Source of the DNA: Robertkochia aurantiaca
GTDB lineage: Bacteria > Bacteroidota > Bacteroidia > Flavobacteriales > Flavobacteriaceae
Assembly: GCF_020166495.1 (NCBI RefSeq)
Contig: NZ_JAINZS010000001.1
Coordinates: forward strand, 1-64,000
Direction of reading: 5' to 3'
DNA: 64,000 nucleotides
A program made the translations under genes and the position numbers. Below are positions 1-64,000 of this stretch, one piece after another (the first letter of the stretch is position 1; each line of letters begins with the position of its first letter). A model generated the notes under the pieces. That model saw only the letters and a list, made by a program, of their open reading frames with translations. It was not told the DNA's origin and searched no databases.

Positions 1-69
1 CGAACAGAGCAGTTAAGCCCGCCAGCGCCGATGGTACTACGCAAGTGGGAGAGTAGGTCGCCGCCTTCT
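1..69 (+). rRNA. rrf: 5S ribosomal RNA, 3' part
   Basis: The first bases read as the 3' half of a bacterial 5S rRNA, with the conserved cgaacagagcagttaagccc block and the closing gtgggagagtaggtcgccgcc segment. The 5' half lies outside the window, so an rRNA operon on the plus strand ends here. The exact 3' end is approximate. A T-rich hairpin follows directly. Confidence 0.9.
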
Positions 70-73
70 TTGA

Positions 74-106
74 AACCCTCATCATGAAAATGATGGGGGT
101 TTTTTG
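74..106 (+). terminator. rRNA operon terminator
   Basis: CCCTCATCA (76-84) pairs with TGATGGGGG (91-99) around a 6-base loop, and a run of T follows. It lies a few bases after the 5S rRNA end, as expected for the intrinsic terminator of the rRNA operon. Confidence 0.85.
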
Positions 107-113
107 TTTTAAG

Positions 114-168
114 ACCCCTCCGTTCTGGCGCTCTCGCGCCAGAACACCTCCCCTTGAAAAGGGGAGGG
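114..168 (+). repeat. Dispersed palindromic repeat, copy 1
   Basis: The element starts ACCCCTC. It then has a perfect 10-bp hairpin (GTTCTGGCGC, loop TCTC, GCGCCAGAAC; 122-145) and a second hairpin (CCTCCCCTT, loop GAA, AAGGGGAGG; 147-167). The same two-hairpin layout recurs at 448-502 and, inverted, at 235-276, 303-341 and 568-616. There is no coding content. Similar short palindromic units are dispersed in many flavobacterial genomes, from memory. Confidence 0.75.
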
Positions 169-234
169 TATTTCAAGGGCTTAGTTGGCAGTAGGCAGAA
201 ACTCTACGAAATGATTATTTGAATTCCTTGATAC

Positions 235-276
235 GCTCCCCTTTCCAAGGGGAGCTGGCCGAAGGCCTGAGGGGTT
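235..276 (-). repeat. Dispersed palindromic repeat, copy 2 (inverted)
   Basis: On the minus strand this reads AACCCCTC, a short hairpin GGCC-TTC-GGCC (plus-strand 257-267), then GCTCCCCTT-GGA-AAGGGGAGC (235-255). The outer parts match copy 1, but the inner hairpin sequence is unrelated, so the inner arm seems to be exchangeable. Confidence 0.7.
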
Positions 277-302
277 ATGCTATGGCAGTAACTAAATTTT
301 AC

Positions 303-341
303 TTAAGGGGAGCTGGCCAGCGCAAGCTGGACTGAGGGGTT
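303..341 (-). repeat. Dispersed palindromic repeat, copy 3 (truncated)
   Basis: This copy keeps the AAGGGGAGC arm, the inner hairpin CCAGC-GCAA-GCTGG (317-330) and the GAGGGGTT end. It lacks the partner GCTCCCC arm, so the second hairpin cannot form. It looks like a decayed copy of the element at 568-616. Confidence 0.65.
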
Positions 342-447
342 GAGCCTAAGGGAGTACATACATTTCATGTTAAGGAGTAGGGTAAGTGAAGGCTTTAATG
401 AATGTGCGATGTTGCTTTCTACTGGAGTTATTGCTATAACAAGCATA

Positions 448-502
448 ACCCCTCCGTTCTGTCGCTCTCGCGACAGAACACCTCCCCTTAAAAAGGGGAG
501 GG
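448..502 (+). repeat. Dispersed palindromic repeat, copy 4
   Basis: Same layout as the copy at 114-168. The inner hairpin is GTTCTGTCGC-TCTC-GCGACAGAAC (456-479). It differs from copy 1 by one paired change, G-C to T-A (462 with 473), so the stem stays perfect. The second hairpin, at 481-501, has an AAA loop. Confidence 0.75.
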
Positions 503-567
503 TATTTCCTGTTTTAATTAGCATTCTGCATACCTCCTTGGAAATGATCCTAAGAAATCCCCGATAC

Positions 568-616
568 GCTCCCCTTACCAAGGGGAGCTGGCCAGCGTCA
601 GCTGGACTGAGGGGTT
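568..616 (-). repeat. Dispersed palindromic repeat, copy 5 (inverted)
   Basis: Complete minus-strand element. GCTCCCCTT-ACC-AAGGGGAGC spans 568-588, the inner hairpin CCAGC-GTCA-GCTGG spans 592-605, and the end GAGGGGTT follows. The inner stem matches the one at 317-330 but the tetraloop differs (GTCA against GCAA). Confidence 0.7.
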
Positions 617-650
617 TATTGTGAAATTTTAGTAGAATGCTTATTCTTCA

Positions 651-697
651 CCACCTGACCACCTGACCACCTGACCACCTGACCATCTGACCATTGA
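651..697 (+). repeat. 8-bp tandem repeat CCACCTGA
   Basis: Four exact copies of CCACCTGA (651-682) are followed by CCATCTGA and a partial CCATTGA. The period of 8 and the stop codons rule out a coding repeat. Confidence 0.9.
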
Positions 698-718
698 TTT
701 TATCCAACAATACCTAAG

Positions 719-748
719 TCGCACTTCGACAAGCTCAGTGTGACATAG
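719..748 (+). repeat. REP-like palindrome
   Basis: The unit contains ACTTCGACAAGCTCAGTG with outer CAC/GTG arms that can pair. From memory this is a common dispersed REP-like unit in Flavobacteriia, but copy number cannot be tested inside this window. It sits between the two tandem-repeat blocks. Confidence 0.5.
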
Positions 749-758
749 GATTTCGTTT

Positions 759-842
759 CACTACCTCACTACCTCACTACCTCACTACCTCACTACCTGC
801 CTACCTACCTGCCTACCTGCCTACCTGCCTACCTGACCACCT
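759..842 (+). repeat. 8-bp tandem repeats CACTACCT and GCCTACCT
   Basis: Five copies of CACTACCT (759-798) run into GCCTACCT units (799-834, interrupted by one 4-bp ACCT) and end with GACCACCT. The unit length matches the CCACCTGA block at 651, and all share an ACCT core. The last unit ends 42 bp before the GTG start of the glycerate kinase gene. Confidence 0.9.
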
Positions 843-884
843 CACCAAAAAAACACTATCTTTAAAAAGACCAACCTGTAAGAA

Positions 885-2018
885 GTGAAACCTAAAATCC
901 TGTTATTACCCGATAAATTCAAAGATGCGCTTTTAGCGACCGAAGTTATTGCAGCCCTGGAAGAAGGTATCTTACAGGTTTATCCTGAAGCAGAGATACA
1001 CTCAGCCATACTCTCCGATGGGGGAGACGGCTTTCTGCAGGCTGTGTCAGGTACCCTGCCTCATGCTGAAAAAAGAGAGACCCTGGTTCAGGATCCCCTG
1101 GGGCGTTCCATAAATGCCGGTTATCTTTACGATTCTTCAACCGACACGGCTTATATAGAAATGGCCATGGCGTCAGGAATACAGCTTTTACAACCGAATG
1201 AAAGAGATGGCGCAAGAACCACCACTTATGGTACCGGCGAATTGATACTGCATGCAGAACGTTCGGGTGCCCGTAAGATCTATGTGGGGCTGGGAGGAAG
1301 TGCTACGAATGACGGGGGTATCGGACTGGCCGAGGCCATCGGTTATACTTTTATAGGGCAGGATGAGAAGCCGTTAAGAGCCGGAGGCAGAAACCTGAAA
1401 GAGCTTACCCGTATAATTCCACCAAAAAATAAGTTACAGGCAAAGGTTTATGCGGTACATGACGTTATGAATCCGCTGTTCGGACCTGATGGAGCGACCC
1501 GTGTTTACGGACCCCAAAAGGGATTGAAAAAGACGGATCTTGATCAGATCGATAACGGCATGAAACATTTGCATCAACAGGTCAAAAGCACCCTGGGTTA
1601 TGATGAAGCCACCACACCCGGAAGTGGTGCTGCCGGAGGAACCGCATACGGTCTGAAGGTATTTGCCGATGCCTCGTTTCTTTCAGGCACGGCATTTATT
1701 CTGAATATAACCGGGATCAAAAGCTTACTTGAGACCCATGATTTTGATTTGATCATTACAGGAGAAGGTAGAATCGATTCTCAAACGATCTATGGGAAAA
1801 TGATCTCCGGGGTATCACAGATCGGGAAGAAACATGCTATTCCCGTGGTTGTATTCTGCGGGGTATCCGATATATCGCAAAAAGACAGCGAAACATTAGG
1901 GCTCAAAGCGGTAATACCGGTTTCTGATCCGGATATGCCCCTGGCTCATAACCTTAACAACGCTTACAGATTGCTGCGGGAGAATGCACTCGAATACTTT
2001 AAAGCGAATCCTCTTTGA
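885..2018 (+). CDS. Glycerate 2-kinase (GarK/GlxK family)
   Basis: This 377-residue cytosolic enzyme should phosphorylate D-glycerate with ATP and feed it into lower glycolysis. Family signatures are visible: DKFKDALLATEV near the N-terminus, SDGGDGF at 44-50, GLGGSATNDGG at 135-145 and TGEGRIDSQT in the last third. Length matches the family norm of about 375-380. The start is GTG at 885, giving MKPKILLLPDKFK, which fits the family N-terminus. A GntP permease follows 60 bp downstream on the same strand, so the pair probably serves uptake and use of glycerate or a related sugar acid. No good -7 box is present; TATCTTTA at 857-864 is one base off the consensus. Confidence 0.93.
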   Translation: MKPKILLLPDKFKDALLATEVIAALEEGILQVYPEAEIHSAILSDGGDGFLQAVSGTLPHAEKRETLVQDPLGRSINAGYLYDSSTDTAYIEMAMASGIQLLQPNERDGARTTTYGTGELILHAERSGARKIYVGLGGSATNDGGIGLAEAIGYTFIGQDEKPLRAGGRNLKELTRIIPPKNKLQAKVYAVHDVMNPLFGPDGATRVYGPQKGLKKTDLDQIDNGMKHLHQQVKSTLGYDEATTPGSGAAGGTAYGLKVFADASFLSGTAFILNITGIKSLLETHDFDLIITGEGRIDSQTIYGKMISGVSQIGKKHAIPVVVFCGVSDISQKDSETLGLKAVIPVSDPDMPLAHNLNNAYRLLRENALEYFKANPL

Positions 2019-2078
2019 ACATAATGCCATTATTTAATTTCTGACCTTGTTCCTTATAAATCGATTAAATCCTGTTAT

Positions 2079-3413
2079 ATGACCTCTCTGCTACTGATTT
2101 TTATAATTATCGTACTGATCATAGTTGCCACTGTAAAATTCAAAGTACATCCTGTTTTCTCGCTGATCATTGCCGCTCTCATCAGTGGACTTGCCACCGG
2201 CTTAGGTGGAAATGAAGTTATGGAACTGGTTACACGCGGTTTTGGAAATACTTTGTCAGGAATCGGACTGGTCATAGCTTTCGGAACCATTATTGGAATT
2301 TTTCTGGAAAAAAGCGGGGGAACAACGGTTCTTGCACAAAGGGTACTGCGGCTATTTTCCGCCGATAAATCTCCGGCTGCCATGAACCTTATCGGCTTTA
2401 TCATTTCGATTCCTGTTTTCTGTGATTCGGGATTCATCATTCTGTCTTCCCTGAATAAAGCACTGAGCCGAAAAACAGGTATAGCTCTGGTCGCATTCGC
2501 TGTTTGTCTTTCCACCGGACTCTATGCAACCCATGTGTTTGTTCCTCCGACCCCGGGTCCGCTGGCTGCTGCATCCATCCTGGGAGCTGACCTGGGAAGG
2601 GTGATACTGTTGGGTATTTGTGTAGCTATTCCTGTAACGATAGCAGGAATGTTATGGGGTATGTTCCTGGGCCGCCGTCATGATAAGTTACCCGGAAAAT
2701 CTTTGGAAGAACAGGAAAATTCCTTTCTCGGAACAGCAAATGCCGAGGGTAATATTTATTTGATACTGAGTCCGGTGCTGTTACCAATATTTTTGATAGC
2801 TCTGAGGTCTGTGGCTACTTACCCTTCTTTTCCATTAGGACAGGGCTGGTTCTATGAAATAATAACAGTGTTGGGAGAACCGGTACTGGCTTTGTTAACC
2901 GGTGTGGGAGCGGCCGTTGTGGTGACCTGGAAGGAAGCCTCGGGCAAGCGTGGTGAATGGACCGTAAAGGCCCTGAAAGAAGCCGGACTGATTATTCTGA
3001 TAACTGGCGCCGGCGGGGCATTCGGGGAAGTCTTGCGTTCTGTGGGCATTGAGAAACTTTTTGATGTAGAGAGTATGAGCCCGACAGCGCTGCTCCTTTC
3101 AGCATTCGCGATCTCGGCCATTCTCAAAAGTGCTCAGGGATCTTCTACGGTGGCTATTATCACTGCAGCAGCCATCATGGCTCCGATCATTAACGTTACG
3201 GTTCAGCAGGAGCTGATGAGTGTATTGACAGTACTCAGCATAGGTGCCGGTGCCCTTACCGTATCACATATCAATGACAGTTATTTCTGGGTGGTATCAC
3301 AGTTTTCAGACCTTAGCGTAAAAGAGGCACTGCGCTCTCATACCGTGGGAACCCTGATTCAGGGAGTAAGTGGAATACTAGTGATCGTATTCCTGTCATT
3401 TATTCTGCTTTAG
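2079..3413 (+). CDS. GntP-family sugar-acid permease
   Basis: The 444-residue protein is almost entirely hydrophobic, with about a dozen predicted membrane spans. It has the GntP features NTLSGIGLVIAFGTIIGIFLE near residue 60, a PVFCDSGFI segment and GSSTVAIITAAAI near residue 350. GntP proteins are inner-membrane proton symporters for gluconate and related acids. Position just after glycerate kinase suggests glycerate as substrate; that is inference from context. Its TAG stop overlaps the TAA stop of the convergent small membrane protein gene by 4 bp (3410-3413). Confidence 0.9.
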   Translation: MTSLLLIFIIIVLIIVATVKFKVHPVFSLIIAALISGLATGLGGNEVMELVTRGFGNTLSGIGLVIAFGTIIGIFLEKSGGTTVLAQRVLRLFSADKSPAAMNLIGFIISIPVFCDSGFIILSSLNKALSRKTGIALVAFAVCLSTGLYATHVFVPPTPGPLAAASILGADLGRVILLGICVAIPVTIAGMLWGMFLGRRHDKLPGKSLEEQENSFLGTANAEGNIYLILSPVLLPIFLIALRSVATYPSFPLGQGWFYEIITVLGEPVLALLTGVGAAVVVTWKEASGKRGEWTVKALKEAGLIILITGAGGAFGEVLRSVGIEKLFDVESMSPTALLLSAFAISAILKSAQGSSTVAIITAAAIMAPIINVTVQQELMSVLTVLSIGAGALTVSHINDSYFWVVSQFSDLSVKEALRSHTVGTLIQGVSGILVIVFLSFILL

Positions 3414-3634
3414 TCCTTTCCGAAAAAAGAACGAATGATCAATTTAAGACTGTAAAAGCCCATTACGATGGCAGCAACCGCCAGTATTAATCCTATGATG
3501 AGCACGGGCCAGAAAAAGGGATGGCCCTGGTTTTTGAATGCCTGGTAGATTACGGCTGGTGCTGTAAACATGAGCACTACAGTGTAAGCGAAGAATTTTA
3601 AACTTTTAAAGAACAGATCTTTGTCGGTACCCAT
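3410..3634 (-). CDS. Small two-span membrane protein (DUF6095-like)
   Basis: A protein of about 74 residues with two hydrophobic segments, one near residues 16-33 and one near 42-62, joined by a loop KNQGHPFFW. The pattern resembles the flavobacterial DUF6095 family, whose function is unknown. An ATG three codons upstream (3643) is also possible; I prefer 3634 (MGTDKDLF). A TACTTTTG box lies upstream at 3659-3666. The gene ends inside the stop region of the convergent permease gene. Confidence 0.7.
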   Translation of the reverse strand: MGTDKDLFFKSLKFFAYTVVLMFTAPAVIYQAFKNQGHPFFWPVLIIGLILAVAAIVMGFYSLKLIIRSFFGKD

Positions 3635-3658
3635 AATATTCATTGAAATGCTGAGTCA

Positions 3659-3666
3659 CAAAAGTA
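3659..3666 (-). promoter_or_regulatory. -7 box TACTTTTG for the small membrane protein gene
   Basis: The minus strand reads TACTTTTG, an exact match to the Bacteroidota TAnnTTTG -7 consensus. It lies 24 bp before the preferred start at 3634. Confidence 0.55.
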
Positions 3667-3700
3667 TCCAGAATTTCTCATCCCGTAAAACCCAGGCGTT

Positions 3701-4519
3701 TTATTTCTCCTGAACGATCAGTGAATCGCTAAATGTTTCTGAGACGATAAAATATCCAAACGCAAAATCTTCGGTGGTGTCCTGCTCACTCTGAATATTT
3801 CCTCTGAGGGCAGATACCGGGGTTGCGAAAGGGGTAAATCCATCACCTCCGCTTTGTTCGATCACCTGGTTCATATAGTTATAAAAAGCCTGGTCGATAC
3901 CTAAAAGGTTCACCCTAATTACCTCACCGGGCTGCAGTTCCTCATAGAAATAGGAAAATTCAAATTGCTGCCCCTGGTAGAAATCATCCCGGGAGGTGAG
4001 ATATTCTCCAAAGTCGAAATCGAAAAGGTAGAAATCATCTGTGGTACCATCATCGGTGAACCGCACCTTGACTTCAATATCTGTCTCTTCGAACAGGATA
4101 TCATTACCCTGTTCAAGATTATCGATAGGTACAGAAGGGAAAAATGATGACGTAGCTGTATACGTTCTTCCTTTGTGTTCAGCCTGTAAAAGAAAATTTC
4201 CGTTTGTAATGAAATCTTTTGGCACGACCGCTTCATAAGCCGATGAACTTTCACCGCTTCGCTCGAGGCTGATTGCAGTACCCGAGTTCAGATTGGTGAT
4301 GCTGATCGTGTTCAGCCGGGCGGGTTGCAATTCTTCAAAAAAAGATGCTGTCTCCAGGGCATTGACCCGGATCAGATTGTCCGGCTGAGATGTGTCAACC
4401 CGTATCAGGGCATCGATAACCAGCCTGCTTTCTGTTTTAGGTAAATCCACATCAACCACTTCTTCACAGGATTGAAAAAGCAGCCATACACCTAACAGGG
4501 AAAAGAAGATTTTTTTCAT
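3701..4519 (-). CDS. DUF4249 lipoprotein, partner of TonB-dependent receptor
   Basis: A 272-residue protein with a lipoprotein signal ending in LLFQSC (Cys18), so it should be lipid-anchored at the outer membrane. The sequence after the lipobox (EEVVDVDLPKTESRLVIDA) is typical of DUF4249, a family found in Bacteroidota next to TonB-dependent receptors. Its start lies 5 bp after the stop of the receptor gene, so the two are co-transcribed with the receptor first. By analogy with SusC/SusD it may help capture a ligand; the ligand is unknown. No terminator is evident after the gene. Confidence 0.85.
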   Translation of the reverse strand: MKKIFFSLLGVWLLFQSCEEVVDVDLPKTESRLVIDALIRVDTSQPDNLIRVNALETASFFEELQPARLNTISITNLNSGTAISLERSGESSSAYEAVVPKDFITNGNFLLQAEHKGRTYTATSSFFPSVPIDNLEQGNDILFEETDIEVKVRFTDDGTTDDFYLFDFDFGEYLTSRDDFYQGQQFEFSYFYEELQPGEVIRVNLLGIDQAFYNYMNQVIEQSGGDGFTPFATPVSALRGNIQSEQDTTEDFAFGYFIVSETFSDSLIVQEK

Positions 4520-4524
4520 GATCC

Positions 4525-6924
4525 TTAAAATTTAAAATTATAGGTGACCGAGGGTACGATTCCGAAAATGGAAGTTTTTACGGCTTCATTGACCCCTGTA
4601 TCCTGGTTCCTCCTGAAATTGATGGAGGCAGCATTCATACGGTTATAGGCATTATAAATACTGAATACCCACTCTGATTTCCATTTTTTGTTGCGGCTTT
4701 CAGCAGGCTTCAGAACCGCAGCTATATCAAGTCTGTGGTAGGAAGGCAGCCGCTGACTGTTTCTTGCACCGAAATAAGGAACGGTGACTCCCTGAAATTC
4801 GAACTGTCCTTCGGGATAATTGGTGGGTTGTCCCGTCTGAAAGATGAAGTTAGCGTTGAAACTCCATCGCTTGTTCAGTTCATAATTACCGTAGACCGCA
4901 ATATCATGAGTTTTATCAAATGGGGTTAAATACCATTCTCCGTTATTTATTCCCGTCTCTTGGCGGAGGGTACCTGACTCGTCGGTAAAACTTCTTCCGG
5001 GTGTCCGTTGTTCCGAACGGGAAAGGGTGTAGGATAGCCAGCCGTTCAACCGACCGCTTTCCTTTCTCAAAAGAACCTCCAGGCCGTATGCCCGGGCTCT
5101 TCCGTTAAGAATAACCCTTTCAACTGCTTCATTCGCGATCAGATCGGCACCGTCGACATAATCGATGCGATTGCTGATATTTTTATAAAACACCTCTGTC
5201 TCCAGGCTGAAGTCATCAAAAATTCTTTTGAAATACCCCATCGCATATTGCGTTCCCAGCTGCGGTTTGATATAAGGCCCGCTTGGCGTCCATACATCAA
5301 GCGGAGTGGGGGAGTTGGTGTTTGATAACAAGTGCAGATACTGTGCCACCCGGGTTACGCTGGCCTTCACTGAGGTGTTGTCATCGAGTATATAAGAAAG
5401 TGAAAATCGTGGCTCGATATTCATAAACGACTTGAGGGACTCGCTTCTGGAGAGATTCAAGGTATCAACGGGCTCTGCTTCCCTGTAGATCTGCAGGTCT
5501 GCATCATAGATCAGCGGATTATCATTCTCATAAACGAAGAACTCTTCCTGTCCCAGTCGTGTAAAATGAGAGATCCTTATCCCGTACTGAAGGCTTAGCT
5601 TGTCGTTTATATCGTGCTCTGCTCCGATATAGGCGGCAAATTCGTTAGCATATTTTCTCGCGATCTGATCTTCGATGATACCTGAATCAGGGCGGTTCGG
5701 TTCGATCTTTCCAGGGTTAAAGGCATAATAGATATTGTTTACCCCATAGTTCAGCTGAAACCTGTCTGAAATGTAGTGTTTCAGGTCATACTTTATATTG
5801 GCATTTCGAATGCCTGAATCCCATTGAAATCCTACAAAATCCAGGATCAGGCCGTAATAATAATCTGAGTAGATCAGGGAGAGGTTGGAAAACAGCTTAT
5901 TGGAGAAAAGATGATTCCATCGAAGATTGAAAACAGAATTACCATAGGTATTTACAAACCTTTCGTCTAAGCTGAATTTGTCCCTTCCGAAATACCCGGA
6001 AATAAACAGGCTGTTATTATTGTCTATCCTGTAGTTGAGCTTTGTATTAAGGTCGTAGAAATAGGCCGCATTATCGATATCCAGCAGCGGTAGAAAAAGA
6101 TGGGCATATGAAGCCCTTCCTCCCAATAAAAAGGCACCCTTCTCTTTGACGATGGGCCCTTCAGCCAGTAATCTGCTCGCCACGGCACCTATCCCTCCGT
6201 TCATTTGAAACCTGTTGCTGTTCCCCTCTTTTTGGTAGATCTCCAGTACCGAAGATAGTCGACCTCCGTACCTGGCGGGGATACTTCCTTTATATAACCT
6301 GATGTCTTTAATAGCATCAGGATTAAACACTGAAAAGAAGCCGAACAAGTGTGACGAATTAAAGATGATGGCTTCGTCAAGCAATATAAGATTCTGATCT
6401 GCAGCCCCTCCTCTTACATTGAAGCCGGAGGCCGCCTCCCCACCACTTGATACTCCGGGAAGCAGCAGCAGTGATTTGATCACATCTGATTCTCCCAACA
6501 CGACCGGGACTTCCTTGATCGTCTGAGATGACAGGGCGTTTACACTCATCTGCGGTGCCCTGAGATTGATTTTTTCAACATTTTCTGTCAGTACCACCTC
6601 TTCAAGCTCTTCGGTCATTTCTTCCAGCTTGAAATCGACCCTTCTGTCCTGATCGAGCACGACTTCACGTGTCTGTTGTCCCAGACCGATAGCGCTCACG
6701 GTTACCTCATAAGTTCCTTCGGGTAAGGTAAGGGAATAAAAACCATATTGATTGGTGGCTGTACCTCTGTTGAGAGAGGTAACTATGATCGAAACCCCGA
6801 TCAGAGTCTCGTTGGTGTTGGCTTCGGTAACTGTACCGCTCAAAGTGTACCGTTCCTGAGCCCTGACCGTAGAAACAAAAAAAAGAATCACCATGATACC
6901 CATCACGGATCTGCAGAAATCCAT
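4525..6924 (-). CDS. TonB-dependent outer-membrane receptor with carboxypeptidase-like N-terminal domain
   Basis: A 799-residue protein. A signal peptide ends at VRA-QERYTL (about residue 22). A carboxypeptidase regulatory-like domain follows (LSGTVTEANTNETLIGVSI, about 27-110), then a plug domain with NVRGGAADQNLILLDEA (about 120-230) and a C-terminal beta-barrel ending in aromatic TYNFKF. It should import a ligand through the outer membrane using TonB energy. It heads a two-gene unit with the DUF4249 lipoprotein. It lacks the long SusC linker and is shorter than SusC proteins, so it fits the DUF4249-linked receptor class; substrate unknown. Confidence 0.9.
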   Translation of the reverse strand: MDFCRSVMGIMVILFFVSTVRAQERYTLSGTVTEANTNETLIGVSIIVTSLNRGTATNQYGFYSLTLPEGTYEVTVSAIGLGQQTREVVLDQDRRVDFKLEEMTEELEEVVLTENVEKINLRAPQMSVNALSSQTIKEVPVVLGESDVIKSLLLLPGVSSGGEAASGFNVRGGAADQNLILLDEAIIFNSSHLFGFFSVFNPDAIKDIRLYKGSIPARYGGRLSSVLEIYQKEGNSNRFQMNGGIGAVASRLLAEGPIVKEKGAFLLGGRASYAHLFLPLLDIDNAAYFYDLNTKLNYRIDNNNSLFISGYFGRDKFSLDERFVNTYGNSVFNLRWNHLFSNKLFSNLSLIYSDYYYGLILDFVGFQWDSGIRNANIKYDLKHYISDRFQLNYGVNNIYYAFNPGKIEPNRPDSGIIEDQIARKYANEFAAYIGAEHDINDKLSLQYGIRISHFTRLGQEEFFVYENDNPLIYDADLQIYREAEPVDTLNLSRSESLKSFMNIEPRFSLSYILDDNTSVKASVTRVAQYLHLLSNTNSPTPLDVWTPSGPYIKPQLGTQYAMGYFKRIFDDFSLETEVFYKNISNRIDYVDGADLIANEAVERVILNGRARAYGLEVLLRKESGRLNGWLSYTLSRSEQRTPGRSFTDESGTLRQETGINNGEWYLTPFDKTHDIAVYGNYELNKRWSFNANFIFQTGQPTNYPEGQFEFQGVTVPYFGARNSQRLPSYHRLDIAAVLKPAESRNKKWKSEWVFSIYNAYNRMNAASINFRRNQDTGVNEAVKTSIFGIVPSVTYNFKF

Positions 6925-6990
6925 AGCAAATTTTTCAGTAAAAGTAGGGGAATAGATACTTGTTTAAAACATTTTATGAAAATTTAAACA

Positions 6991-7020
6991 AAAAACCCTG
7001 TCTATTTCAGACAGGGTTTT
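6991..7020 (-). terminator. Terminator after isocitrate dehydrogenase
   Basis: The minus strand forms AAAACCCTGTCT, loop GAAAT, AGACAGGGTTTT, followed by further T residues. It lies 25 bp after the isocitrate dehydrogenase stop and separates that gene from the receptor operon. Confidence 0.85.
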
Positions 7021-7045
7021 ACCAGAATTTATTCCGTACAGCGGC

Positions 7046-9295
<2,250 letters not shown>

Positions 9296-9305
9296 TTAAA
9301 CTGCG

Positions 9306-9313
9306 CAAATATA
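9306..9313 (-). promoter_or_regulatory. -7 box TATATTTG for isocitrate dehydrogenase
   Basis: Exact TAnnTTTG match on the minus strand, 34 bp before the start codon, in the 5' region of an isolated gene. Confidence 0.6.
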
Positions 9314-9375
9314 CAATTTTAAGAGGGTTTTCGATAATTTTCATCATCCTCCCCTTAAGAGGCTGGAAGCCAAAT

Positions 9376-9415
9376 AAAAAAAGCCATATCATCACAAAAT
9401 GAAATGATATGGCTT
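9376..9415 (-). terminator. Orphan intrinsic terminator
   Basis: AAGCCATATCAT (9381-9392) pairs perfectly with ATGATATGGCTT (9404-9415). On the minus strand the hairpin is followed by a run of T, while the plus strand has no T run, so it ends leftward transcripts. The nearest gene upstream on that strand (rplS) already has its own terminator at 9782-9806, so this one has no evident client gene. Confidence 0.75.
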
Positions 9416-9781
9416 TCAGGAAAGGGGCCATACAACAAAAACCGTATGAATCCTTTCACTAATTTGAAACATCATCAAAATTCTGTGAAGAATTGTTATT
9501 TGATGCTTCGGAGAATTGCGTTGTCAATTTCCTACTTTGAATCCGTTCTTCCGATCAGATTCGATTCGGCACTGGACAATAGCAGAACTATTGACTCAAA
9601 CTTTCTGTGGAATCCTTCACTACTTAACGTAGCAGAAATTCTTCGAGACTTAACTAACAAGCAATATACTTTTTTAAGAACGTTTACAATAGCTAATATA
9701 GTAACTATAAGCCTGAAAACCAAATATTTAGAGACTTAGTTATTCACCGGTTATCAAATTCAGGTATCCACAATTGTTCAT
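9416..9781. other. Non-coding region between two terminators
   Basis: About 365 bp of AT-rich DNA with no convincing gene. The longest open frames here (112 and 63 codons) show no recognisable family. Near matches to the DnaA box TTATNCACA are visible: TTATTCACC (9740-9748), GTATCCACA (9764-9772) and, inverted, TGTGAAGAA (9484-9492). The orphan terminator at its left edge raises the possibility of an untranslated minus-strand RNA. No function can be assigned. Confidence 0.4.
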
Positions 9782-9806
9782 AAAAAAAGCCCCGATAACG
9801 GGGCTT
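9782..9806 (-). terminator. rplS terminator
   Basis: AAGCCCCG (9787-9794), loop ATAA, CGGGGCTT (9799-9806). On the minus strand it is followed by seven T residues. It lies 22 bp after the rplS stop. Confidence 0.85.
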
Positions 9807-9828
9807 ACAAATATTTCTTATGCTATGG

Positions 9829-10179
9829 TTAAGAACGCACTTCTTTGATACGTGCTTTCTTACCGGTAAGTCCTCTGAAGTAGAAAATTCTCGCTCTACG
9901 AACCTTACCTCTTTTGTTGATCTCAACTTTTTGAAGAGCGGGCATGTTGACAGGGAAAATTCTTTCCACACCTACAGTACCTGACATCTTGCGAATAGTA
10001 AAGGTTTCTGAAGCACCGGTACCTCTTCTTTGAATAACAACTCCTCTGAAGAACTGGGTACGGGTTTTTTCACCTTCTTTGATCTCATAATAAACGGTAA
10101 TAGTGTCACCGGCTGAGAATTCAGGAAAGTCTTTTCTGGTTACAAACTCATCCTGAACAAATTTTACTAAAGCTTCCAT
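9829..10179 (-). CDS. rplS: 50S ribosomal protein L19
   Basis: A 116-residue protein with the L19 pattern: FSAGDTITVYYEIKEGEKTR near the N-terminus, FRGVVIQRRGTGASETFTIRK in the middle and KVRRARIFYFRGLTGKKARI at the C-terminus. It sits at the 30S-50S interface of the large subunit. trmD lies 126 bp upstream on the same strand; the usual partners rpsP and rimM are absent here. A TATTTTTG box in the trmD-rplS gap suggests it also has its own promoter. Confidence 0.96.
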   Translation of the reverse strand: MEALVKFVQDEFVTRKDFPEFSAGDTITVYYEIKEGEKTRTQFFRGVVIQRRGTGASETFTIRKMSGTVGVERIFPVNMPALQKVEINKRGKVRRARIFYFRGLTGKKARIKEVRS

Positions 10180-10252
10180 TTTGTGATAACTGTTTACGTT
10201 CGTTCAAAACAACATACACGGACCTCGCCAGAGGTTGATCTGAAATCGGATG

Positions 10253-10260
10253 CAAAAATA
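10253..10260 (-). promoter_or_regulatory. -7 box TATTTTTG for rplS
   Basis: Minus-strand TATTTTTG (TAnnTTTG) lies 73 bp before the rplS start, inside the trmD-rplS gap, so rplS could be transcribed apart from trmD. Confidence 0.5.
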
Positions 10261-10305
10261 ATTATTAAAGAGGAATAATCAAGCAAATACAGCTTAATTT
10301 TTGAT

Positions 10306-10986
10306 TTAGTCGTCAGAGAGCAGGTCAGGGCGTAATTCCTGAGTGCGTTCCAGCGCCTTCTGCTCCCTCCATTTTTCGATTTTCGGGAAGTTGCCGCTCA
10401 GCAGAATCTCCGGAACCTTGTGGCCCTTATATTCAGCCGGACGGGTGTATACCGGGGGAGCCAGAAGATTGTCCTGAAAGGTGTCGGTCAGGGCAGAGGT
10501 TTCATCATTGAGTACGCCGGGGATCAGCCGTATTACCGCATCACACAATACAGCGGCCCCGAGCTCTCCACCTGAAAGCACATAATCACCGATAGAGATC
10601 TCGCGGGTGATGAACAGATCCCGTACCCTTTGATCCACTCCCTTGTAATGTCCGCACAGGATGATCAGGTTCTCCTTCAGCGACAGTTCATTGGCGATCC
10701 CCTGATTCAGCCGTTCTCCGTCGGGTGTCATATAGATCACCTCATCATACTTCCGTTCGCTTTGCAGGGCAGTAATGCATTTATCAATGGGTTCGATCAT
10801 CATAACCATTCCTGCCCCGCCCCCGAACTGGTAATCGTCTACGGTGCGATACTTGTTGGTGGTGTAATCTCGCAGGTTGTGAAAATGAACCTCAACCAGC
10901 CCCTTATTTATAGCTCTTTGCATAATGGAACCTTCAAAAGGACTTTTTATAAGGTCAGGCAATACGGTAATGATATCGATTCGCAT
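10306..10986 (-). CDS. trmD: tRNA (guanine37-N1)-methyltransferase
   Basis: A 226-residue SPOUT methyltransferase that places m1G at position 37 of tRNAs. The signatures [25 protein letters not shown] and [13 protein letters not shown] give the trefoil-knot SAM site. The start was set at 10986 ([12 protein letters not shown]), the standard TrmD N-terminus; an ATG eight codons upstream (11010) gives an atypical extension and overlaps the promoter box. It is upstream of rplS and downstream of a coiled-coil membrane protein gene. Confidence 0.96.
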
Positions 10987-11007
10987 CTTTCTTGGATTTT
11001 CGACGGA

Positions 11008-11015
11008 CAAATTTA
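11008..11015 (-). promoter_or_regulatory. -7 box TAAATTTG for trmD
   Basis: Minus-strand TAAATTTG fits TAnnTTTG and lies 21 bp before the TrmD start at 10986. It also argues against the upstream ATG at 11010, which falls inside the box. Confidence 0.6.
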
Positions 11016-11050
11016 CTTATAGTTCAGGGAATCTCAGCTCCCCTTAAAAT

Positions 11051-11079
11051 AAAAAACTCCCTATATTATAAAGGGAGTC
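11051..11079 (-). terminator. Terminator after the coiled-coil membrane protein gene
   Basis: The minus strand has ACTCCCT, a 10-base loop and AGGGAGT, followed by TTTTTATTTT. It sits 28 bp after the stop at 11107, so that gene and trmD are separate transcripts. Confidence 0.8.
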
Positions 11080-11106
11080 TTTCGGGTATCGTTTTTATGG
11101 CCTTAC

Positions 11107-11727
11107 CTATTTGCTTTTAGCCATTTTCTGTTTGTTGATCTCATCCTGAAGTGCTCTTCTGGCTTTCTGTTCCCGTTCAAGAGCCTTTCTCCTGTGTTCC
11201 TCGTATTCAGATTCAAGTTCTGCCAGGTTCTGACGTGCCTCCCGTGTAATGGTATTGGCATTTTTAAACTTATAGATGAATAACAATAATACAAGAGTCA
11301 GCAGGGCAATCAGACCCCACATGATCGCTTTATAGGTGGGTTTATTGATCAGGGCTCCAAAAAACGAAATACTGTCTTTTTCGTTGGTTACCTGTGCCAG
11401 CTGATCGTTACTGCTGGCCAGATCCCTTTTCAACCCGTCAATCTCAGCATCCTGCTTGGCTGTTATAGCCGCCTCGGAAGCTAATTCCTTTTCAAGCCTG
11501 GCTACCGTATCGAGCACGTTTCGGCGCAACAGGTTTAAACTCTCGGTTTTAATAACCTTATAATTCTTGTACCGGTTCGATTTGTTGATAACGAATTCAA
11601 ATTGATCGTCTATGTCTCCGGTCTGAAGCGTATTTTCATCGTCGGCTTCAGATTGAGCAAAAAGGCTTCCGGATGCCAATAACAACATCGTAAGTACAGT
11701 AAAAAGGTTCTTGATCGTCATCTTCAT
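11107..11727 (-). CDS. Secreted or periplasmic coiled-coil protein with one membrane span, unknown function
   Basis: A 206-residue protein. A signal peptide (residues 1-24, ending SGSLFA-QSEADD) is followed by a polar region and a long heptad-rich coil (about 60-115). A single hydrophobic span (about 134-153) and a second charged helix of about 45 residues ending in lysines come next. Homologues next to trmD in flavobacteria are, as I recall, sometimes labelled as tRNA methyltransferase, but I see no SPOUT or SAM motif, so such a label would be wrong here. It has its own -7 box and terminator. Confidence 0.75.
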   Translation of the reverse strand: MKMTIKNLFTVLTMLLLASGSLFAQSEADDENTLQTGDIDDQFEFVINKSNRYKNYKVIKTESLNLLRRNVLDTVARLEKELASEAAITAKQDAEIDGLKRDLASSNDQLAQVTNEKDSISFFGALINKPTYKAIMWGLIALLTLVLLLFIYKFKNANTITREARQNLAELESEYEEHRRKALEREQKARRALQDEINKQKMAKSK

Positions 11728-11750
11728 GTCCTAAAAATTTACTTGGGGTG

Positions 11751-11758
11751 CAAAGTTA
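11751..11758 (-). promoter_or_regulatory. -7 box TAACTTTG for the coiled-coil protein gene
   Basis: Minus-strand TAACTTTG fits TAnnTTTG and lies 23 bp before the start at 11727. Confidence 0.6.
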
Positions 11759-11820
11759 AGTTTTTAGTTGGTAACGGCCACATTTATAAGTTATTGTTTT
11801 TCGACGGTAAAAATATGCCA

Positions 11821-13269
11821 TTAATAGTAAGTAAAGCGTCTTACCTTCGAAATGTACTTGGCCAGACGTACTACCTGATGACTGTAACCGAACTCATTAT
11901 CGTACCAGATATATAATACGGTGTTCTTTCCGTCTTCTGATACTATGGTGGCCTTGCTGTCGAATATGGCAGGAGCCGATGTGCCGACTATGTCAGACGA
12001 AACCAGCTCGTTATTCATCGAATACTTGATCTGTTCCACCAGGTCACCTTCCAGGGCTGCCTTGCGAAGCAGGCTGTTGATCGTATCCTTGTCAGCGCCC
12101 TTTTCGAGTTCCAGGTTCAGTACAACCAGTGAACCGTTTGGAACCGGAACCCTGATGGCGTTTGAAGTTAATTTACCCTCCAGGTCAGGCAGGGCCTTGG
12201 CAACAGCTTTTCCTGCTCCGGTCTCGGTGATCACCATATTCAGGGCAGCAGCTCTTCCACGACGATATTTTTTGTGCATGTTATCAACGAGGTTCTGATC
12301 GTTGGTATAGGCGTGTATGGTTTCCAGGTGGCCTTTTACGATTCCTATTCCATCATTAACCACTTTCAGAATAGGGGTGATGGCATTGGTGGTGCAGGAG
12401 GCCGCCGAAAATATATCGATCTTGTCAGGATTATAGGCTTTGTGATTTACCCCGTGTACAATGTTCGGAACGCCTTTACCCGGAGCAGTAAGCAATACCT
12501 TTGCCGCTCCTTTGGCTTTCAGGTGTCTTCCGAGTGCTTCATGATCACGAAAGGCACCGGTGTTGTCTATGATGAGCGCATTATCGATACCGTAAATAGT
12601 ATAATCGATATCTTCAGGACGATCGGCGCTGATCATTTTAACCGTACTGCCGTTGATGATCAGGGACTGTGAGGAAGCATCGATGTCGACTGTTCCCGGA
12701 AAGTCGCCGTGAACCGAATCGTTTTCCAGCAGGGAGGCTCTTTTGAGCAGTACCTCTTCGTTGATCTCTCCACGGGTTACGATAGCTCTCAATCGCAATT
12801 GAGAGCCGCTTCCGGTTTTAAGCATCAATTCCCGGGCCAGCAACCTGCCGATTCTCCCGAAACCATAAAGTACCACATCTTTGGGTTCGATGTCTTTTGC
12901 ATTCTTTGCGTCTCTGAGTTTGTGCATCACAAAGGCATTGGCATCTTCGTACCGGTTGTCGTCCATGTGAAATTCATAGGTCAGCTTACCGATATCGATC
13001 TTTGCCGGTGGCAGTTTCATGTCCTGAATAGCCTGGGCGATCTGAACCGAATCATAAATGGAGATCGGTTTACTCACGAAATCACCTGCGTATTTATGTA
13101 AATTCATAACCTCACTGATGCTCTTGTCGATCAGCTGATTCCTGAAAAGTACCAATTCGATGGAGCGGTCATACCAGAGATCACTTACGATTTTGATGAA
13201 TTCGACGGTGGCCTTGCGGCGGTCTGACTGCAAAGCGAGTTCTCGATCATAGGAAGTAATAGAAGCCAT
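11821..13269 (-). CDS. gap: Glyceraldehyde-3-phosphate dehydrogenase, long form
   Basis: A 482-residue enzyme that oxidises glyceraldehyde-3-phosphate to 1,3-bisphosphoglycerate. The Rossmann motif GFGRIGR is at 136-142, the catalytic cysteine in SAASCTTNAI is Cys292, and HAYTNDQ follows. A segment of about 130 residues precedes the GAPDH fold, which normally totals about 335 residues; this long form is known in Bacteroidota, and the role of the extension is not evident. A TACTTTTG box is 29 bp upstream. No strong terminator follows. Confidence 0.93.
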   Translation of the reverse strand: MASITSYDRELALQSDRRKATVEFIKIVSDLWYDRSIELVLFRNQLIDKSISEVMNLHKYAGDFVSKPISIYDSVQIAQAIQDMKLPPAKIDIGKLTYEFHMDDNRYEDANAFVMHKLRDAKNAKDIEPKDVVLYGFGRIGRLLARELMLKTGSGSQLRLRAIVTRGEINEEVLLKRASLLENDSVHGDFPGTVDIDASSQSLIINGSTVKMISADRPEDIDYTIYGIDNALIIDNTGAFRDHEALGRHLKAKGAAKVLLTAPGKGVPNIVHGVNHKAYNPDKIDIFSAASCTTNAITPILKVVNDGIGIVKGHLETIHAYTNDQNLVDNMHKKYRRGRAAALNMVITETGAGKAVAKALPDLEGKLTSNAIRVPVPNGSLVVLNLELEKGADKDTINSLLRKAALEGDLVEQIKYSMNNELVSSDIVGTSAPAIFDSKATIVSEDGKNTVLYIWYDNEFGYSHQVVRLAKYISKVRRFTYY

Positions 13270-13298
13270 TGCGTATGATATTGTTTAGAAATTTCGGG

Positions 13299-13306
13299 CA
13301 AAAGTA
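13299..13306 (-). promoter_or_regulatory. -7 box TACTTTTG for gap
   Basis: Minus-strand TACTTTTG, an exact TAnnTTTG match, 29 bp before the GAPDH start. Confidence 0.6.
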
Positions 13307-13343
13307 TATATTTCAAACGTTTTCGTAAAATAAAATACAGGAA

Positions 13344-13368
13344 ATAAAAAGGCCGCCTTTTGGCGACC
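13344..13368 (-). terminator. Terminator after the Deg protease gene
   Basis: The minus strand has GGTCGCC (13368-13362), loop AAAA, GGCGGCC (13357-13351), then TTTTTATTT. It lies 31 bp after the protease stop and insulates gap from it. Confidence 0.8.
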
Positions 13369-13399
13369 CTTGATTCGATTATTCGATAAGTTGCAGCTG

Positions 13400-14800
13400 C
13401 TAATCCCGAAAGATCAGTCGTTCGCGTTCCCCGCTCTCATCCATGGTTACAATACTTACCACCCCATAACGCCGGGCTTCTTCCATAGCTTCTTTTACGT
13501 CATCAACGTCTTTAATAGCAGTATCATTGATCTGTATAAGCAGCTTGCCTGTAAAGGCCTGGTTTCTCAGATTCCAGCCTGCATCGACTATCTTTACACC
13601 ATCCTGGCCTCCGAATCGCTTACGGTCGTTACGACTTTGTTCCTTAACAGAAAGATCGATGGCCTCTATTTTATAAGTGGTATCCTTTAAAAGTGTCACC
13701 GGCACTTCTAAGGTTTCATCGTCCCGCAGTATGGTAACCACCACTTCATCGTCAGGTCGTTTACTGCGCAGGTAGCCGGCAAGGTCAGAGAATTTTCTGA
13801 TCTTCACCTGGTCGATCTCCTTGATAATATCACCTGATTGCAGTCCGGCACGGTCTGCCCCTGAGTCTTCGACCACGTCGGCAATATAGATACCCTGTGA
13901 TTCAGTTACTCCAAGATTCTCCGGATTTACCACGCCGAGGTCAGATCCGTTGATCCCGAGTATTCCGGTCTGAACATTTCCGTATTCCATCAGATCTTCC
14001 ACCACTTTCTTGGCAATGTTGCTGGGAACCGCGAAAGAATATCCCACGTAAGAGCCTGTAGAGGAGGTGATGGCCGTGTTGATCCCGATCAGCTCTCCGT
14101 TGATGTTAACCAGGGCTCCGCCACTGTTCCCGGGGTTTACCGCCGCATCGGTCTGTATGAAAGACTGAAATTTTGTGTCGTATTCATTCAGATCCCTCGC
14201 CTTGGCACTGATGATCCCTGCCGTTACGGTTGAAGTGAGGTTGAACGGATTTCCTACCGCCAGTACCCATTCTCCTATCTGGGTGTAGTTGGAATCTCCG
14301 AATACCAGGAAAGGAAGTTCTTCTTCCGCTTCCACCTTTAACAGGGCGATGTCGGTTTCAGCATCAGCTCCTATCAATTCGGCCTTATAGGTTTTGTTGT
14401 TATTAAGTGTGATCTGTAATTCGCTCGAGTTGGCGATTACATGATTATTGGTTACGATATAACCATCGGGAGATATAATCACCCCCGATCCTGTTCCCAC
14501 CTGAGCTCTGCCACTTCCGCCATATCCGTAGATAAAGTCGCGAATACTGGAAGGACCTCTGTTTATGGTCAGGTTTTTAACGTGAACTACAGCGTTCACT
14601 GTTTCTTTTGCAGCCTCTGTAAAATTGATGTTATCAGGTGCCTTCAGGCTGTTGGGGTCGTATGATGCCGTTACAAATTTCGCTTCAGGTTCTTCTCTTT
14701 CGAGTATCACATCTTGCTTTCCGAAGAAGAAGATATAAGCGCCAAGAGTAAGCGCACCACTAAATAAAGACACCAAAAACAAACTTGAAATTCTTTTCAT
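13400..14800 (-). CDS. Deg-type periplasmic serine protease with PDZ domains
   Basis: A 466-residue trypsin-fold protease of the DegP/DegQ/DegS group for envelope protein quality control. An N-terminal hydrophobic segment (about 5-26) acts as signal or anchor. The catalytic triad is visible: His120 in TNNHVIANS, Asp150 in ETDIALLKV and Ser226 in NPGNSGGAL. A first PDZ domain follows (about 275-370, GIYIADVVEDSGADRAGLQSGD), and a second, weaker PDZ-like region closes the protein (DAGWNLRNQAFTGKLLIQIN). Transcribed alone, with a terminator downstream. Confidence 0.92.
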   Translation of the reverse strand: MKRISSLFLVSLFSGALTLGAYIFFFGKQDVILEREEPEAKFVTASYDPNSLKAPDNINFTEAAKETVNAVVHVKNLTINRGPSSIRDFIYGYGGSGRAQVGTGSGVIISPDGYIVTNNHVIANSSELQITLNNNKTYKAELIGADAETDIALLKVEAEEELPFLVFGDSNYTQIGEWVLAVGNPFNLTSTVTAGIISAKARDLNEYDTKFQSFIQTDAAVNPGNSGGALVNINGELIGINTAITSSTGSYVGYSFAVPSNIAKKVVEDLMEYGNVQTGILGINGSDLGVVNPENLGVTESQGIYIADVVEDSGADRAGLQSGDIIKEIDQVKIRKFSDLAGYLRSKRPDDEVVVTILRDDETLEVPVTLLKDTTYKIEAIDLSVKEQSRNDRKRFGGQDGVKIVDAGWNLRNQAFTGKLLIQINDTAIKDVDDVKEAMEEARRYGVVSIVTMDESGERERLIFRD

Positions 14801-14907
14801 AGATTCTTCTTTATTTTTAGCAGTTCTACTTTAAAATTACTTTAATATTGGGGTCCGGGACCGTTTTTAACCGGACTTTAACAATGGCAAAACACTGAAC
14901 ATTATTG

Positions 14908-14915
14908 TATATTTG
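14908..14915 (+). promoter_or_regulatory. -7 box TATATTTG for dapF
   Basis: Exact TAnnTTTG match ending 7 bp before the ATG at 14923. Transcription would start at or within a few bases of the start codon, so the mRNA would be leaderless or nearly so. Confidence 0.55.
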
Positions 14916-14922
14916 CCGCATT

Positions 14923-15714
14923 ATGCCAATGGAAATAAAATTTTATAAATATCAGGGTACCGGTAATGATTTTGTCGTTATCGATAACCGACGTAACAAC
15001 TTTCCCAAAAATAATACCAAACTCATTTCGGGGCTTTGCAATCGTCGCTTCGGAATCGGGGCAGACGGGTTGATCCTGCTCGAGGAATCGTCGCAGGCTG
15101 ACTTTTGCATGGTCTATTACAATGCCGATGGCAGGCAGAGTAGTATGTGTGGTAACGGGGGGCGCTGTATCGTAGCTTTCGCAGCTGATCTCGGGCTTGT
15201 TGGTAAGAGCTGTAGTTTTATGGCGGTCGATGGGCTTCATGAGGCAAAAATAGCAGCAGATGGAACGGTTTCTCTGAAAATGATCGATGTAGATACGGTC
15301 GATGTTTTTGAGCATTATTCCTTTCTGGATACCGGATCGCCGCACCATGTTCAGGAAGTCAATGACCTGCATACCTTCGATGTGAATAAAGAGGGGAGCC
15401 GTTTGCGCTATGGTAAGTATGGCAAGAAAGGCAGCAATATCAATTTTGTATCTGAAGTCGATACTGACATTTTTGCAGTGAGAACCTATGAAAGGGGTGT
15501 TGAGAATGAAACCTATTCCTGCGGGACCGGTGTGACCGCCGTGGCACTGGCGATGCACAGAAAAGGAAAGACTTCATCTGAGCGTATCATTCTGAGAACC
15601 GAGGGAGGAGAGTTGGCGGTAAGTTTTATGCCACAGGATGATACATATACCGATATCTGGCTCAGCGGCCCGGCTGTTCAGGTTTTCGAAGGACGAATGA
15701 CAATTGAAGGATGA
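14923..15714 (+). CDS. dapF: Diaminopimelate epimerase
   Basis: A 263-residue enzyme that converts LL- to meso-diaminopimelate for lysine and peptidoglycan synthesis. The two catalytic cysteines are Cys76 in MCGNGGRC and Cys200 in SCGTGVTA. The start was set at 14923 (MPMEIKFYKYQGTGNDF); ATG at 14929 is equally possible, while ATG at 14905 lies before the promoter box. The stop overlaps the next start by 4 bp (ATGA), so dapF, an acetyltransferase gene and mltG form a coupled operon. Confidence 0.94.
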   Translation: MPMEIKFYKYQGTGNDFVVIDNRRNNFPKNNTKLISGLCNRRFGIGADGLILLEESSQADFCMVYYNADGRQSSMCGNGGRCIVAFAADLGLVGKSCSFMAVDGLHEAKIAADGTVSLKMIDVDTVDVFEHYSFLDTGSPHHVQEVNDLHTFDVNKEGSRLRYGKYGKKGSNINFVSEVDTDIFAVRTYERGVENETYSCGTGVTAVALAMHRKGKTSSERIILRTEGGELAVSFMPQDDTYTDIWLSGPAVQVFEGRMTIEG

Positions 15715-16241
15715 TCACTCTAAAGGGAAATACCATTTATTTAAGGGCGCTGGAGCCTGAAGACATCGATTTTCTCTATTACCTGGAGAATGATGAAAAC
15801 GTCTGGGAAGTCAGTGAGACGGTGGCTCCCTATTCCAAATATGTGCTAAAGGAATATTTGGCCAACAGTCATCGCGATATCTACGAGGTAAAGCAGCTGA
15901 GACTGGCCATCGTTACCCTCGAACAAGAATTGGTGGGTTTTATCGATCTGTATGATTTTGATCCGCGTAACCGCAGGGCGGGAGTGGGGATCGTGGTATT
16001 GCGGGAAGGACACCGTAATAAGGGGATAGGAGGAGAGGCCCTTTCCCTCATTATAGATTATGCCTTTCAACACCTGAATCTTCATCAGTTATTCGCAAAT
16101 ATTGGTGAAGCGAACCAGGCCAGTATTCATCTCTTCTCGAAAATGGGTTTTGAGAAGGTAGGAGTCAAAAAAGACTGGAACCTGAATGCCGGAAAATTTA
16201 CCAATGAATTGCTCTATCAAAAAATAAACCATGTACATTAG
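15711..16241 (+). CDS. GNAT-family N-acetyltransferase (RimJ-like)
   Basis: A 176-residue GNAT protein. The opening TIYLRALEPEDIDFLYYLENDE resembles the RimJ/RimL-type subgroup, and the acetyl-CoA loop is visible in REGHRNKGIGGEAL. The substrate cannot be inferred; targets in this subgroup include protein N-termini and polyamines. It overlaps dapF by 4 bp and mltG by 11 bp, so it is translated as part of the wall-related operon. Confidence 0.85.
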   Translation: MITLKGNTIYLRALEPEDIDFLYYLENDENVWEVSETVAPYSKYVLKEYLANSHRDIYEVKQLRLAIVTLEQELVGFIDLYDFDPRNRRAGVGIVVLREGHRNKGIGGEALSLIIDYAFQHLNLHQLFANIGEANQASIHLFSKMGFEKVGVKKDWNLNAGKFTNELLYQKINHVH

Positions 16242-17274
16242 AAAGATCTTAGTTGCGGTAGCCCTGTTGGGGTTGGTGGCCGGAGGGGTATTCGTTTATC
16301 ATATCTATACCTCCATTTTCACACCCAATACCGCTTTTCAGAATGAAGAGGCCTACATCTATGTGGGTACCGGGGATTCGTTTACCGACGTAAAAACACA
16401 ACTGGCTCCTTTGCTTAAAAACCTGAGCTCATTCGAACAGATCGCCCGGAAAAAAGGATATGTGAGCAATATAAAGGCGGGGCGATTCGGTATCAGGAAA
16501 GGAATGAATAACAATGAGATCGTTAACTCAATACGCAGCAGAAATATTCCTCTTACGCTTACCTTCAACAACCAGGACCGGCTTGCTGATCTGGCAGGAC
16601 GCATCAGTAATCAGATCGAGGCAGATAGTCTTGAACTGATTAAATCTTTTACAGATGGGGAGTTCCTGAAGGCCAATAATTTTGACGAGCATACCGCGCT
16701 TTCGATGTACATACCCAACAGTTACGAGTTTTTCTGGAATACTTCAGCTGATGAATTCAGAGATCGCATGCTCAAGGAATACAAGCGTTTCTGGAATGAA
16801 GAGCGTACAGAAAAGGCCCGATCCCTTGGTCTCAAGCCGAAGGAGGTGATCACCCTTGCCTCGATTGTTCAGAAGGAAACAGCCATGCCTGATGAAAGAC
16901 CCCGTGTTGCAGGCGTTTATCTCAACCGGCTTAAAAAAGGAATGCCGCTGCAGGCCGACCCTACCGTCATTTATGCGGTAAAAAGACAGTCTGGTGATTT
17001 CGATCAGGTGATCAAAAGGGTGCTTAACCGGGACCTTGTGGTTGATTCACCTTACAATACTTACAGGTATTCAGGTCTGCCACCCGGACCTATCAGTATG
17101 CCGGATATTTCTTCCATTGATGGTGTTTTGAATGCCGAGAATCATGATTTTTACTACTTTGTTGCAGATGTGAACAATTACGGGTATCATAAGTTTGCCA
17201 AGACCCTGTCCCAGCATAATCGCAACGCCAATGAGTACCGTGATTGGATTAACAAGCAAGGAATTAACAGGTAG
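16231..17274 (+). CDS. mltG: Endolytic murein transglycosylase MltG
   Basis: A 347-residue inner-membrane protein that cuts nascent glycan strands and sets their length. An N-terminal membrane span (about 5-27) precedes a LysM-like segment (GTGDSFTDVKTQLAP) and the YceG catalytic domain. The catalytic glutamate is Glu216 in SIVQKETAMPDE, and the downstream YRYSGLPPGPIS motif is intact. Located after dapF and an acetyltransferase gene with overlapping ends. The C-terminus (FAKTLSQHNRNANEYRDW) is typical. Confidence 0.94.
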   Translation: MYIRKILVAVALLGLVAGGVFVYHIYTSIFTPNTAFQNEEAYIYVGTGDSFTDVKTQLAPLLKNLSSFEQIARKKGYVSNIKAGRFGIRKGMNNNEIVNSIRSRNIPLTLTFNNQDRLADLAGRISNQIEADSLELIKSFTDGEFLKANNFDEHTALSMYIPNSYEFFWNTSADEFRDRMLKEYKRFWNEERTEKARSLGLKPKEVITLASIVQKETAMPDERPRVAGVYLNRLKKGMPLQADPTVIYAVKRQSGDFDQVIKRVLNRDLVVDSPYNTYRYSGLPPGPISMPDISSIDGVLNAENHDFYYFVADVNNYGYHKFAKTLSQHNRNANEYRDWINKQGINR

Positions 17275-17321
17275 GTATTTACAGCTTACCGAAGGGTTTT
17301 TGCAGGTTAAATAATTTATAG

Positions 17322-17329
17322 TACTTTTG
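17322..17329 (+). promoter_or_regulatory. -7 box TACTTTTG for the lysozyme-like protein gene
   Basis: Exact TAnnTTTG match 60 bp before the start at 17390, in the gap after mltG. It implies a leader of about 55 nt. Confidence 0.55.
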
Positions 17330-17389
17330 CGGGCTCAATTTCAGAATCTTGACTTTTAGGGAGTTGATATTCTGAAGAATTGTAAATAT

Positions 17390-18025
17390 ATGAGAAAACT
17401 CAGGTTAAAATTAAAGACAGGAATTGTCTTTTTAGTTTTAATTGCAAGTGTAGGATTTACTTTCGACAACGATTACTCCCCCGAATTGATTTTTAGCGCA
17501 ACCGATGATCTGCTGGATTACACTGTGACCAGAGAGAACGACATGGCCATGGATTTGAAGAAACCTCCTTTCCTTGGTAAATCGTTCAACGGATTTAAGG
17601 AAGCACTTGCATACAATGAATCAAGAGGAAATTACTTTGTGGTAAATTCTCTGGGTTACATGGGGAAATATCAGTTTGGATCAGCAACTTTGAGAACCCT
17701 TGGGGTCGAAGACAGGATCGCATTTCTGAATGACCCGAGCTTGCAGGAAAAGGTATTTATTGCGAATCTGCAACGAAATAAATGGGTACTGCGTAAATAT
17801 ATCGACCTGTATGTAGGGAAAACCATAAGCGGAGTTCCTGTTACCGAATCCGGTATCCTGGCAGCAGCCCACCTGGCGGGCCCCGGAAACGTCAAGCGTT
17901 TTCTCAGAACCTGGGGATCCAACGGTTTTGAGGATGCTAACGGAACATCTATCAGGTATTATATGAAGCGTTTCGCCGGCTATGATGTGTCACATATTCA
18001 GGCAGATCGGGCAGCCAGGCTGTAA
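17390..18025 (+). CDS. Secreted lysozyme-like (putative lytic transglycosylase) protein
   Basis: A 211-residue protein with an N-terminal signal segment (hydrophobic 10-24). The central part AYNESRGNYFVVNSLGYMGKYQFG resembles the lysozyme/SLT active-site region; Glu77 is the candidate acid. A later AAAHLAGPGNVKRFL helix also fits that fold. I infer action on peptidoglycan. It follows mltG but has its own -7 box and a strong terminator. Homologues in this group are often labelled as peptidoglycan-binding proteins; no LysM domain is visible here. Confidence 0.75.
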   Translation: MRKLRLKLKTGIVFLVLIASVGFTFDNDYSPELIFSATDDLLDYTVTRENDMAMDLKKPPFLGKSFNGFKEALAYNESRGNYFVVNSLGYMGKYQFGSATLRTLGVEDRIAFLNDPSLQEKVFIANLQRNKWVLRKYIDLYVGKTISGVPVTESGILAAAHLAGPGNVKRFLRTWGSNGFEDANGTSIRYYMKRFAGYDVSHIQADRAARL

Positions 18026-18052
18026 CTAATCCCTGGCATACTAAAAATATAC

Positions 18053-18082
18053 AAGCCTCTGAGAGATCAGGGGCTTTTTTTA
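18053..18082 (+). terminator. Terminator between convergent genes
   Basis: AAGCCTCTGA (18053-18062), loop GAGA, TCAGGGGCTT (18067-18076), then a T run. It ends the lysozyme-like gene; the T run is on the plus strand. Confidence 0.85.
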
Positions 18083-18802
18083 TCAGGCATGAATGATGAA
18101 TATCGCAGGTCTCTTATGAAGACTCACCTCCTGCTTCTCCCACTCGGCTATCGTTTTGGTTTTGATGTATTGAGTGGAAAGCGTGATGTCTGCAGCAATG
18201 CATAATCGTGTGGTGGGTTTCAGATTCTTTACCAGGTCATACATGAGTTTATCATTCCGGTAGGGAGTCTCGATAAAGATTTGCGACTGCTCTGATTCTG
18301 CTGATCGCCTCTCGAGTTGTTTTATGCTATTGCGCCTTTCGTTTTTGTCGATGGGCAAATAACCATTGAAAGCAAAGTTTTGTCCGTTCATACCACTGGC
18401 CATCATAGCAAGCAAGATCGAAGAGGGACCAACCAAGGGTACAACCTCTATCTTTTTCTGATGAGCCAGGTCCACAACAGAGGCTCCCGGATCTGCCACG
18501 CCCGGACAGCCGGCTTCTGAAATAACCCCCATATCTTCACCTTGCAGGCAGGGATCCAGATAGGTAGGGATCTCAGTCGGATCGGTGAACTTGTTCAGCG
18601 GATATAGCTTTAATGAGGGCTGGGACTTTCTGGGGCTGACGTGTTTGATGAAATGGCGTGCCGTTTTTTCGTTTTCCACGATGTAGTGGTCTACCTGCTC
18701 GATGACTCGTTTTACAGAAATGGGTAATACTTCGAGGGGTTCTACCGCTCCCATGGTGGATGGAATAAGGTAAAGTTTTCCGGTTTTTCTGTCGTTTGAC
18801 AT
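18083..18802 (-). CDS. RsmI-like SAM-dependent methyltransferase (tetrapyrrole methylase fold)
   Basis: A 239-residue protein related to RsmI, the 16S rRNA C1402 ribose methyltransferase. Visible features are LYLIPSTMG at the N-terminus, MGVISEAGCPGVADPGA (about 91-107), VVPLVGPSSILLAMMASG and FIETPYRNDKLM. It lacks the C-terminal part of classical RsmI (about 280 residues), so it may be the shorter Bacteroidota paralogue with an unproved substrate. It lies 16 bp after the LMW phosphatase gene, in line with dnaA. Confidence 0.8.
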   Translation of the reverse strand: MSNDRKTGKLYLIPSTMGAVEPLEVLPISVKRVIEQVDHYIVENEKTARHFIKHVSPRKSQPSLKLYPLNKFTDPTEIPTYLDPCLQGEDMGVISEAGCPGVADPGASVVDLAHQKKIEVVPLVGPSSILLAMMASGMNGQNFAFNGYLPIDKNERRNSIKQLERRSAESEQSQIFIETPYRNDKLMYDLVKNLKPTTRLCIAADITLSTQYIKTKTIAEWEKQEVSLHKRPAIFIIHA

Positions 18803-18818
18803 CTGAATATTGCTTTGT

Positions 18819-19292
18819 TTAGCTCTGCCTTCCGGCCTCAGGATAGTGATTCCTCAGAAAGCCGTCGCATGCCCGGGTTAAAAGGTCATATACTTTCTCG
18901 AAGCCGTCTTTTCCACCGTAATAGGGATCAGGAACTTCCCTCGTCGAGGTGTCAGGGGCATATTCCAGTATCATTCGAACTTTTTTGCGGTCTTCTTCAT
19001 CTCGGGCTTTAGCAATGACATCGTTGAAATTGCTTTGGTCCATGACCAGAATATGATCGAATTCGTCAAAATCTGATGTTTTGAATTGTCTGCCCCGCTG
19101 TGAGGTGATGTCGATCCCGTATTTGCGGGCTGTTTCTACCGAGCGTTTATCGGGAGATTCTCCAATGTGATAATCAGAGGTGCCTGCAGAATCAATGATG
19201 AAATCCTCGGGTGCGATACTGCTCATGATACCTTCTGCCAGGGGAGATCGGCAAATATTTCCCAGACAGACCATGAGTATCTTCTTTTTCAT
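18819..19292 (-). CDS. Low-molecular-weight protein-tyrosine phosphatase
   Basis: A 157-residue cytosolic phosphatase. The P-loop CLGNICRSP (Cys9 to Arg15) near the N-terminus and the general-acid loop EVPDPYYGG near residue 124 are both intact, so it should be active on phosphotyrosine or small phosphoesters. Its start overlaps the last base of the dnaA stop, giving a coupled dnaA-phosphatase-methylase unit. Confidence 0.92.
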   Translation of the reverse strand: MKKKILMVCLGNICRSPLAEGIMSSIAPEDFIIDSAGTSDYHIGESPDKRSVETARKYGIDITSQRGRQFKTSDFDEFDHILVMDQSNFNDVIAKARDEEDRKKVRMILEYAPDTSTREVPDPYYGGKDGFEKVYDLLTRACDGFLRNHYPEAGRQS

Positions 19293-20719
19293 TACTGTGC
19301 GAATTTCTTGTTCAGGTCTTCGATATATTTTCTGAACTGCTTATCGGTTTCAGCCAGGTTGTCTACCGTTTTACAGGCGTGTAAAACTGTAGCGTGGTCA
19401 CGTTTCCCTATTTGTGAACCAATGCTGGCCAGAGAGGCCTTGGTATATTTTTTTGCAAAGAACATGGCGAGTTGACGGGCCTGTACTATATGACGCTTAC
19501 GGGTCTTTGATTGCAGGGTGGCAACATCCATTTGAAAATAATCAGAGATAACCTTCTGTATATAATCGATGGAAACCTCGCGTTTGGTATTCTTGACAAA
19601 TTTCTCAACGATCTGACTTGCCAGGTCGAGTGTCACTTCTTTTTTGTTGAATGAAGACTGAGCGATCAGGGAGATTACCGCACCTTCCAGTTCCCTGACA
19701 TTGGTCTTTATATTCTGAGCCACGTATTCGATGATTTCTTCAGGCATTTCAACTCCGTCACGATAGAGTCGGTTCTTCAGAATGGAAATACGGGTTTCGT
19801 AATCAGGACTCTGAAGTTCAGCCGAAAGACCCCATTTGAAACGGGAAAGCAGTCGTTGTTCAATATCCTGCATATCTACAGGAGCTTTGTCGGAGGTCAG
19901 TATTACCTGCTTGCCGTTCTGGTGGAGGTGATTGAAGATGTGAAAGAACACATCCTGGGTGCCTGATTTTCCCGAAAAGAACTGTACATCGTCGATGATC
20001 AGAACATCGATCAATTGATAGAAATGTATAAAGTCATTACGGGTGTTCTTTTTGACCGATTCGATATACTGCTGGGTGAATTTCTCAGCACTGATATATA
20101 ATACGGTCTTCTCCGGATATTTATCTTTTATCTCAACCCCAATAGCGTGAGCGAGGTGTGTTTTTCCAAGCCCCACACCACCGAAAATCAACAGCGGATT
20201 GAAAGAGGTGCCTCCGGGTTTGTTGGCAACCGCCATTCCTGCCGACCGGGCCAAACGATTGGAGTCTCCTTCCAGGTAATTGTCGAAACTGTAATTCGGA
20301 TTTAACTGAGATTCGATCTTTATATTTCGAATGCCGGGAATTACAAACGGATTCTTTAATTCAGGATTTTTATGTTTAACGGGAACATCGAGTTCCTGCG
20401 GCTGCATATTCGCTCGATTCGAACTGGGAATGCTTTCAGTAAACGGTTTTTTGTTTCCGTAGGTGTTCTCCATCCGGATCACATATACCAGCTTGGCATT
20501 TTCACCAAGCTCCCGGGTGAGCGCTACTTTAAGAAGTTTAACATAGTGCTCTTCCAGCCATTCGTAAAAAAATTTACTGGGTACCTGAATGCTCAATGCG
20601 TTATCAGTAAGCTTCACCGATTTGATCGGTTCGAACCAGGTTTTGTAAGCCTGGGGTTGGATATTATCTTTTATGAATTCCAGACAATTATTCCATACTG
20701 ATTCGGCAGTCAAGTTCAT
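19292..20719 (-). CDS. dnaA: Chromosomal replication initiator DnaA
   Basis: A 475-residue initiator. Domain I (1-85) has the SVWNNCLEFIKDNI start. The AAA+ core has Walker A GGVGLGKT at 180-187 and Walker B LIIDDVQFF near 240. Domain IV carries the DNA-binding signature KRDHATVLHACKTV near residue 450. It binds DnaA boxes and opens oriC. It is transcribed leftward with the phosphatase and methylase genes. The 202-bp upstream gap to the thioesterase gene is AT-rich. Confidence 0.97.
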   Translation of the reverse strand: MNLTAESVWNNCLEFIKDNIQPQAYKTWFEPIKSVKLTDNALSIQVPSKFFYEWLEEHYVKLLKVALTRELGENAKLVYVIRMENTYGNKKPFTESIPSSNRANMQPQELDVPVKHKNPELKNPFVIPGIRNIKIESQLNPNYSFDNYLEGDSNRLARSAGMAVANKPGGTSFNPLLIFGGVGLGKTHLAHAIGVEIKDKYPEKTVLYISAEKFTQQYIESVKKNTRNDFIHFYQLIDVLIIDDVQFFSGKSGTQDVFFHIFNHLHQNGKQVILTSDKAPVDMQDIEQRLLSRFKWGLSAELQSPDYETRISILKNRLYRDGVEMPEEIIEYVAQNIKTNVRELEGAVISLIAQSSFNKKEVTLDLASQIVEKFVKNTKREVSIDYIQKVISDYFQMDVATLQSKTRKRHIVQARQLAMFFAKKYTKASLASIGSQIGKRDHATVLHACKTVDNLAETDKQFRKYIEDLNKKFAQ

Positions 20720-20921
20720 TACCAGTTAAAATTTTTTATCAGTTAGTTTAGGATTGAAAGCTATGAGGAGATAGCTTTGTCTCACCGTTTAGGTTGAAAC
20801 AAATATGTGAACAAAAAATTGAAAAAAAAAATACAAATCGGGTTGACTTACTGGTTTTTTTTTCGCATACCTGTTAACGCTAACTTAACACTTTTTTAAA
20901 CTACGAAAATTTGCTCTTAAT
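20720..20921. other. AT-rich gap upstream of dnaA (candidate regulatory/origin region)
   Basis: This 202-bp divergent spacer has long A and T runs (for example 20818-20833 and 20862-20872) and CATATTTG on the minus strand (20799-20806), one base off the -7 consensus and a likely dnaA promoter. I find no exact DnaA box; TGTGAACAA is a weak match. Genes to the right run mostly rightward and many to the left run leftward, which would fit a nearby origin, but this is only suggestive. Confidence 0.3.
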
Positions 20922-21317
20922 ATGAAGAAATCAGACGAAATTAACATACGGGTGCGTTATGGAGAGACCGATCAGATGGGGGTGGTGTACCATGGTAATT
21001 ATCCTGAATATCTGGAAGTTGGAAGAGTCGAATGGCTTCGAAAACTGGGGGTTTCATATAAGTCGATGGAAGAGAGTGGTATCATGTTGCCGGTCATCTC
21101 ACTTTCCTTGAAATATCGTAGATCTGCGCGATATGACGACCTGATAAAAGTGGTTACCACCCTGGTGAAAACCCCCTCTGTCAAGATCGAATTTGATTAT
21201 GTTATTTTAGACGAAAAGGGTGAAATTTTAGTTGAAGCGAATACCCAGTTGGCCTTCATAAATAAGGCCAGCGGACGCCCTGTGAAATGCCCGGATTATA
21301 TACTGGAAAAATTGTAG
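20922..21317 (+). CDS. Acyl-CoA thioesterase (YbgC/4-hydroxybenzoyl-CoA thioesterase family)
   Basis: A 131-residue single hot-dog-fold protein. The active-site segment VRYGETDQMGVVYHGNYPEY holds the catalytic Asp17, and SLKYRRSARYDD is the usual second block. It should hydrolyse short or medium acyl-CoA thioesters in the cytosol. It is divergent from dnaA. The upstream AAAATTTG (one base off the -7 consensus) lies shortly before the ATG. Confidence 0.9.
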   Translation: MKKSDEINIRVRYGETDQMGVVYHGNYPEYLEVGRVEWLRKLGVSYKSMEESGIMLPVISLSLKYRRSARYDDLIKVVTTLVKTPSVKIEFDYVILDEKGEILVEANTQLAFINKASGRPVKCPDYILEKL

Positions 21318-21572
21318 TTATTAACAATCTGTCAGTCAGGTTGTTCGTTGTTGATGTAAGGTAATCCTGCATATATTGTAATCGCCTTCTTCTTTTTCTC
21401 CTGCCCGGCAAACAAGACTATCTCCATATTTCAAAGTGCTTTTAAAAACCTGTATAATCCTACAAATTCTGTTTATTTAGATGACTTTTCTTTAGAAGCG
21501 TAAGCAATGGTAGGATGAATGCAGAATGATTTCTCCTAATACTTACTTTAGTAAGCCAAAACCCTACATTCA

Positions 21573-24086
21573 ATGAATCGTTCTCTGCAATTTTTCATCT
21601 TCTTTTTTTTGCTTATCAATCTTTGTACTGCTCAAACCGAATCGGCCATTCGGGTGAACCAGGTGGGTTACCGCCCGCATGATATAAAATCAGCCCTCCT
21701 CATCGCCTCTGCAACTTTTGATAAAGACAGCCTCGGGTTGTATGATCAACTTACCGATGCGCTCATCAGGAAGATCGCAGTTTCAGACGCCCCGGAGGCT
21801 TATTATGAGCTCGAGAGTGTTTACCAGGCAGATTTCAGTGATTTCAAGGAGCCGGGTGCGTACTACCTGGGAGCCGGGTCTCTGCGTAGTCCGGCCTTTT
21901 ACATATCTGAAAATGTGTATGCGGGTACGGCAGATTACCTGTTGCATTATCTGCGCTCAAGAAGATGCGGGTATAATCCCTATTTCAAAAAGAGTTGCCA
22001 CGTCGACGATGGTATAATTATCTACCATCCGGATCGGGAAGGGGAAAAGATCGACGTGAGTGGCGGCTGGCACGATGCTTCAGATTATCTGCAATATGTG
22101 ACGACTTCGGCCAATGCGGTCTTTCAGTTGCTGTTCGCCTATGAGCAGAATCCGCATGCTTTTGACGACCGCTATCAGGCGTCGGGTTTGCCGGGGGCTA
22201 ACGGTATTCCGGATATACTCGATGAAGCGAAGTGGGGGCTTGACTGGCTGGTGAAGATGAATCCCGAGCCCGGGCTGATGTTTCATCAGATAGCAGACGA
22301 CCGGGATCACCGCAGTTTTGATCTCCCTTATAAAGACACTCTCGATTACGGGTATGGAAAAGGAAAGGAGAGGCCCGTTTATTATGTGACCGGTAAACCT
22401 CAGGGTTTGATGGAATACCAGAATAATTCTAACGGAAAAGCCAATATTGCCGGTAAGTTTGCTTCAAGCTTCGCCCTGGGATCAGAGCTGCTCAAGCCTT
22501 TTTACCCTGAATTTTCACAGCTGCTAATCGAGAAGGCCCGTTCAGCATATGTCACGGGAAAAGAATATCCCGGAGTTTGCCAGACGGCTCCCTGTCGTGC
22601 TCCTTATTTTTACGAGGAAGAGAATTGGGAAGATGATATGGAGCTGGCAGCCATGCAGCTCTATCAGCGAACCAAAGAGGTGAATTATCTGTCTGATGCC
22701 TTGAAGTTTGCTGCTCAGGAGCCGGTAACACCCTGGATGAAGCAAGACAGTGTCAGGCATTATCAGTATTATCCCTTTGTTAACCTCGGGCATTATTATA
22801 TGAGTAGTGCAGGGGCGAAGGATGAAGGTCTTAAATATTACCGCCAGGGAATCGATCATTATAAAAAAAGATCGTCCAAAAATATCTTTCTTAACGGGTT
22901 GCCATTCGTTTGGTGCTCCAACAATCTGGCAGCAGCCATGCTGACCCAATTAAGTCTATCAGCCCGACTTCAGCCTGAAACTTCTTCAGTTGAAACGGAA
23001 TCGGCTCTCAGAGACTGGCTTTTCGGAAGAAATCCCTGGGGAACCTCCATGGTGGTGGGCTTGCCTCAACATGGGGATTATCCCGAAGATACACATGCGG
23101 CCATTTCTCATTATACAGATGAAGAGCCCTGGGGCGGACTGGTCGACGGTCCTGTTTACGGTAGTATCTTTAAGAGCCTGAAGGGAGTGAAGCTGGCCGA
23201 GGAAGATGAGTATGCTGCCTTTCAGACCTCAAGGGTGGTGTATCACGACGATTGGGCAGATTATTCAACCAATGAGCCTACCATGGATGGAACGGCCAGC
23301 CTGACCTATTACCTGTCTTCGCTGGTGCCTGAAAACCGTACCGATAATAATACCTATTACAAAGATGCCCTGATCAGGGGTGATTCTACCAAAAAACAAA
23401 TAGCCCTGATCTTTACGGGCCATGACCGGGCAGAAGGATTTGACAAAGTGAATAAAGCCCTGAAAAAACATAATGTGAAGGCCTCCTTTTTCCTTACGGG
23501 TGATTTTTACAGAAACCCGAAATTTAAGAATATCATCAGTACCCTAATCGATGAGGATCATTACCTGGGGGCCCATTCAGACAAGCACCTGTTGTATTGC
23601 AGCTGGGAAGATCGCGATTCACTACTTGTAGACAAAGCCCTCTTCCGTAAAGACCTGAAGGCTAATTATGCCGCTATGGCGAGTCATGGCATCAACAAGA
23701 GCGATGCTTTTTTTTATCTGCCACCCTACGAATGGTATAATGAGAAAATTTCCCTGTGGACGCGTGAAAACGGACTTAGGCTCATAAATCATTCACCCGG
23801 AACGAACAGCAATCAGGATTGGACCACCCCCGACCTGGGTGACAGGTACTATTCAAATGAAAGACTATGGAAGGGTATAACGGGATATGAAACCGAAAAG
23901 GGACTCGAAGGGTTCCATCTCCTGCTGCATTTCGGTACAGATGAAAAACGTCAGGAGAAATTCTATGATCGACTTGACCAACTGATAGAGGAATTAAAGA
24001 AGAGGGGTTACAGCTTTGTGCGTATCGACCAGATGCATGAAAAAAATCTTCAGCCTGTTTTTGTACCGGGCGGGGATGACCTATAG
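21573..24086 (+). CDS. GH9 cellulase-like / polysaccharide deacetylase-like fusion, secreted
   Basis: An 837-residue protein with a signal peptide cut near LCTA-QTE (residue 20). An N-terminal Ig-like cellulase domain (RVNQVGYRPHDIKSALL, about 25-115) precedes a GH9 (alpha/alpha)6 domain (about 118-590). GH9 catalytic residues appear present: Asp168 and Asp171 in GGWHDASDY and Glu568 in STNEPTMDGT; NPWGTSMVVG is also typical. A NodB-like domain follows (about 605-825) with TGHD (615-618) in place of TFDD, HSDKH (668-672) and LPPYE (716-720). It should act on a beta-glucan or related glycan outside the cytoplasm; the substrate is unknown. A 255-bp gap precedes it. Confidence 0.88.
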   Translation: MNRSLQFFIFFFLLINLCTAQTESAIRVNQVGYRPHDIKSALLIASATFDKDSLGLYDQLTDALIRKIAVSDAPEAYYELESVYQADFSDFKEPGAYYLGAGSLRSPAFYISENVYAGTADYLLHYLRSRRCGYNPYFKKSCHVDDGIIIYHPDREGEKIDVSGGWHDASDYLQYVTTSANAVFQLLFAYEQNPHAFDDRYQASGLPGANGIPDILDEAKWGLDWLVKMNPEPGLMFHQIADDRDHRSFDLPYKDTLDYGYGKGKERPVYYVTGKPQGLMEYQNNSNGKANIAGKFASSFALGSELLKPFYPEFSQLLIEKARSAYVTGKEYPGVCQTAPCRAPYFYEEENWEDDMELAAMQLYQRTKEVNYLSDALKFAAQEPVTPWMKQDSVRHYQYYPFVNLGHYYMSSAGAKDEGLKYYRQGIDHYKKRSSKNIFLNGLPFVWCSNNLAAAMLTQLSLSARLQPETSSVETESALRDWLFGRNPWGTSMVVGLPQHGDYPEDTHAAISHYTDEEPWGGLVDGPVYGSIFKSLKGVKLAEEDEYAAFQTSRVVYHDDWADYSTNEPTMDGTASLTYYLSSLVPENRTDNNTYYKDALIRGDSTKKQIALIFTGHDRAEGFDKVNKALKKHNVKASFFLTGDFYRNPKFKNIISTLIDEDHYLGAHSDKHLLYCSWEDRDSLLVDKALFRKDLKANYAAMASHGINKSDAFFYLPPYEWYNEKISLWTRENGLRLINHSPGTNSNQDWTTPDLGDRYYSNERLWKGITGYETEKGLEGFHLLLHFGTDEKRQEKFYDRLDQLIEELKKRGYSFVRIDQMHEKNLQPVFVPGGDDL

Positions 24087-24686
24087 AAGTGTTACTTTAA
24101 CTTCGTAAAAGGGCTTGAAAGCTTCCACGAGCTGATCAGCATCTTTTTTTCTTATGCTGACCTCTATCTGGCATGTCAGATGCATGTTCTGTTCAATGAT
24201 GTTCAGGTTTTTTTCTTTGATCACACGCATCACATTGTTCATGTCTGCATATTTAAAGCTTAGTAAGAAATGCTGATCTATGGTCTTTTCGATAATGGTG
24301 CTGTTTTCGATGGCCGCCTGGGCTGCCGTTCGGTAGGCATTGATCAATCCGCCAACACCCAGTTTCACCCCTCCAAAGTAACGCACCACCACGATGAGTA
24401 CATCAGTGAGGTTGAATGATTGGATTTGTCCGTAGATCGGCATACCGGCAGAATTTGCCGGCTCCCCGTCATCGTTGGCCCTGTATCTTTCACCATCTGC
24501 TCCCAGGCTCCATGCATAGCACCAGTGACGTGCAGAAGAATGAGCTGCTTTCACTTCTTCCAGTCGCTCTTTGATGTCGTCTTCGTCTGAGACGGGAAAA
24601 GCATAGCCGAAAAATTTACTGCCCCGGTCTTTAAACAATGATTCTGTACCCGCTTCCTTTAATGTGAGATAAGCATCGGTTTCCAT
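24081..24686 (-). CDS. YigZ/IMPACT-family protein
   Basis: A 201-residue protein with the IMPACT (UPF0029) signatures FFGYAFPVSDEDD, HWCYAWSLG and VRYFGGVKLGVGGLINAYRTAA, and a C-terminal ferredoxin-like domain. Function is not established, though the family has been linked to translation control in eukaryotes. It is the last gene of the ribD-HAD-DMT unit, 7 bp after the transporter stop, and its 3' end overlaps the convergent GH9 gene by 6 bp with no terminator between them. Confidence 0.9.
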   Translation of the reverse strand: METDAYLTLKEAGTESLFKDRGSKFFGYAFPVSDEDDIKERLEEVKAAHSSARHWCYAWSLGADGERYRANDDGEPANSAGMPIYGQIQSFNLTDVLIVVVRYFGGVKLGVGGLINAYRTAAQAAIENSTIIEKTIDQHFLLSFKYADMNNVMRVIKEKNLNIIEQNMHLTCQIEVSIRKKDADQLVEAFKPFYEVKVTLL

Positions 24687-24693
24687 GTCTGAG

Positions 24694-25566
24694 TCAAACT
24701 TTAGCGTAGGTTATTAATATAATGCTGATAATGGCCAGTACAACACCGATCCAGTTTTTTAATAACAGGCGTTCCCTGAAGAGCAGGATACCGAACAGGG
24801 TGGTAAGCATCACTATGGCAACATTGTTAATAGTGAATATAGAGGAGCTGTCGAGAACTGAATGGCGAAGCGCCTGTAGAATAAAGTAAATAGAAAAATA
24901 GTTCGGAATGCCAAGTACGAAGCCGGCGACGATATTTCTGGGTTTGATCGTCAGTGTTTTACTACTCACTGAACGATAAGTCATTACCAGGGTACCGATC
25001 CATGCAGCATTGAAAAAAATGGCAGAGGAGTAGAGGGGTATGTCCTGGTCATTCACAAAGTTCACCTCGAGGTATTTTAAAAGGGTGTCGATAATTCCGG
25101 AGCCCAGGAACAGCAGGCCCGGGTATAAAAGATTGTCTTTTGCCGTGAGCATGCCCTTTTGTCTGGCTGAAGCCAGGTAGACAGCCAGGAGTGCGAAAAC
25201 AATTCCGAGAATCTTCATCCAGCCCGCTGATTCGCGGTAAACGATAAAGGCAAAGATCACCGGTATGACTACCGACATCTTCCCGGCAATGGAAGCCACC
25301 GATAAACCGTTTTTCTGTGCTGTGCGTGCCATGACCAGAAAAATTGAAATAAAGAGCACTCCCAGGATGATGGTACCCACAAACCACGGTTTAAAGAAGG
25401 TATCCATCAGTTTTCCCTCCGGTGGGAATAGCAGCAATCCGGAGATAAAGGCAACGAAATAATTAAAAACGATCGCCTGGAAATTATCTACCCGATACCG
25501 TTCAAATAGCTTGAAGATGACAAATAAAGAGCTGCTTACCAGTACGCTTAGGAAGAGATAGATCAA
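24694..25566 (-). CDS. DMT/EamA-family membrane transporter
   Basis: A 290-residue protein with about ten hydrophobic spans and the two-fold EamA arrangement. The first half includes GKMSVVIPVIFAFIVYRES and the second repeats the pattern with NNVAIVMLTTLFGILLFRERLL. The substrate cannot be told. Its start overlaps the HAD hydrolase stop by 4 bp, so it is translationally coupled. Confidence 0.88.
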   Translation of the reverse strand: MIYLFLSVLVSSSLFVIFKLFERYRVDNFQAIVFNYFVAFISGLLLFPPEGKLMDTFFKPWFVGTIILGVLFISIFLVMARTAQKNGLSVASIAGKMSVVIPVIFAFIVYRESAGWMKILGIVFALLAVYLASARQKGMLTAKDNLLYPGLLFLGSGIIDTLLKYLEVNFVNDQDIPLYSSAIFFNAAWIGTLVMTYRSVSSKTLTIKPRNIVAGFVLGIPNYFSIYFILQALRHSVLDSSSIFTINNVAIVMLTTLFGILLFRERLLLKNWIGVVLAIISIILITYAKV

Positions 25567-26183
25567 AACCGGTAATTCTTTTCGAACAGTTGTACAATAT
25601 CTTCTTTCCCGGGTATGAGGTTCCAGGTTTGTAAGCCCGTTAGTGCTGCAGCCTCTGTATTTTCGGGGGTGTCATCGATGAACAGGGTGTTTGCCGCCTC
25701 GAGCTGGTTAGTATCGATAACGAATTCAAAGATCTCCTTGTCTGGTTTTCTCATGCCCATTTCGTGTGACAGGTAAAACACCTCAAAAAAAGACCTGAAT
25801 TTCATGAACTGATCTTCTCCCATGCTTTTTCTGACCCATTCGATATGCATTTCATTGGTGTTACTTAGCAGAAAAAGCCTGTATTTCTCGCTTTTAGCGA
25901 TCGATTCAAGAAATTCCATCCGGTAATCCGGAAAGTCTTTCAAAATGGCATTCCAGCAAAACCTTAAGTCTTTTTCGCTGAGTTCTCCGGTGTGAGTGCG
26001 GTAAAATGCTATAAATTCAGAGGTGGTTACCCTGCCTTTTTCATAGCGCTCATTCATGTCTGCCACCTCCGGGCTAAGGTTAAAATCAGGTAGCAGTTTG
26101 CAAATTTCTCTCAGGGAAGCCGGTTTATCCAGATTGATGAAGATGTCACCAAAATCAAAAATGATATTTTTTATTATGTTCAT
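25563..26183 (-). CDS. HAD-family hydrolase
   Basis: A 206-residue haloacid-dehalogenase-type phosphatase. Motif I is FDFGDIFINLD, where the usual DxD is reduced to D-F-G-D. Motif II is LLSNTNEMH, the motif III lysine lies in MGMRKPDKEIFEFV, and motif IV is LFIDDTPEN. It overlaps ribD by 4 bp. Some HAD enzymes dephosphorylate the riboflavin intermediate made by RibD, so a role in that step is possible, but this is inference from position. Confidence 0.85.
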   Translation of the reverse strand: MNIIKNIIFDFGDIFINLDKPASLREICKLLPDFNLSPEVADMNERYEKGRVTTSEFIAFYRTHTGELSEKDLRFCWNAILKDFPDYRMEFLESIAKSEKYRLFLLSNTNEMHIEWVRKSMGEDQFMKFRSFFEVFYLSHEMGMRKPDKEIFEFVIDTNQLEAANTLFIDDTPENTEAAALTGLQTWNLIPGKEDIVQLFEKNYRF

Positions 26184-27250
26184 ATTACCGGGGGGGTGTT
26201 ATTCTTATTGAGGTATAACTGGTAAAGATCTCTGTCATAATGCTTTTCTTCCTTTAACTCACCATGAATTACAGGAGCCTTTACCCCATCTTTTATAATC
26301 GTTTCAGATCTGAAAATACGGGCTTCGTCCCAAAGGTTTTGATCGGAAAAGCGCTGAAGGGTTTTGGAGCCTCCCTCGACGATCAGACTTTGTATCGATT
26401 CTTGGTAGAGGAGGTCCATGATGGTTTCGAGTATATCTTTATCTCCCGGAACCTTTAAAACCGACAATTCATGATTTGCGATTCGCTGATTCATTTCCTG
26501 TTCCCTGACCACCCAAATTGTTTTGACCTGGTCGTGAAATATCTTCGAAGACAGGGGTATTCTCGCATTAGGATCGATAATTACCCGCATTGGGTTACTG
26601 CCATTCCAGTCTCTTGTGGTAAGGCCCGGATCGTCATCAATAACTGTTTGCGCTCCCACCAGTATGGCCTGTTCTTCGCTTCTCCATTTATGAACCAATT
26701 GCCTTGATGCAGGGCTGCTAAGCCAAACTGGCTTTTTTTCCTCTCTTATTAAAGGAGCAAGAAAACCATCCTGGCTTTGTGCCCATTTGAGTATCACATA
26801 GGGGCGTCTCTTTCGATGGAATGTGAAGAAACGTCGGTGTGACCAGTCACACACATTTTCGAGTATTCCGGTCATGACCTCACACCCGGCAGCTCTGAGT
26901 CTGGCGATACCTTTTCCAGAAACCAACTCATTGCTGTCAGTGCTGCCGATGACCACCCTGGGTATGCCATAGCGAATGATCAGGTCTGAACAGGGCGGTG
27001 TTTTGCCAAAGTGGGAGCAGGGTTCAAGACTCACATAAAGGGTGGATTCCTTAAGCAAGGATTTATCACTAACCGACTCTATAGCGTTTACCTCTGCATG
27101 ATTACCTCCGGCAGGACTGGTGTACCCTTCTCCGATCACCTTATCATCGTGTACGATAATACAACCGACAAAGGGATTCGGATAAGTGTTCCCAAGACCA
27201 TTTTTGGCAAGCTGAATACAGCGGTTTATGTAGAATTCGTGTATATTCAC
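26180..27250 (-). CDS. ribD: Bifunctional riboflavin deaminase/reductase RibD
   Basis: A 356-residue cytosolic enzyme for the second and third steps of riboflavin synthesis. The deaminase domain (1-145) has the zinc site HAEVNAIE (51-58) and PCSHFGKTPPC (77-87). The reductase domain follows, with VEGGSKTLQRF near residue 290. The start is GTG at 27250 (MNIHEFYINRCIQLAK), which fits the family N-terminus. A TATTTTTG box ends 5 bp before it, so the mRNA is probably leaderless. It heads a four-gene unit. Confidence 0.95.
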   Translation of the reverse strand: MNIHEFYINRCIQLAKNGLGNTYPNPFVGCIIVHDDKVIGEGYTSPAGGNHAEVNAIESVSDKSLLKESTLYVSLEPCSHFGKTPPCSDLIIRYGIPRVVIGSTDSNELVSGKGIARLRAAGCEVMTGILENVCDWSHRRFFTFHRKRRPYVILKWAQSQDGFLAPLIREEKKPVWLSSPASRQLVHKWRSEEQAILVGAQTVIDDDPGLTTRDWNGSNPMRVIIDPNARIPLSSKIFHDQVKTIWVVREQEMNQRIANHELSVLKVPGDKDILETIMDLLYQESIQSLIVEGGSKTLQRFSDQNLWDEARIFRSETIIKDGVKAPVIHGELKEEKHYDRDLYQLYLNKNNTPPVI

Positions 27251-27255
27251 CTTGG

Positions 27256-27263
27256 CAAAAATA
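27256..27263 (-). promoter_or_regulatory. -7 box TATTTTTG for ribD
   Basis: Exact TAnnTTTG match on the minus strand, 5 bp before the GTG start. Transcription should begin at the start codon. Confidence 0.55.
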
Positions 27264-27289
27264 CTATTTTAATTCAGCTCATTATAAAA

Positions 27290-27769
27290 ATGACCATCAG
27301 AGAGATTAGACCTGAAGACGATCCCTTGTTAGCCAGGGCAATACGCGATGTATTGATAGAAATGAACGTTCCCAAGAAGGGGACTGCCTATGAAGATGCA
27401 GCCCTTGATCAGATGTATGAGACTTACCAAAGTCCGAAAAGCGTGTACTACGTGGTCAGTGATGAATCGGGAAGTATTTACGGCGGGGCTGGTATTGCTC
27501 CCCTGATGAATTATGAAGGGAATGTTTGTGAATTGCAAAAGATGTACTTTCTTCCGCAGGTTCGCGGAAAGGGAATAGGTCGTAAAATGATTGAAACCTG
27601 TCTGCAGGCTGCCCGTGAGTTCGGTTTTGATCAATGTTATATAGAAACCATGCCTAACATGAAAACCGCTCAGCAATTGTATCTGAACAATGGATTTCAT
27701 TATATAGATCAACCGATGGGAGATACAGGTCACAGTTCCTGTCCGGTCTGGTTATTAAAAGATCTTTGA
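27290..27769 (+). CDS. GNAT-family N-acetyltransferase
   Basis: A 159-residue GNAT protein with the acetyl-CoA loop QVRGKGIGRKMIETCL and the ELQKMYFLP strand. The start at 27290 (MTIREIRPEDDPLL) is the natural GNAT beginning; the reading frame stays open upstream into the divergent ribD gene, but that stretch is only antisense to ribD. prmC begins 1 bp after the stop. The substrate is unknown. Confidence 0.85.
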   Translation: MTIREIRPEDDPLLARAIRDVLIEMNVPKKGTAYEDAALDQMYETYQSPKSVYYVVSDESGSIYGGAGIAPLMNYEGNVCELQKMYFLPQVRGKGIGRKMIETCLQAAREFGFDQCYIETMPNMKTAQQLYLNNGFHYIDQPMGDTGHSSCPVWLLKDL

Positions 27770-27770
27770 G

Positions 27771-28643
27771 ATGACTCTTGGCGATCTAAGAAAGGAATTC
27801 GTTGACCTCCTCGAGCCGGTCTATGGCCAATCAGAAGCAATTAGTCTTTTTCGTATTACAGCCGGATACCTGTTGCATCTTAAGCCCTATCAGCTGAGTT
27901 TGGAGCATCAGCGCATGCTTACGCAAGAGCAGCAGAATCAGTTTCTGGATATCCTGGATCGCTTACGCGATGAAGAACCGGTTCAATACATCTTCGGAAA
28001 ACAGGAATTTTTGGGAATGGAGCTTCAGGTCACGCCCGACACGCTTATTCCAAGGCCTGAAACAGAGGAGTTGGTGTATTGGGTCATCGATCAGGTGAAA
28101 GGAACGGGCACAGGAAGCATACTCGATATAGGAACCGGCAGCGGATGTATCGCTATTGGACTGAAAAAGCAACTTCCCGGCTTCGGTGTGACGGCAATTG
28201 ACCGGTCTTCGAAGGCCCTGGATATAGCCCGGATGAACGCGAGGAATCAGGATGTGGACGTAATTTTTGTACAGGCCGATATACTGGAGGCAACAGAAAC
28301 AGACCGCGAACTTGAAAAATTGTCTGTGCAGGGCTTCGATGTGATCGTATCGAATCCGCCATATGTAAGAGATCTGGAAAAGCAGGAAATCCGAAAGAAT
28401 GTTTTGGAATTTGAACCCGACATCGCCTTATTTGTGCCTGATAATGACCCTTTGGTTTTTTACAGAAGAATTCTGGTAATGGCAGATAAGTGGCTGAGAT
28501 CAGGAGGAAGTATCTATTTTGAGATCAACCAGTACCTGGGGGCAGAAATGACCGATTTATTGCATTCATTCGGGTATCAGGAGATCAGCTTACGGCAGGA
28601 CCTGAATGCAAATGACCGTATGATCAGGGGAACTAAGCCCTGA
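27771..28643 (+). CDS. prmC: Release factor glutamine methyltransferase
   Basis: A 290-residue enzyme that methylates the GGQ glutamine of RF1 and RF2. A helical N-terminal domain leads to the SAM-binding DIGTGSG (119-125) and the catalytic NPPY motif (195-198); RPETEELV near 95-102 is also typical. It starts one base after the acetyltransferase stop, so the two are co-transcribed. Confidence 0.94.
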   Translation: MTLGDLRKEFVDLLEPVYGQSEAISLFRITAGYLLHLKPYQLSLEHQRMLTQEQQNQFLDILDRLRDEEPVQYIFGKQEFLGMELQVTPDTLIPRPETEELVYWVIDQVKGTGTGSILDIGTGSGCIAIGLKKQLPGFGVTAIDRSSKALDIARMNARNQDVDVIFVQADILEATETDRELEKLSVQGFDVIVSNPPYVRDLEKQEIRKNVLEFEPDIALFVPDNDPLVFYRRILVMADKWLRSGGSIYFEINQYLGAEMTDLLHSFGYQEISLRQDLNANDRMIRGTKP

Positions 28644-31508
<2,865 letters not shown>

Positions 31509-31561
31509 CAGATTTGTTATATACGTAACAATTAGTTTTATTTTGTACACTCATACTTCTT

Positions 31562-31600
31562 TACCTTTGAATCGTTGAAGCTTTTAAAATCTTACCTTTG
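31562..31600 (+). promoter_or_regulatory. Two tandem -7 boxes TACCTTTG
   Basis: The same octamer TACCTTTG occurs at 31562-31569 and 31593-31600, 31 bp apart, upstream of the 31621 gene that leads into dapA. The second box gives a leader of about 15 nt. Confidence 0.5.
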
Positions 31601-31620
31601 CGGGCAATAACAGTTATGGT

Positions 31621-32148
31621 ATGATTTTTAACAGCCTCAGGGAGAAATCCATTAAAAAGATCATTGACAGGCATTTGGGTGAGCGCGAAACCCTGGTAAA
31701 ACAGGGAAAAGAGGGTATTCGTTCCCTCGCAGTGATCATCAATTATGACGAGCTTGTAGATTACCGGCCTTTGATGAACCTGGCCGCAGCACTCGGAGTG
31801 AACAACGAAGAGGTTTACATACTTGGGTATGTGGACAAGGTGCACAGGGGAGTGAACTATATGATACCGGTGTTCTCCAGGGGAGATATCGGTCAGCGTG
31901 GAAAGTTGAAAAGCTTTGTTCTGAACGATTTTCTACAGCGGGAATATGACCTTCAGATCAATTATTTCACCGACCAGGCTGCTGTCGAAATGTTGCTTGT
32001 CGCAGCGCTCTGCAAAGCCGACTTTAAGGCAGGTATCAGCGGAGAGGTGGAAGAGCTTAACGATCTGGTGCTGCATTTGCCTGAAGGTGATTTCAGCGGA
32101 TTTCAAAACGAATTGATCAGATATTTGAAAATTTTAAAAAAGATCTAA
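31621..32148 (+). CDS. DUF6913-like protein of unknown function
   Basis: A 175-residue soluble protein. It opens with [15 protein letters not shown] and contains [26 protein letters not shown] and [22 protein letters not shown]. It resembles a flavobacterial family that I recall as DUF6913, usually just before dapA. No catalytic motif is visible. Its stop overlaps the dapA start by one base (TAATG). An ATG five bases upstream (31616) is in another frame. Confidence 0.75.
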
Positions 32149-33047
32149 TGACACAGTTTGTCGGAACCGGAGTAGCCCTGGTAACACCGTTTAAAAATGA
32201 TTTAAGCGTCGATGTAAACGCATTGGAGCGATTGGTAAACCGCGTGATAGAAAAAGGGGTAGAGTATCTGGTGGTTCTCGGAACCACGGCAGAATCGGCT
32301 ACCCTCGAACATGAAGAGAAGCAGTTGGTCATCGATACTGTTAAAAGGGTGAACCAAAACAGGCTACCCCTTGTTCTGGGTGTGGGAGGAAACAATACAG
32401 CTGCTGTAGTAAGAGAATTGCAATCGGGTATTACGGAAGGCTTTGATGCCATACTTTCTGTATCTCCTTATTATAACAAACCAACCCAGGAGGGTATTTA
32501 CAGGCACTTTGGTGAAATTGCCAGGCATGCTGAGGTCCCTGTTATATTGTATAACGTTCCTGGGCGTACCGCCTCGAATATGCAGGCGGCCACCGTTTTA
32601 AGACTGGCTAAAGAGTTCGATAACATCATAGGGATAAAGGAAGCCTCAGGCGACCTTATGCAGGCCATGCATATTCTGAAAGACAAGCCTAAAGATTTTC
32701 TGGTGATATCAGGAGATGATGCTCTTACCCTGCCAATGGTACTTGCAGGGGGTGCAGGTGTTATTTCTGTGATCGCTCAGGGAGTGCCTGACAGATTTTC
32801 TTTTATGGTCAGGGAAGGTCTTCGTGGAAATCTTGATGTCGCTAATCACTGGCATTATCAGCTGCTTAATCTGATGGAGCTGATATTCGAAGAGGGTAAC
32901 CCGGCCGGGATCAAGGCGGTGCTGGCCCAGCAGGGTATTTGCGAACCAGTGGTCAGATTGCCTCTTGTTGAAGCTTCGGAGGCGCTGCATCTCAAACTGG
33001 CAGACGCCCTTTCTCTGTTGACTCCTGAGAATAGTCAGCCATTATAA
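32148..33047 (+). CDS. dapA: 4-hydroxy-tetrahydrodipicolinate synthase
   Basis: A 299-residue TIM-barrel lyase that condenses pyruvate with aspartate semialdehyde in the diaminopimelate/lysine pathway. The Schiff-base lysine is Lys164 in IGIKEASGD. Tyr135 in YNVPGRT and Thr46/Thr47 in LGTTAES complete the active site. It is coupled to the upstream DUF6913-like gene and followed by a hairpin terminator. Confidence 0.96.
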
Positions 33048-33071
33048 CCCAATAGCATCTCAGTATTTCAG

Positions 33072-33108
33072 GTTCTGCCCGACAGGTTTTAAAAGGGCGG
33101 AACTTTTT
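33072..33108 (+). terminator. dapA terminator
   Basis: GTTCTGCCC (33072-33080) pairs with GGGCGGAAC (33095-33103, one G-T pair) and is followed by TTTTTCG. It closes the dapA transcript. Confidence 0.75.
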
Positions 33109-33169
33109 CGTATTATGGCTTCCTGAAATCCGGGGTCTAAATTGTTTTTTTAAATCCCGGATAATTACC

Positions 33170-33177
33170 TAATTTTG
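33170..33177 (+). promoter_or_regulatory. -7 box TAATTTTG for bamD
   Basis: Exact TAnnTTTG match ending 4 bp before the ATG at 33182 and 10 bp before the alternative ATG at 33188, implying a leaderless or very short leader. Confidence 0.55.
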
Positions 33178-33181
33178 CCCG

Positions 33182-33988
33182 ATGATTATGAAATTCAGCA
33201 ATTTTTTCGCGATTCTCATTTCAGCCCTGATCCTTACCTCCTGCAGCGAGTATCAAAAGGTGCTGAAAGAAAGTGATGTAAAAAAGAAATATGAATACGC
33301 AGAGAATCTGTACAATGAGGGGGAATACAAAAAAGCCATTCGCCTTTTTGAACAGATCGTACCGAGCTACATAGGTAAGCCTCAGGGTGAGCGTATCATT
33401 TATTTCTATGCAGATGCCTACTATCAAACGGGTCAGTATTATCTTTCTTCCTACCAGTTTGAAAGATTCTATAAGTCATATCCCCGAAGTGAGAAGGCTG
33501 AAGAAGCGGCCTTTTTAGGAGCCAAAAGCGAATATCTTACTTCTCCGCGCTACAGTCTCGATCAGACCGCGACCATGAGTGCATTGAACAAACTGCAGGT
33601 TTTTATCAATATGTATCCTGAATCTCAGTATGTTGATGAGGCTAACGCAATGATAGAAGACCTGAGGAGTAAAATAGAGAAGAAGGCTTTTGAGATCGCA
33701 AAACAGTATAATCGTATTTCAGACTATTTTGCTTCCATCAAAGCTTTTGAGCTCTTTCTGAAAGAATATCCGGGATCGGTCTATCGTGAAGATGCTTTGT
33801 ATTACCAGTTTCTGGCATCTTATAACCTTGCGGTCAATAGCGTGTACTCCCGCAGGGAGGAGCGTCTTGAAACAGCTAAGGAAAATTATCTTACCTTAGT
33901 AGAGAATTATCCTGAATCAGAGTATCGTAAAGAAGCCGATGCCCTGGCCAGTGATATTGAATATCAATTAGAAAATTACAGTAAATAA
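33182..33988 (+). CDS. bamD: Outer membrane protein assembly factor BamD
   Basis: A 268-residue lipoprotein with lipobox LTSC (Cys21 from ATG 33182; Cys19 if translation starts at 33188). TPR-like helices follow, with AENLYNEGEYKKAIRLFEQI and FYADAYYQTGQYYLSSYQFERF, the usual BamD pattern. It is part of the BAM complex that folds outer-membrane beta-barrels. The omega-like subunit gene follows after 10 bp. Confidence 0.92.
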   Translation: MIMKFSNFFAILISALILTSCSEYQKVLKESDVKKKYEYAENLYNEGEYKKAIRLFEQIVPSYIGKPQGERIIYFYADAYYQTGQYYLSSYQFERFYKSYPRSEKAEEAAFLGAKSEYLTSPRYSLDQTATMSALNKLQVFINMYPESQYVDEANAMIEDLRSKIEKKAFEIAKQYNRISDYFASIKAFELFLKEYPGSVYREDALYYQFLASYNLAVNSVYSRREERLETAKENYLTLVENYPESEYRKEADALASDIEYQLENYSK

Positions 33989-33998
33989 TAAGTTTAAT

Positions 33999-34325
33999 AT
34001 GAGCGATTTGAGAAACTCTAATGCCCCTGTTTCAACCGTTACCTATAACAGGAATGAAATAGATACTCCTACCGAAAATATCTATGAGGCGATCTCAGTT
34101 GTAGCCAAAAGAGCTAACCAGATTAATGCTGAGGTAAAAAAGGAGCTGATTGAAAAGTTAGAGGAATTTGCCACTTACACAGACAGTCTTGAAGAGATCT
34201 TCGAGAACAAGGAGCAGATCGAAGTTTCGAAGTTTTATGAAAAACTTCCAAAGCCTCATGCCATGGCTATTCAGGAGTGGCTTGAAGATAAAATCTATTA
34301 CAGAAATACCGAAAAACAGCCCTAA
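33999..34325 (+). CDS. rpoZ: RNA polymerase omega-subunit-like protein (RpoZ)
   Basis: A 108-residue protein with the RpoZ-type core IYEAISVVAKRANQINAEVKKEL. In this phylum the omega subunit is divergent and lies between bamD and coaBC, as here. It probably stabilises the RNA polymerase beta-prime subunit. It starts 10 bp after bamD and ends 3 bp before coaBC. Confidence 0.85.
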   Translation: MSDLRNSNAPVSTVTYNRNEIDTPTENIYEAISVVAKRANQINAEVKKELIEKLEEFATYTDSLEEIFENKEQIEVSKFYEKLPKPHAMAIQEWLEDKIYYRNTEKQP

Positions 34326-34328
34326 GCT

Positions 34329-35543
34329 ATGTCGGTACTGAGCGGCAAGAATATACTTTTAGGGGTCTCCGGAGGTATTGCCGCCTATAAAACCGCATTT
34401 TTGGTGCGGTTGCTCGTAAAAGCAAAAGCCAGCGTTAAAGTTGTAATGACTGAATCTGCTAAAGATTTCATTACTCCTTTAACCCTTTCTACGTTATCTA
34501 AAAATCCCGTTCTTTCTTCCTTCACCGATGATGAAGATGAAAATGCGGTCTGGAATAACCATGTGGAACTCGGGCTGTGGGCAGATCTGATGATCATAGC
34601 TCCTGCGACGGCCAATACGCTTTCAAAAATGTGTCATGGTACGGCCGATAACCTGCTGCTGGCTACCTATCTTTCTGCTAAATGTCCGGTTTTTTTTGCT
34701 CCTGCCATGGATCTGGATATGTATAAACATCCCAGCAGTCAGGAAAGTTTCAGAAAGCTGCAGGAATTTGGGAATATCATGATCCCTGCCGGCTCAGGAG
34801 AGTTGGCGAGTGGTTTGAGCGGACCGGGCCGTATGGCTGAACCCGAAGACATCGTTTCCTTTGTTTCTGAACATCTGCTCACGGGAATGCCGCTTTATGG
34901 AAAGCGCGTTCTGATCACGGCAGGTCCAACATATGAAGCGATCGATCCGGTTCGTTTCATAGGGAATCATTCCTCTGGCCGCATGGGTTTTGCCCTGGCC
35001 GGAGAAGCCGCAAAACTTGGAGCTCATGTGGTGCTGATCACGGGGCCCACTCATCTTCAGCTCGATCACGATCAGGTAAATATCATCAGGGTGGTTTCTG
35101 CAGCCGATATGTACGATGCTGTACATGATAATTTTGAATCGTCAGATATCGCGATCCTTTCAGCCGCCGTTTCAGATTACCGGCCTAAGCATGCGGCAGA
35201 CAAGAAAATAAAGAAGAAGGCAGATGCTCTTCATATCGAACTGGAGCCAACAAAAGACATACTTGTATCGCTGGGAGAAGCCAAAAAGAACCAGTTCCTG
35301 GCGGGATTTGCCCTGGAAACAGATAATGCCCTGGAGAATGCGAAATCAAAACTCCGCCGGAAGAACCTCGATGCCATTGTTCTTAATACGCTGGAAGATG
35401 AGGGCGCGGGTTTTGGAAAATTGACAAATAAGATTACATTTATAGACAGGGAGATGCGGGAAAAGGCATTTGCCCTGAAGGCCAAGGAGGCCGTTGCTCA
35501 AGACATCTTCCATGAGATCAATCAACGTTTACTTTCAAAATAG
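34329..35543 (+). CDS. coaBC: Bifunctional phosphopantothenoylcysteine synthase/decarboxylase
   Basis: A 404-residue coenzyme A enzyme. The flavin-binding decarboxylase half starts LGVSGGIAAYK and contains NHVELGLWADLMIIAPATANT with the active histidine, plus APAMDLDMY. The synthase half begins at about 188 with RVLITAGPTYEAIDPVRF and NHSSGRMGFALA. The last 32 bp overlap the start of the DUF4835 gene in another frame. Confidence 0.95.
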   Translation: MSVLSGKNILLGVSGGIAAYKTAFLVRLLVKAKASVKVVMTESAKDFITPLTLSTLSKNPVLSSFTDDEDENAVWNNHVELGLWADLMIIAPATANTLSKMCHGTADNLLLATYLSAKCPVFFAPAMDLDMYKHPSSQESFRKLQEFGNIMIPAGSGELASGLSGPGRMAEPEDIVSFVSEHLLTGMPLYGKRVLITAGPTYEAIDPVRFIGNHSSGRMGFALAGEAAKLGAHVVLITGPTHLQLDHDQVNIIRVVSAADMYDAVHDNFESSDIAILSAAVSDYRPKHAADKKIKKKADALHIELEPTKDILVSLGEAKKNQFLAGFALETDNALENAKSKLRRKNLDAIVLNTLEDEGAGFGKLTNKITFIDREMREKAFALKAKEAVAQDIFHEINQRLLSK

Positions 35544-36423
35544 CATTATCTGGTTTTTACTGCTTTCGGTAAGCTCGTTACTGTATGCACAAGAGCTGAA
35601 TTGCACCATCATCGTCAACTCAGAACAGGTCGAACAAACCAATCAGCAGGTATTCAAAACCCTTGAGCGTTCCCTGAATGATTTTGTGAACAAATCGAAG
35701 TGGACCAACAGGAACCTGGAGCCTGACGAACGAATAGACTGCAGTATGCAGCTGACCATTACATCTTTTGATGCCAATACTTTTACGGCTAATTTGCAGA
35801 TACAGTCAAACCGGCCGGTTTATAACTCGACCTATCAGAGTCCGGTGTTCAATTATCAGGACCGGCAATTTACCTTTAACTATCTCGAGTTTGAACCCTT
35901 ATTCTTTAATCCGAATGTTTTTGAATCAAACCTGACGGCTGTTATCACCTATTACATCTATATTATTCTGGGGGTAGATGCAGATACGTTTGAAAGAGAA
36001 GGAGGAACTCCCTTTTTTAAAAGAGCCCAAAGCATTGTGAACCTGGCCCAGGGAAGTGGTTACAGCGGATGGCAGCAGACAGACGGGAACAGAACCCGGT
36101 GGGAGCTGGTCGATAACCTTTTGTCAAATACCTTTCGGGAATACCGTCTCGCTCTGTATAACTATCACCGCCTGGGGATGGATAATATGACTGATAATGC
36201 CATGCTGGCGAAGCAATCAATTGCAGGGTCTATGAAGCTGTTCGAGCGACTCAACAATACCAGGCCGAACTCCTTTGTATTGCAGACCTTTTTCGACGCC
36301 AAGGCTGAAGAAATAGCCGGGATTTTTTCCGGTGGTCCGAAAATGGATATCGTCAACCTGGTCAATACCCTGAACAAGGTGGCGCCACTTTACGGCGAGA
36401 CCTGGTCGCGTATAGAATATTAA
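35512..36423 (+). CDS. DUF4835 secreted protein
   Basis: A 303-residue protein with a signal peptide (MRSINVYFQNSIIWFLLL, cut near LLYA-QEL). The N-terminal ELNCTIIVNSEQVEQTNQQVF is typical of DUF4835, a Bacteroidota family of unknown function. The start at 35512 gives a clean signal peptide; an upstream in-frame ATG at 35494 is less likely. It overlaps coaBC by 32 bp and is followed by recN after 58 bp. Position in the bamD-rpoZ-coaBC-recN group is conserved in relatives, from memory. Confidence 0.85.
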   Translation: MRSINVYFQNSIIWFLLLSVSSLLYAQELNCTIIVNSEQVEQTNQQVFKTLERSLNDFVNKSKWTNRNLEPDERIDCSMQLTITSFDANTFTANLQIQSNRPVYNSTYQSPVFNYQDRQFTFNYLEFEPLFFNPNVFESNLTAVITYYIYIILGVDADTFEREGGTPFFKRAQSIVNLAQGSGYSGWQQTDGNRTRWELVDNLLSNTFREYRLALYNYHRLGMDNMTDNAMLAKQSIAGSMKLFERLNNTRPNSFVLQTFFDAKAEEIAGIFSGGPKMDIVNLVNTLNKVAPLYGETWSRIEY

Positions 36424-36452
36424 AGCCTTTGCAGGCATTTTCCATTAAATCT

Positions 36453-36460
36453 TATATTTG
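36453..36460 (+). promoter_or_regulatory. -7 box TATATTTG for recN
   Basis: Exact TAnnTTTG match between DUF4835 and recN, 21 bp before the TTG start at 36482. Confidence 0.6.
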
Positions 36461-36481
36461 GACCCTAAAAATTCGTGAACA

Positions 36482-38155
36482 TTGCTGAAGGTACTTTCCA
36501 TTAAAAATTATGCCCTGATCGATCAACTGCATGTTGATTTTCATGATGGTTTTACCACTATCACCGGTGAAACAGGTGCGGGTAAATCCATATTGCTTGG
36601 AGGACTCTCGCTGGTGCTGGGAAACAGGGCCGACTTAAGTGTGCTCAGGGATGCCGAACGCAAGGCTGTCATAGAAGCTTCATTTGATATAAGTGCGTAT
36701 GAACTGGAGCCGCTTTTTGACACGGAAGATCTCGATTACGAACCTGTGAGTATTCTGAGACGCGAAATACTTCCGGGGGGAAAATCAAGAGCTTTCATAA
36801 ACGATACGCCGGTGACCCTGAACGTGCTGAAAACCCTGGGTGATCGCCTTATAGATATTCATTCGCAACATCAGACACTGAGACTTACCGATAATGACTT
36901 TCAATTTAAAGTGCTCGATGGCTATGCAGGAAATCAAACCCTTTTGACTGCATACCGAAAGGATCTGAAAGAATTTCAGCAACTGGGCAGGCGACTTGAG
37001 GCGCTCAGGAATAAACGTGATGAGATGCTTAAGGAGCAGGATTATCATGCGTTTCTTTTGAATGAATTACAGGAAGCAGATCTGCAGGCAGGTATGCAGG
37101 AAGAGCTGGAAGCCGACTATGAGAGATTGAGCAATATCGAATCGCTAAAGGAGGGTATGGGGCAGGCAGCTCAATACCTGGGTGAAGAACAGTACGGAGT
37201 CGTGCAGACTCTTGCCCAGCTCAAGGCTTTGCTCAATCGCAGCCGTGGTTACGGTGATGATTACTTGCAGATATATAACCGGGTGGAGGCTTCGTTTATC
37301 GAACTGGAAGATACCTACCAGGAGATCGTTCGCCTTGAGGAAGGCCTGGAAGCCGACCCTGCTGAACTGGAAAGGGTAAATGCCCGCTTGCAAAAGCTCT
37401 ATGACCTCCAGAAAAAACACCAGGCAGTTGATGTGGAGGAGTTATTGGCGATAAAGGCAGACCTGGAACATAAAACCGGGATGAGTGAGGATCTTGAAAA
37501 GGAGATCAATCAATTGTCATCCAGGCTAACCGAACTGGAAAAGAAACTGAAGGAAGCCTCTGAAGAGCTCCGAGCCAAAAGACAACAAGCGATACCTGAA
37601 CTTTGTTCGCAATTGGAAAACGTGATGGCCGAACTTGGAATGCCCAATGCCAGATTGCACTTAAACCTCGATGAGAGCAAGGAATTTCACGCTTATGGTA
37701 TGGATGAACTTTCATTTGGTTTTTCGGCCAACAAGGGTTCAGATTTCAAAGACCTCAAAAAGGTGGCCTCAGGAGGGGAGCTGTCTCGTATCATGCTGGC
37801 GATCAAATCGATTATGGCAGGGTATACCAAACTTCCGACCATTATGTTCGATGAAATTGATACCGGTGTTTCAGGGGAGATCTCCAACAGAATGGGATTG
37901 ATTATGAAGCGTATGGCCGGTAATATGCAGGTCTTTGCCATTACCCATTTACCTCAGATAGCCTCATTGGGCGATGCCCAGTTTAAAGTTTTTAAAGAAG
38001 ACGCAGACGGAATCACCGTTTCCAGCATGCGGAAACTTTCTGAAGAAGAACGTATAAGTGAAATAGCGGAAATGCTGGGTGGAAAAGACCTTAGTGATTC
38101 GGCTCTTTCTCACGCCCGTGAGCTTCTCAGCCGACAGGAAGACTTACATTTGTAA
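36482..38155 (+). CDS. recN: DNA repair protein RecN
   Basis: A 557-residue SMC-like ATPase acting in double-strand break repair. Walker A GETGAGKS is at 29-36, a coiled coil spans about 160-370, and the signature block KKVASGGELSRIMLAIK precedes Walker B TIMFDEIDTGVSGE. The start codon is TTG at 36482 (MLKVLSIKNYALIDQL), chosen because it gives the conserved RecN N-terminus. It has its own -7 box. Confidence 0.95.
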   Translation: MLKVLSIKNYALIDQLHVDFHDGFTTITGETGAGKSILLGGLSLVLGNRADLSVLRDAERKAVIEASFDISAYELEPLFDTEDLDYEPVSILRREILPGGKSRAFINDTPVTLNVLKTLGDRLIDIHSQHQTLRLTDNDFQFKVLDGYAGNQTLLTAYRKDLKEFQQLGRRLEALRNKRDEMLKEQDYHAFLLNELQEADLQAGMQEELEADYERLSNIESLKEGMGQAAQYLGEEQYGVVQTLAQLKALLNRSRGYGDDYLQIYNRVEASFIELEDTYQEIVRLEEGLEADPAELERVNARLQKLYDLQKKHQAVDVEELLAIKADLEHKTGMSEDLEKEINQLSSRLTELEKKLKEASEELRAKRQQAIPELCSQLENVMAELGMPNARLHLNLDESKEFHAYGMDELSFGFSANKGSDFKDLKKVASGGELSRIMLAIKSIMAGYTKLPTIMFDEIDTGVSGEISNRMGLIMKRMAGNMQVFAITHLPQIASLGDAQFKVFKEDADGITVSSMRKLSEEERISEIAEMLGGKDLSDSALSHARELLSRQEDLHL

Positions 38156-38186
38156 GGAAAATGAAAGCCGTTCTGGATAAAATCAA

Positions 38187-38194
38187 TATTTTTG
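38187..38194 (+). promoter_or_regulatory. -7 box TATTTTTG for fabI
   Basis: Exact TAnnTTTG match 40 bp before the fabI start and 31 bp after the recN stop. Confidence 0.55.
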
Positions 38195-38234
38195 AACTAC
38201 GAATTCAAACCGACAATAAACTAACATTTCAAAC

Positions 38235-39047
38235 ATGTCATATAACTTATTAAAAGGAAAAAGAGGGATTATATTCGGTGCTTTGGATGAGAACTCCATC
38301 GCATGGAAAACTGCAGAAAGAGTTCATGAAGAAGGAGGAACCTTCGTGCTGACCAATGCACCCATTGCAATGAGAATGGGACAAATCAAGACCCTGGCTG
38401 AAAAGACCGGTTCAGAGATCATTCCCGCAGACGCCACCAATATCGATGATCTGAACAATCTCGTAGAAAAGTCTATGGAGATCCTGGGAGGAAAGATCGA
38501 TTTTGTTCTTCACTCCATAGGGATGTCTGTAAACGTTCGTAAGGGACGTCATTATACAGACGAGAATTATGATTTTACCCAGAAGGGGTGGGATGTGTCA
38601 GCGCTTTCTTTTCATAAGGTGTGCCAGACCCTTTACAAGCAGGACGCTATGAATGAATGGGGCAGTATCGTTGCCCTTACCTACATGGCAGCCCAACGAG
38701 CATTTCCTGATTATAACGATATGGCAGACAATAAGGCTTACCTGGAGTCTATAGCACGTAGTTTCGGTTATTTCTACGGAAAGGAAAAGAAAGTTCGTGT
38801 AAACACTATATCGCAATCTCCTACACCTACAACGGCCGGTACCGGGGTGAAAGGTTTCGACGGATTTATCAATTATGCTGAACAGATGTCTCCTTTGGGG
38901 AATGCCAGTGCTCAGGACTGTGCAGATTATACGATCTCGCTTTTTTCAGATCTTACCCGAAAAGTGACCATGCAGAACCTGTTTCACGATGGCGGTTTCT
39001 CCAACACAGGGGTAAGTCAGGAAGTGATGGAAAAATTCATGCCCTGA
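38235..39047 (+). CDS. fabI: Enoyl-ACP reductase FabI
   Basis: A 270-residue NADH-dependent enzyme for the last reduction of fatty-acid elongation. The Rossmann start is KRGIIFGALDENSIAWK. The catalytic Tyr150, Tyr160 and Lys167 match E. coli Tyr146, Tyr156 and Lys163 in LTYMAAQRAFPDYNDMADNK. Transcribed alone, with a -7 box and a strong terminator. Confidence 0.95.
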   Translation: MSYNLLKGKRGIIFGALDENSIAWKTAERVHEEGGTFVLTNAPIAMRMGQIKTLAEKTGSEIIPADATNIDDLNNLVEKSMEILGGKIDFVLHSIGMSVNVRKGRHYTDENYDFTQKGWDVSALSFHKVCQTLYKQDAMNEWGSIVALTYMAAQRAFPDYNDMADNKAYLESIARSFGYFYGKEKKVRVNTISQSPTPTTAGTGVKGFDGFINYAEQMSPLGNASAQDCADYTISLFSDLTRKVTMQNLFHDGGFSNTGVSQEVMEKFMP

Positions 39048-39065
39048 TAATATATAAAACTGAAG

Positions 39066-39092
39066 AAAAGCCACCTAAGGGGTGGCTTTTTT
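39066..39092 (+). terminator. fabI terminator
   Basis: AAAAGCCACC (39066-39075), loop TAAGG, GGTGGCTTTT (39081-39090), with further T residues. Confidence 0.88.
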
Positions 39093-39119
39093 GATGGATT
39101 CAAAAGCAATATAAAATCC

Positions 39120-40127
39120 ATGACAGATCTTGACTTTTCCTTTATCGTGCCCGTTTACAACAGACCTGAAGAGATCAGGGAACTGCTGCAGAGTCTGGCA
39201 CTAATGCGGTATGATAAGCCCTTTGAAGTGGTCATCATCGAAGACGGTTCTGAAATAAGCAGTGCAGAGGTGATTTCAGCTTATCGGTCACAGCTTACTA
39301 TAAGTTACCTTACTAAACCGAATACAGGCCCCGGAGACAGCCGGAATTTCGGCATGCTTCGCGCTAAAGGGAATTATTTTTTAATTCTGGATTCCGATTG
39401 TCTGCTGCCGCCCCATTATCTGGAAGAAGTGGAGCGGGAATTACAGGAGGCGTATGTCGATTGTTTTGGCGGTCCCGATGCAGCACATGCCGGTTTCACC
39501 GACCTGCAAAAGGCTATCAATTATGCCATGACTTCTGTGCTGACCACCGGAGGAATTCGCGGCGGAAAAAGGCAGGTAGGTAAATTTCAGCCCCGGAGTT
39601 TTAATATGGGGATCTCAAGGCAGGCGTTTGAACGCACAGGAGGTTTCGGCCGGATACATCCCGGAGAAGATCCCGACCTGACCATCAGAATCTGGAAGTC
39701 CGGATTTGATACCCGGCTTTTTCCTGAAGCCTATGTATATCACAAGCGGCGAATCGACTGGAAAAGCTTTAAATGGCAGGTGACTAAATTTGGTTTGACC
39801 CGGCCCATACTCAATCAATGGCATCCCGAGACTGCTAAGATCACCTACTGGTTTCCCACCTTGTTTACAGCAGGTCTTTGTTTAAGTATCGTTCTGGCTG
39901 TTTGGCGAATGCCTTTCTTTCTTCTGCTGTATGTCGTATATTTTACGGTGTTATGGTTGGATTCGTGGATAAAAACAGGAAAGCTTACCATCGCATTTAA
40001 AGCGCTGTATGCGGTACTTGTACAATTTTTTGGTTATGGGTGGGGATTTGCAAAATCTACCTTTTTTGTTACCTTTTTAAAGAGAAAGCCTGAGGAGGTC
40101 TTTCCGCAGTTATTTTTTAAAGATTAA
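39120..40127 (+). CDS. Family 2 glycosyltransferase, membrane-anchored
   Basis: A 335-residue GT2 enzyme. The N-terminal GT-A fold has FIVPVYNRPEEIRELLQSL and VVIIEDGSE, then the DSD metal site in LILDSDCLLPP (near residue 90) and GEDPDLTIRIW as the acceptor-side motif. Two or three C-terminal hydrophobic spans (about 245-310) should anchor it in the inner membrane. The sugar and acceptor are unknown. It precedes a YbbR protein gene by 14 bp. Confidence 0.88.
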   Translation: MTDLDFSFIVPVYNRPEEIRELLQSLALMRYDKPFEVVIIEDGSEISSAEVISAYRSQLTISYLTKPNTGPGDSRNFGMLRAKGNYFLILDSDCLLPPHYLEEVERELQEAYVDCFGGPDAAHAGFTDLQKAINYAMTSVLTTGGIRGGKRQVGKFQPRSFNMGISRQAFERTGGFGRIHPGEDPDLTIRIWKSGFDTRLFPEAYVYHKRRIDWKSFKWQVTKFGLTRPILNQWHPETAKITYWFPTLFTAGLCLSIVLAVWRMPFFLLLYVVYFTVLWLDSWIKTGKLTIAFKALYAVLVQFFGYGWGFAKSTFFVTFLKRKPEEVFPQLFFKD

Positions 40128-40141
40128 TGATCTGATACCGA

Positions 40142-41092
40142 ATGAGTAATATTTTGAAACGATATATCAAGAAACCAAAAGCAGTGATCTTTTTGCTGTT
40201 TCTGATTATCTCTGCCTTTATTTGGGTGGTCATTACCCTCTCTGACCGGTATGATTCACGTATTGCTATGGACCTGGATTACATCAATATTCCGGAAGAA
40301 AAACTGCTTATAGGAAATCCCCCCGAACAGATCAATGTCAACATAGAGAGTTCCGGTTTTGGTATTTTGTACTATCGCCTCTTTCGTCAGACCCTGTTTT
40401 TGAATGCAGCCGATTTCAAGCCTGACAACAATGCTTATTACCTGCTGGGGGAAGAGGTGCAGGAGGTGATATCTGAACAATATAAATCTCTTGAGATCAA
40501 CAGGGTGGTGAACGACTCTATAAAGATTCGCTTCGGTGAAAACCAGACCAGAGCGGTGCCGGTGAAAGCACGCATCGATCTGTCATTTGTCGAAGACTAT
40601 GAACTGGTCGATAGTCTGGTGGTGGAGCCTGATTCAGTATGGATTCATGGTCCGGAAGACATCGTGAATTCGATCGATACCATACCTACTGAAATACTCA
40701 GTCTCAAAAATGTTCAGGCTGATTTTGAGCACAGAATGACACTTTCCATACCCGATACCATCCAAAAACTTTCATATGAACCAAGAGCCGTAACGGTGAG
40801 CGGGAAGGTGGAACGTTTTTCTGAAAAGATCGTAACCGTACCCGTGCAGGTGATCAATGCTCCTGAAGATGTGACTGTCAAAACCTTTCCCGGAGAGATC
40901 AGGGTATTGTGTAAAGCTGCCATATCTGACCTCAAGCGGGTAAATCCTGCTTCTTTCAAGGTGGTGTGCGATTTCAATGATACCAGAGAGAATGCTTCTT
41001 TTCTGATACCGAGAATTGCAGAGAAACCCTCGTTTATTATTTCGGCAAACCTGTTGGAAACGAAGGTTGAATATCTTATCAAACGCTTATGA
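40142..41092 (+). CDS. YbbR-domain membrane protein (CdaR-like)
   Basis: A 316-residue protein with an N-terminal membrane span (about 14-33, AVIFLLFLIISAFIWVVITL) and YbbR-type beta repeats (IHGPEDIVNSIDTIPTE and VPVQVINAPEDVTVKTFPGE). CdaR proteins in Firmicutes regulate the cyclic-di-AMP cyclase CdaA, but no cdaA lies here, so that role is unproved. It overlaps coaE by 4 bp. Confidence 0.8.
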   Translation: MSNILKRYIKKPKAVIFLLFLIISAFIWVVITLSDRYDSRIAMDLDYINIPEEKLLIGNPPEQINVNIESSGFGILYYRLFRQTLFLNAADFKPDNNAYYLLGEEVQEVISEQYKSLEINRVVNDSIKIRFGENQTRAVPVKARIDLSFVEDYELVDSLVVEPDSVWIHGPEDIVNSIDTIPTEILSLKNVQADFEHRMTLSIPDTIQKLSYEPRAVTVSGKVERFSEKIVTVPVQVINAPEDVTVKTFPGEIRVLCKAAISDLKRVNPASFKVVCDFNDTRENASFLIPRIAEKPSFIISANLLETKVEYLIKRL

Positions 41093-41676
41093 AAACAGTG
41101 GGCCTGACCGGTGGAATAGGCAGCGGGAAATCGACGGTGGCGCGGATGTTCGAAGAACTGGGTGTGCCGGTGTATATAGCCGATACCGCAGGCAAACGCC
41201 TCATGGCTAAATCTTCTGATATTCGCAAAAAGGTGATCGATTTGCTGGGAGCGGAGGCTTATGAGGGAGAGCTTCCCGACAGGAAGCATATCGCATCTAA
41301 GGTTTTCGAAGACCGGGACCTTCTTCGGTCACTGAACGCGATCATTCATCCTGCAGTGGCAAAGGATTTTTCCAGGTGGAAGTCTGAGCAGGACGCTCCT
41401 TATGTGATCAAGGAAGCAGCCATTCTTTTTGAAACGGGAGGCGACAAAAATTGTGATTATGTAATTACAGTGACAACGCCGGAAAATATTCGTATCGAAC
41501 GTGTAAGAAAGCGCGACAATGTTGCTTCTGAGGATGTTAAAGCACGGATGCAGCACCAGTGGGACGAAGATGAAAAAGTAAAAAGAGCAGACTTTGTTAT
41601 AGAAAATACAGAAATCGATCAAACTTCCTTATTTGTTGAAAACATTCATGAAATTTTGCTTAATAAATGTAAGTAA
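41089..41676 (+). CDS. coaE: Dephospho-CoA kinase
   Basis: A 195-residue P-loop kinase for the last step of coenzyme A synthesis. Walker A GGIGSGKS is at 8-15, VPVYIADTAGK gives the substrate-binding aspartate, and RKRDNVASEDVKARMQHQ forms the lid region. It overlaps the YbbR gene by 4 bp. Confidence 0.94.
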   Translation: MKTVGLTGGIGSGKSTVARMFEELGVPVYIADTAGKRLMAKSSDIRKKVIDLLGAEAYEGELPDRKHIASKVFEDRDLLRSLNAIIHPAVAKDFSRWKSEQDAPYVIKEAAILFETGGDKNCDYVITVTTPENIRIERVRKRDNVASEDVKARMQHQWDEDEKVKRADFVIENTEIDQTSLFVENIHEILLNKCK

Positions 41677-41741
41677 AATTGGAATTTTAACATTTTTGTT
41701 AATGTAAGGTTAAATGGTTAACGTTCCTGATATCAATGCCT

Positions 41742-41749
41742 TAATTTTG
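41742..41749 (+). promoter_or_regulatory. -7 box TAATTTTG for the histidine kinase gene
   Basis: Exact TAnnTTTG match ending 5 bp before the ATG at 41755, so the transcript should be leaderless or nearly so. Confidence 0.55.
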
Positions 41750-41754
41750 AAAAA

Positions 41755-43320
41755 ATGAGTAGACGCTTATTTGTTCTTCTGGTTATCCTGATGAGCTTAT
41801 CCTTGATGGGTATCATTTTCGTTCAGGGTTACTGGATAAAAACAGCCGTAGAAGATAAGGAAGAGGTTTTTTCGAATACCATCTCGCAGGTTTTGCAGGA
41901 TGTTTCAGAAACCATAGAGCAGAGGGAGATCAGATATTATCTGGATAAATCTCTGAACCTGATCGATAGCGTGGGAGACTTCAAAGGCGCAAACCTGAGC
42001 GAATACTTTTTTGTAGAGCGAAATCTTAATAATAATGAAACCTTTATATACCGGCATGGTATTCTGGAGGAAGATTACGGGATTCCCTCTTCGTTCTTTG
42101 ATAGCAATTCTGACACCATTGTTAAAAATTTCAGCAGTCGGCGAACGACACAGATTTTTAAGGAGGAGGTCGGAATAGACGGTAAAGTGTATTCACCGGT
42201 AGAACGGTATGAGAAAATAGGCGGGTTCTCTCAATTGGAAAGAGCGGTGTTTGAAGATATGTTGCGGGAAAGGGCTAACAGGGTCCCCATCCATAAGCGT
42301 ATTAGTCCGCAGGAGATCTCCCTGGCCTTACAGGAAGAATTACAAGACCGGAACATCGACCTGAGCTATGAGTTCGGGGTGTTCAGTAACGGTTTGCCTA
42401 CCAGGGTGCGTTCAGGTGATTTTGAGCAGCTGGAAAGCGCGATGTACAAGATTCCTGTTTTCAAGAACAGCGACGGGAACAGCAGTTATGACCTCCTGGT
42501 CAGTTTTCCTAAGAAAAAGCGTTTCCTTATCTCCTCGATCCTGGAGATGGCGTTGTTAAGTGTTGTTTTTACCCTGATCATAATCGTGGCCTATTCCAGT
42601 GCCCTCTATCAGTTGATCAGGCAGAAACAGATCTCGGAAATCAAAACAGATTTCATCAACAATATGACCCACGAGTTCAAGACTCCTATTGCAACGATCA
42701 ATCTGGCTCTTGACGCGATGAAAAACCCCAAGGCACGGGAAGACAATGAACGCCTGCAGCGGTATTTGCAGATGATCAGAGATGAGAACAAGCGAATGCA
42801 TGCACAGGTTGAAAATGTGCTTCGTATCTCCAAACTCGAAAAGAACCAGCTCGATATCGCAAAAGACCGGGTAGATGTTCATGAGATTCTTGAAGAAGCT
42901 GTGGCGCATGTAGCGCTGATGGTAGAGAACCGGGGCGGGATCATCCACCAGGAACTGAATGCTCCGCGTTCAGAGATCCTGGGTAATGATTTCCATCTCA
43001 CCAATATTTTCGTGAATATACTTGATAATGCTAATAAATATTCTCCCGAAGCACCTGATATCACCTTAACCACGGAAGTGGTCAAGAACAGTATCGTTGT
43101 AAAAATAGCCGATAAGGGAGCCGGGATGAGCAAGGCTGTGCTGAAACGGATTTTTGAAAAATTCTACAGGGAGTCAACCGGAAATATACATAATATCAAA
43201 GGACATGGTCTCGGACTGGCTTATGTGAAGAGCATAGTAGATGACCACCAGGGCGAAGTTTACGCCGAAAGTGAAAAAGATAAAGGAAGTACCTTTTTTA
43301 TAAAGTTACCTTTAATATAA
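41755..43320 (+). CDS. Sensor histidine kinase (RprX-like)
   Basis: A 521-residue inner-membrane kinase. A membrane span at about 6-26 and a second at about 259-287 frame a periplasmic sensor region of about 230 residues. HisKA carries His306 in MTHEFKTPIATI. The HATPase domain has NILDNANKYS (N box), DKGAGMS (G1) and GHGLGLAYVKSI (G2). It pairs with the response regulator gene 4 bp downstream; the signal is unknown. The overall make-up resembles Bacteroides RprX. Confidence 0.92.
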   Translation: MSRRLFVLLVILMSLSLMGIIFVQGYWIKTAVEDKEEVFSNTISQVLQDVSETIEQREIRYYLDKSLNLIDSVGDFKGANLSEYFFVERNLNNNETFIYRHGILEEDYGIPSSFFDSNSDTIVKNFSSRRTTQIFKEEVGIDGKVYSPVERYEKIGGFSQLERAVFEDMLRERANRVPIHKRISPQEISLALQEELQDRNIDLSYEFGVFSNGLPTRVRSGDFEQLESAMYKIPVFKNSDGNSSYDLLVSFPKKKRFLISSILEMALLSVVFTLIIIVAYSSALYQLIRQKQISEIKTDFINNMTHEFKTPIATINLALDAMKNPKAREDNERLQRYLQMIRDENKRMHAQVENVLRISKLEKNQLDIAKDRVDVHEILEEAVAHVALMVENRGGIIHQELNAPRSEILGNDFHLTNIFVNILDNANKYSPEAPDITLTTEVVKNSIVVKIADKGAGMSKAVLKRIFEKFYRESTGNIHNIKGHGLGLAYVKSIVDDHQGEVYAESEKDKGSTFFIKLPLI

Positions 43321-43324
43321 AAAT

Positions 43325-44041
43325 ATGGAAACTGTCAATAAGAAAATTTTACTCGTAGAAGATGATCCTAATTTCGGAACCGTTCTTAAGGATTACCTTA
43401 CCATGAACGATTTTGATGTCACTCTTGCCAAGAATGGTATGGAGGGGTATGAGAAATTCAGGAAAGACAACTATGATCTCTGCATACTCGATGTGATGAT
43501 GCCCTATAAAGACGGCTTCACACTGGCCAAAGAGATCAGGGAGAAGGATGAGAACGTCCCGATCATTTTCCTTACCGCCAAGACCATGAAGGAAGATGTG
43601 CTCAAGGGCTATAAGGTAGGAGCCGATGATTACCTGAATAAACCTTTCGATTCAGAAGTACTGCTTTTTAAGATCAAAGCCATCCTGCAGCGTAAATCGA
43701 CCGAATCGCTGGCAGACAGTAAGCAGTTTGAATTTGAAATCGGTAATTTCCACCTCAATTCCAAGCTTCGCTTTTTGACTTATAAAGATGAAGAGCCTAT
43801 AAAACTTTCACCAAAGGAAAACGAATTACTCCGCTTGCTGGCCCTGCATGAGAATGACCTTATGCCAAGGGAGCTCGCATTGACCAAGATATGGCGGGAT
43901 GATAATTATTTCACTTCCAGAAGTATGGATGTGTATATCGCCAAGCTCCGTAAATACCTGAAAAAGGACGATGATGTTGAAATTCTCAACATTCATGGAG
44001 AAGGATTCAGATTGGTGGTAAAGAGTGAAGCTGAGAAATAA
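43325..44041 (+). CDS. Response regulator, OmpR/PhoB type (RprY-like)
   Basis: A 238-residue regulator. The receiver domain (1-122) has Asp13/Asp14 in LVEDDPNF, the phospho-acceptor Asp56 in LCILDVMMP and a conserved Lys in YLNKPF. A winged-helix DNA-binding domain (about 138-235) has SPKENELLRLLALHENDLM and SMDVYIAKLRKYLKKD. It works with the kinase encoded just upstream. A terminator follows, then a SusC/SusD pair; whether it controls that pair is not shown. Confidence 0.93.
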   Translation: METVNKKILLVEDDPNFGTVLKDYLTMNDFDVTLAKNGMEGYEKFRKDNYDLCILDVMMPYKDGFTLAKEIREKDENVPIIFLTAKTMKEDVLKGYKVGADDYLNKPFDSEVLLFKIKAILQRKSTESLADSKQFEFEIGNFHLNSKLRFLTYKDEEPIKLSPKENELLRLLALHENDLMPRELALTKIWRDDNYFTSRSMDVYIAKLRKYLKKDDDVEILNIHGEGFRLVVKSEAEK

Positions 44042-44063
44042 AAACCAGGATAAACTTTTCAAC

Positions 44064-44089
44064 AAACCCGGGTAAAACCGGGTTTTTTT
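44064..44089 (+). terminator. Terminator after the two-component genes
   Basis: AAACCCGG (44064-44071), loop GTAAAA, CCGGGTTT (44078-44085), followed by more T residues. Confidence 0.88.
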
Positions 44090-44251
44090 ATGCAAAATTC
44101 TGAAAACCACCCTTTTGTTGATATGCAAGATGCGGCAGAAATAGGGAGTTATTAACTGATTTTTAGCAGTTTTTTTACAATTTAATTGCAGTAAACTGCA
44201 GTTTTTTTGTAGGAATATGTATCTTTTCGCCACAAATTTAAACTCAAACGT

Positions 44252-47200
44252 ATGAAAAGACTGCTATTCACGATCCTCCTGCTGGGGGGTATTTCGTTGG
44301 GAATGGCTCAATCAGTTTCAGGAACTGTGAGCGACCAACAGGGAATACCGCTGGCCGGAGTGTCGGTATTGATCAAAGGTACCACAGAGGGTACCTCGAC
44401 GAATTTTGACGGGGAGTACAGCATTGATGCTTCCGGCGATGATGTGTTAATTTTCTCCTATGTGGGGATGCAAACCCTGGAAGTGCCTGTGAACGACAGA
44501 TCACAGATCAATGTAACCCTTCGTGAAGATGCCCAGGCTCTTGATGAAGTTGTGGTAACAGCCCTTGGTATCGAAAGAGAGAAAAAAGCACTGGGATATG
44601 CCTCCCAGGAATTACAGACCGAACAAATTCTTCAGGTTCCGGAAACCAACGTGGTAAGTGCCTTACAAGGAAAAGTGGCCGGTGCACAGGTCACCCGTAA
44701 TGGTGGTGCTCCCGGACAAGGTTCGCGAATCGTTATTCGTGGTGTAAATTCACTTTCTCCCAACGCTCCCAACCAACCGCTTTTTGTAATTGACGGAATT
44801 CCGATCAGTAATGACACCTTTACCGCAGGCGGAGGAGGATTCAGAGGACTGACCAACAGGGCTGCTGATATCAACCTTAATGATGTAGAGAATATTTCTG
44901 TTCTAAAAGGAGGTGCGGCAACGGCTCTGTACGGAGTGCGTGGTGCCAACGGGGTGATCGTGATCACTACCCGTTCAGGCCGTGAAGGGCGTACCGAATT
45001 CAACCTGAGTGCTACTTCAGGGATCGATTATGTAAATAAGTTTCCTGTAGTACAACGTGAATATACTCAGGGTTATGCCGGTGCATATGATACCAACAGT
45101 TTCTGGCCTACATGGGGTCCCACGGTAGCAGAGGCGAGGGAGCTAGATCCTGAGCATCCTGATGAGATCTTTAACAACTTCAGAAATGCCTACCAGACCG
45201 GTTACAACACCAACCTGCACTTTGATGCTTCAGGTGGTAACGAAAAGGCAAGCTTCTATGCTTCAGTAGGGCATTTCAACCAGGAAGGGGTACTTCCTTT
45301 TGCAGATTTCACCAGAAATTCTGCTAAGATCAATGGTAAGATCAAAGTGGCTGATAACTTTACCATCAACGGTTCTGCCAACTATATCAATTCAGGAGGT
45401 AACCGTGTGGATGTGGATCTGTTCAATACACGACTGATCTACTGGGCTCCTGCCAAAGATGTGACCGACTTCGAATTTACCGAAGGACCACTTGCCGGGA
45501 CCATGAAAGGGTACCGTTTTGACGGACAGGTTGGAAACAACCCGATTTACGGGGCTAAAACCAATCGTTTCGTTGATGATGTTGATCGTTTTATCGGAAA
45601 CATCGGATTTGACTTTCAGCCTTTTGAGAAGGTGAACATTACTTACCGTTTTGGTATCGACAGTTATAACGACAGCCGTTCTGCCTTTGCTCCCGGGCCT
45701 ACCGGAATTGAAGGAGAGGCTATTTTTGAAAACAACGGACTCGGTTATGTGAGGGAAACACGTATCAATAGTGAAGATCTTACATCAACCCTGATCGCTA
45801 CATACCAGACCGATCTGGGCGAAGATTTCGACCTGACGATTCGTGGTGGACTTGATGTATTCCAGAGGGAATATAACAGGGTGACTACCAATGGTAATGA
45901 ACTTGACGTATATAACTTTTTCGCGTTGCAGAATGCTTCGGTCATCACGGCTGACCAGTTCAGAAGCCTGAGAAGGCTTTATGGAATCTACGGGGAACTG
46001 AGTATGTCTTACCGCGATCTGCTTTACCTGACCATAACAGACCGTAATGACTGGTCTTCGACCCTGGGAGAAGACAACCGTTCTTTCAACTATCCTTCTG
46101 TGAGTGTAGGTTATATCTTCACTGAGCAATTCAATACACCTTCCTGGTTCCAGTATGGTAAACTGAGAGGTTCATGGTCTCAGGTAGGTAAAGATGCCTT
46201 CCAGGCTTACCTTACAGCAGACGGATATGCTCCTGCCAGTGGCTTCCCGATCGATGAAACTACAGGGTGGACCCGTTTCAACCAAAAAGGCGATCCTAAC
46301 CTGGTGAACGAATTGACCACTGAGATCGAATTCGGTGGAGAGTTCAGAATGTTCGATAACAGACTGGGGCTCGATATTGCCTATTACAAATCGAATTCTG
46401 AAAACCAGATCTTAACCGTGCCGGTAGCACTTTCTTCAGGATACAGCGTTTTTGCCACCAATGCCGGGGAGATCCAGAACCAGGGTATCGAGATGATCTT
46501 TAATGCCGCTCCCATAAGAACCATGGATTTCGGCTGGGATGTGCTGGTGAACTTCTCTACCAACGATAACGAGGTGATCTCGATCAGAGAGGGATCAGAA
46601 AGCATTCCGCTTGGAAGTGACTTCGGGTATGCCGGTAGTACTGCTACTCAGGCCCTTTACCCGGGTCAGTCGTACGGAGCTATTCTCGGTACTTCATACG
46701 CCCGTTATTACGAGAACCCGGAAGATGAAGATCCGCTGGTATTGGATGAAGATCGTCCGATCCTGATAGGTGAAGATGGTTTCCCTGTGATAAACCGTGA
46801 TCAGAAGATCCTGGGTACTTCAACTCCTGACTGGATCATGAATATTCAGAACACCTTCAGGTATAAGAATTTCTCTCTGAGCTTTGCCTTTGATTTCAGG
46901 GAAGGTTTCCAGAAGTTTAACAACTTAGATAACTTTATGTCTGCCTTCGGTATTTCTGATTATACGACCAACAGAAATGACGTGGTGGTTTTTGAAGGTG
47001 TGACTGCAGACGGACAACCTAATACCCAGGAGGTATTTCTTGGTCAGGCAAATGCTCCTGACGGATTTACTGCCCTGAATGGAGGTTTCTACAGAGCTAA
47101 CTACAGAGCTGTGACCGAGAATTTCGTTCAGGATGCATCATGGGTGCGTCTTCAGAACCTGAGTCTGAGCTATAATGTTCCTACCAGCCTGATCGATAAT

Positions 47201-47377
47201 ATCGGACTGACGAGGGCTTCCCTGTCGTTATCTGGTACCAACCTGTTCCTATGGACCGATTACAACGGTTGGGATCCCGAAGTGTCGATAAATCCGGGTA
47301 ATGTTGATGGATTTAACGGTCTGGCCGCTCACCCCGGTTTAAAGACCTATGCTGCGACCCTGAAACTATCATTCTAA
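44252..47377 (+). CDS. SusC/RagA-family TonB-linked outer-membrane transporter
   Basis: A 1041-residue protein. A signal peptide ends near GMA-QSVSG (residue 19). A carboxypeptidase-like domain (VSGTVSDQQGIPLAGVSVLI, about 21-100) leads to the SusC marker LDEVVVTALGIEREKKALGYA, a plug domain (about 115-230) and a barrel ending in ATLKLSF. It should import a glycan or peptide fragment together with the SusD-like partner 6 bp downstream. No glycoside hydrolase or regulator gene is fused or adjacent, so the substrate cannot be read from context. Confidence 0.95.
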   Translation: MKRLLFTILLLGGISLGMAQSVSGTVSDQQGIPLAGVSVLIKGTTEGTSTNFDGEYSIDASGDDVLIFSYVGMQTLEVPVNDRSQINVTLREDAQALDEVVVTALGIEREKKALGYASQELQTEQILQVPETNVVSALQGKVAGAQVTRNGGAPGQGSRIVIRGVNSLSPNAPNQPLFVIDGIPISNDTFTAGGGGFRGLTNRAADINLNDVENISVLKGGAATALYGVRGANGVIVITTRSGREGRTEFNLSATSGIDYVNKFPVVQREYTQGYAGAYDTNSFWPTWGPTVAEARELDPEHPDEIFNNFRNAYQTGYNTNLHFDASGGNEKASFYASVGHFNQEGVLPFADFTRNSAKINGKIKVADNFTINGSANYINSGGNRVDVDLFNTRLIYWAPAKDVTDFEFTEGPLAGTMKGYRFDGQVGNNPIYGAKTNRFVDDVDRFIGNIGFDFQPFEKVNITYRFGIDSYNDSRSAFAPGPTGIEGEAIFENNGLGYVRETRINSEDLTSTLIATYQTDLGEDFDLTIRGGLDVFQREYNRVTTNGNELDVYNFFALQNASVITADQFRSLRRLYGIYGELSMSYRDLLYLTITDRNDWSSTLGEDNRSFNYPSVSVGYIFTEQFNTPSWFQYGKLRGSWSQVGKDAFQAYLTADGYAPASGFPIDETTGWTRFNQKGDPNLVNELTTEIEFGGEFRMFDNRLGLDIAYYKSNSENQILTVPVALSSGYSVFATNAGEIQNQGIEMIFNAAPIRTMDFGWDVLVNFSTNDNEVISIREGSESIPLGSDFGYAGSTATQALYPGQSYGAILGTSYARYYENPEDEDPLVLDEDRPILIGEDGFPVINRDQKILGTSTPDWIMNIQNTFRYKNFSLSFAFDFREGFQKFNNLDNFMSAFGISDYTTNRNDVVVFEGVTADGQPNTQEVFLGQANAPDGFTALNGGFYRANYRAVTENFVQDASWVRLQNLSLSYNVPTSLIDNIGLTRASLSLSGTNLFLWTDYNGWDPEVSINPGNVDGFNGLAAHPGLKTYAATLKLSF

Positions 47378-47383
47378 AAAAAT

Positions 47384-48793
47384 ATGACTATGATCAAACG
47401 AATAGTATATACATTCATGTTGTCGGTGATCTTCTTCTCATGTGACGATTACCTTGACATTAACGAAAATCCCAACGGGGCTACCACGCCTCCGTTAGAT
47501 GGATTACTGGCGAACACCACGCAGAAATCAGGTATCAATGTATACAATGTTGGGGGTACCACTTCATTTTACACCCAATATCTCGCTTCGCCAAATGAAG
47601 CCAGTGCCACCGATATTTACGAAAGGATCAATACCGATGGTGCCTGGGGAAGTATTTATGATATCCTTTCCGATCTTTACGATATGGAAAGATTCGCCGA
47701 GGAATCCAGCTCTGTTTATTATGTTGGAATTGCCAAAACCCTGACTGCGCTGAACCTCGGAATGGCTATTGATGTTTGGGGAGATGTGCCTTTTAATGCA
47801 GCTCTTTCATTTGAAAACGTAAGTCCGGCATATGACGATCAGGAAGCTCTCTACGGGCAGCTGATCACCATGCTGGATGAGGCGATAGTAGCCTTTAACC
47901 AGGAGAATACCGGAGCCATATTGAGCGGTGACAGTGATTTTATGCATGGCGGTGATGTGGCTGCCTGGATCAAAACAGCCAATGCACTTAAAGCCCGTTA
48001 TCTGAATCATTTGAGCAACACAGCCTCATATGATCCTGCAGCGGTTAAGTCTGCTCTTGCCGGGGCATATGCGTCGAATGACGATGATGCACAAGTGGTG
48101 AGATTCCAGAACAGAAGCCCATGGGGGCAGGTAGCTGTTAATAACCAAAATCTGCTGTTAGGCGGATGGTTATCTGAACAGGTGATCGATGCCATGAACG
48201 GTACTACTTTTGGAGTGTTCGACCCGAGACTTCCGCTTATCACCAATCCGCTTCCCGACGGAACTACCTTCAGAGGTACTGTTAACGGAGAAGGACGTAT
48301 TGGAGACGGAACTGTACAGCAGGAGTGTTACCTGGTGCCGGGTGGTTTTTATTCTTCGGAAGATTCGCCACTACTGGTAGCCACCTATGCAGAGATGAAA
48401 TTCATCGAGGCTGAAGCCGAACTTCGTTCAGGAAATTCAGATGCCGCTTATGCTGCCTATCTGGAAGGAATTGCTGCCAATATGGATAAAGTGGGTGTAG
48501 ATCCCGTTGAACGTGATGCATACCTCGCCAATCCCGTTGTAGCGGTTGGAGCAGCAGCTTTGACTCTTGACCTGATCTTCAAGGAGAAGTATGTTGCCAT
48601 GTTCCTGCATCCGGAGTCATGGGTAGATGCAAGAAGGCATGATTATAACTATGCTGACTTCACGCTTCCCACCAACGCAGAATTAAACGATTTCATACTG
48701 AGATTTGATTATCCTGATACAGAATATCAAAGAAACAGATCAAATGTGCCTACTGTTGATCTGCTGACCAATATTTTCTGGGATGTTAATTAA
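47384..48793 (+). CDS. SusD/RagB-family outer-membrane lipoprotein
   Basis: A 469-residue lipoprotein with a lipobox ending FFSC (Cys20 from ATG 47384) followed by DDYLDINENPN. It belongs to the shorter SusD-like group (SusD-like_2): AMAIDVWGDVPFNAAL, AWIKTANALKARYLNHLSN and ATYAEMKFIEAEAELRSGN are typical. It forms the lid over the SusC barrel encoded just upstream. An ATG two codons later (47390) is also possible. A strong terminator follows. Confidence 0.92.
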   Translation: MTMIKRIVYTFMLSVIFFSCDDYLDINENPNGATTPPLDGLLANTTQKSGINVYNVGGTTSFYTQYLASPNEASATDIYERINTDGAWGSIYDILSDLYDMERFAEESSSVYYVGIAKTLTALNLGMAIDVWGDVPFNAALSFENVSPAYDDQEALYGQLITMLDEAIVAFNQENTGAILSGDSDFMHGGDVAAWIKTANALKARYLNHLSNTASYDPAAVKSALAGAYASNDDDAQVVRFQNRSPWGQVAVNNQNLLLGGWLSEQVIDAMNGTTFGVFDPRLPLITNPLPDGTTFRGTVNGEGRIGDGTVQQECYLVPGGFYSSEDSPLLVATYAEMKFIEAEAELRSGNSDAAYAAYLEGIAANMDKVGVDPVERDAYLANPVVAVGAAALTLDLIFKEKYVAMFLHPESWVDARRHDYNYADFTLPTNAELNDFILRFDYPDTEYQRNRSNVPTVDLLTNIFWDVN

Positions 48794-48812
48794 TTTGTAT
48801 TGTAAGTAGAGC

Positions 48813-48846
48813 AAAAGGCCTTTCCTGTTGGGAAGGCCTTTTTTTA
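48813..48846 (+). terminator. Terminator of the SusC/SusD operon
   Basis: A long hairpin (AAAAGGCCTTTCC, 48813-48825, with GGAAGGCCTTTTT, 48831-48843) is followed by T residues, 20 bp after the SusD stop. Confidence 0.88.
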
Positions 48847-49103
48847 TTTCTGCTTTTTTAAAAACTCTGCAAATGTTTATTCAAACTGTATCTTTTTGTC
48901 TGGAATAGCCTGAAATCTGAGACGAAAGAATAAGTCCTGTTACCACAAGGTGTGTTCAGGAATATCATCATAGCAATACCGGGGCTGAGCCGTGACTTAA
49001 TTATCGGGTATCAATTACACTTTAAAAAGGAACAGGGATGCCTGTATGCTCATAGGGTCATTAGTATCCAATGGCTGTCAATGATTTATTTGTGCACAGA
49101 TGC
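48847..49103. other. Intergenic stretch without a recognised gene
   Basis: About 257 bp between the SusC/SusD terminator and the terminator of the convergent murein-peptide operon. A 67-codon open frame (48952-49155) runs through the second hairpin and has no recognisable sequence. No promoter box or repeat was seen. Confidence 0.5.
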
Positions 49104-49143
49104 TAATAAAACAGGCCTCTCCCGATCGGAAAAGGCCTGTTTT
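49104..49143 (-). terminator. Terminator of the dipeptide epimerase-NlpC operon (bidirectional)
   Basis: AAAACAGGCCT (49108-49118) pairs with AGGCCTGTTTT (49133-49143). T residues follow on the plus strand, and the minus strand is also T-rich, so it could stop transcripts from both sides. It lies 37 bp after the NlpC/P60 stop. Confidence 0.8.
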
Positions 49144-49179
49144 TACGGTGTTTAAAATATTATAAAAGGTAATGTGTGG

Positions 49180-50376
49180 CTATGGTATGAAAACCGCAGA
49201 ATCTTTCAGGCGAATGATGCCCTGACTGTTCTCATTAAGCAGTCGCTGACTTCTCAGATAGCGACCTGTATTGTACGCATCATAATTCGTTCGGGTGCTG
49301 TCGGTACTGCTTATGTGTACATCTCCTGAAGAATGGATGAACTGATTGTCTCCGATCCACATACCGACATGAACGATTTTCTCTGGAGTACTGTCAGTGG
49401 CTTTTCTTCCGAAGAATAAGAGGTCACCGGGTTTCAGACTTTCAAAATTACCGGTTGAATCGATTGTGATCCCCTCGTGTACCTGTTGTGAGGCGTCGCG
49501 GGGAATGATCATTCCGTTGGCGAAATAAATGGTTTTGGTAAACCCGCTGCAATCTACCCCTTTAGCCGATGTTCCACCCCAGAGATAGGGGAGTCCCATC
49601 AGTTTTTTTGCCGTGCTGACAAACGCTTCGCTGTTCTGAGAAGTACCTGCGATCCATTCATTGAAGGGTAAAGCCTCATTCTTTCTTATAAAAGCCTCAC
49701 GCCCGTCGGGATAGTTAACATGGTAATAGGCATCAGTTTCATTTTTAAGAACCAGGACATCGCCGATAACAAGATCAGAAACCAGGGCTTCCTCCTGCTC
49801 ATTTGCATAGGAGTGTCCATATTGTTGATTATATATGATCTTAGGAGCTTTCTTCCAGGTGGTAAAGTGCTCAGTTGTCATCAGGCTTATGCCTCCGTCA
49901 TCTACCCACGCGATATATCGGTCAGGAGTTTGTACCAGGTACCAGCCGCCCACTTTCTTAAGCACCTTAACCGGCGTACCCAGGGTTGCCTGGGTAACAA
50001 GTTCAGCGGAATGACGCGGTTCACCTCTTAGGTTGGCCGCCGAAATCTTAATAACGGCCTGGTGTTTGCCTTGCAGTTCAGCTTCAGGGAGTTCTCTGAT
50101 ACTGTCTATAAAACTGACCTGTTCTTCATTTAGCTGCTTGAGAAGGTTGTTCTTGGCTCCGGGGAGATTCGTTTCTCCTTTTAACAGAATCCCGTTAGGT
50201 TGTTGTTCGGCGATCACGTGAAAGAGAGCCACTCTTTTATCGGGAGCTTCCGCCTGCTTTATGGAATCGATGATACGGGTTACAGCTTCGTTGCTTTTGT
50301 TTTCTTCGGTGCAGGACACTACCGACAATACCAGGGAAGCACCCAGAAGCATATATTTTAAATTTCTATTGATCAT
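49180..50376 (-). CDS. NlpC/P60 peptidase lipoprotein with SH3 domains
   Basis: A 398-residue lipoprotein with a lipobox ending VVSC (Cys22). Bacterial SH3-type domains lie in the middle (AVIKISAANLRGEPRHSAELV, about 105-170, and a second at 175-245), and the C40 domain is C-terminal. The catalytic cysteine is in GVDCSGFTKT near residue 269, and the histidine is in KIVHVGMWIG near 335. This make-up matches YkfC-type gamma-D-Glu-L-diamino-acid endopeptidases that trim murein peptides. It overlaps the upstream PLP enzyme gene by 4 bp, and an epimerase for L-Ala-D/L-Glu heads the operon. Confidence 0.9.
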   Translation of the reverse strand: MINRNLKYMLLGASLVLSVVSCTEENKSNEAVTRIIDSIKQAEAPDKRVALFHVIAEQQPNGILLKGETNLPGAKNNLLKQLNEEQVSFIDSIRELPEAELQGKHQAVIKISAANLRGEPRHSAELVTQATLGTPVKVLKKVGGWYLVQTPDRYIAWVDDGGISLMTTEHFTTWKKAPKIIYNQQYGHSYANEQEEALVSDLVIGDVLVLKNETDAYYHVNYPDGREAFIRKNEALPFNEWIAGTSQNSEAFVSTAKKLMGLPYLWGGTSAKGVDCSGFTKTIYFANGMIIPRDASQQVHEGITIDSTGNFESLKPGDLLFFGRKATDSTPEKIVHVGMWIGDNQFIHSSGDVHISSTDSTRTNYDAYNTGRYLRSQRLLNENSQGIIRLKDSAVFIP

Positions 50377-51431
50377 GGGTTATTTTTCTGTTTAATATAA
50401 GCGTTGAGTAATTTCGTCAGGTTTTTTATATCTGCTACCGTATGGGCGGCGCTGAGCACGATTCTGCACATTAGAGGAGAATCCGGGTCGGGATACCTGA
50501 AGTTGGTAATGATCACTCCATTGTCTTCAAGATAACGCGGAAGTTCTTCATCCTGGGTGGTAAAACAGGGATAATCGTCAACGTAGAGAAAACGGGATGG
50601 AGTGTTCAGTTCATTTAAAAATAAGCTTACGTTTCTGAACAGTTTACTTCGTTGTTCTCTGATTAGGGGATAGGCTTTCTGCACCGTTCTCAGGTTTCCC
50701 GGGTTTGCAGGACTGGCACCTCCTGTCCAGCCGTGAGCCATGATCTTTTCGATGCGCTCATGCTTTCCGGCGATAAAGCCTGCCTGGATACCAAAAGCCT
50801 TCCCCAGGGAACTGCAGCAGATCAATTCTGAAGGGCTCAGGGATAACAGTTTTTTGAAATTACCTCCGCCATCAGGGCCTGTAATTCCCAGACCATGAGA
50901 ATCATCTGCAATCAGGAGAAGTTTTTCCACCGGAAACCTTGTGAGCCACGAAAAATCCATGGGCTTTTTTCCGGCAAAATCGATGGTGTCAAATACCACC
51001 GCGGTTCTTATGCCGCTTTCAAGGCTTCTGCTGACCCTGTTATATAATTCTTCCAGGTCATTAGCCGTGAATTCCTGAGTACCGTTCCAGGCGATATGTG
51101 TACCGGGTGCGCGATAAACAGCTATGTTCTCTTCCTCAAGTACCTGCAGTAGCAAACGGCAGGCCAGAAAGCCTGATGAAGTACTGATTCCGGCTTCGGA
51201 ACCTGTGATACCAGCCAGGAATGCCTCGCTTTCTCTCAGGGCGGGAAACTGCACGTTGGCCTTCCTCGAAGCGGCATATACCGTACCATACCTTCGTATG
51301 GACTCTGTGTAAACTTCCAGAAATCCACCGTGGTGCTGGAGTCCGAGATAAGACGTTCCGCCGAAATAGAGAAACCTCCTTCCGCCGGAAACTATCTCCC
51401 TGCCGGGAAATTGATCGATCTCATGAATCAT
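50373..51431 (-). CDS. PLP-dependent enzyme, class I/II aminotransferase fold (KBL/BioF-like)
   Basis: A 352-residue cytosolic enzyme. The cofactor lysine is Lys211 in CCSSLGKAFGIQAG, Asp176 in ADDSHG pairs with the PLP nitrogen, and LYFGGTSYLGL near the N-terminus matches alpha-oxoamine synthases. It lacks an obvious acyl-CoA contact region and is shorter than BioF or KBL (about 385-400). It sits between a dipeptide epimerase and a murein peptidase, overlapping both, so it may act on an amino acid released from murein peptides. The reaction is not known. Confidence 0.85.
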   Translation of the reverse strand: MIHEIDQFPGREIVSGGRRFLYFGGTSYLGLQHHGGFLEVYTESIRRYGTVYAASRKANVQFPALRESEAFLAGITGSEAGISTSSGFLACRLLLQVLEEENIAVYRAPGTHIAWNGTQEFTANDLEELYNRVSRSLESGIRTAVVFDTIDFAGKKPMDFSWLTRFPVEKLLLIADDSHGLGITGPDGGGNFKKLLSLSPSELICCSSLGKAFGIQAGFIAGKHERIEKIMAHGWTGGASPANPGNLRTVQKAYPLIREQRSKLFRNVSLFLNELNTPSRFLYVDDYPCFTTQDEELPRYLEDNGVIITNFRYPDPDSPLMCRIVLSAAHTVADIKNLTKLLNAYIKQKNNP

Positions 51432-52441
51432 TATAACAAGTTTACTCCGCAGCCGGGCTCATCAGGAAACAATACCCTGGCATCTTTGGTGATTTTTACA
51501 CCGGTTGCAATATCGGTCTTTAACAACATGGCGCCGTCCATATCGACATAATCGAGTTGTGGCAGCAATTGAGCAATGGCTGAGATACCCACTGTTGACT
51601 CGGTCATGCACCCCACCATGACCTTCATGTTCAGTTCTTTGGCTTTTTTTATCATTCGAAGAGCAGGGGTGAGGCCTCCGCATTTGGTCAGTTTGATGTT
51701 GATTCCATGAAAATGGCCGTGACATTTTTCGACATCTTCTTCAACGATACAGCTTTCATCAGCAATTACAGGAAGTACCGATTCTTGCATCAGTAATTTA
51801 TATCCTTCCAGATCATCGGCTTTTAATGGTTGCTCCAGGAATTCGACTCCCAATTTTTTCAATTCTTTCGCATATCCTATGGTGTCTTCTGCGGTCCAGG
51901 CGCAATTGGCATCGATTCGAAAAACGGCATCAGAAGCTTTTCGCAATTCTCTGACAATGGCCACATCATCATCTGTTCCCAGTTTAATTTTATAGAGAGG
52001 CCATGGTTTAGCCTTCATTTTCGCTACCATTTTTTCAATGCTGTCGATTCCGATGGTATAATTGGTAAGAGGGTATTGGTCGTTATCGGTACCCCAGATC
52101 TGATAGAGGGGCTTACCTTTTAATTTTCCGTAGAGATCGTAAGCAGCCAGATCAAGAGCACAAATGGCAAAATTACTGAGGCCTTTTTCCTTGAGAAAGC
52201 TATGAAATACGGCAGGGTCATCAAGATCCCAGGCTTCGATCTGCGGACGAATAGCTTCGATTTCTTCTTTCATCGATTCGACCGTAATTTTATAATAGGG
52301 ATTCGAAGTCGCCTCGCCGTAGCCCGTTTTACCCTCCTGGCTCAGAGCAACGATAAGGCTGTCCTGATAATCATGTGATTCCCGGGAAATACTGAAGGTG
52401 TACTCCAGCTCCAGCACATATTTTTTTAATTCTACGTTCAT
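51431..52441 (-). CDS. Dipeptide epimerase (L-Ala-D/L-Glu epimerase type)
   Basis: A 336-residue member of the enolase superfamily, muconate-lactonising subgroup. The general bases are Lys153 in KIK (151-153) and Lys250 in INIKLTKCGG. The metal ligands are Asp178 in RIDANCAW, Glu203 in FLEQPL and Asp228 in IADESC. These residues and the operon with an NlpC/P60 peptidase fit conversion of L-Ala-D-Glu to L-Ala-L-Glu during murein recycling. The stop shares its last base with the next start (TAATG). A TACTTTTG box is 44 bp upstream. Confidence 0.9.
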   Translation of the reverse strand: MNVELKKYVLELEYTFSISRESHDYQDSLIVALSQEGKTGYGEATSNPYYKITVESMKEEIEAIRPQIEAWDLDDPAVFHSFLKEKGLSNFAICALDLAAYDLYGKLKGKPLYQIWGTDNDQYPLTNYTIGIDSIEKMVAKMKAKPWPLYKIKLGTDDDVAIVRELRKASDAVFRIDANCAWTAEDTIGYAKELKKLGVEFLEQPLKADDLEGYKLLMQESVLPVIADESCIVEEDVEKCHGHFHGINIKLTKCGGLTPALRMIKKAKELNMKVMVGCMTESTVGISAIAQLLPQLDYVDMDGAMLLKTDIATGVKITKDARVLFPDEPGCGVNLL

Positions 52442-52485
52442 GAAGATAGTGTGATTAATTTAAAGTTTTTTATTTACCTGTTCAA

Positions 52486-52493
52486 CAAAAGTA
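52486..52493 (-). promoter_or_regulatory. -7 box TACTTTTG for the dipeptide epimerase operon
   Basis: Exact TAnnTTTG match on the minus strand, 44 bp before the epimerase start, at the head of the three-gene unit. Confidence 0.6.
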
Positions 52494-52719
52494 ACGGATA
52501 AAATTTGCACTATCAGCGCCAAAACGCAAAAAAATATTGCAAAATATTGCAAAAGGAATCGTTGAAAAATCCGGCTGGTCTTTGTGAAATAAGCTTGATT
52601 CAGGCTTTTTGTATGATTACCGGCACAAGGGGCTTTAAGGAGTTGCTTCTATCCGAAAAGAAGAGATGTCCCGGAACGGTTTGACCTTAACTATCATGTT
52701 ATCAGGAGGAATTATGAAC

Positions 52720-54159
52720 TTAGAATTCTCTCCGGTCCCGCCAGTCATAATCACTTTTGATTCGTTCGTTTTTAAGATGAAGCCTTTGAAGCATCTGTTG
52801 AATTTCGTCATTCGACAGGTATTTACCATCGACAAATATACCTGCCATTTTTTGCAGGTTTTCCAGATTTTTCAAGGGGTTGGCTTCCAATATCAAAAGG
52901 TCTGCCAGCTTTCCTTCTTCAACGGTTCCGACCTTATGGTCTATTCCAAGCCACTCTGCAGGAAGTCTGGTCGCGGCAGCAAGTGTCTGTTCCGGGGATA
53001 ATCCGGCCTGTTCTAACAGATGTAATTCGTCGTGAAGGGCATAACCCCATATCACTCCTGATGAGCCGGAATCGGTGCCGGCAACCATGGGTACACCGGC
53101 TTTATGAAATGCCCCGACGAGTACTTTATTAAATTCTGCCAGGTCTTCCAGGTGGTTAACGCGTTGGGGGCTGCTTCCGATGTAATTTTTATTGGAAACA
53201 ATCCACTTGCTTTGCATGAGAGGGTGCACCAATTCGAAGCCTGCGAGGGATTTTGTTGTTTCAAGTGTGCGGGCCTGCTCTGCCATACGTTCCATTACGA
53301 TCAGGGTAGTAGTAAGCCAGAGATCATGTTTTAAGGCCATTTCTGCAAATTCTTCTGCTTTCTCAAGGTTCAATGTGTCAGCCTGCTTGGCAAACTCTTC
53401 GGCATGAGCGACCATACTGATTCTGGAAACAGCTTCTTCGGTTCTGCCCTTAAAGGTGTCGGGGATGTGACCGATTACCTTCATGTTCAGCTCACGGGCT
53501 TCCTGAACGATGGCATTAAATGTACTTTCAGAAAGATGTGAATATACCTTTATAAATTCATATCCTTCTGCTTTAGCACTTCTTACAGCCTGTTTTCCGG
53601 CTTCGGGAGTATTTACCCTGTCGAAACCTCTTCCTCCGTCGAGGAGTTTGGCAAGAGCCATTCTCGGACCGATCGCTTTACCTCCGGCGATCTCATTTCG
53701 CTGAGCTATGTGTTCAGCCCGGGCATTCAGTTCAAATGTTGTGGTAATTCCGTTAGCGATATACAGCAACATGAAGTCCTGGGTGTCAAAAAATATGGTG
53801 GCCGGTTTAGTCGGATATTTTTCACCGAAGTCTATATCAGCCAATCCGTGTACATGCATGTCTATGAGACCGGGCATAACCCATTTTCCTGTTGCTTCGA
53901 TAATCGTTGCGTTCTTCGGCACGGGTTTATTGATACCCGTGATAACGCCATTTTCGATAAGCAAGTTGACGTTTTGTATAATCTCATTCTTAGGTTTAAG
54001 GGTGATAATATTCACGTTTCTGATCACATATGCAGTAACTTCACTCTTCTTCATGCTGTCACTCTGATGGGTGGGATTATATATCGACTGGGCCTTTGAA
54101 TTATGAAAGCCAAGAAACAGAAAAAGTATGCAGCCTGATATGTTTATATATAGATTCAT
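52720..54159 (-). CDS. Secreted amidohydrolase-family metallohydrolase
   Basis: A 479-residue protein with a signal peptide (1-23, ending NSKA-QSIY) and an amidohydrolase TIM barrel. Metal ligands are His102 and His104 in IDMHVHG, a candidate carboxylated Lys204 in EFIKVYSH, His231 in VIGHIPD, His252 in MVAHAEE and an Asp near 368 in VAGTDSG. The binuclear pattern fits prolidase-like or imidazolonepropionase-like enzymes; the substrate is unknown. It follows the peptidoglycan-recycling operon on the same strand but is 278 bp upstream of it and probably separate. Beyond its stop the other frame stays open, see the rejected items. Confidence 0.88.
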   Translation of the reverse strand: MNLYINISGCILFLFLGFHNSKAQSIYNPTHQSDSMKKSEVTAYVIRNVNIITLKPKNEIIQNVNLLIENGVITGINKPVPKNATIIEATGKWVMPGLIDMHVHGLADIDFGEKYPTKPATIFFDTQDFMLLYIANGITTTFELNARAEHIAQRNEIAGGKAIGPRMALAKLLDGGRGFDRVNTPEAGKQAVRSAKAEGYEFIKVYSHLSESTFNAIVQEARELNMKVIGHIPDTFKGRTEEAVSRISMVAHAEEFAKQADTLNLEKAEEFAEMALKHDLWLTTTLIVMERMAEQARTLETTKSLAGFELVHPLMQSKWIVSNKNYIGSSPQRVNHLEDLAEFNKVLVGAFHKAGVPMVAGTDSGSSGVIWGYALHDELHLLEQAGLSPEQTLAAATRLPAEWLGIDHKVGTVEEGKLADLLILEANPLKNLENLQKMAGIFVDGKYLSNDEIQQMLQRLHLKNERIKSDYDWRDRREF

Positions 54160-54210
54160 TTTTGATTTTTTAGTTCAAGTACGAGTTTGTCGGTTGATTT
54201 TTGGGTGAGG

Positions 54211-55692
54211 CTATTCTGCAGTGCCGTTGATCTCTTTACCCAGGGAGAGATGTTGTTCTATCAGGTCGAAATAGAGTTGGTTTCCTGAATCGCTATTGGT
54301 GAAAATAACGATGCCTTCGCCGGTTTCCGGAAGCATCATCACCAGGGTATTGACTCCGATGTCTCCTCCGGTATGAAGAAGTGCAAATTGATCGTCTTTC
54401 AGACCTGGAAGCATTTCCCACCCGAGGGTCATGGCCACAGCTTCCTGAGAATTATTGGCCTGCTTTGCCATCTGGCTGTACAGGGAATCTCCCTCTGCTA
54501 TTTTTCTCATGATATAGCTGGTGAAAAGTCCGTAGTCATAGATAGTGGTCAGCAGGTTGTCTGCAGCACTTGCCGTTGCATGTTTTTCGGTGGGGTAGGT
54601 GTCTGTTCCACCGGCTTTATGCCAGCGGGCAAATTTTTCATCATCTATTGATTCATTCCATACCAGGCTGCTGTTATGCATTCCCAAGGGTTTAAAAACC
54701 AGTGAATCAACCAGCTTTTCAAGAGGTTGATCAAATTTGGCTTCCAGGGCATGCTTGAGGTATTCGAACCCTTCTCCGGAATAACCGGTGTCAGTTCCCG
54801 GTTTGAAAATGAATTTCAGTTCGTTGTCTTCGTTTTCCCACCTCCAGTTTTGAAACCCTGATTGGTGGGTTAGAATATGACGTGTGGTCAGCAGTTCACT
54901 GCTGGGGTCATTTTTCACATCGGGATCGGTGTAATAGTCTGCCAATGGTTGATCGAGGGACCATGAACCATTTTCGACAAGCCTGAGGGTTGTGAGGGTG
55001 ATTATTGGTTTGGTCAGCGAGGCTACATTGAATACGGCATCAACGGGGGCCTGTTCTCCCTTGTATATTTCTCCTGCCACCTGTACGCTTTTGAGCTCCC
55101 CGTCTTTTATCAAAGCCAAACCAAGAGTCGGAACCCCGTGTTTCTTTATTAATTCCTGAAGTGGCTCATTTTTACTGACAGGCACTTCTTTGGTTTTGTC
55201 GCCCGGGGAGAAGTGATCATAGCTGAGAACTGTTTGTAATACAAAATCTTCATCTTGTTTAAGCCACAGATGGGTGAAAAGAGCGGTGCTTGTGAGGTAG
55301 GTGTCGCCCGCACGCTCTCGGGCATAAAATTCATGAATCCCCTTTTGTATGGCTGCATATACCTTCCCGTTTCTTTTCAGGGCATAGACCTCGGTATATT
55401 CGGGCAGTAGTTTACGAAGGGGTCTGTACGAGATGCCGCATATGTTCTTGCGGGTGGTTTCCATAAAGGCATTTTTTCCTTGGGTGATGCCTGACTGATC
55501 ATGATAAAAAGTGATGCTGTCAGACACTACACCTGAAAGTGCCTGTATATCGCAATTGTTAAAGCCTGCATCGAACAATAGGCTGTCGGCTTTCATGATT
55601 TGCTGAAATAAACCGGTATCGGATTTGACCTGGGTATGGGCAACCTGAACCGATATGAAAAGTATGAATGAAAGAGAGATATTTCTAAACAT
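54211..55692 (-). CDS. NTF2-like domain fused to serine hydrolase (beta-lactamase/AmpC fold)
   Basis: A 493-residue secreted protein. The signal peptide is about residues 1-20 (ending VAHT-QVK). An NTF2/DUF4440-like domain follows (about 30-162, with SDSITFYHDQSG and LTSTALFTHLWLKQDEDF), then a serine beta-lactamase-like domain (about 175-490). The nucleophile is Ser225 in ASLTK, with the tyrosine region TGYSGEGFEY and the HTGG triad motif near the C-terminus. The start at 55692 (MFRNISLSF) gives a proper signal peptide; the frame stays open for 36 more codons. Substrates of such serine hydrolases are usually D-amino-acid peptides or esters. Confidence 0.88.
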   Translation of the reverse strand: MFRNISLSFILFISVQVAHTQVKSDTGLFQQIMKADSLLFDAGFNNCDIQALSGVVSDSITFYHDQSGITQGKNAFMETTRKNICGISYRPLRKLLPEYTEVYALKRNGKVYAAIQKGIHEFYARERAGDTYLTSTALFTHLWLKQDEDFVLQTVLSYDHFSPGDKTKEVPVSKNEPLQELIKKHGVPTLGLALIKDGELKSVQVAGEIYKGEQAPVDAVFNVASLTKPIITLTTLRLVENGSWSLDQPLADYYTDPDVKNDPSSELLTTRHILTHQSGFQNWRWENEDNELKFIFKPGTDTGYSGEGFEYLKHALEAKFDQPLEKLVDSLVFKPLGMHNSSLVWNESIDDEKFARWHKAGGTDTYPTEKHATASAADNLLTTIYDYGLFTSYIMRKIAEGDSLYSQMAKQANNSQEAVAMTLGWEMLPGLKDDQFALLHTGGDIGVNTLVMMLPETGEGIVIFTNSDSGNQLYFDLIEQHLSLGKEINGTAE

Positions 55693-55766
55693 GATGATTG
55701 ATGATGAAAAATATGAAAGTTGATGAAGCTCAGAGAGCCAAACGGGATCCTGCTCTCTGATTGTGA

Positions 55767-55805
55767 TAAAAAAAAGGTATGTACTCCTGTGGGAATACAT
55801 ACCTT
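55767..55805 (-). terminator. Terminator after the GIN-domain gene
   Basis: AAGGTATGTA (55774-55783) pairs with TACATACCTT (55796-55805), and eight T residues follow on the minus strand. It lies just after the GIN-domain stop and ends the PadR-PspC-GIN operon. Confidence 0.82.
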
Positions 55806-55821
55806 ATTGGTTGGTTGTGCT

Positions 55822-56520
55822 TTAGTCTTTGGCAATTCGCCTTGCCTGTCCTGCATTTTTTACATCGCCACCTGAGCTGGTTTCGACTTCGAGGCTTTCA
55901 GAACTGTTGAGCAGGATGTCTGCTCCACTGCTGGCCTCGGCGCGGGCCGTTCGGGCCTGTAATTTATCAGCATTGATATCGCTGCCGCTGCTTGCCTCTG
56001 CTTCAATACGGTCTGTGGTGCCGTAGATAAAAATATCTGAACCACTGCTGGATTCTGCATGTACGTCTGTTGCTTCGACTTCTATTCTGATATCTGCACC
56101 GCTGGATGCTTCCAGATGCAAGCTGGAAACCTGAAGACTTCCCATACTCTCCACATCGGCTCCGCTGGTCGATACGACCCCTGTCAGATCAGGTAACTGT
56201 ACATATACTTTTTTGGATAGCGCTTTTCCGATAGGTTTTTCGCAATGTATTTTCAGCTCCCCCTCTTTGACTTCGGTGATGATCAGGTCTGCGATGTTTT
56301 CATCGGCTTCAATACTTATGGCATGTTCATCTCCCTGAGAGATAAATACGTCCAGGCCTTCGTGGGCGCTTACTACAGAAAAGTCTGCTGAAGGCTGACG
56401 GTCTTCGGTTATTACATTTCCATTTCCTTTCACTCCGTTTGAGAAGGAGAAATCTGTGAGACAGGAGGTCGACAGGATCGACACTATCAGAACGGTTACT
56501 ATTTTAATTAAGGTACTCAT
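55822..56520 (-). CDS. GIN-domain (DUF2807) lipoprotein
   Basis: A 232-residue lipoprotein with a lipobox ending STSC (Cys20). The rest is a beta-helix-like ladder: six SSG[AGS]D-type turns (STSGAD at 117-122, then near 139, 158, 177, 197 and 215) recur every 18-21 residues. Such DUF2807 proteins often lie with PspC genes in Bacteroidota; the function is unknown. It starts 34 bp after the PspC-domain gene stop. Confidence 0.88.
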   Translation of the reverse strand: MSTLIKIVTVLIVSILSTSCLTDFSFSNGVKGNGNVITEDRQPSADFSVVSAHEGLDVFISQGDEHAISIEADENIADLIITEVKEGELKIHCEKPIGKALSKKVYVQLPDLTGVVSTSGADVESMGSLQVSSLHLEASSGADIRIEVEATDVHAESSSGSDIFIYGTTDRIEAEASSGSDINADKLQARTARAEASSGADILLNSSESLEVETSSGGDVKNAGQARRIAKD

Positions 56521-56554
56521 GATTTTTGATTTTTTGATGATGATTATTATTTAC

Positions 56555-58207
56555 TTATGCGTTGGTTGTGTCTGTTTCGATCGCTAATGAATCGGATGGA
56601 TTTTCTGTGCCTGATTCATCGGTATCAGGAATTCTGCTGCCCGGGCAATCGAGACATCTTAATTCTCCGTCTTTCTCAACTTTCCAGTAATGCCCGGCCA
56701 TCCGGCGACCGTAATAGTCCATATTGTTCGGGGTGCTGACTATATGACCTCTAACAGATGGTTTCAGATAGATCACGGTGTTCACCGGCAGGTGAAGAGT
56801 GATGTTCACCTCTTGTTCCCTGAACTTGTTATCGATATCTGTGGTCCAGTGATCATCAAAGGTGAGCAGGTTCCCGCTGAAACTGTGGTTAAACTGAATT
56901 TTTTCCGCTCTTTCCGCAGCATCCTGGAAGTCTCCCCCCTGAGCCTCTTTTGTGATCTTCATATAGGCTGTGCTGTCTTCTGATGACCTGATTCGAAAAT
57001 CGATGTCGTCTGAGTATATCATTTTCTGCTCCCCGTCGTAAACAATATCAAAATCAGAATCGTTAAAGATGCGATTGGTAAAGCGGTCTCTGGTATTCAT
57101 ACCAATTTCAAGGGTATCAACGGGAGCCGTGTACAAGGTCACTTCGTTGGTCGAGTTTCCGGAGAAACTGTGTTGTGTGGCACTTGTCACTCCTAAAACG
57201 ATCAGGCCGATCAGTGAGAGCAACCAGATTCCCAGGAGGGAGAAGCGTGCGACATTCCCCATTGATTTAAGATTGTTTACAAGTATCTTCAGTCCCAGGT
57301 AGAACAGCACAAAAAAGGGAATCCCCACTGCGAACAGTGATAACAATGACACCAGCCATACCGGAGCATCTACCGAGGTATAGACCAGGTCTGTCCAGGG
57401 GCCGCCTCCGAAAACATCAAGGGTTCCCGCAGTGAAAAGACCGATAAACAAGGCTACCATGGCGGCACCTCCGATAATCAGCAGCAGGATTCCGATAAAT
57501 TTACCGGCCACCTTCAGCAGAAAGAACAGGATGTCACCCAAGGAGTCGAAAAAATTCCTGGACCCCTTTTTTACGTTCTCGCCTACCTGATCGTAATCGA
57601 CGCTTTTTACACGGTCGGTCACATTATCGATCCCTTCTTTAATTTTTTTTTCAATGTTCGTGATGTTCACCGGCTCTCCGGTCATGGCGATCTTCTCGGC
57701 CGTGGTGGTGGCTTCAGGTACCAGGATCCAGAATAAGATGTAGGCAAGAATTCCAAAACCTGAAGAGAATACGGCGAAAAGCAGGAAGAACAAGCGAACC
57801 CAGATAGCATCGATCCCCAGGTAGTGTCCCAGACCTGAACAAACACCTGCTATATATTTATGATCTGTATCGCGGTATAGTTTTTTTGCCGGCTGGGTGC
57901 TTTTGCTTCTGGTGGCCCGGGGCTGGTCGTCAAATATCTCATCATCGACCAGGTAATCTTCGGGCTGTCCCATGATCGTGATTATTTCGTCTACTTCCTT
58001 CACCGAAATCACCTGTCTTTCATGCTGCATTCTCTCGGAGAATAATTCAGCGATTCTGGCTTCGATATCGGCGATGATCTCATCTCTTCCCTGCGAATCT
58101 GTAAAGGAGCGTCTGATGGCATCCAGATAACGCTGCAACTTTAGATAGGCATTTTCATCTATGTGGAAGAAAGTGTTTGCCAGGTTGATATTTATAGTCT
58201 TATTCAT
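56555..58207 (-). CDS. PspC-domain membrane protein
   Basis: A 550-residue protein. An N-terminal helical domain (1-95, ISVKEVDEIITIMGQPEDYL) precedes the PspC domain (about 108-172) with KYIAGVCSGLGHYLGIDAIWVRLFFLLFAV. Three more membrane spans follow (about 232-262, 285-310 and 324-345), and a C-terminal extracytoplasmic beta domain ends in an acidic Ser/Thr-rich tail. PspC proteins take part in envelope stress. It overlaps the PadR gene by 8 bp and is followed by the GIN lipoprotein gene. Confidence 0.88.
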   Translation of the reverse strand: MNKTININLANTFFHIDENAYLKLQRYLDAIRRSFTDSQGRDEIIADIEARIAELFSERMQHERQVISVKEVDEIITIMGQPEDYLVDDEIFDDQPRATRSKSTQPAKKLYRDTDHKYIAGVCSGLGHYLGIDAIWVRLFFLLFAVFSSGFGILAYILFWILVPEATTTAEKIAMTGEPVNITNIEKKIKEGIDNVTDRVKSVDYDQVGENVKKGSRNFFDSLGDILFFLLKVAGKFIGILLLIIGGAAMVALFIGLFTAGTLDVFGGGPWTDLVYTSVDAPVWLVSLLSLFAVGIPFFVLFYLGLKILVNNLKSMGNVARFSLLGIWLLSLIGLIVLGVTSATQHSFSGNSTNEVTLYTAPVDTLEIGMNTRDRFTNRIFNDSDFDIVYDGEQKMIYSDDIDFRIRSSEDSTAYMKITKEAQGGDFQDAAERAEKIQFNHSFSGNLLTFDDHWTTDIDNKFREQEVNITLHLPVNTVIYLKPSVRGHIVSTPNNMDYYGRRMAGHYWKVEKDGELRCLDCPGSRIPDTDESGTENPSDSLAIETDTTNA

Positions 58208-58544
58208 CGTTGTTGTTTTTTTGTCGGGTTACGGTATTTACTGCGTTCTTCAGTTCTCCCCAGGTACTATCCAGTTCCCGGAGGAAGATCTTACCATTTT
58301 CGGTAAGTGCGTAATATTTGCGGGGTGGACCAGAGGAAGACTCTTCCCAGCGGTAATTAAGCAATCCCGCATTCTTTAATCTGGTAAGCAAGGGATAAAT
58401 GGTTCCCTCTACGACCAGCATCTTGGCGTCTTTCAGCGTATCGAGAATCTCAGAGGCGTATTTATCTTCTCCTTCCAATATGGAAAGGATGCAATACTCC
58501 AGGACTCCTTTTCGCATTTGCGCCTTTGTGTTTTCTATATTCAT
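58200..58544 (-). CDS. PadR-family transcriptional regulator
   Basis: A 114-residue winged-helix protein with the PadR signatures LEYCILSILEGEDKYASEILDTL, VEGTIYPLLTRLKNAGLL and SSSGPPRKYYALTENGKIFL. It should repress its own operon; the downstream PspC-domain gene starts 8 bp before its stop. The effector is unknown. No exact -7 box was seen in the upstream 100 bp. Confidence 0.92.
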   Translation of the reverse strand: MNIENTKAQMRKGVLEYCILSILEGEDKYASEILDTLKDAKMLVVEGTIYPLLTRLKNAGLLNYRWEESSSGPPRKYYALTENGKIFLRELDSTWGELKNAVNTVTRQKNNNDE

Positions 58545-58643
58545 GGTTTCATAATGCTTTAAATTAAACTGTTCGTTTTTTGATTGATAAATGACTCATT
58601 GGCTGAATCTGATTGATTGATTGATTGATGAATTTTAATGCTA

Positions 58644-59114
58644 TTATCGTATAAAATTAATGGTCGCCGGATATCGGTAGGCTTCTCCTTCATTCGCCCT
58701 GATGGCGGCCAGAATACTGCAAACCACATCCAGCATGAGCAAGACCAGGCTTAGCAGGCCGGCGATTCCTACCGGAATGATCAGGAACCCGAGGTCGCTC
58801 AGATGGCGTAGCTGAAAATCAACCTCGTGTACGTTGTGATCCAGGATATCGAGGTGACCGATAAAATCCCAGGCTCCTGCTATAACGAAAGGAATGGTTA
58901 CAAGCCCGAGTATAATGCTGTAAAGCAAAATGCTGATCTGGAAGTTCAGGGCCTGCTTTCCGTGATGATCGACAAAGGCTGCCTTATTCTTATTGGAAGT
59001 CCACAATATCAGGGGTATGATAAAGTTTCCAAAAGGGATGAAATATTTCGAGAAAGTTGAAATGTGAATGATGCTCGAGATATTACGTTCGTGTTTGTTG
59101 ATTGCGGTGTCCAT
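58644..59114 (-). CDS. DUF4870 membrane protein
   Basis: A 156-residue protein with three or four hydrophobic spans and the DUF4870 marker FIPFGNFIIPLILWTSNKNK followed by DHHGKQALNFQ. The function is unknown. It lies upstream of the PadR operon on the same strand, with a 99-bp gap that probably separates the transcripts. A TATATTTG box is 61 bp upstream. Confidence 0.88.
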   Translation of the reverse strand: MDTAINKHERNISSIIHISTFSKYFIPFGNFIIPLILWTSNKNKAAFVDHHGKQALNFQISILLYSIILGLVTIPFVIAGAWDFIGHLDILDHNVHEVDFQLRHLSDLGFLIIPVGIAGLLSLVLLMLDVVCSILAAIRANEGEAYRYPATINFIR

Positions 59115-59175
59115 TTTTTGATTGATGATTATTAGGTTTTATAAGATTACTTGGTTTACCATGTAATTTCTTATA

Positions 59176-59183
59176 CAAATATA
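59176..59183 (-). promoter_or_regulatory. -7 box TATATTTG for the DUF4870 gene
   Basis: Exact TAnnTTTG match on the minus strand, 61 bp before the start at 59114. Confidence 0.55.
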
Positions 59184-59275
59184 TATCTAAAAACAGGTAT
59201 TATGCAAAACATAGTACCTAAATTTAACAAAATATTATGATTTGAGAAAAAACGGCGGGATCGGGATTAATTCCC

Positions 59276-59283
59276 TAATTTTG
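59276..59283 (+). promoter_or_regulatory. -7 box TAATTTTG for the DUF4442 operon
   Basis: Exact TAnnTTTG match 20 bp before the DUF4442 start, heading the run of three plus-strand genes. Confidence 0.6.
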
Positions 59284-59303
59284 AAGGAAAGCGAAAGAAA
59301 CAC

Positions 59304-59756
59304 ATGATAATTACAGCGTCTAAACTCAATAAATTCCTTATGATGAAATTGCCTGCTGCATGGATGTGCGGGGTACGGGTAAAACAGATGGATGAGAATG
59401 GTTGTACCACCGCAGTGCGATACAGATGGATCAATCAAAACCCCTTTGGATCCATGTTTTGGGCCGTGCAGGGCATGGCAGCCGAACTCGCAACCGGGGC
59501 ACTGGTCATGGGAAAGATCAAAAGCAGTGGAAAGCGTATTTCCATGCTGGTGGCCAATAACAAGGCCAGCTTTTCTAAAAAGGCAAAGGGGCGTATTATT
59601 TTTAGTTGTCAGGAGGGCGGCAAGATCGATTATGCTATAGCCCGCACCATTGAGACCGGTGAAGGGCAAACGTTCTGGATGCAGGCCAGGGGAGTTGACG
59701 AGGCAGGTGATACCGTCTCGGTCTTTGATTTTGAATGGACCATAAAACTGAAATAA
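59304..59756 (+). CDS. DUF4442 hot-dog-fold protein
   Basis: A 150-residue protein with the DUF4442 pattern: WMCGVRVKQMDENGCTTAVR, then NPFGSMFWAVQGMAAELATG, then NKASFSKKAKGRIIF. This is a thioesterase-like fold with unproved activity. It is the first of three consecutive genes with short gaps (20 bp to the AIM24 gene). Confidence 0.85.
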   Translation: MIITASKLNKFLMMKLPAAWMCGVRVKQMDENGCTTAVRYRWINQNPFGSMFWAVQGMAAELATGALVMGKIKSSGKRISMLVANNKASFSKKAKGRIIFSCQEGGKIDYAIARTIETGEGQTFWMQARGVDEAGDTVSVFDFEWTIKLK

Positions 59757-59776
59757 TAATCAACTTATAAGATCAC

Positions 59777-60580
59777 ATGATGACATCACACGAAATAGAT
59801 TATACAATCTACGGAGAAGAAATGCAGTTCGTTGAAATAGAGCTGGATCCTCAGGAGGCTGTAGTGGCTGAATCGGGTACCTTCCTGATGATGGATACGG
59901 GTATAAAAATGGATACCATCTTCGGAGACGGGTCCAACCAGGATAAGGGGGTACTCGGGAAACTCTTTTCTGCCGGTAAACGCTTGCTTACCGGTGAGAG
60001 TTTATTCATGACCGCATTTCTTAACCAGGACAATGGTAAGCGAAAGATCAGTTTTGCCTCGCCTTACCCGGGAAAGATCATTCCTTTAGATCTCTCAAAA
60101 TACGGCGGCAAGATTATCTGCCAGAAAGATGCATTTCTTTGTGCAGCCAAGGGTGTTACTGTAGGCATTGAATTTTCCCGGAAACTCGGCCGCGGATTTT
60201 TCGGAGGGGAAGGTTTTATCATGCAAAAACTGGAGGGTGATGGAATGGCTTTCGTGCATGCAGGAGGAACTCTGGCGCGCAGAGAGCTAGCCGAAGGCGA
60301 GGTGCTGCGGGTAGATACCGGATGTATCGTTGGGTTTACGCAACATATCGATTATGACATCGAATTTGTGGGCGGGATAAGAAATACTGTTTTTGGGGGT
60401 GAAGGCATATTTTTTGCCACCCTGCGAGGTCCCGGAGTGGTATATATACAGTCCTTGCCTTTTAGCCGTCTGGCAGAAAGGATTTTTGCCTCCATTCCCA
60501 GCAAAGGCGGAAAGCAAAGGGGAGAGGGTAGTGTGTTAGGCGGATTGGGAGACCTGCTTGACGGTGATAACCGGTTTTAA
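59777..60580 (+). CDS. AIM24-family protein (TIGR00266 type)
   Basis: A 267-residue beta-rich protein. It opens [21 protein letters not shown] and contains [43 protein letters not shown] and [21 protein letters not shown], all typical of the AIM24/TIGR00266 family, whose function is not established. A start one codon later (MTSHEI) is equally likely. It overlaps the MsrA-like gene by one base (TAATG). Confidence 0.88.
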
Positions 60581-61071
60581 TGAGTCAACCGGTTGCATGC
60601 CTGGTCTTTGGTGGTGGATGCCACTGGTGTACTGAAGCGGTCTTCCAAAATGTCAAAGGTGTAATCAGCGTGATTCAGGGCTATGTTTCCCAGACGAGAA
60701 ATCCCGATCATTACAGCGAGGCGGCCATGGTTTTTTTCAACAGGGAGCAGGTGTCCATGTCAGCTCTGATACTCATTCACTTATATTCCCATAGCAGTAC
60801 TGCCCATCATAAATTGCGGGACAGGTACAGGTCTCAGGTAGTCTGTTTTGATCCTGAGGCGCAGAGGCAGGTAGAAATGTATCTGAAAAAGGCATCTGCC
60901 GAATATATGAAGAGTGTCATCACTATTCCGACCATCTTCCATCGATTCCGCCCCTCTGATGAGCAACTTCAGGGATATTATAAAAAGGATCCGGAGAAAC
61001 CCTTCTGCCGTCGCTATATCAGTCCGAAATTACATGTGCTCAAAGAAAAATTCCCCGGGCTGATCGCTTAA
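60580..61071 (+). CDS. Short MsrA-like protein (methionine sulfoxide reductase fold)
   Basis: A 163-residue protein with the MsrA start GGGCHWCTEAVFQNVKGV, where Cys14 matches the catalytic cysteine and the usual Phe is His15. It keeps RYRSQV, but the canonical TGHAE segment between the GY and LL blocks is missing (about ten residues), and HSSTAHHKLRDRYRS replaces the usual HDPT...QGxDxGxQYRS. Activity as methionine-S-sulfoxide reductase is therefore uncertain. I recall similar short proteins in other flavobacteria, so it looks like a conserved subfamily rather than a broken gene. Its end overlaps the convergent carboxypeptidase gene by 4 bp. Confidence 0.8.
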   Translation: MSQPVACLVFGGGCHWCTEAVFQNVKGVISVIQGYVSQTRNPDHYSEAAMVFFNREQVSMSALILIHLYSHSSTAHHKLRDRYRSQVVCFDPEAQRQVEMYLKKASAEYMKSVITIPTIFHRFRPSDEQLQGYYKKDPEKPFCRRYISPKLHVLKEKFPGLIA

Positions 61072-62354
61072 TAGGTCTTTTTGATATGATAAAGGATGGG
61101 TTCCATTTCCTTTTTTACAGGTATGCTTGAGCCCATATAGTGATTATTCATAAAGCTGAATATCAGTGTTTTTCCGCTATCGGTCAACAGGTATCCGCTC
61201 AGGCAGTAATTATTGCTCAGGGTTCCTGTTTTCGCATATACATAAGGCGCGCCATCACCTTTAAAATAATTCTTCAGTGTACCTGAAACGCCTCCTGCTG
61301 GAAACAATTGCAGCAAGCGTTCTTTTCCGTAGCATTTGTAAAGTTTGAACAGCACATGAACCAGTGCCTCGGGGGTTATCAGGTTATAGCGCGACAGGCC
61401 TGAGCCATCGACCCATCTGGGCTTTTGTGACAGATCAGATAGGGGCCCTTCAAGTATGTAATCCCTGGTCTTTGCTCCGCTGAGTGTGTCAGAAAGCATA
61501 CCGGAAGCCTGGATAAGCAATTGTTCAGCAATAAAATTATCGCTTACCATCATCATTCTTTTATAGACCGAGTCTGCCTTGATCCCATAAAGTGTTCGCC
61601 ATTCATCGGTTGTGGTATGTTTCATTTTCAGATGAACCTCACGCTGCAGAGCCTTTGAAAGTATATTTTTAACAGCAGTACTGTCTGTTATATAGGGTAT
61701 CTCAAGGGTATCTCCGGCTTTGGCATTCAGATAAAAGATGTTCTGATGCCTGTCTCTTTGAAAACCTGAAGGATTAGCAGTGTTACGGTAGGTAAAATTC
61801 CTGGGAGATATCCAGCCCTCTCCCTGATCATCCAGTCCGCCGAGAACGATATTTCCGTGAAGAGGTAAGGCACTGCGCTCCGGAGAATAGTAGGCATCGA
61901 AATCACCCCATGACCAACCCGGTCCGAGGGGATTTTCGTCAAAATTGTTCCATACCAATGCCACCGGGTCAAAATTTCTCACAAATTCGAAGGGTGTCTT
62001 AAGCTCGAAATACGGATGTAACAGGGTAGGGTCTCCTGTGCCCCTGAGCAACAGGGTATCATTAATGTACTGATATTGAAGAGCAGGAAGCTTTTCGGGC
62101 AGCAGTTCCATGGCTGAGAAAAGTGTCAGTATCTTGGTATTGCTTGCAGGGGTGAAATACTTATCAGCGTTATGACTGTAGACGGTATCACCGGTCTCCG
62201 GATCGAAGACGAAAAATCCGGTGAACTGGTTTTTAAAAAATGGAGATGAAACCTGACGGTCGACCTCCTCCTTTAGTTTTTTATGCGGTTTAACACCGCA
62301 AGAGACAATAAATAAAAAGACCGAAAGCAGGAATAAGAGGTATTTGTTTAACAT
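61068..62354 (-). CDS. PBP4-type D-alanyl-D-alanine carboxypeptidase lipoprotein (DacB-like)
   Basis: A 428-residue lipoprotein with a lipobox ending IVSC (Cys19). Catalytic Ser71 is in ASNTK (SxxK 71-74), the SxN motif is in VSDNFIAEQ near 270, and the KTG motif is in YAKTGTLSN near 377. These match class C PBP4 enzymes that remove the terminal D-Ala of muropeptides or cut cross-links. It is shorter than E. coli DacB (477), mainly in the inserted domains. No -7 box was found directly upstream. Confidence 0.9.
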   Translation of the reverse strand: MLNKYLLFLLSVFLFIVSCGVKPHKKLKEEVDRQVSSPFFKNQFTGFFVFDPETGDTVYSHNADKYFTPASNTKILTLFSAMELLPEKLPALQYQYINDTLLLRGTGDPTLLHPYFELKTPFEFVRNFDPVALVWNNFDENPLGPGWSWGDFDAYYSPERSALPLHGNIVLGGLDDQGEGWISPRNFTYRNTANPSGFQRDRHQNIFYLNAKAGDTLEIPYITDSTAVKNILSKALQREVHLKMKHTTTDEWRTLYGIKADSVYKRMMMVSDNFIAEQLLIQASGMLSDTLSGAKTRDYILEGPLSDLSQKPRWVDGSGLSRYNLITPEALVHVLFKLYKCYGKERLLQLFPAGGVSGTLKNYFKGDGAPYVYAKTGTLSNNYCLSGYLLTDSGKTLIFSFMNNHYMGSSIPVKKEMEPILYHIKKTY

Positions 62355-62594
62355 GATAATCGGAGGCTGGTTTTATAATACAGCCACTAAAATAAGTAAA
62401 CCCGAAAAGCTGAAGAAATAAAATAGTTTGACAAATATGCAATAAATTCATGCTATTATGAGTTTTTGTTAAAAGATCATCAATTTTAAATTTTATGATT
62501 CCTGATTTGGCAAAAAATTAAAATTATTTATAAATTTAGACGTCGAATTTCGAAAGAGTTTTGACAATTTTATCCTAACCAAATTAATACAGTT

Positions 62595-62792
62595 ATGCCC
62601 AGAGCTATGTATGAGTATACCAAAACGGTTCTTCAAAAAGTCAGTTTTGACGTGAAGCTCTTCAGAGTGGAATTGGAGAAGGCCATGAAAAGGTTATTGC
62701 CTCATGAGCTTGACGAATTAAGGATCTGGCTCACACAGTTTATTCAGGGTAAACCTGAACTTACTCAATGTTTAACGTATTTAAACCCATAA
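62595..62792 (+). CDS. Conserved 65-residue protein of unknown function
   Basis: A 65-residue soluble, mostly helical protein (MPRAMYEYTKTVLQKVSF, then ELEKAMKRLLPHELDEL, then QFIQGKPELTQCLTYL). It is flanked by intergenic DNA and by a strong terminator 3 bp after the stop, which supports real expression. I recall very similar small proteins across the family Flavobacteriaceae, but no function. The start at 62595 is preceded by a T-rich, A-rich leader with no clear -7 box. Confidence 0.82.
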   Translation: MPRAMYEYTKTVLQKVSFDVKLFRVELEKAMKRLLPHELDELRIWLTQFIQGKPELTQCLTYLNP

Positions 62793-62795
62793 TGA

Positions 62796-62826
62796 AAAAG
62801 CCCCTGAAAAGGGGCTTTTGATTTTT
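62796..62826 (+). terminator. Terminator between the 65-residue protein gene and oxyR (bidirectional)
   Basis: AAAAGCCCCT (62796-62805), loop GAAA, AGGGGCTTTT (62810-62819), with T residues on both strands. It serves the small gene on the plus strand and lies 30 bp after the oxyR stop on the minus strand. Confidence 0.87.
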
Positions 62827-62855
62827 TAAGACTTCTTACTCTTACGAAACTCTTT

Positions 62856-63794
62856 TTATTTTCCGAGCGGACTGACGATCTTCACGTTGTGAAAGGCGAT
62901 TGCCCCGCGTATCACCCCTGCGATGGTGTCTTTCAGGGCTTCGGTGATATGCATTTTTAATTCGCTTTTATGATAGATAATACTCACCTCTCTGGCTGGA
63001 TTGGGCTCCTCAAAATATTTCAGATTCTTTTTCTGATCCTCACAAAGATCCAGGGTGTGAAGAAAGGGGAGTAAGGTCATTCCGAGGCCTTCATCGGCCA
63101 GTTTCAGCATGGTCTCAAAACTTCCGCTTTCGAGATTAAAACGTCTGCCCGCCATATCCCGATTCGCATTGCAAAGATTGATCACCCCGTCACGGAAACA
63201 ATGCCCGTCTTCCAGTAAAAGAATATCGTCGAGGTCCAGGTCAGGAACGCTGATCTTATTCATATCTCTTAACCTGTGATCTGCGGGGATGTAGGCGACA
63301 AATGGCTCATAATACAAAACCTTTTCCCTGATGTTGTCTTTTTCAAGAGGAGTGGCTGCAATGGCGGCATCCAGGTGACCGTCTTCCAGCTTTTCAATGA
63401 GGGTTTCAGTGTTTTCTTCTTCCACCTTAAGATGGATCTTAGGGTACTTTTTGATAAAATTTTTCAAAAAGAGGGGTAACAGGGTAGGCATGATGGTTGG
63501 AATAACACCCAGACGGTATTCTCCGCCGATGTAGCCTTTCTCCTGGTCTACGATATCCTTAATACGAAATGATTCGTTTACGATATTTCGGGCCTGTTCA
63601 ACTATTTTATGTCCTACCTCAGTAAGTTGAATGGGTTTTTTACTGCGATCAAATATCAGAATGTCAAGTTCATCTTCCAGCTTCTGAATTTGCATGCTAA
63701 GGGTTGGCTGGGTCACAAAACTCTTTTCTGCCGCCAGGGTGAAATTTTTGTACTCGGCAACAGCCAGAACATATTGCAATTGGGTAATGGTCAT
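62856..63794 (-). CDS. oxyR: Hydrogen peroxide-sensing LysR-type regulator OxyR
   Basis: A 312-residue LysR regulator. The N-terminal winged helix has QLQYVLAVAEYKNFTLAAEK and the recognition helix TQPTLSMQIQKLEDEL. The effector domain has Cys199 and Cys208 in EDGHCFRDGVINLCNANRD, the same spacing as the redox pair of E. coli OxyR. It should activate peroxide-defence genes on oxidation. Which neighbours it controls cannot be seen; the window ends about 200 bp upstream. A TATATTTG box lies at 63952-63959. Confidence 0.93.
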   Translation of the reverse strand: MTITQLQYVLAVAEYKNFTLAAEKSFVTQPTLSMQIQKLEDELDILIFDRSKKPIQLTEVGHKIVEQARNIVNESFRIKDIVDQEKGYIGGEYRLGVIPTIMPTLLPLFLKNFIKKYPKIHLKVEEENTETLIEKLEDGHLDAAIAATPLEKDNIREKVLYYEPFVAYIPADHRLRDMNKISVPDLDLDDILLLEDGHCFRDGVINLCNANRDMAGRRFNLESGSFETMLKLADEGLGMTLLPFLHTLDLCEDQKKNLKYFEEPNPAREVSIIYHKSELKMHITEALKDTIAGVIRGAIAFHNVKIVSPLGK

Positions 63795-64000
63795 ATACAG
63801 CTTACTTTTTCGGTCATCAAAATTAATAAAACTATCAGTATTTCTTATAGTAATATAAATTATTAATCAAATGAATCTATTGGATTGATAATCAGTAAAT
63901 TGGGTGGTTAACTTGAAGATCTTCTTCTTTTCTCAGCCATCTCAGATACCTCAAATATAAGCTATGCCCAGGATAGCGATATGATTTACACATTTCTGCA
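63795..64000. other. Region upstream of oxyR up to the window edge
   Basis: About 206 bp with no convincing complete gene. It contains the candidate oxyR promoter box, a ten-codon minus-strand open frame downstream of it (63940-63908, MAEKRRRSSS) and an open minus-strand frame reading in from the right edge that could be the end of a gene outside the window (ends near 63887). Confidence 0.4.
63952..63959 (-). promoter_or_regulatory. -7 box TATATTTG upstream of oxyR
   Basis: Exact TAnnTTTG match on the minus strand, 157 bp before the oxyR start, giving a leader of about 150 nt that includes a ten-codon open frame. It may instead belong to something else; no closer box was seen. Confidence 0.4.

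Follow-up and report, generated by a model that had tools for sequence, protein, structure and literature searches.

The gene at positions 21573 to 24086 of the window (the whole stretch of 64,000 nucleotides of Robertkochia aurantiaca DNA that was analyzed) encodes a secreted polypeptide in which a GH9 domain is joined to a NodB-fold domain with an altered set of active-site residues. The pairing recurs in other genomes, and the altered residues are the norm of a subfamily. We consider the chances about even that this is a periplasmic two-domain enzyme salvaging amino-sugar glycans, most likely peptidoglycan fragments, with a NodB domain that works with a rebuilt center.

The GH9-NodB fusion and its distribution

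The gene and the domains that it encodes are as follows.

21573..24086, plus strand: whole gene, a single ORF of 837 amino acids
21573..21632, plus strand: Sec-type signal peptide, approximately residues 1-20, ending in LCTA before Q (by eye; helix 2-17 in the model)
21636..21887, plus strand: CelD_N Ig-like domain, residues 22-105 (Pfam PF02927, 54.6 bits)
21918..23315, plus strand: GH9 domain, residues 116-581 (Pfam PF00759, 244.1 bits; fold match 3x17)
23361..24053, plus strand: NodB-fold domain, residues 597-827 (Pfam PF01522, Polysacc_deac_1, 36.0 bits; AlphaFold2 model)

The signal peptide and the three Pfam domains thus lie in one frame, as the earlier note had it. Inspection of the signal peptide sequence by eye revealed no clear lipobox. 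The fusion is present in two of the four other Robertkochia genomes searched. Both orthologs have GH9 and NodB within one ORF, so the fusion is no frameshift accident, and an assembly artifact is ruled out on the same grounds. Identity is 69% over residues 19-825 for one and 68% over 16-828 for the other. In one of them a TGA was counted inside the matched span; the open frame there is 840 codons.

The NodB domain is part of a coherent subfamily with members in 41 of the 395 genomes sampled, so the fusion is no oddity. A homology search for the same domain order, which had been suggested earlier, showed that it recurs. Of 80 named loci, 40 have the domain fused to GH9; in the other 40 it is called a separate gene, these including L102 and L108, which are cut at the contig end where a fusion could not show. 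A GH9 gene is directly adjacent in 20 loci (one divergent), one gene away in 1 and further off in 2 (L081 and L110), and 17 loci have none within the stretch covered. In genome G300 the NodB domain is fused to a beta-lactamase-like domain. L041 was set aside as another family; there an esterase-like domain, presumably CE15-like as judged by eye, is fused to a NodB domain with canonical TFDD. Six rows, either duplicates or loci that are unrelated, were removed before an initial count, and alignment A1 leaves out the distant relative L044. When public genome contigs were scanned with tblastn (E up to 1e-3), at least 533 stretches encoding a relative came up, and the best 80 of these were examined.

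The NodB-fold domain and its active site

The NodB domain scores above the PF01522 cut-off (36.0 against 23.1 bits). Structure prediction and comparison with CE4 enzymes, the check proposed earlier, bear out the fold: the AlphaFold2 model has pLDDT = 93.5 and matches BA0150 (4m1b) with Z = 25.5 and rmsd = 1.9 over 199 aligned. The profile is nearest to those of peptidoglycan deacetylases such as PdaA, and PdaA, Bc1960 and BA0150 rank with the top matches by profile and by fold. The score against the PdaA equivalog TIGR02884 is well below its cut-off (54.1 against 298 bits). The key positions are listed below, with conservation among 100 relatives.

23409..23438, plus strand: motif-1 region IFTGHDRAEG, residues 613-622, with T615 in place of the base, G616 in place of the metal Asp and acidic residues 618 and 621 (profile alignment)
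23574..23588, plus strand: motif 2, HSDKH, residues 668-672 (both His 100/100)
23718..23732, plus strand: motif 3, LPPYE, residues 716-720, with an aliphatic residue at the Arg position and E720 invariant (100/100 each)
23817..23819, plus strand: motif-4 Asp, D749 (100/100)
23928..23930, plus strand: motif-5 His, H786 (100/100)
23949..23951, plus strand: R793, a subfamily invariant after motif 5 (100/100)

FTGHD, HSDKH and LPPYE are all present in the window protein. The earlier note equated TGHD with the canonical TFDD, so that the base Asp would be replaced by His and the metal-binding Asp kept. Aligned by profile with PdaA and further CE4 structures, the domain shows no gap through strand 1, and TFDD therefore matches I613-F614-T615-G616; the former register is off by two and is rejected. 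The base position is T615 and the metal-Asp position G616, while H617 and D618 each lie two residues further on. Position 617 is not conserved in the 100 relatives (Asp 51, His 39, Gly 8, other 2). The base-Asp position is Thr or Ser and the metal-Asp position Gly, Ala or Ser in all 100, and none has the TFDD of CE4 motif 1 with its base and metal Asp.

Other parts of the motif assignment stand. The HSDKH histidines are retained, and motif 2 conforms to H(S/T)xxH with Ser in 99/100 relatives. LPPYE is present at motif 3, where the Arg position is L, I, M or V in every relative; the CE4 RxPY, whose Arg is the partner of the base, is found in none. The buried motif-4 Asp and motif-5 His pair of CE4 is conserved as D749 and H786. 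Since six residues (H668, H672, E720, D749, H786 and R793) are invariant while the base Asp, metal Asp and Arg are changed in 100/100, the active site has probably been rebuilt rather than decayed. The earlier note held that its reading would fail if TGHD were the normal, catalytically proven motif of a described subfamily. The altered form is indeed the subfamily norm, but literature listings yielded no description of such a subfamily.

Given the same losses, the NodB domain might have no catalytic activity and act instead as a module by which GH9 binds to or docks on amino-sugar glycans. None of the 100 relatives has the base Asp, the metal Asp or the motif-3 Arg, the CE4 pseudoenzyme BA3943 ranks high in the fold search, and the available part of the account of ECU11_0510, a published CE4 protein, associates loss of the base Asp with inactivity (PMC5855634). 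Yet the six invariant residues are of pocket type and include both metal His and the acid His with its Asp, and the domain also stands as a separate gene and is found fused to the beta-lactamase-like domain in G300. Binding modules rarely retain a full set of polar catalytic residues. We consider a dead domain unlikely.

Genomic context and the GH9 clade

The neighbors of the window gene are housekeeping genes, and none of the MurQ, NamZ, amidase or SusCD genes of a murein utilization locus was found beside it; some relatives do have them. The earlier statement that the gene is not inside a polysaccharide-utilization locus thus holds for the immediate neighbors, but some relatives lie in SusC/SusD loci and a SusC/SusD pair with murein-peptide-type genes is located 20 kb downstream within the window. 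In G410, a genome of the window's family, SusC (cut), SusD, SSF, MurQ, GH3, NamZ and GH9-NodB follow each other on one strand. MurQ adjoins NodB and GH9 in two genomes (G002 and G359), and in G424 MurQ, GHL10, an AmpG-like MFS and AnmK face NagX-like-NodB-GH9. Six Pontibacter genomes have SusCD, GHL10, GH9, NodB, amidase, MurQ and SSF in the locus, and Echinicola has NodB, GH9, GH3-beta-lactamase and NamZ. In two loci NagA comes after NodB, and one of these has GH9 on the other side of NagA. Marker genes of the cell-wall-sugar recycling kind (phmmer hits of >60 bits to proteins taken from other loci, part of which carry Pfam or NCBIfam names) occur in the contexts of 25 of the 100 relatives, 7 of these being Pontibacter, and are absent from the stretch covered in the other 75, the stretches being of unequal length. 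With about a quarter of relatives near such genes, a cell-wall salvage enzyme is probable.

Co-occurrence was tested with stratification by family, which takes away part of shared ancestry only, on counts compiled by hand from profile-search results. Two or more NamZ copies are present in 31/41 domain-positive and 23/132 negative genomes (CMH z = 6.56). MurQ, counted at E <1e-40 and not at the curated cut-off (passed by 271/395 genomes), is present in 41/41 against 117/132 (p = 0.0009). A NagX-like gene, in no case above that family's cut-off, is present in 40/41 against 61/101 (p = 0.0004), a test on 142 of 173 genomes with 31 negatives of one family left out. The GH10 control showed no association (13/41 against 48/132, expected 12.75), and a link to xylan or plant fiber is rejected on this basis. 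Family f18 holds no domain-positive genome and is outside these tests; nearly all its members have two NamZ copies, with no NodB-domain match. The window genome has one NamZ, no GH10 match and, alone among the 41 positives, no NagX-like gene.

NagA and NagX-like neighbors would also suit chitin, chitosan or other amino-sugar polymers in place of peptidoglycan, with the protein acting as a deacetylase plus GH9 glucosaminidase in the manner of the Vibrio GH9 exo-glucosaminidases described in the accessible text of PMC6096475. But MurQ, AnmK, NamZ, AmpG-like and amidase neighbors belong to MurNAc and peptidoglycan metabolism, NamZ copy number tracks the NodB domain, and the loop between helices 9 and 10 is short (435-448 in the model, by eye), unlike that of the Vibrio enzymes. 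Such substrates are decidedly unlikely.

The GH9 domain scores 244.1 bits against a curated cut-off of 27.7 and matches 3x17 with Z = 34.4 and rmsd = 3.0 over 505 aligned. Its main features are these.

22074..22085, plus strand: catalytic bases D168 and D171, in D-A-S-D (conserved in 29/29 and 28/29 rows)
23274..23276, plus strand: catalytic acid E568 (29/29 rows)
22260..22439, plus strand: long loop that joins helix 214-229 to helix 290-306 and in which R244 and R267 are conserved (alignment and model)
23094..23102, plus strand: H508-A509-A510, where other Bacteroidota GH9s have the (H/Y)-H-(R/Q) triplet (alignment)

The catalytic residues are intact, as noted previously; the rows are those of alignment A2, which holds 28 of 37 candidate fused proteins besides the window protein. 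Two features typical of Bacteroidota GH9s, the triplet and a Lys or Arg after DAGDxx, are absent from the window protein. We compared it with 24 generic GH9s, those of 29 fetched that passed a length filter, a set biased to typical GH9s because the best Pfam matches were chosen. Position 509 is His in all 24, whereas it is Ser in 45, Ala in 4 and Phe in 1 of 50 fused rows. The 29 rows labeled adjacent, meaning that GH9 is a gene of its own within the stretch (including the far L081, and one gene twice as L131 = L174), have Ser in 19, Thr in 4 and Ala in 2, with 2 gaps and 2 not shown. The generic set has Arg (14) or Gln (10) at position 510 and Lys (23) or Arg (1) at 174; the window protein has A510 and Q174. 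In two quick trees, in which some added rows have long end branches, the GH9s that partner NodB form their own clade with the changed subsite triplet; one of the trees needs ~12 changes between fused and separate labels. Five extra GH9s fell into this clade, three of them from genomes with no NodB match (G007, G030 and G179), and none of the five has MurQ or NamZ in its context. Endoglucanases resemble the fold of the window GH9 more closely (Z = 34) than the GH9 exo-glucosaminidases do (Z = 27-28).

Endoglucanases being the nearest structures, and a GH9 of another Robertkochia species being listed as a cellulase (PMC9690682), an ordinary plant or algal cell-wall enzyme made of a GH9 endoglucanase and an acetyl-esterase-type domain might be considered, but it is very improbable given the lack of GH10 association, a window genome with no GH10 and this gene as its only GH9 match, the changed triplet and the separate clade.

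Proposed function and known systems

For the salvage of amino-sugar glycans we infer a substrate, chemistry, order of steps and set of catalyzing residues as follows. The NodB-fold domain would be a working hydrolase that retains the two metal His, the acid His and the Asp paired with it, after joint loss of the base Asp and the Arg that partners it. Invariant E720, next to the oxyanion-hole Tyr, or acidic residues 618 and 621 would take over as base and as third metal ligand. The domain would remove an acyl group, most likely the N-acetyl of GlcNAc or MurNAc, from a muropeptide-derived saccharide. With the blocking acyl group gone, GH9 would then cut the beta-1,4 bond, and the products GlcN and MurNAc could enter MurT/MurQ- and NagX/NagA-type catabolism. 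The proposal would also work if the NodB domain were no canonical CE4 deacetylase. The earlier suggestion of a beta-linked, acylated substrate is probably right in outline; its glucan framing is unsupported, because some relatives' neighborhoods and the co-occurrence point to peptidoglycan amino sugars and GH10 is unassociated.

Several observations count against salvage. Three quarters of the contexts (75/100) have no marker genes, the window gene sits among housekeeping genes, and its genome has one NamZ and no NagX-like gene. Some clade GH9s come from genomes lacking NodB and none of the extra members has MurQ or NamZ nearby, and the GH9 fold is nearer to endoglucanases. Published CE4 proteins that have lost the base Asp are inactive, ECU11_0510 being the example (PMC5855634).

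A broader version is rather unlikely. The GH9 clade of Bacteroidota and the FCB group might be non-cellulolytic and cleave peptidoglycan sugars, its NodB partner in the same polypeptide having moved the base and third metal ligand to E720 and acidic 618/621, with R793 reading the lactyl carboxylate of MurNAc, in a route beside NagZ and NamZ. GH9 genes are readily listed as cellulases (e.g. the listing of PMC9690682), and if the peptidoglycan reading is true this annotation would be wrong for the whole clade. The NodB domain would then be a natural case of a CE4-type fold in which the base, its partner and the metal Asp were replaced together and the metal and acid His retained.

The GH171 of the Urechidicola symbiont murein utilization locus is presumably NamZ. 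That locus, a Bacteroidota PUL, likewise has SusCD, MurQ, AmpG, amidase, GH3 and GH171; the glycoside hydrolases that the accessible text names are GH3, 18, 171 and 10, and it names neither a GH9 nor a NodB protein (PMC10199937). The Tannerella forsythia MurTKQ/AmpG cluster has a sodium-symporter-type MurNAc transporter, MurQ and AmpG together, with no GH9-NodB pair mentioned in the available portions (PMC5790795, PMC7670621). The Vibrionaceae GH9 exo-beta-D-glucosaminidases PBPRA0520, VC0615 and VP2484 share GH9 with an N-terminal Ig-like/Fn3 domain and an amino-sugar context, with no NodB partner mentioned in the part of PMC6096475 available. Their identity to the window GH9 is 20-21% with Z = 27-28. 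According to the same part, a long helix 9-10 loop closes the -2 subsite in enzymes of this type; it spans 404-442 in VC0615 against ~14 residues (435-448) in the window model, the helices being numbered by eye. Neither loop length nor Z supports a Vibrio-type exo-GH9.

The CE4 peptidoglycan deacetylases PdaA, Bc1960 and BA0150 share the NodB fold, H(S/T)xxH, the motif-4 Asp and the motif-5 His with the subfamily described here, but none of the 100 relatives examined in the latter has the base Asp, metal Asp or motif-3 Arg, and all have a Glu after PPY/PPF and an extra Arg. Thermococcus Dac and GlmA follow the same logic as the proposal, with deacetylation first and then the glycosidase, but they are separate proteins with chitin oligosaccharides as substrate, and GlmA is not a GH9 enzyme; in what is available of its description it is a GH35-family glucosaminidase.

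The NodB active site

The window protein has 837 residues and is probably exported to the periplasm. Its best named match, among the matches listed, comes from Robertkochia marina. The features are:

21573-24086, + strand: GH9-NodB gene
N-terminus: signal peptide, called by eye
residues 22-105: CelD_N Ig-like domain
residues 116-581: GH9 domain
residues 597-827: NodB-fold domain

The AlphaFold2 model has a mean pLDDT of 84.7 for the whole protein and 93.5 for the NodB domain. The fold of the latter matches CE4 proteins, including BA0150 (4m1b; Z 25.5, rmsd 1.9, 199 aligned), Bc1960, PdaA and the pseudoenzyme BA3943.

The motif register was set using a 34-row profile aligned to PdaA and Bc1960. 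The alignment is ungapped through motif 1, and therefore the canonical base aspartate corresponds to T615 and the metal-binding aspartate to G616. The earlier note had read motif 1 as TGHD for TFDD, with histidine replacing the base aspartate and the metal aspartate kept, but that register is off by two. In all 100 relatives position 615 is Thr or Ser, 616 is Gly, Ala or Ser, and 716 (the motif-3 arginine site) is Leu, Ile, Met or Val. H668, H672, E720, D749, H786 and R793 are invariant in these 100 sequences, with an acidic residue at 621 in 99 and at 618 in 94. In CE4 enzymes, as set out in part of PMC5855634, the motif-3 arginine pairs with the base aspartate and the motif-4 aspartate with the acid histidine. 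The first pair is wholly gone from these NodB domains and the second wholly retained. Since one pair is lost whole and the other kept whole, the sequence pattern fits that of a rebuilt active site, although the site may be dead rather than rebuilt.

Association of GH9 with the NodB domain

The NodB domain is matched (E <1e-50) in 41 of 395 genomes of the phylum, at 42 places. We examined the best 80 of at least 533 stretches encoding a relative. Among the groups named in the titles of these 80 are Bacteroidota, Ignavibacteria, Marinimicrobia, KSB1 and Calditrichia. GH9 and NodB lie in a single frame in 40 of the 80; a separate GH9 gene is directly adjacent in 20, one gene off in one and further off in two, and there is no GH9 in the available stretch around NodB in 17. 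The labels fused and separate change about 12 times on the tree (at least 10 counting starred branches). GH9 and NodB have thus been repeatedly joined or split, yet kept together.

Two other fusions were observed. In locus L134 (genome G300), from 8114 onwards, a NodB domain of the same subfamily shares a frame with a beta-lactamase2-like domain, with no GH9. On the minus strand of L041 (G418) a carbohydrate-esterase-like domain (CE15-like by eye) is fused to a canonical TFDD NodB.

The GH9 part folds like endoglucanases (3x17; Z 34.4, rmsd 3.0, 505 aligned), whereas Vibrio exo-glucosaminidases score lower (Z 27-28). D168 and E568 are identical in 29/29 GH9 rows and D171 in 28/29. We compared 50 fused and 29 separate-gene NodB-linked GH9s with 24 other Bacteroidota GH9s; a long branch (SH-aLRT 100) parts the 79 linked rows from the 24. 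Position 174 is Lys or Arg in 24/24 others, but Gln in 48/50 fused and 22/29 separate rows. Position 509 is His in all 24 others and in none of the 50 fused rows, while 510 is Arg or Gln in the others and mostly Ala or Ser in the linked rows. Arg244 is present in 79/79 linked rows. When 20 extra GH9s were added to the tree, five joined the NodB-linked clade (SH-aLRT 99). The genomes of two of these carry a NodB domain elsewhere, and those of the other three (G007, G030 and G179) have no NodB-domain match.

Gene neighborhoods and co-occurrence

The window gene is flanked by dnaA/thioesterase and UPF0029/EamA genes, and we have therefore argued its function from relatives. Their neighborhoods include:

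Six Pontibacter genomes: SusC, SusD, GHL10, GH9, NodB, N-acetylmuramoyl-L-alanine amidase, metallophosphatase, MurQ, SSF symporter, FAD/Fe-S oxidase
Echinicola: MurQ (edge), SusC, NodB, GH9, GH3-beta-lactamase, metallophosphatase, NamZ
G410, a genome of the window's family: SusC (cut), SusD, SSF, MurQ, GH3, NamZ, GH9-NodB, on one strand
Genome G424: MurQ, GHL10, AmpG-like MFS, AnmK, FAD oxidase on one strand; NagX-like, NodB, GH9 on the other
Genomes G002 and G359: GH9, NodB, MurQ, SSF in a row
Loci L109 and L114: NodB then NagA
Loci L094, L103, L111, L118, L119 and L133: beta-lactamase2-type gene before the NodB domain

The Pontibacter oxidase is perhaps a lactate dehydrogenase for lactate freed by MurQ. 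At least one marker gene occurs in the available stretch at 25 of 100 loci (MurQ in 11, NamZ in three), seven of them from Pontibacter, and none at 75. There are zero marker genes in five contexts of a sister GH9 group (L200-L204) and in four of the five contexts of the extra clade GH9s (L195-L198); the fifth (L199) has GHL10. A DUF2911 gene recurs at 20 loci (including L048:10998-11570), in Pedobacter mostly just downstream of the GH9-NodB gene or pair.

Co-occurrence was tested with stratification by family in families with at least one NodB-positive genome, which removes shared ancestry only partly. At least two NamZ copies are present in 31/41 positives vs 23/132 negatives (CMH z 6.56; 0 of 100,000 stratified draws as extreme), and MurQ (E <1e-40) in 41/41 vs 117/132 (p 0.0009). 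A NagX-like protein, called at E <=1e-3 with none above the family's cut-off, is found in 40/41 positives vs 61/101 negatives tested (p 0.0004), the sole exception among the positives being the window genome. The control, GH10 xylanase, is not associated (13/41 vs 48/132; expected 12.75). The window genome has MurQ-like, AnmK and single NamZ matches, and elsewhere a second PF01522 protein that scores better than GH9-NodB.

Other features were noted in the window:

44252-55800: gene group faced by a SusC/SusD-like pair, 20 kb from the GH9-NodB gene; NlpC/P60 endopeptidase, BioF-like PLP enzyme, L-Ala-D/L-Glu-epimerase-type enolase, amidohydrolase, AmpH-like serine hydrolase (scores below equivalog cut-offs)
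61071-62354: Peptidase_S13 (D-Ala-D-Ala carboxypeptidase) gene, near that group
19292-20719: dnaA, upstream of the GH9-NodB gene with one gene between

The first looks like a murein-peptide utilization locus. dnaA is also upstream in an Ignavibacteriaceae locus (L060:4284-5678, two genes between), and its proximity in both is probably chance.

A possible role in muropeptide salvage

We consider it an even call that GH9-NodB is a salvage enzyme with an active NodB domain. Muropeptide sugars would reach the protein in the periplasm, the NodB site would remove an acyl group, and GH9 could afterwards cut the beta-1,4 bond. GH9 enzymes are inverting, and act without assistance from the 2-acetamido group. 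Cytoplasmic MurQ and NagA would process the released products. Which step comes first, what group leaves and which residues catalyze the reactions are inferred. Part of PMC9007349 proposes that NagX re-acetylates periplasmic glucosamine, and this fits G424, where a NagX-like gene lies next to NodB-GH9.

Among the matches listed in open-licence literature on GH9 with deacetylase, GH9 with MurNAc, NamZ, GH9 glucosaminidase and MurQ with SusD, the GH9-NodB pair is undescribed. Some long xylanases carry attached PF01522 domains, according to a section of one survey (PMC4928363). Neither GH9 nor NodB is mentioned in the relevant passages on two known systems. These are the murein utilization locus of the Urechidicola symbiont, with SusCD, MurQ, AmpG and GH3/18/171/10 (PMC10199937), and the MurTKQ/AmpG cluster of Tannerella (PMC5790795, PMC7670621).
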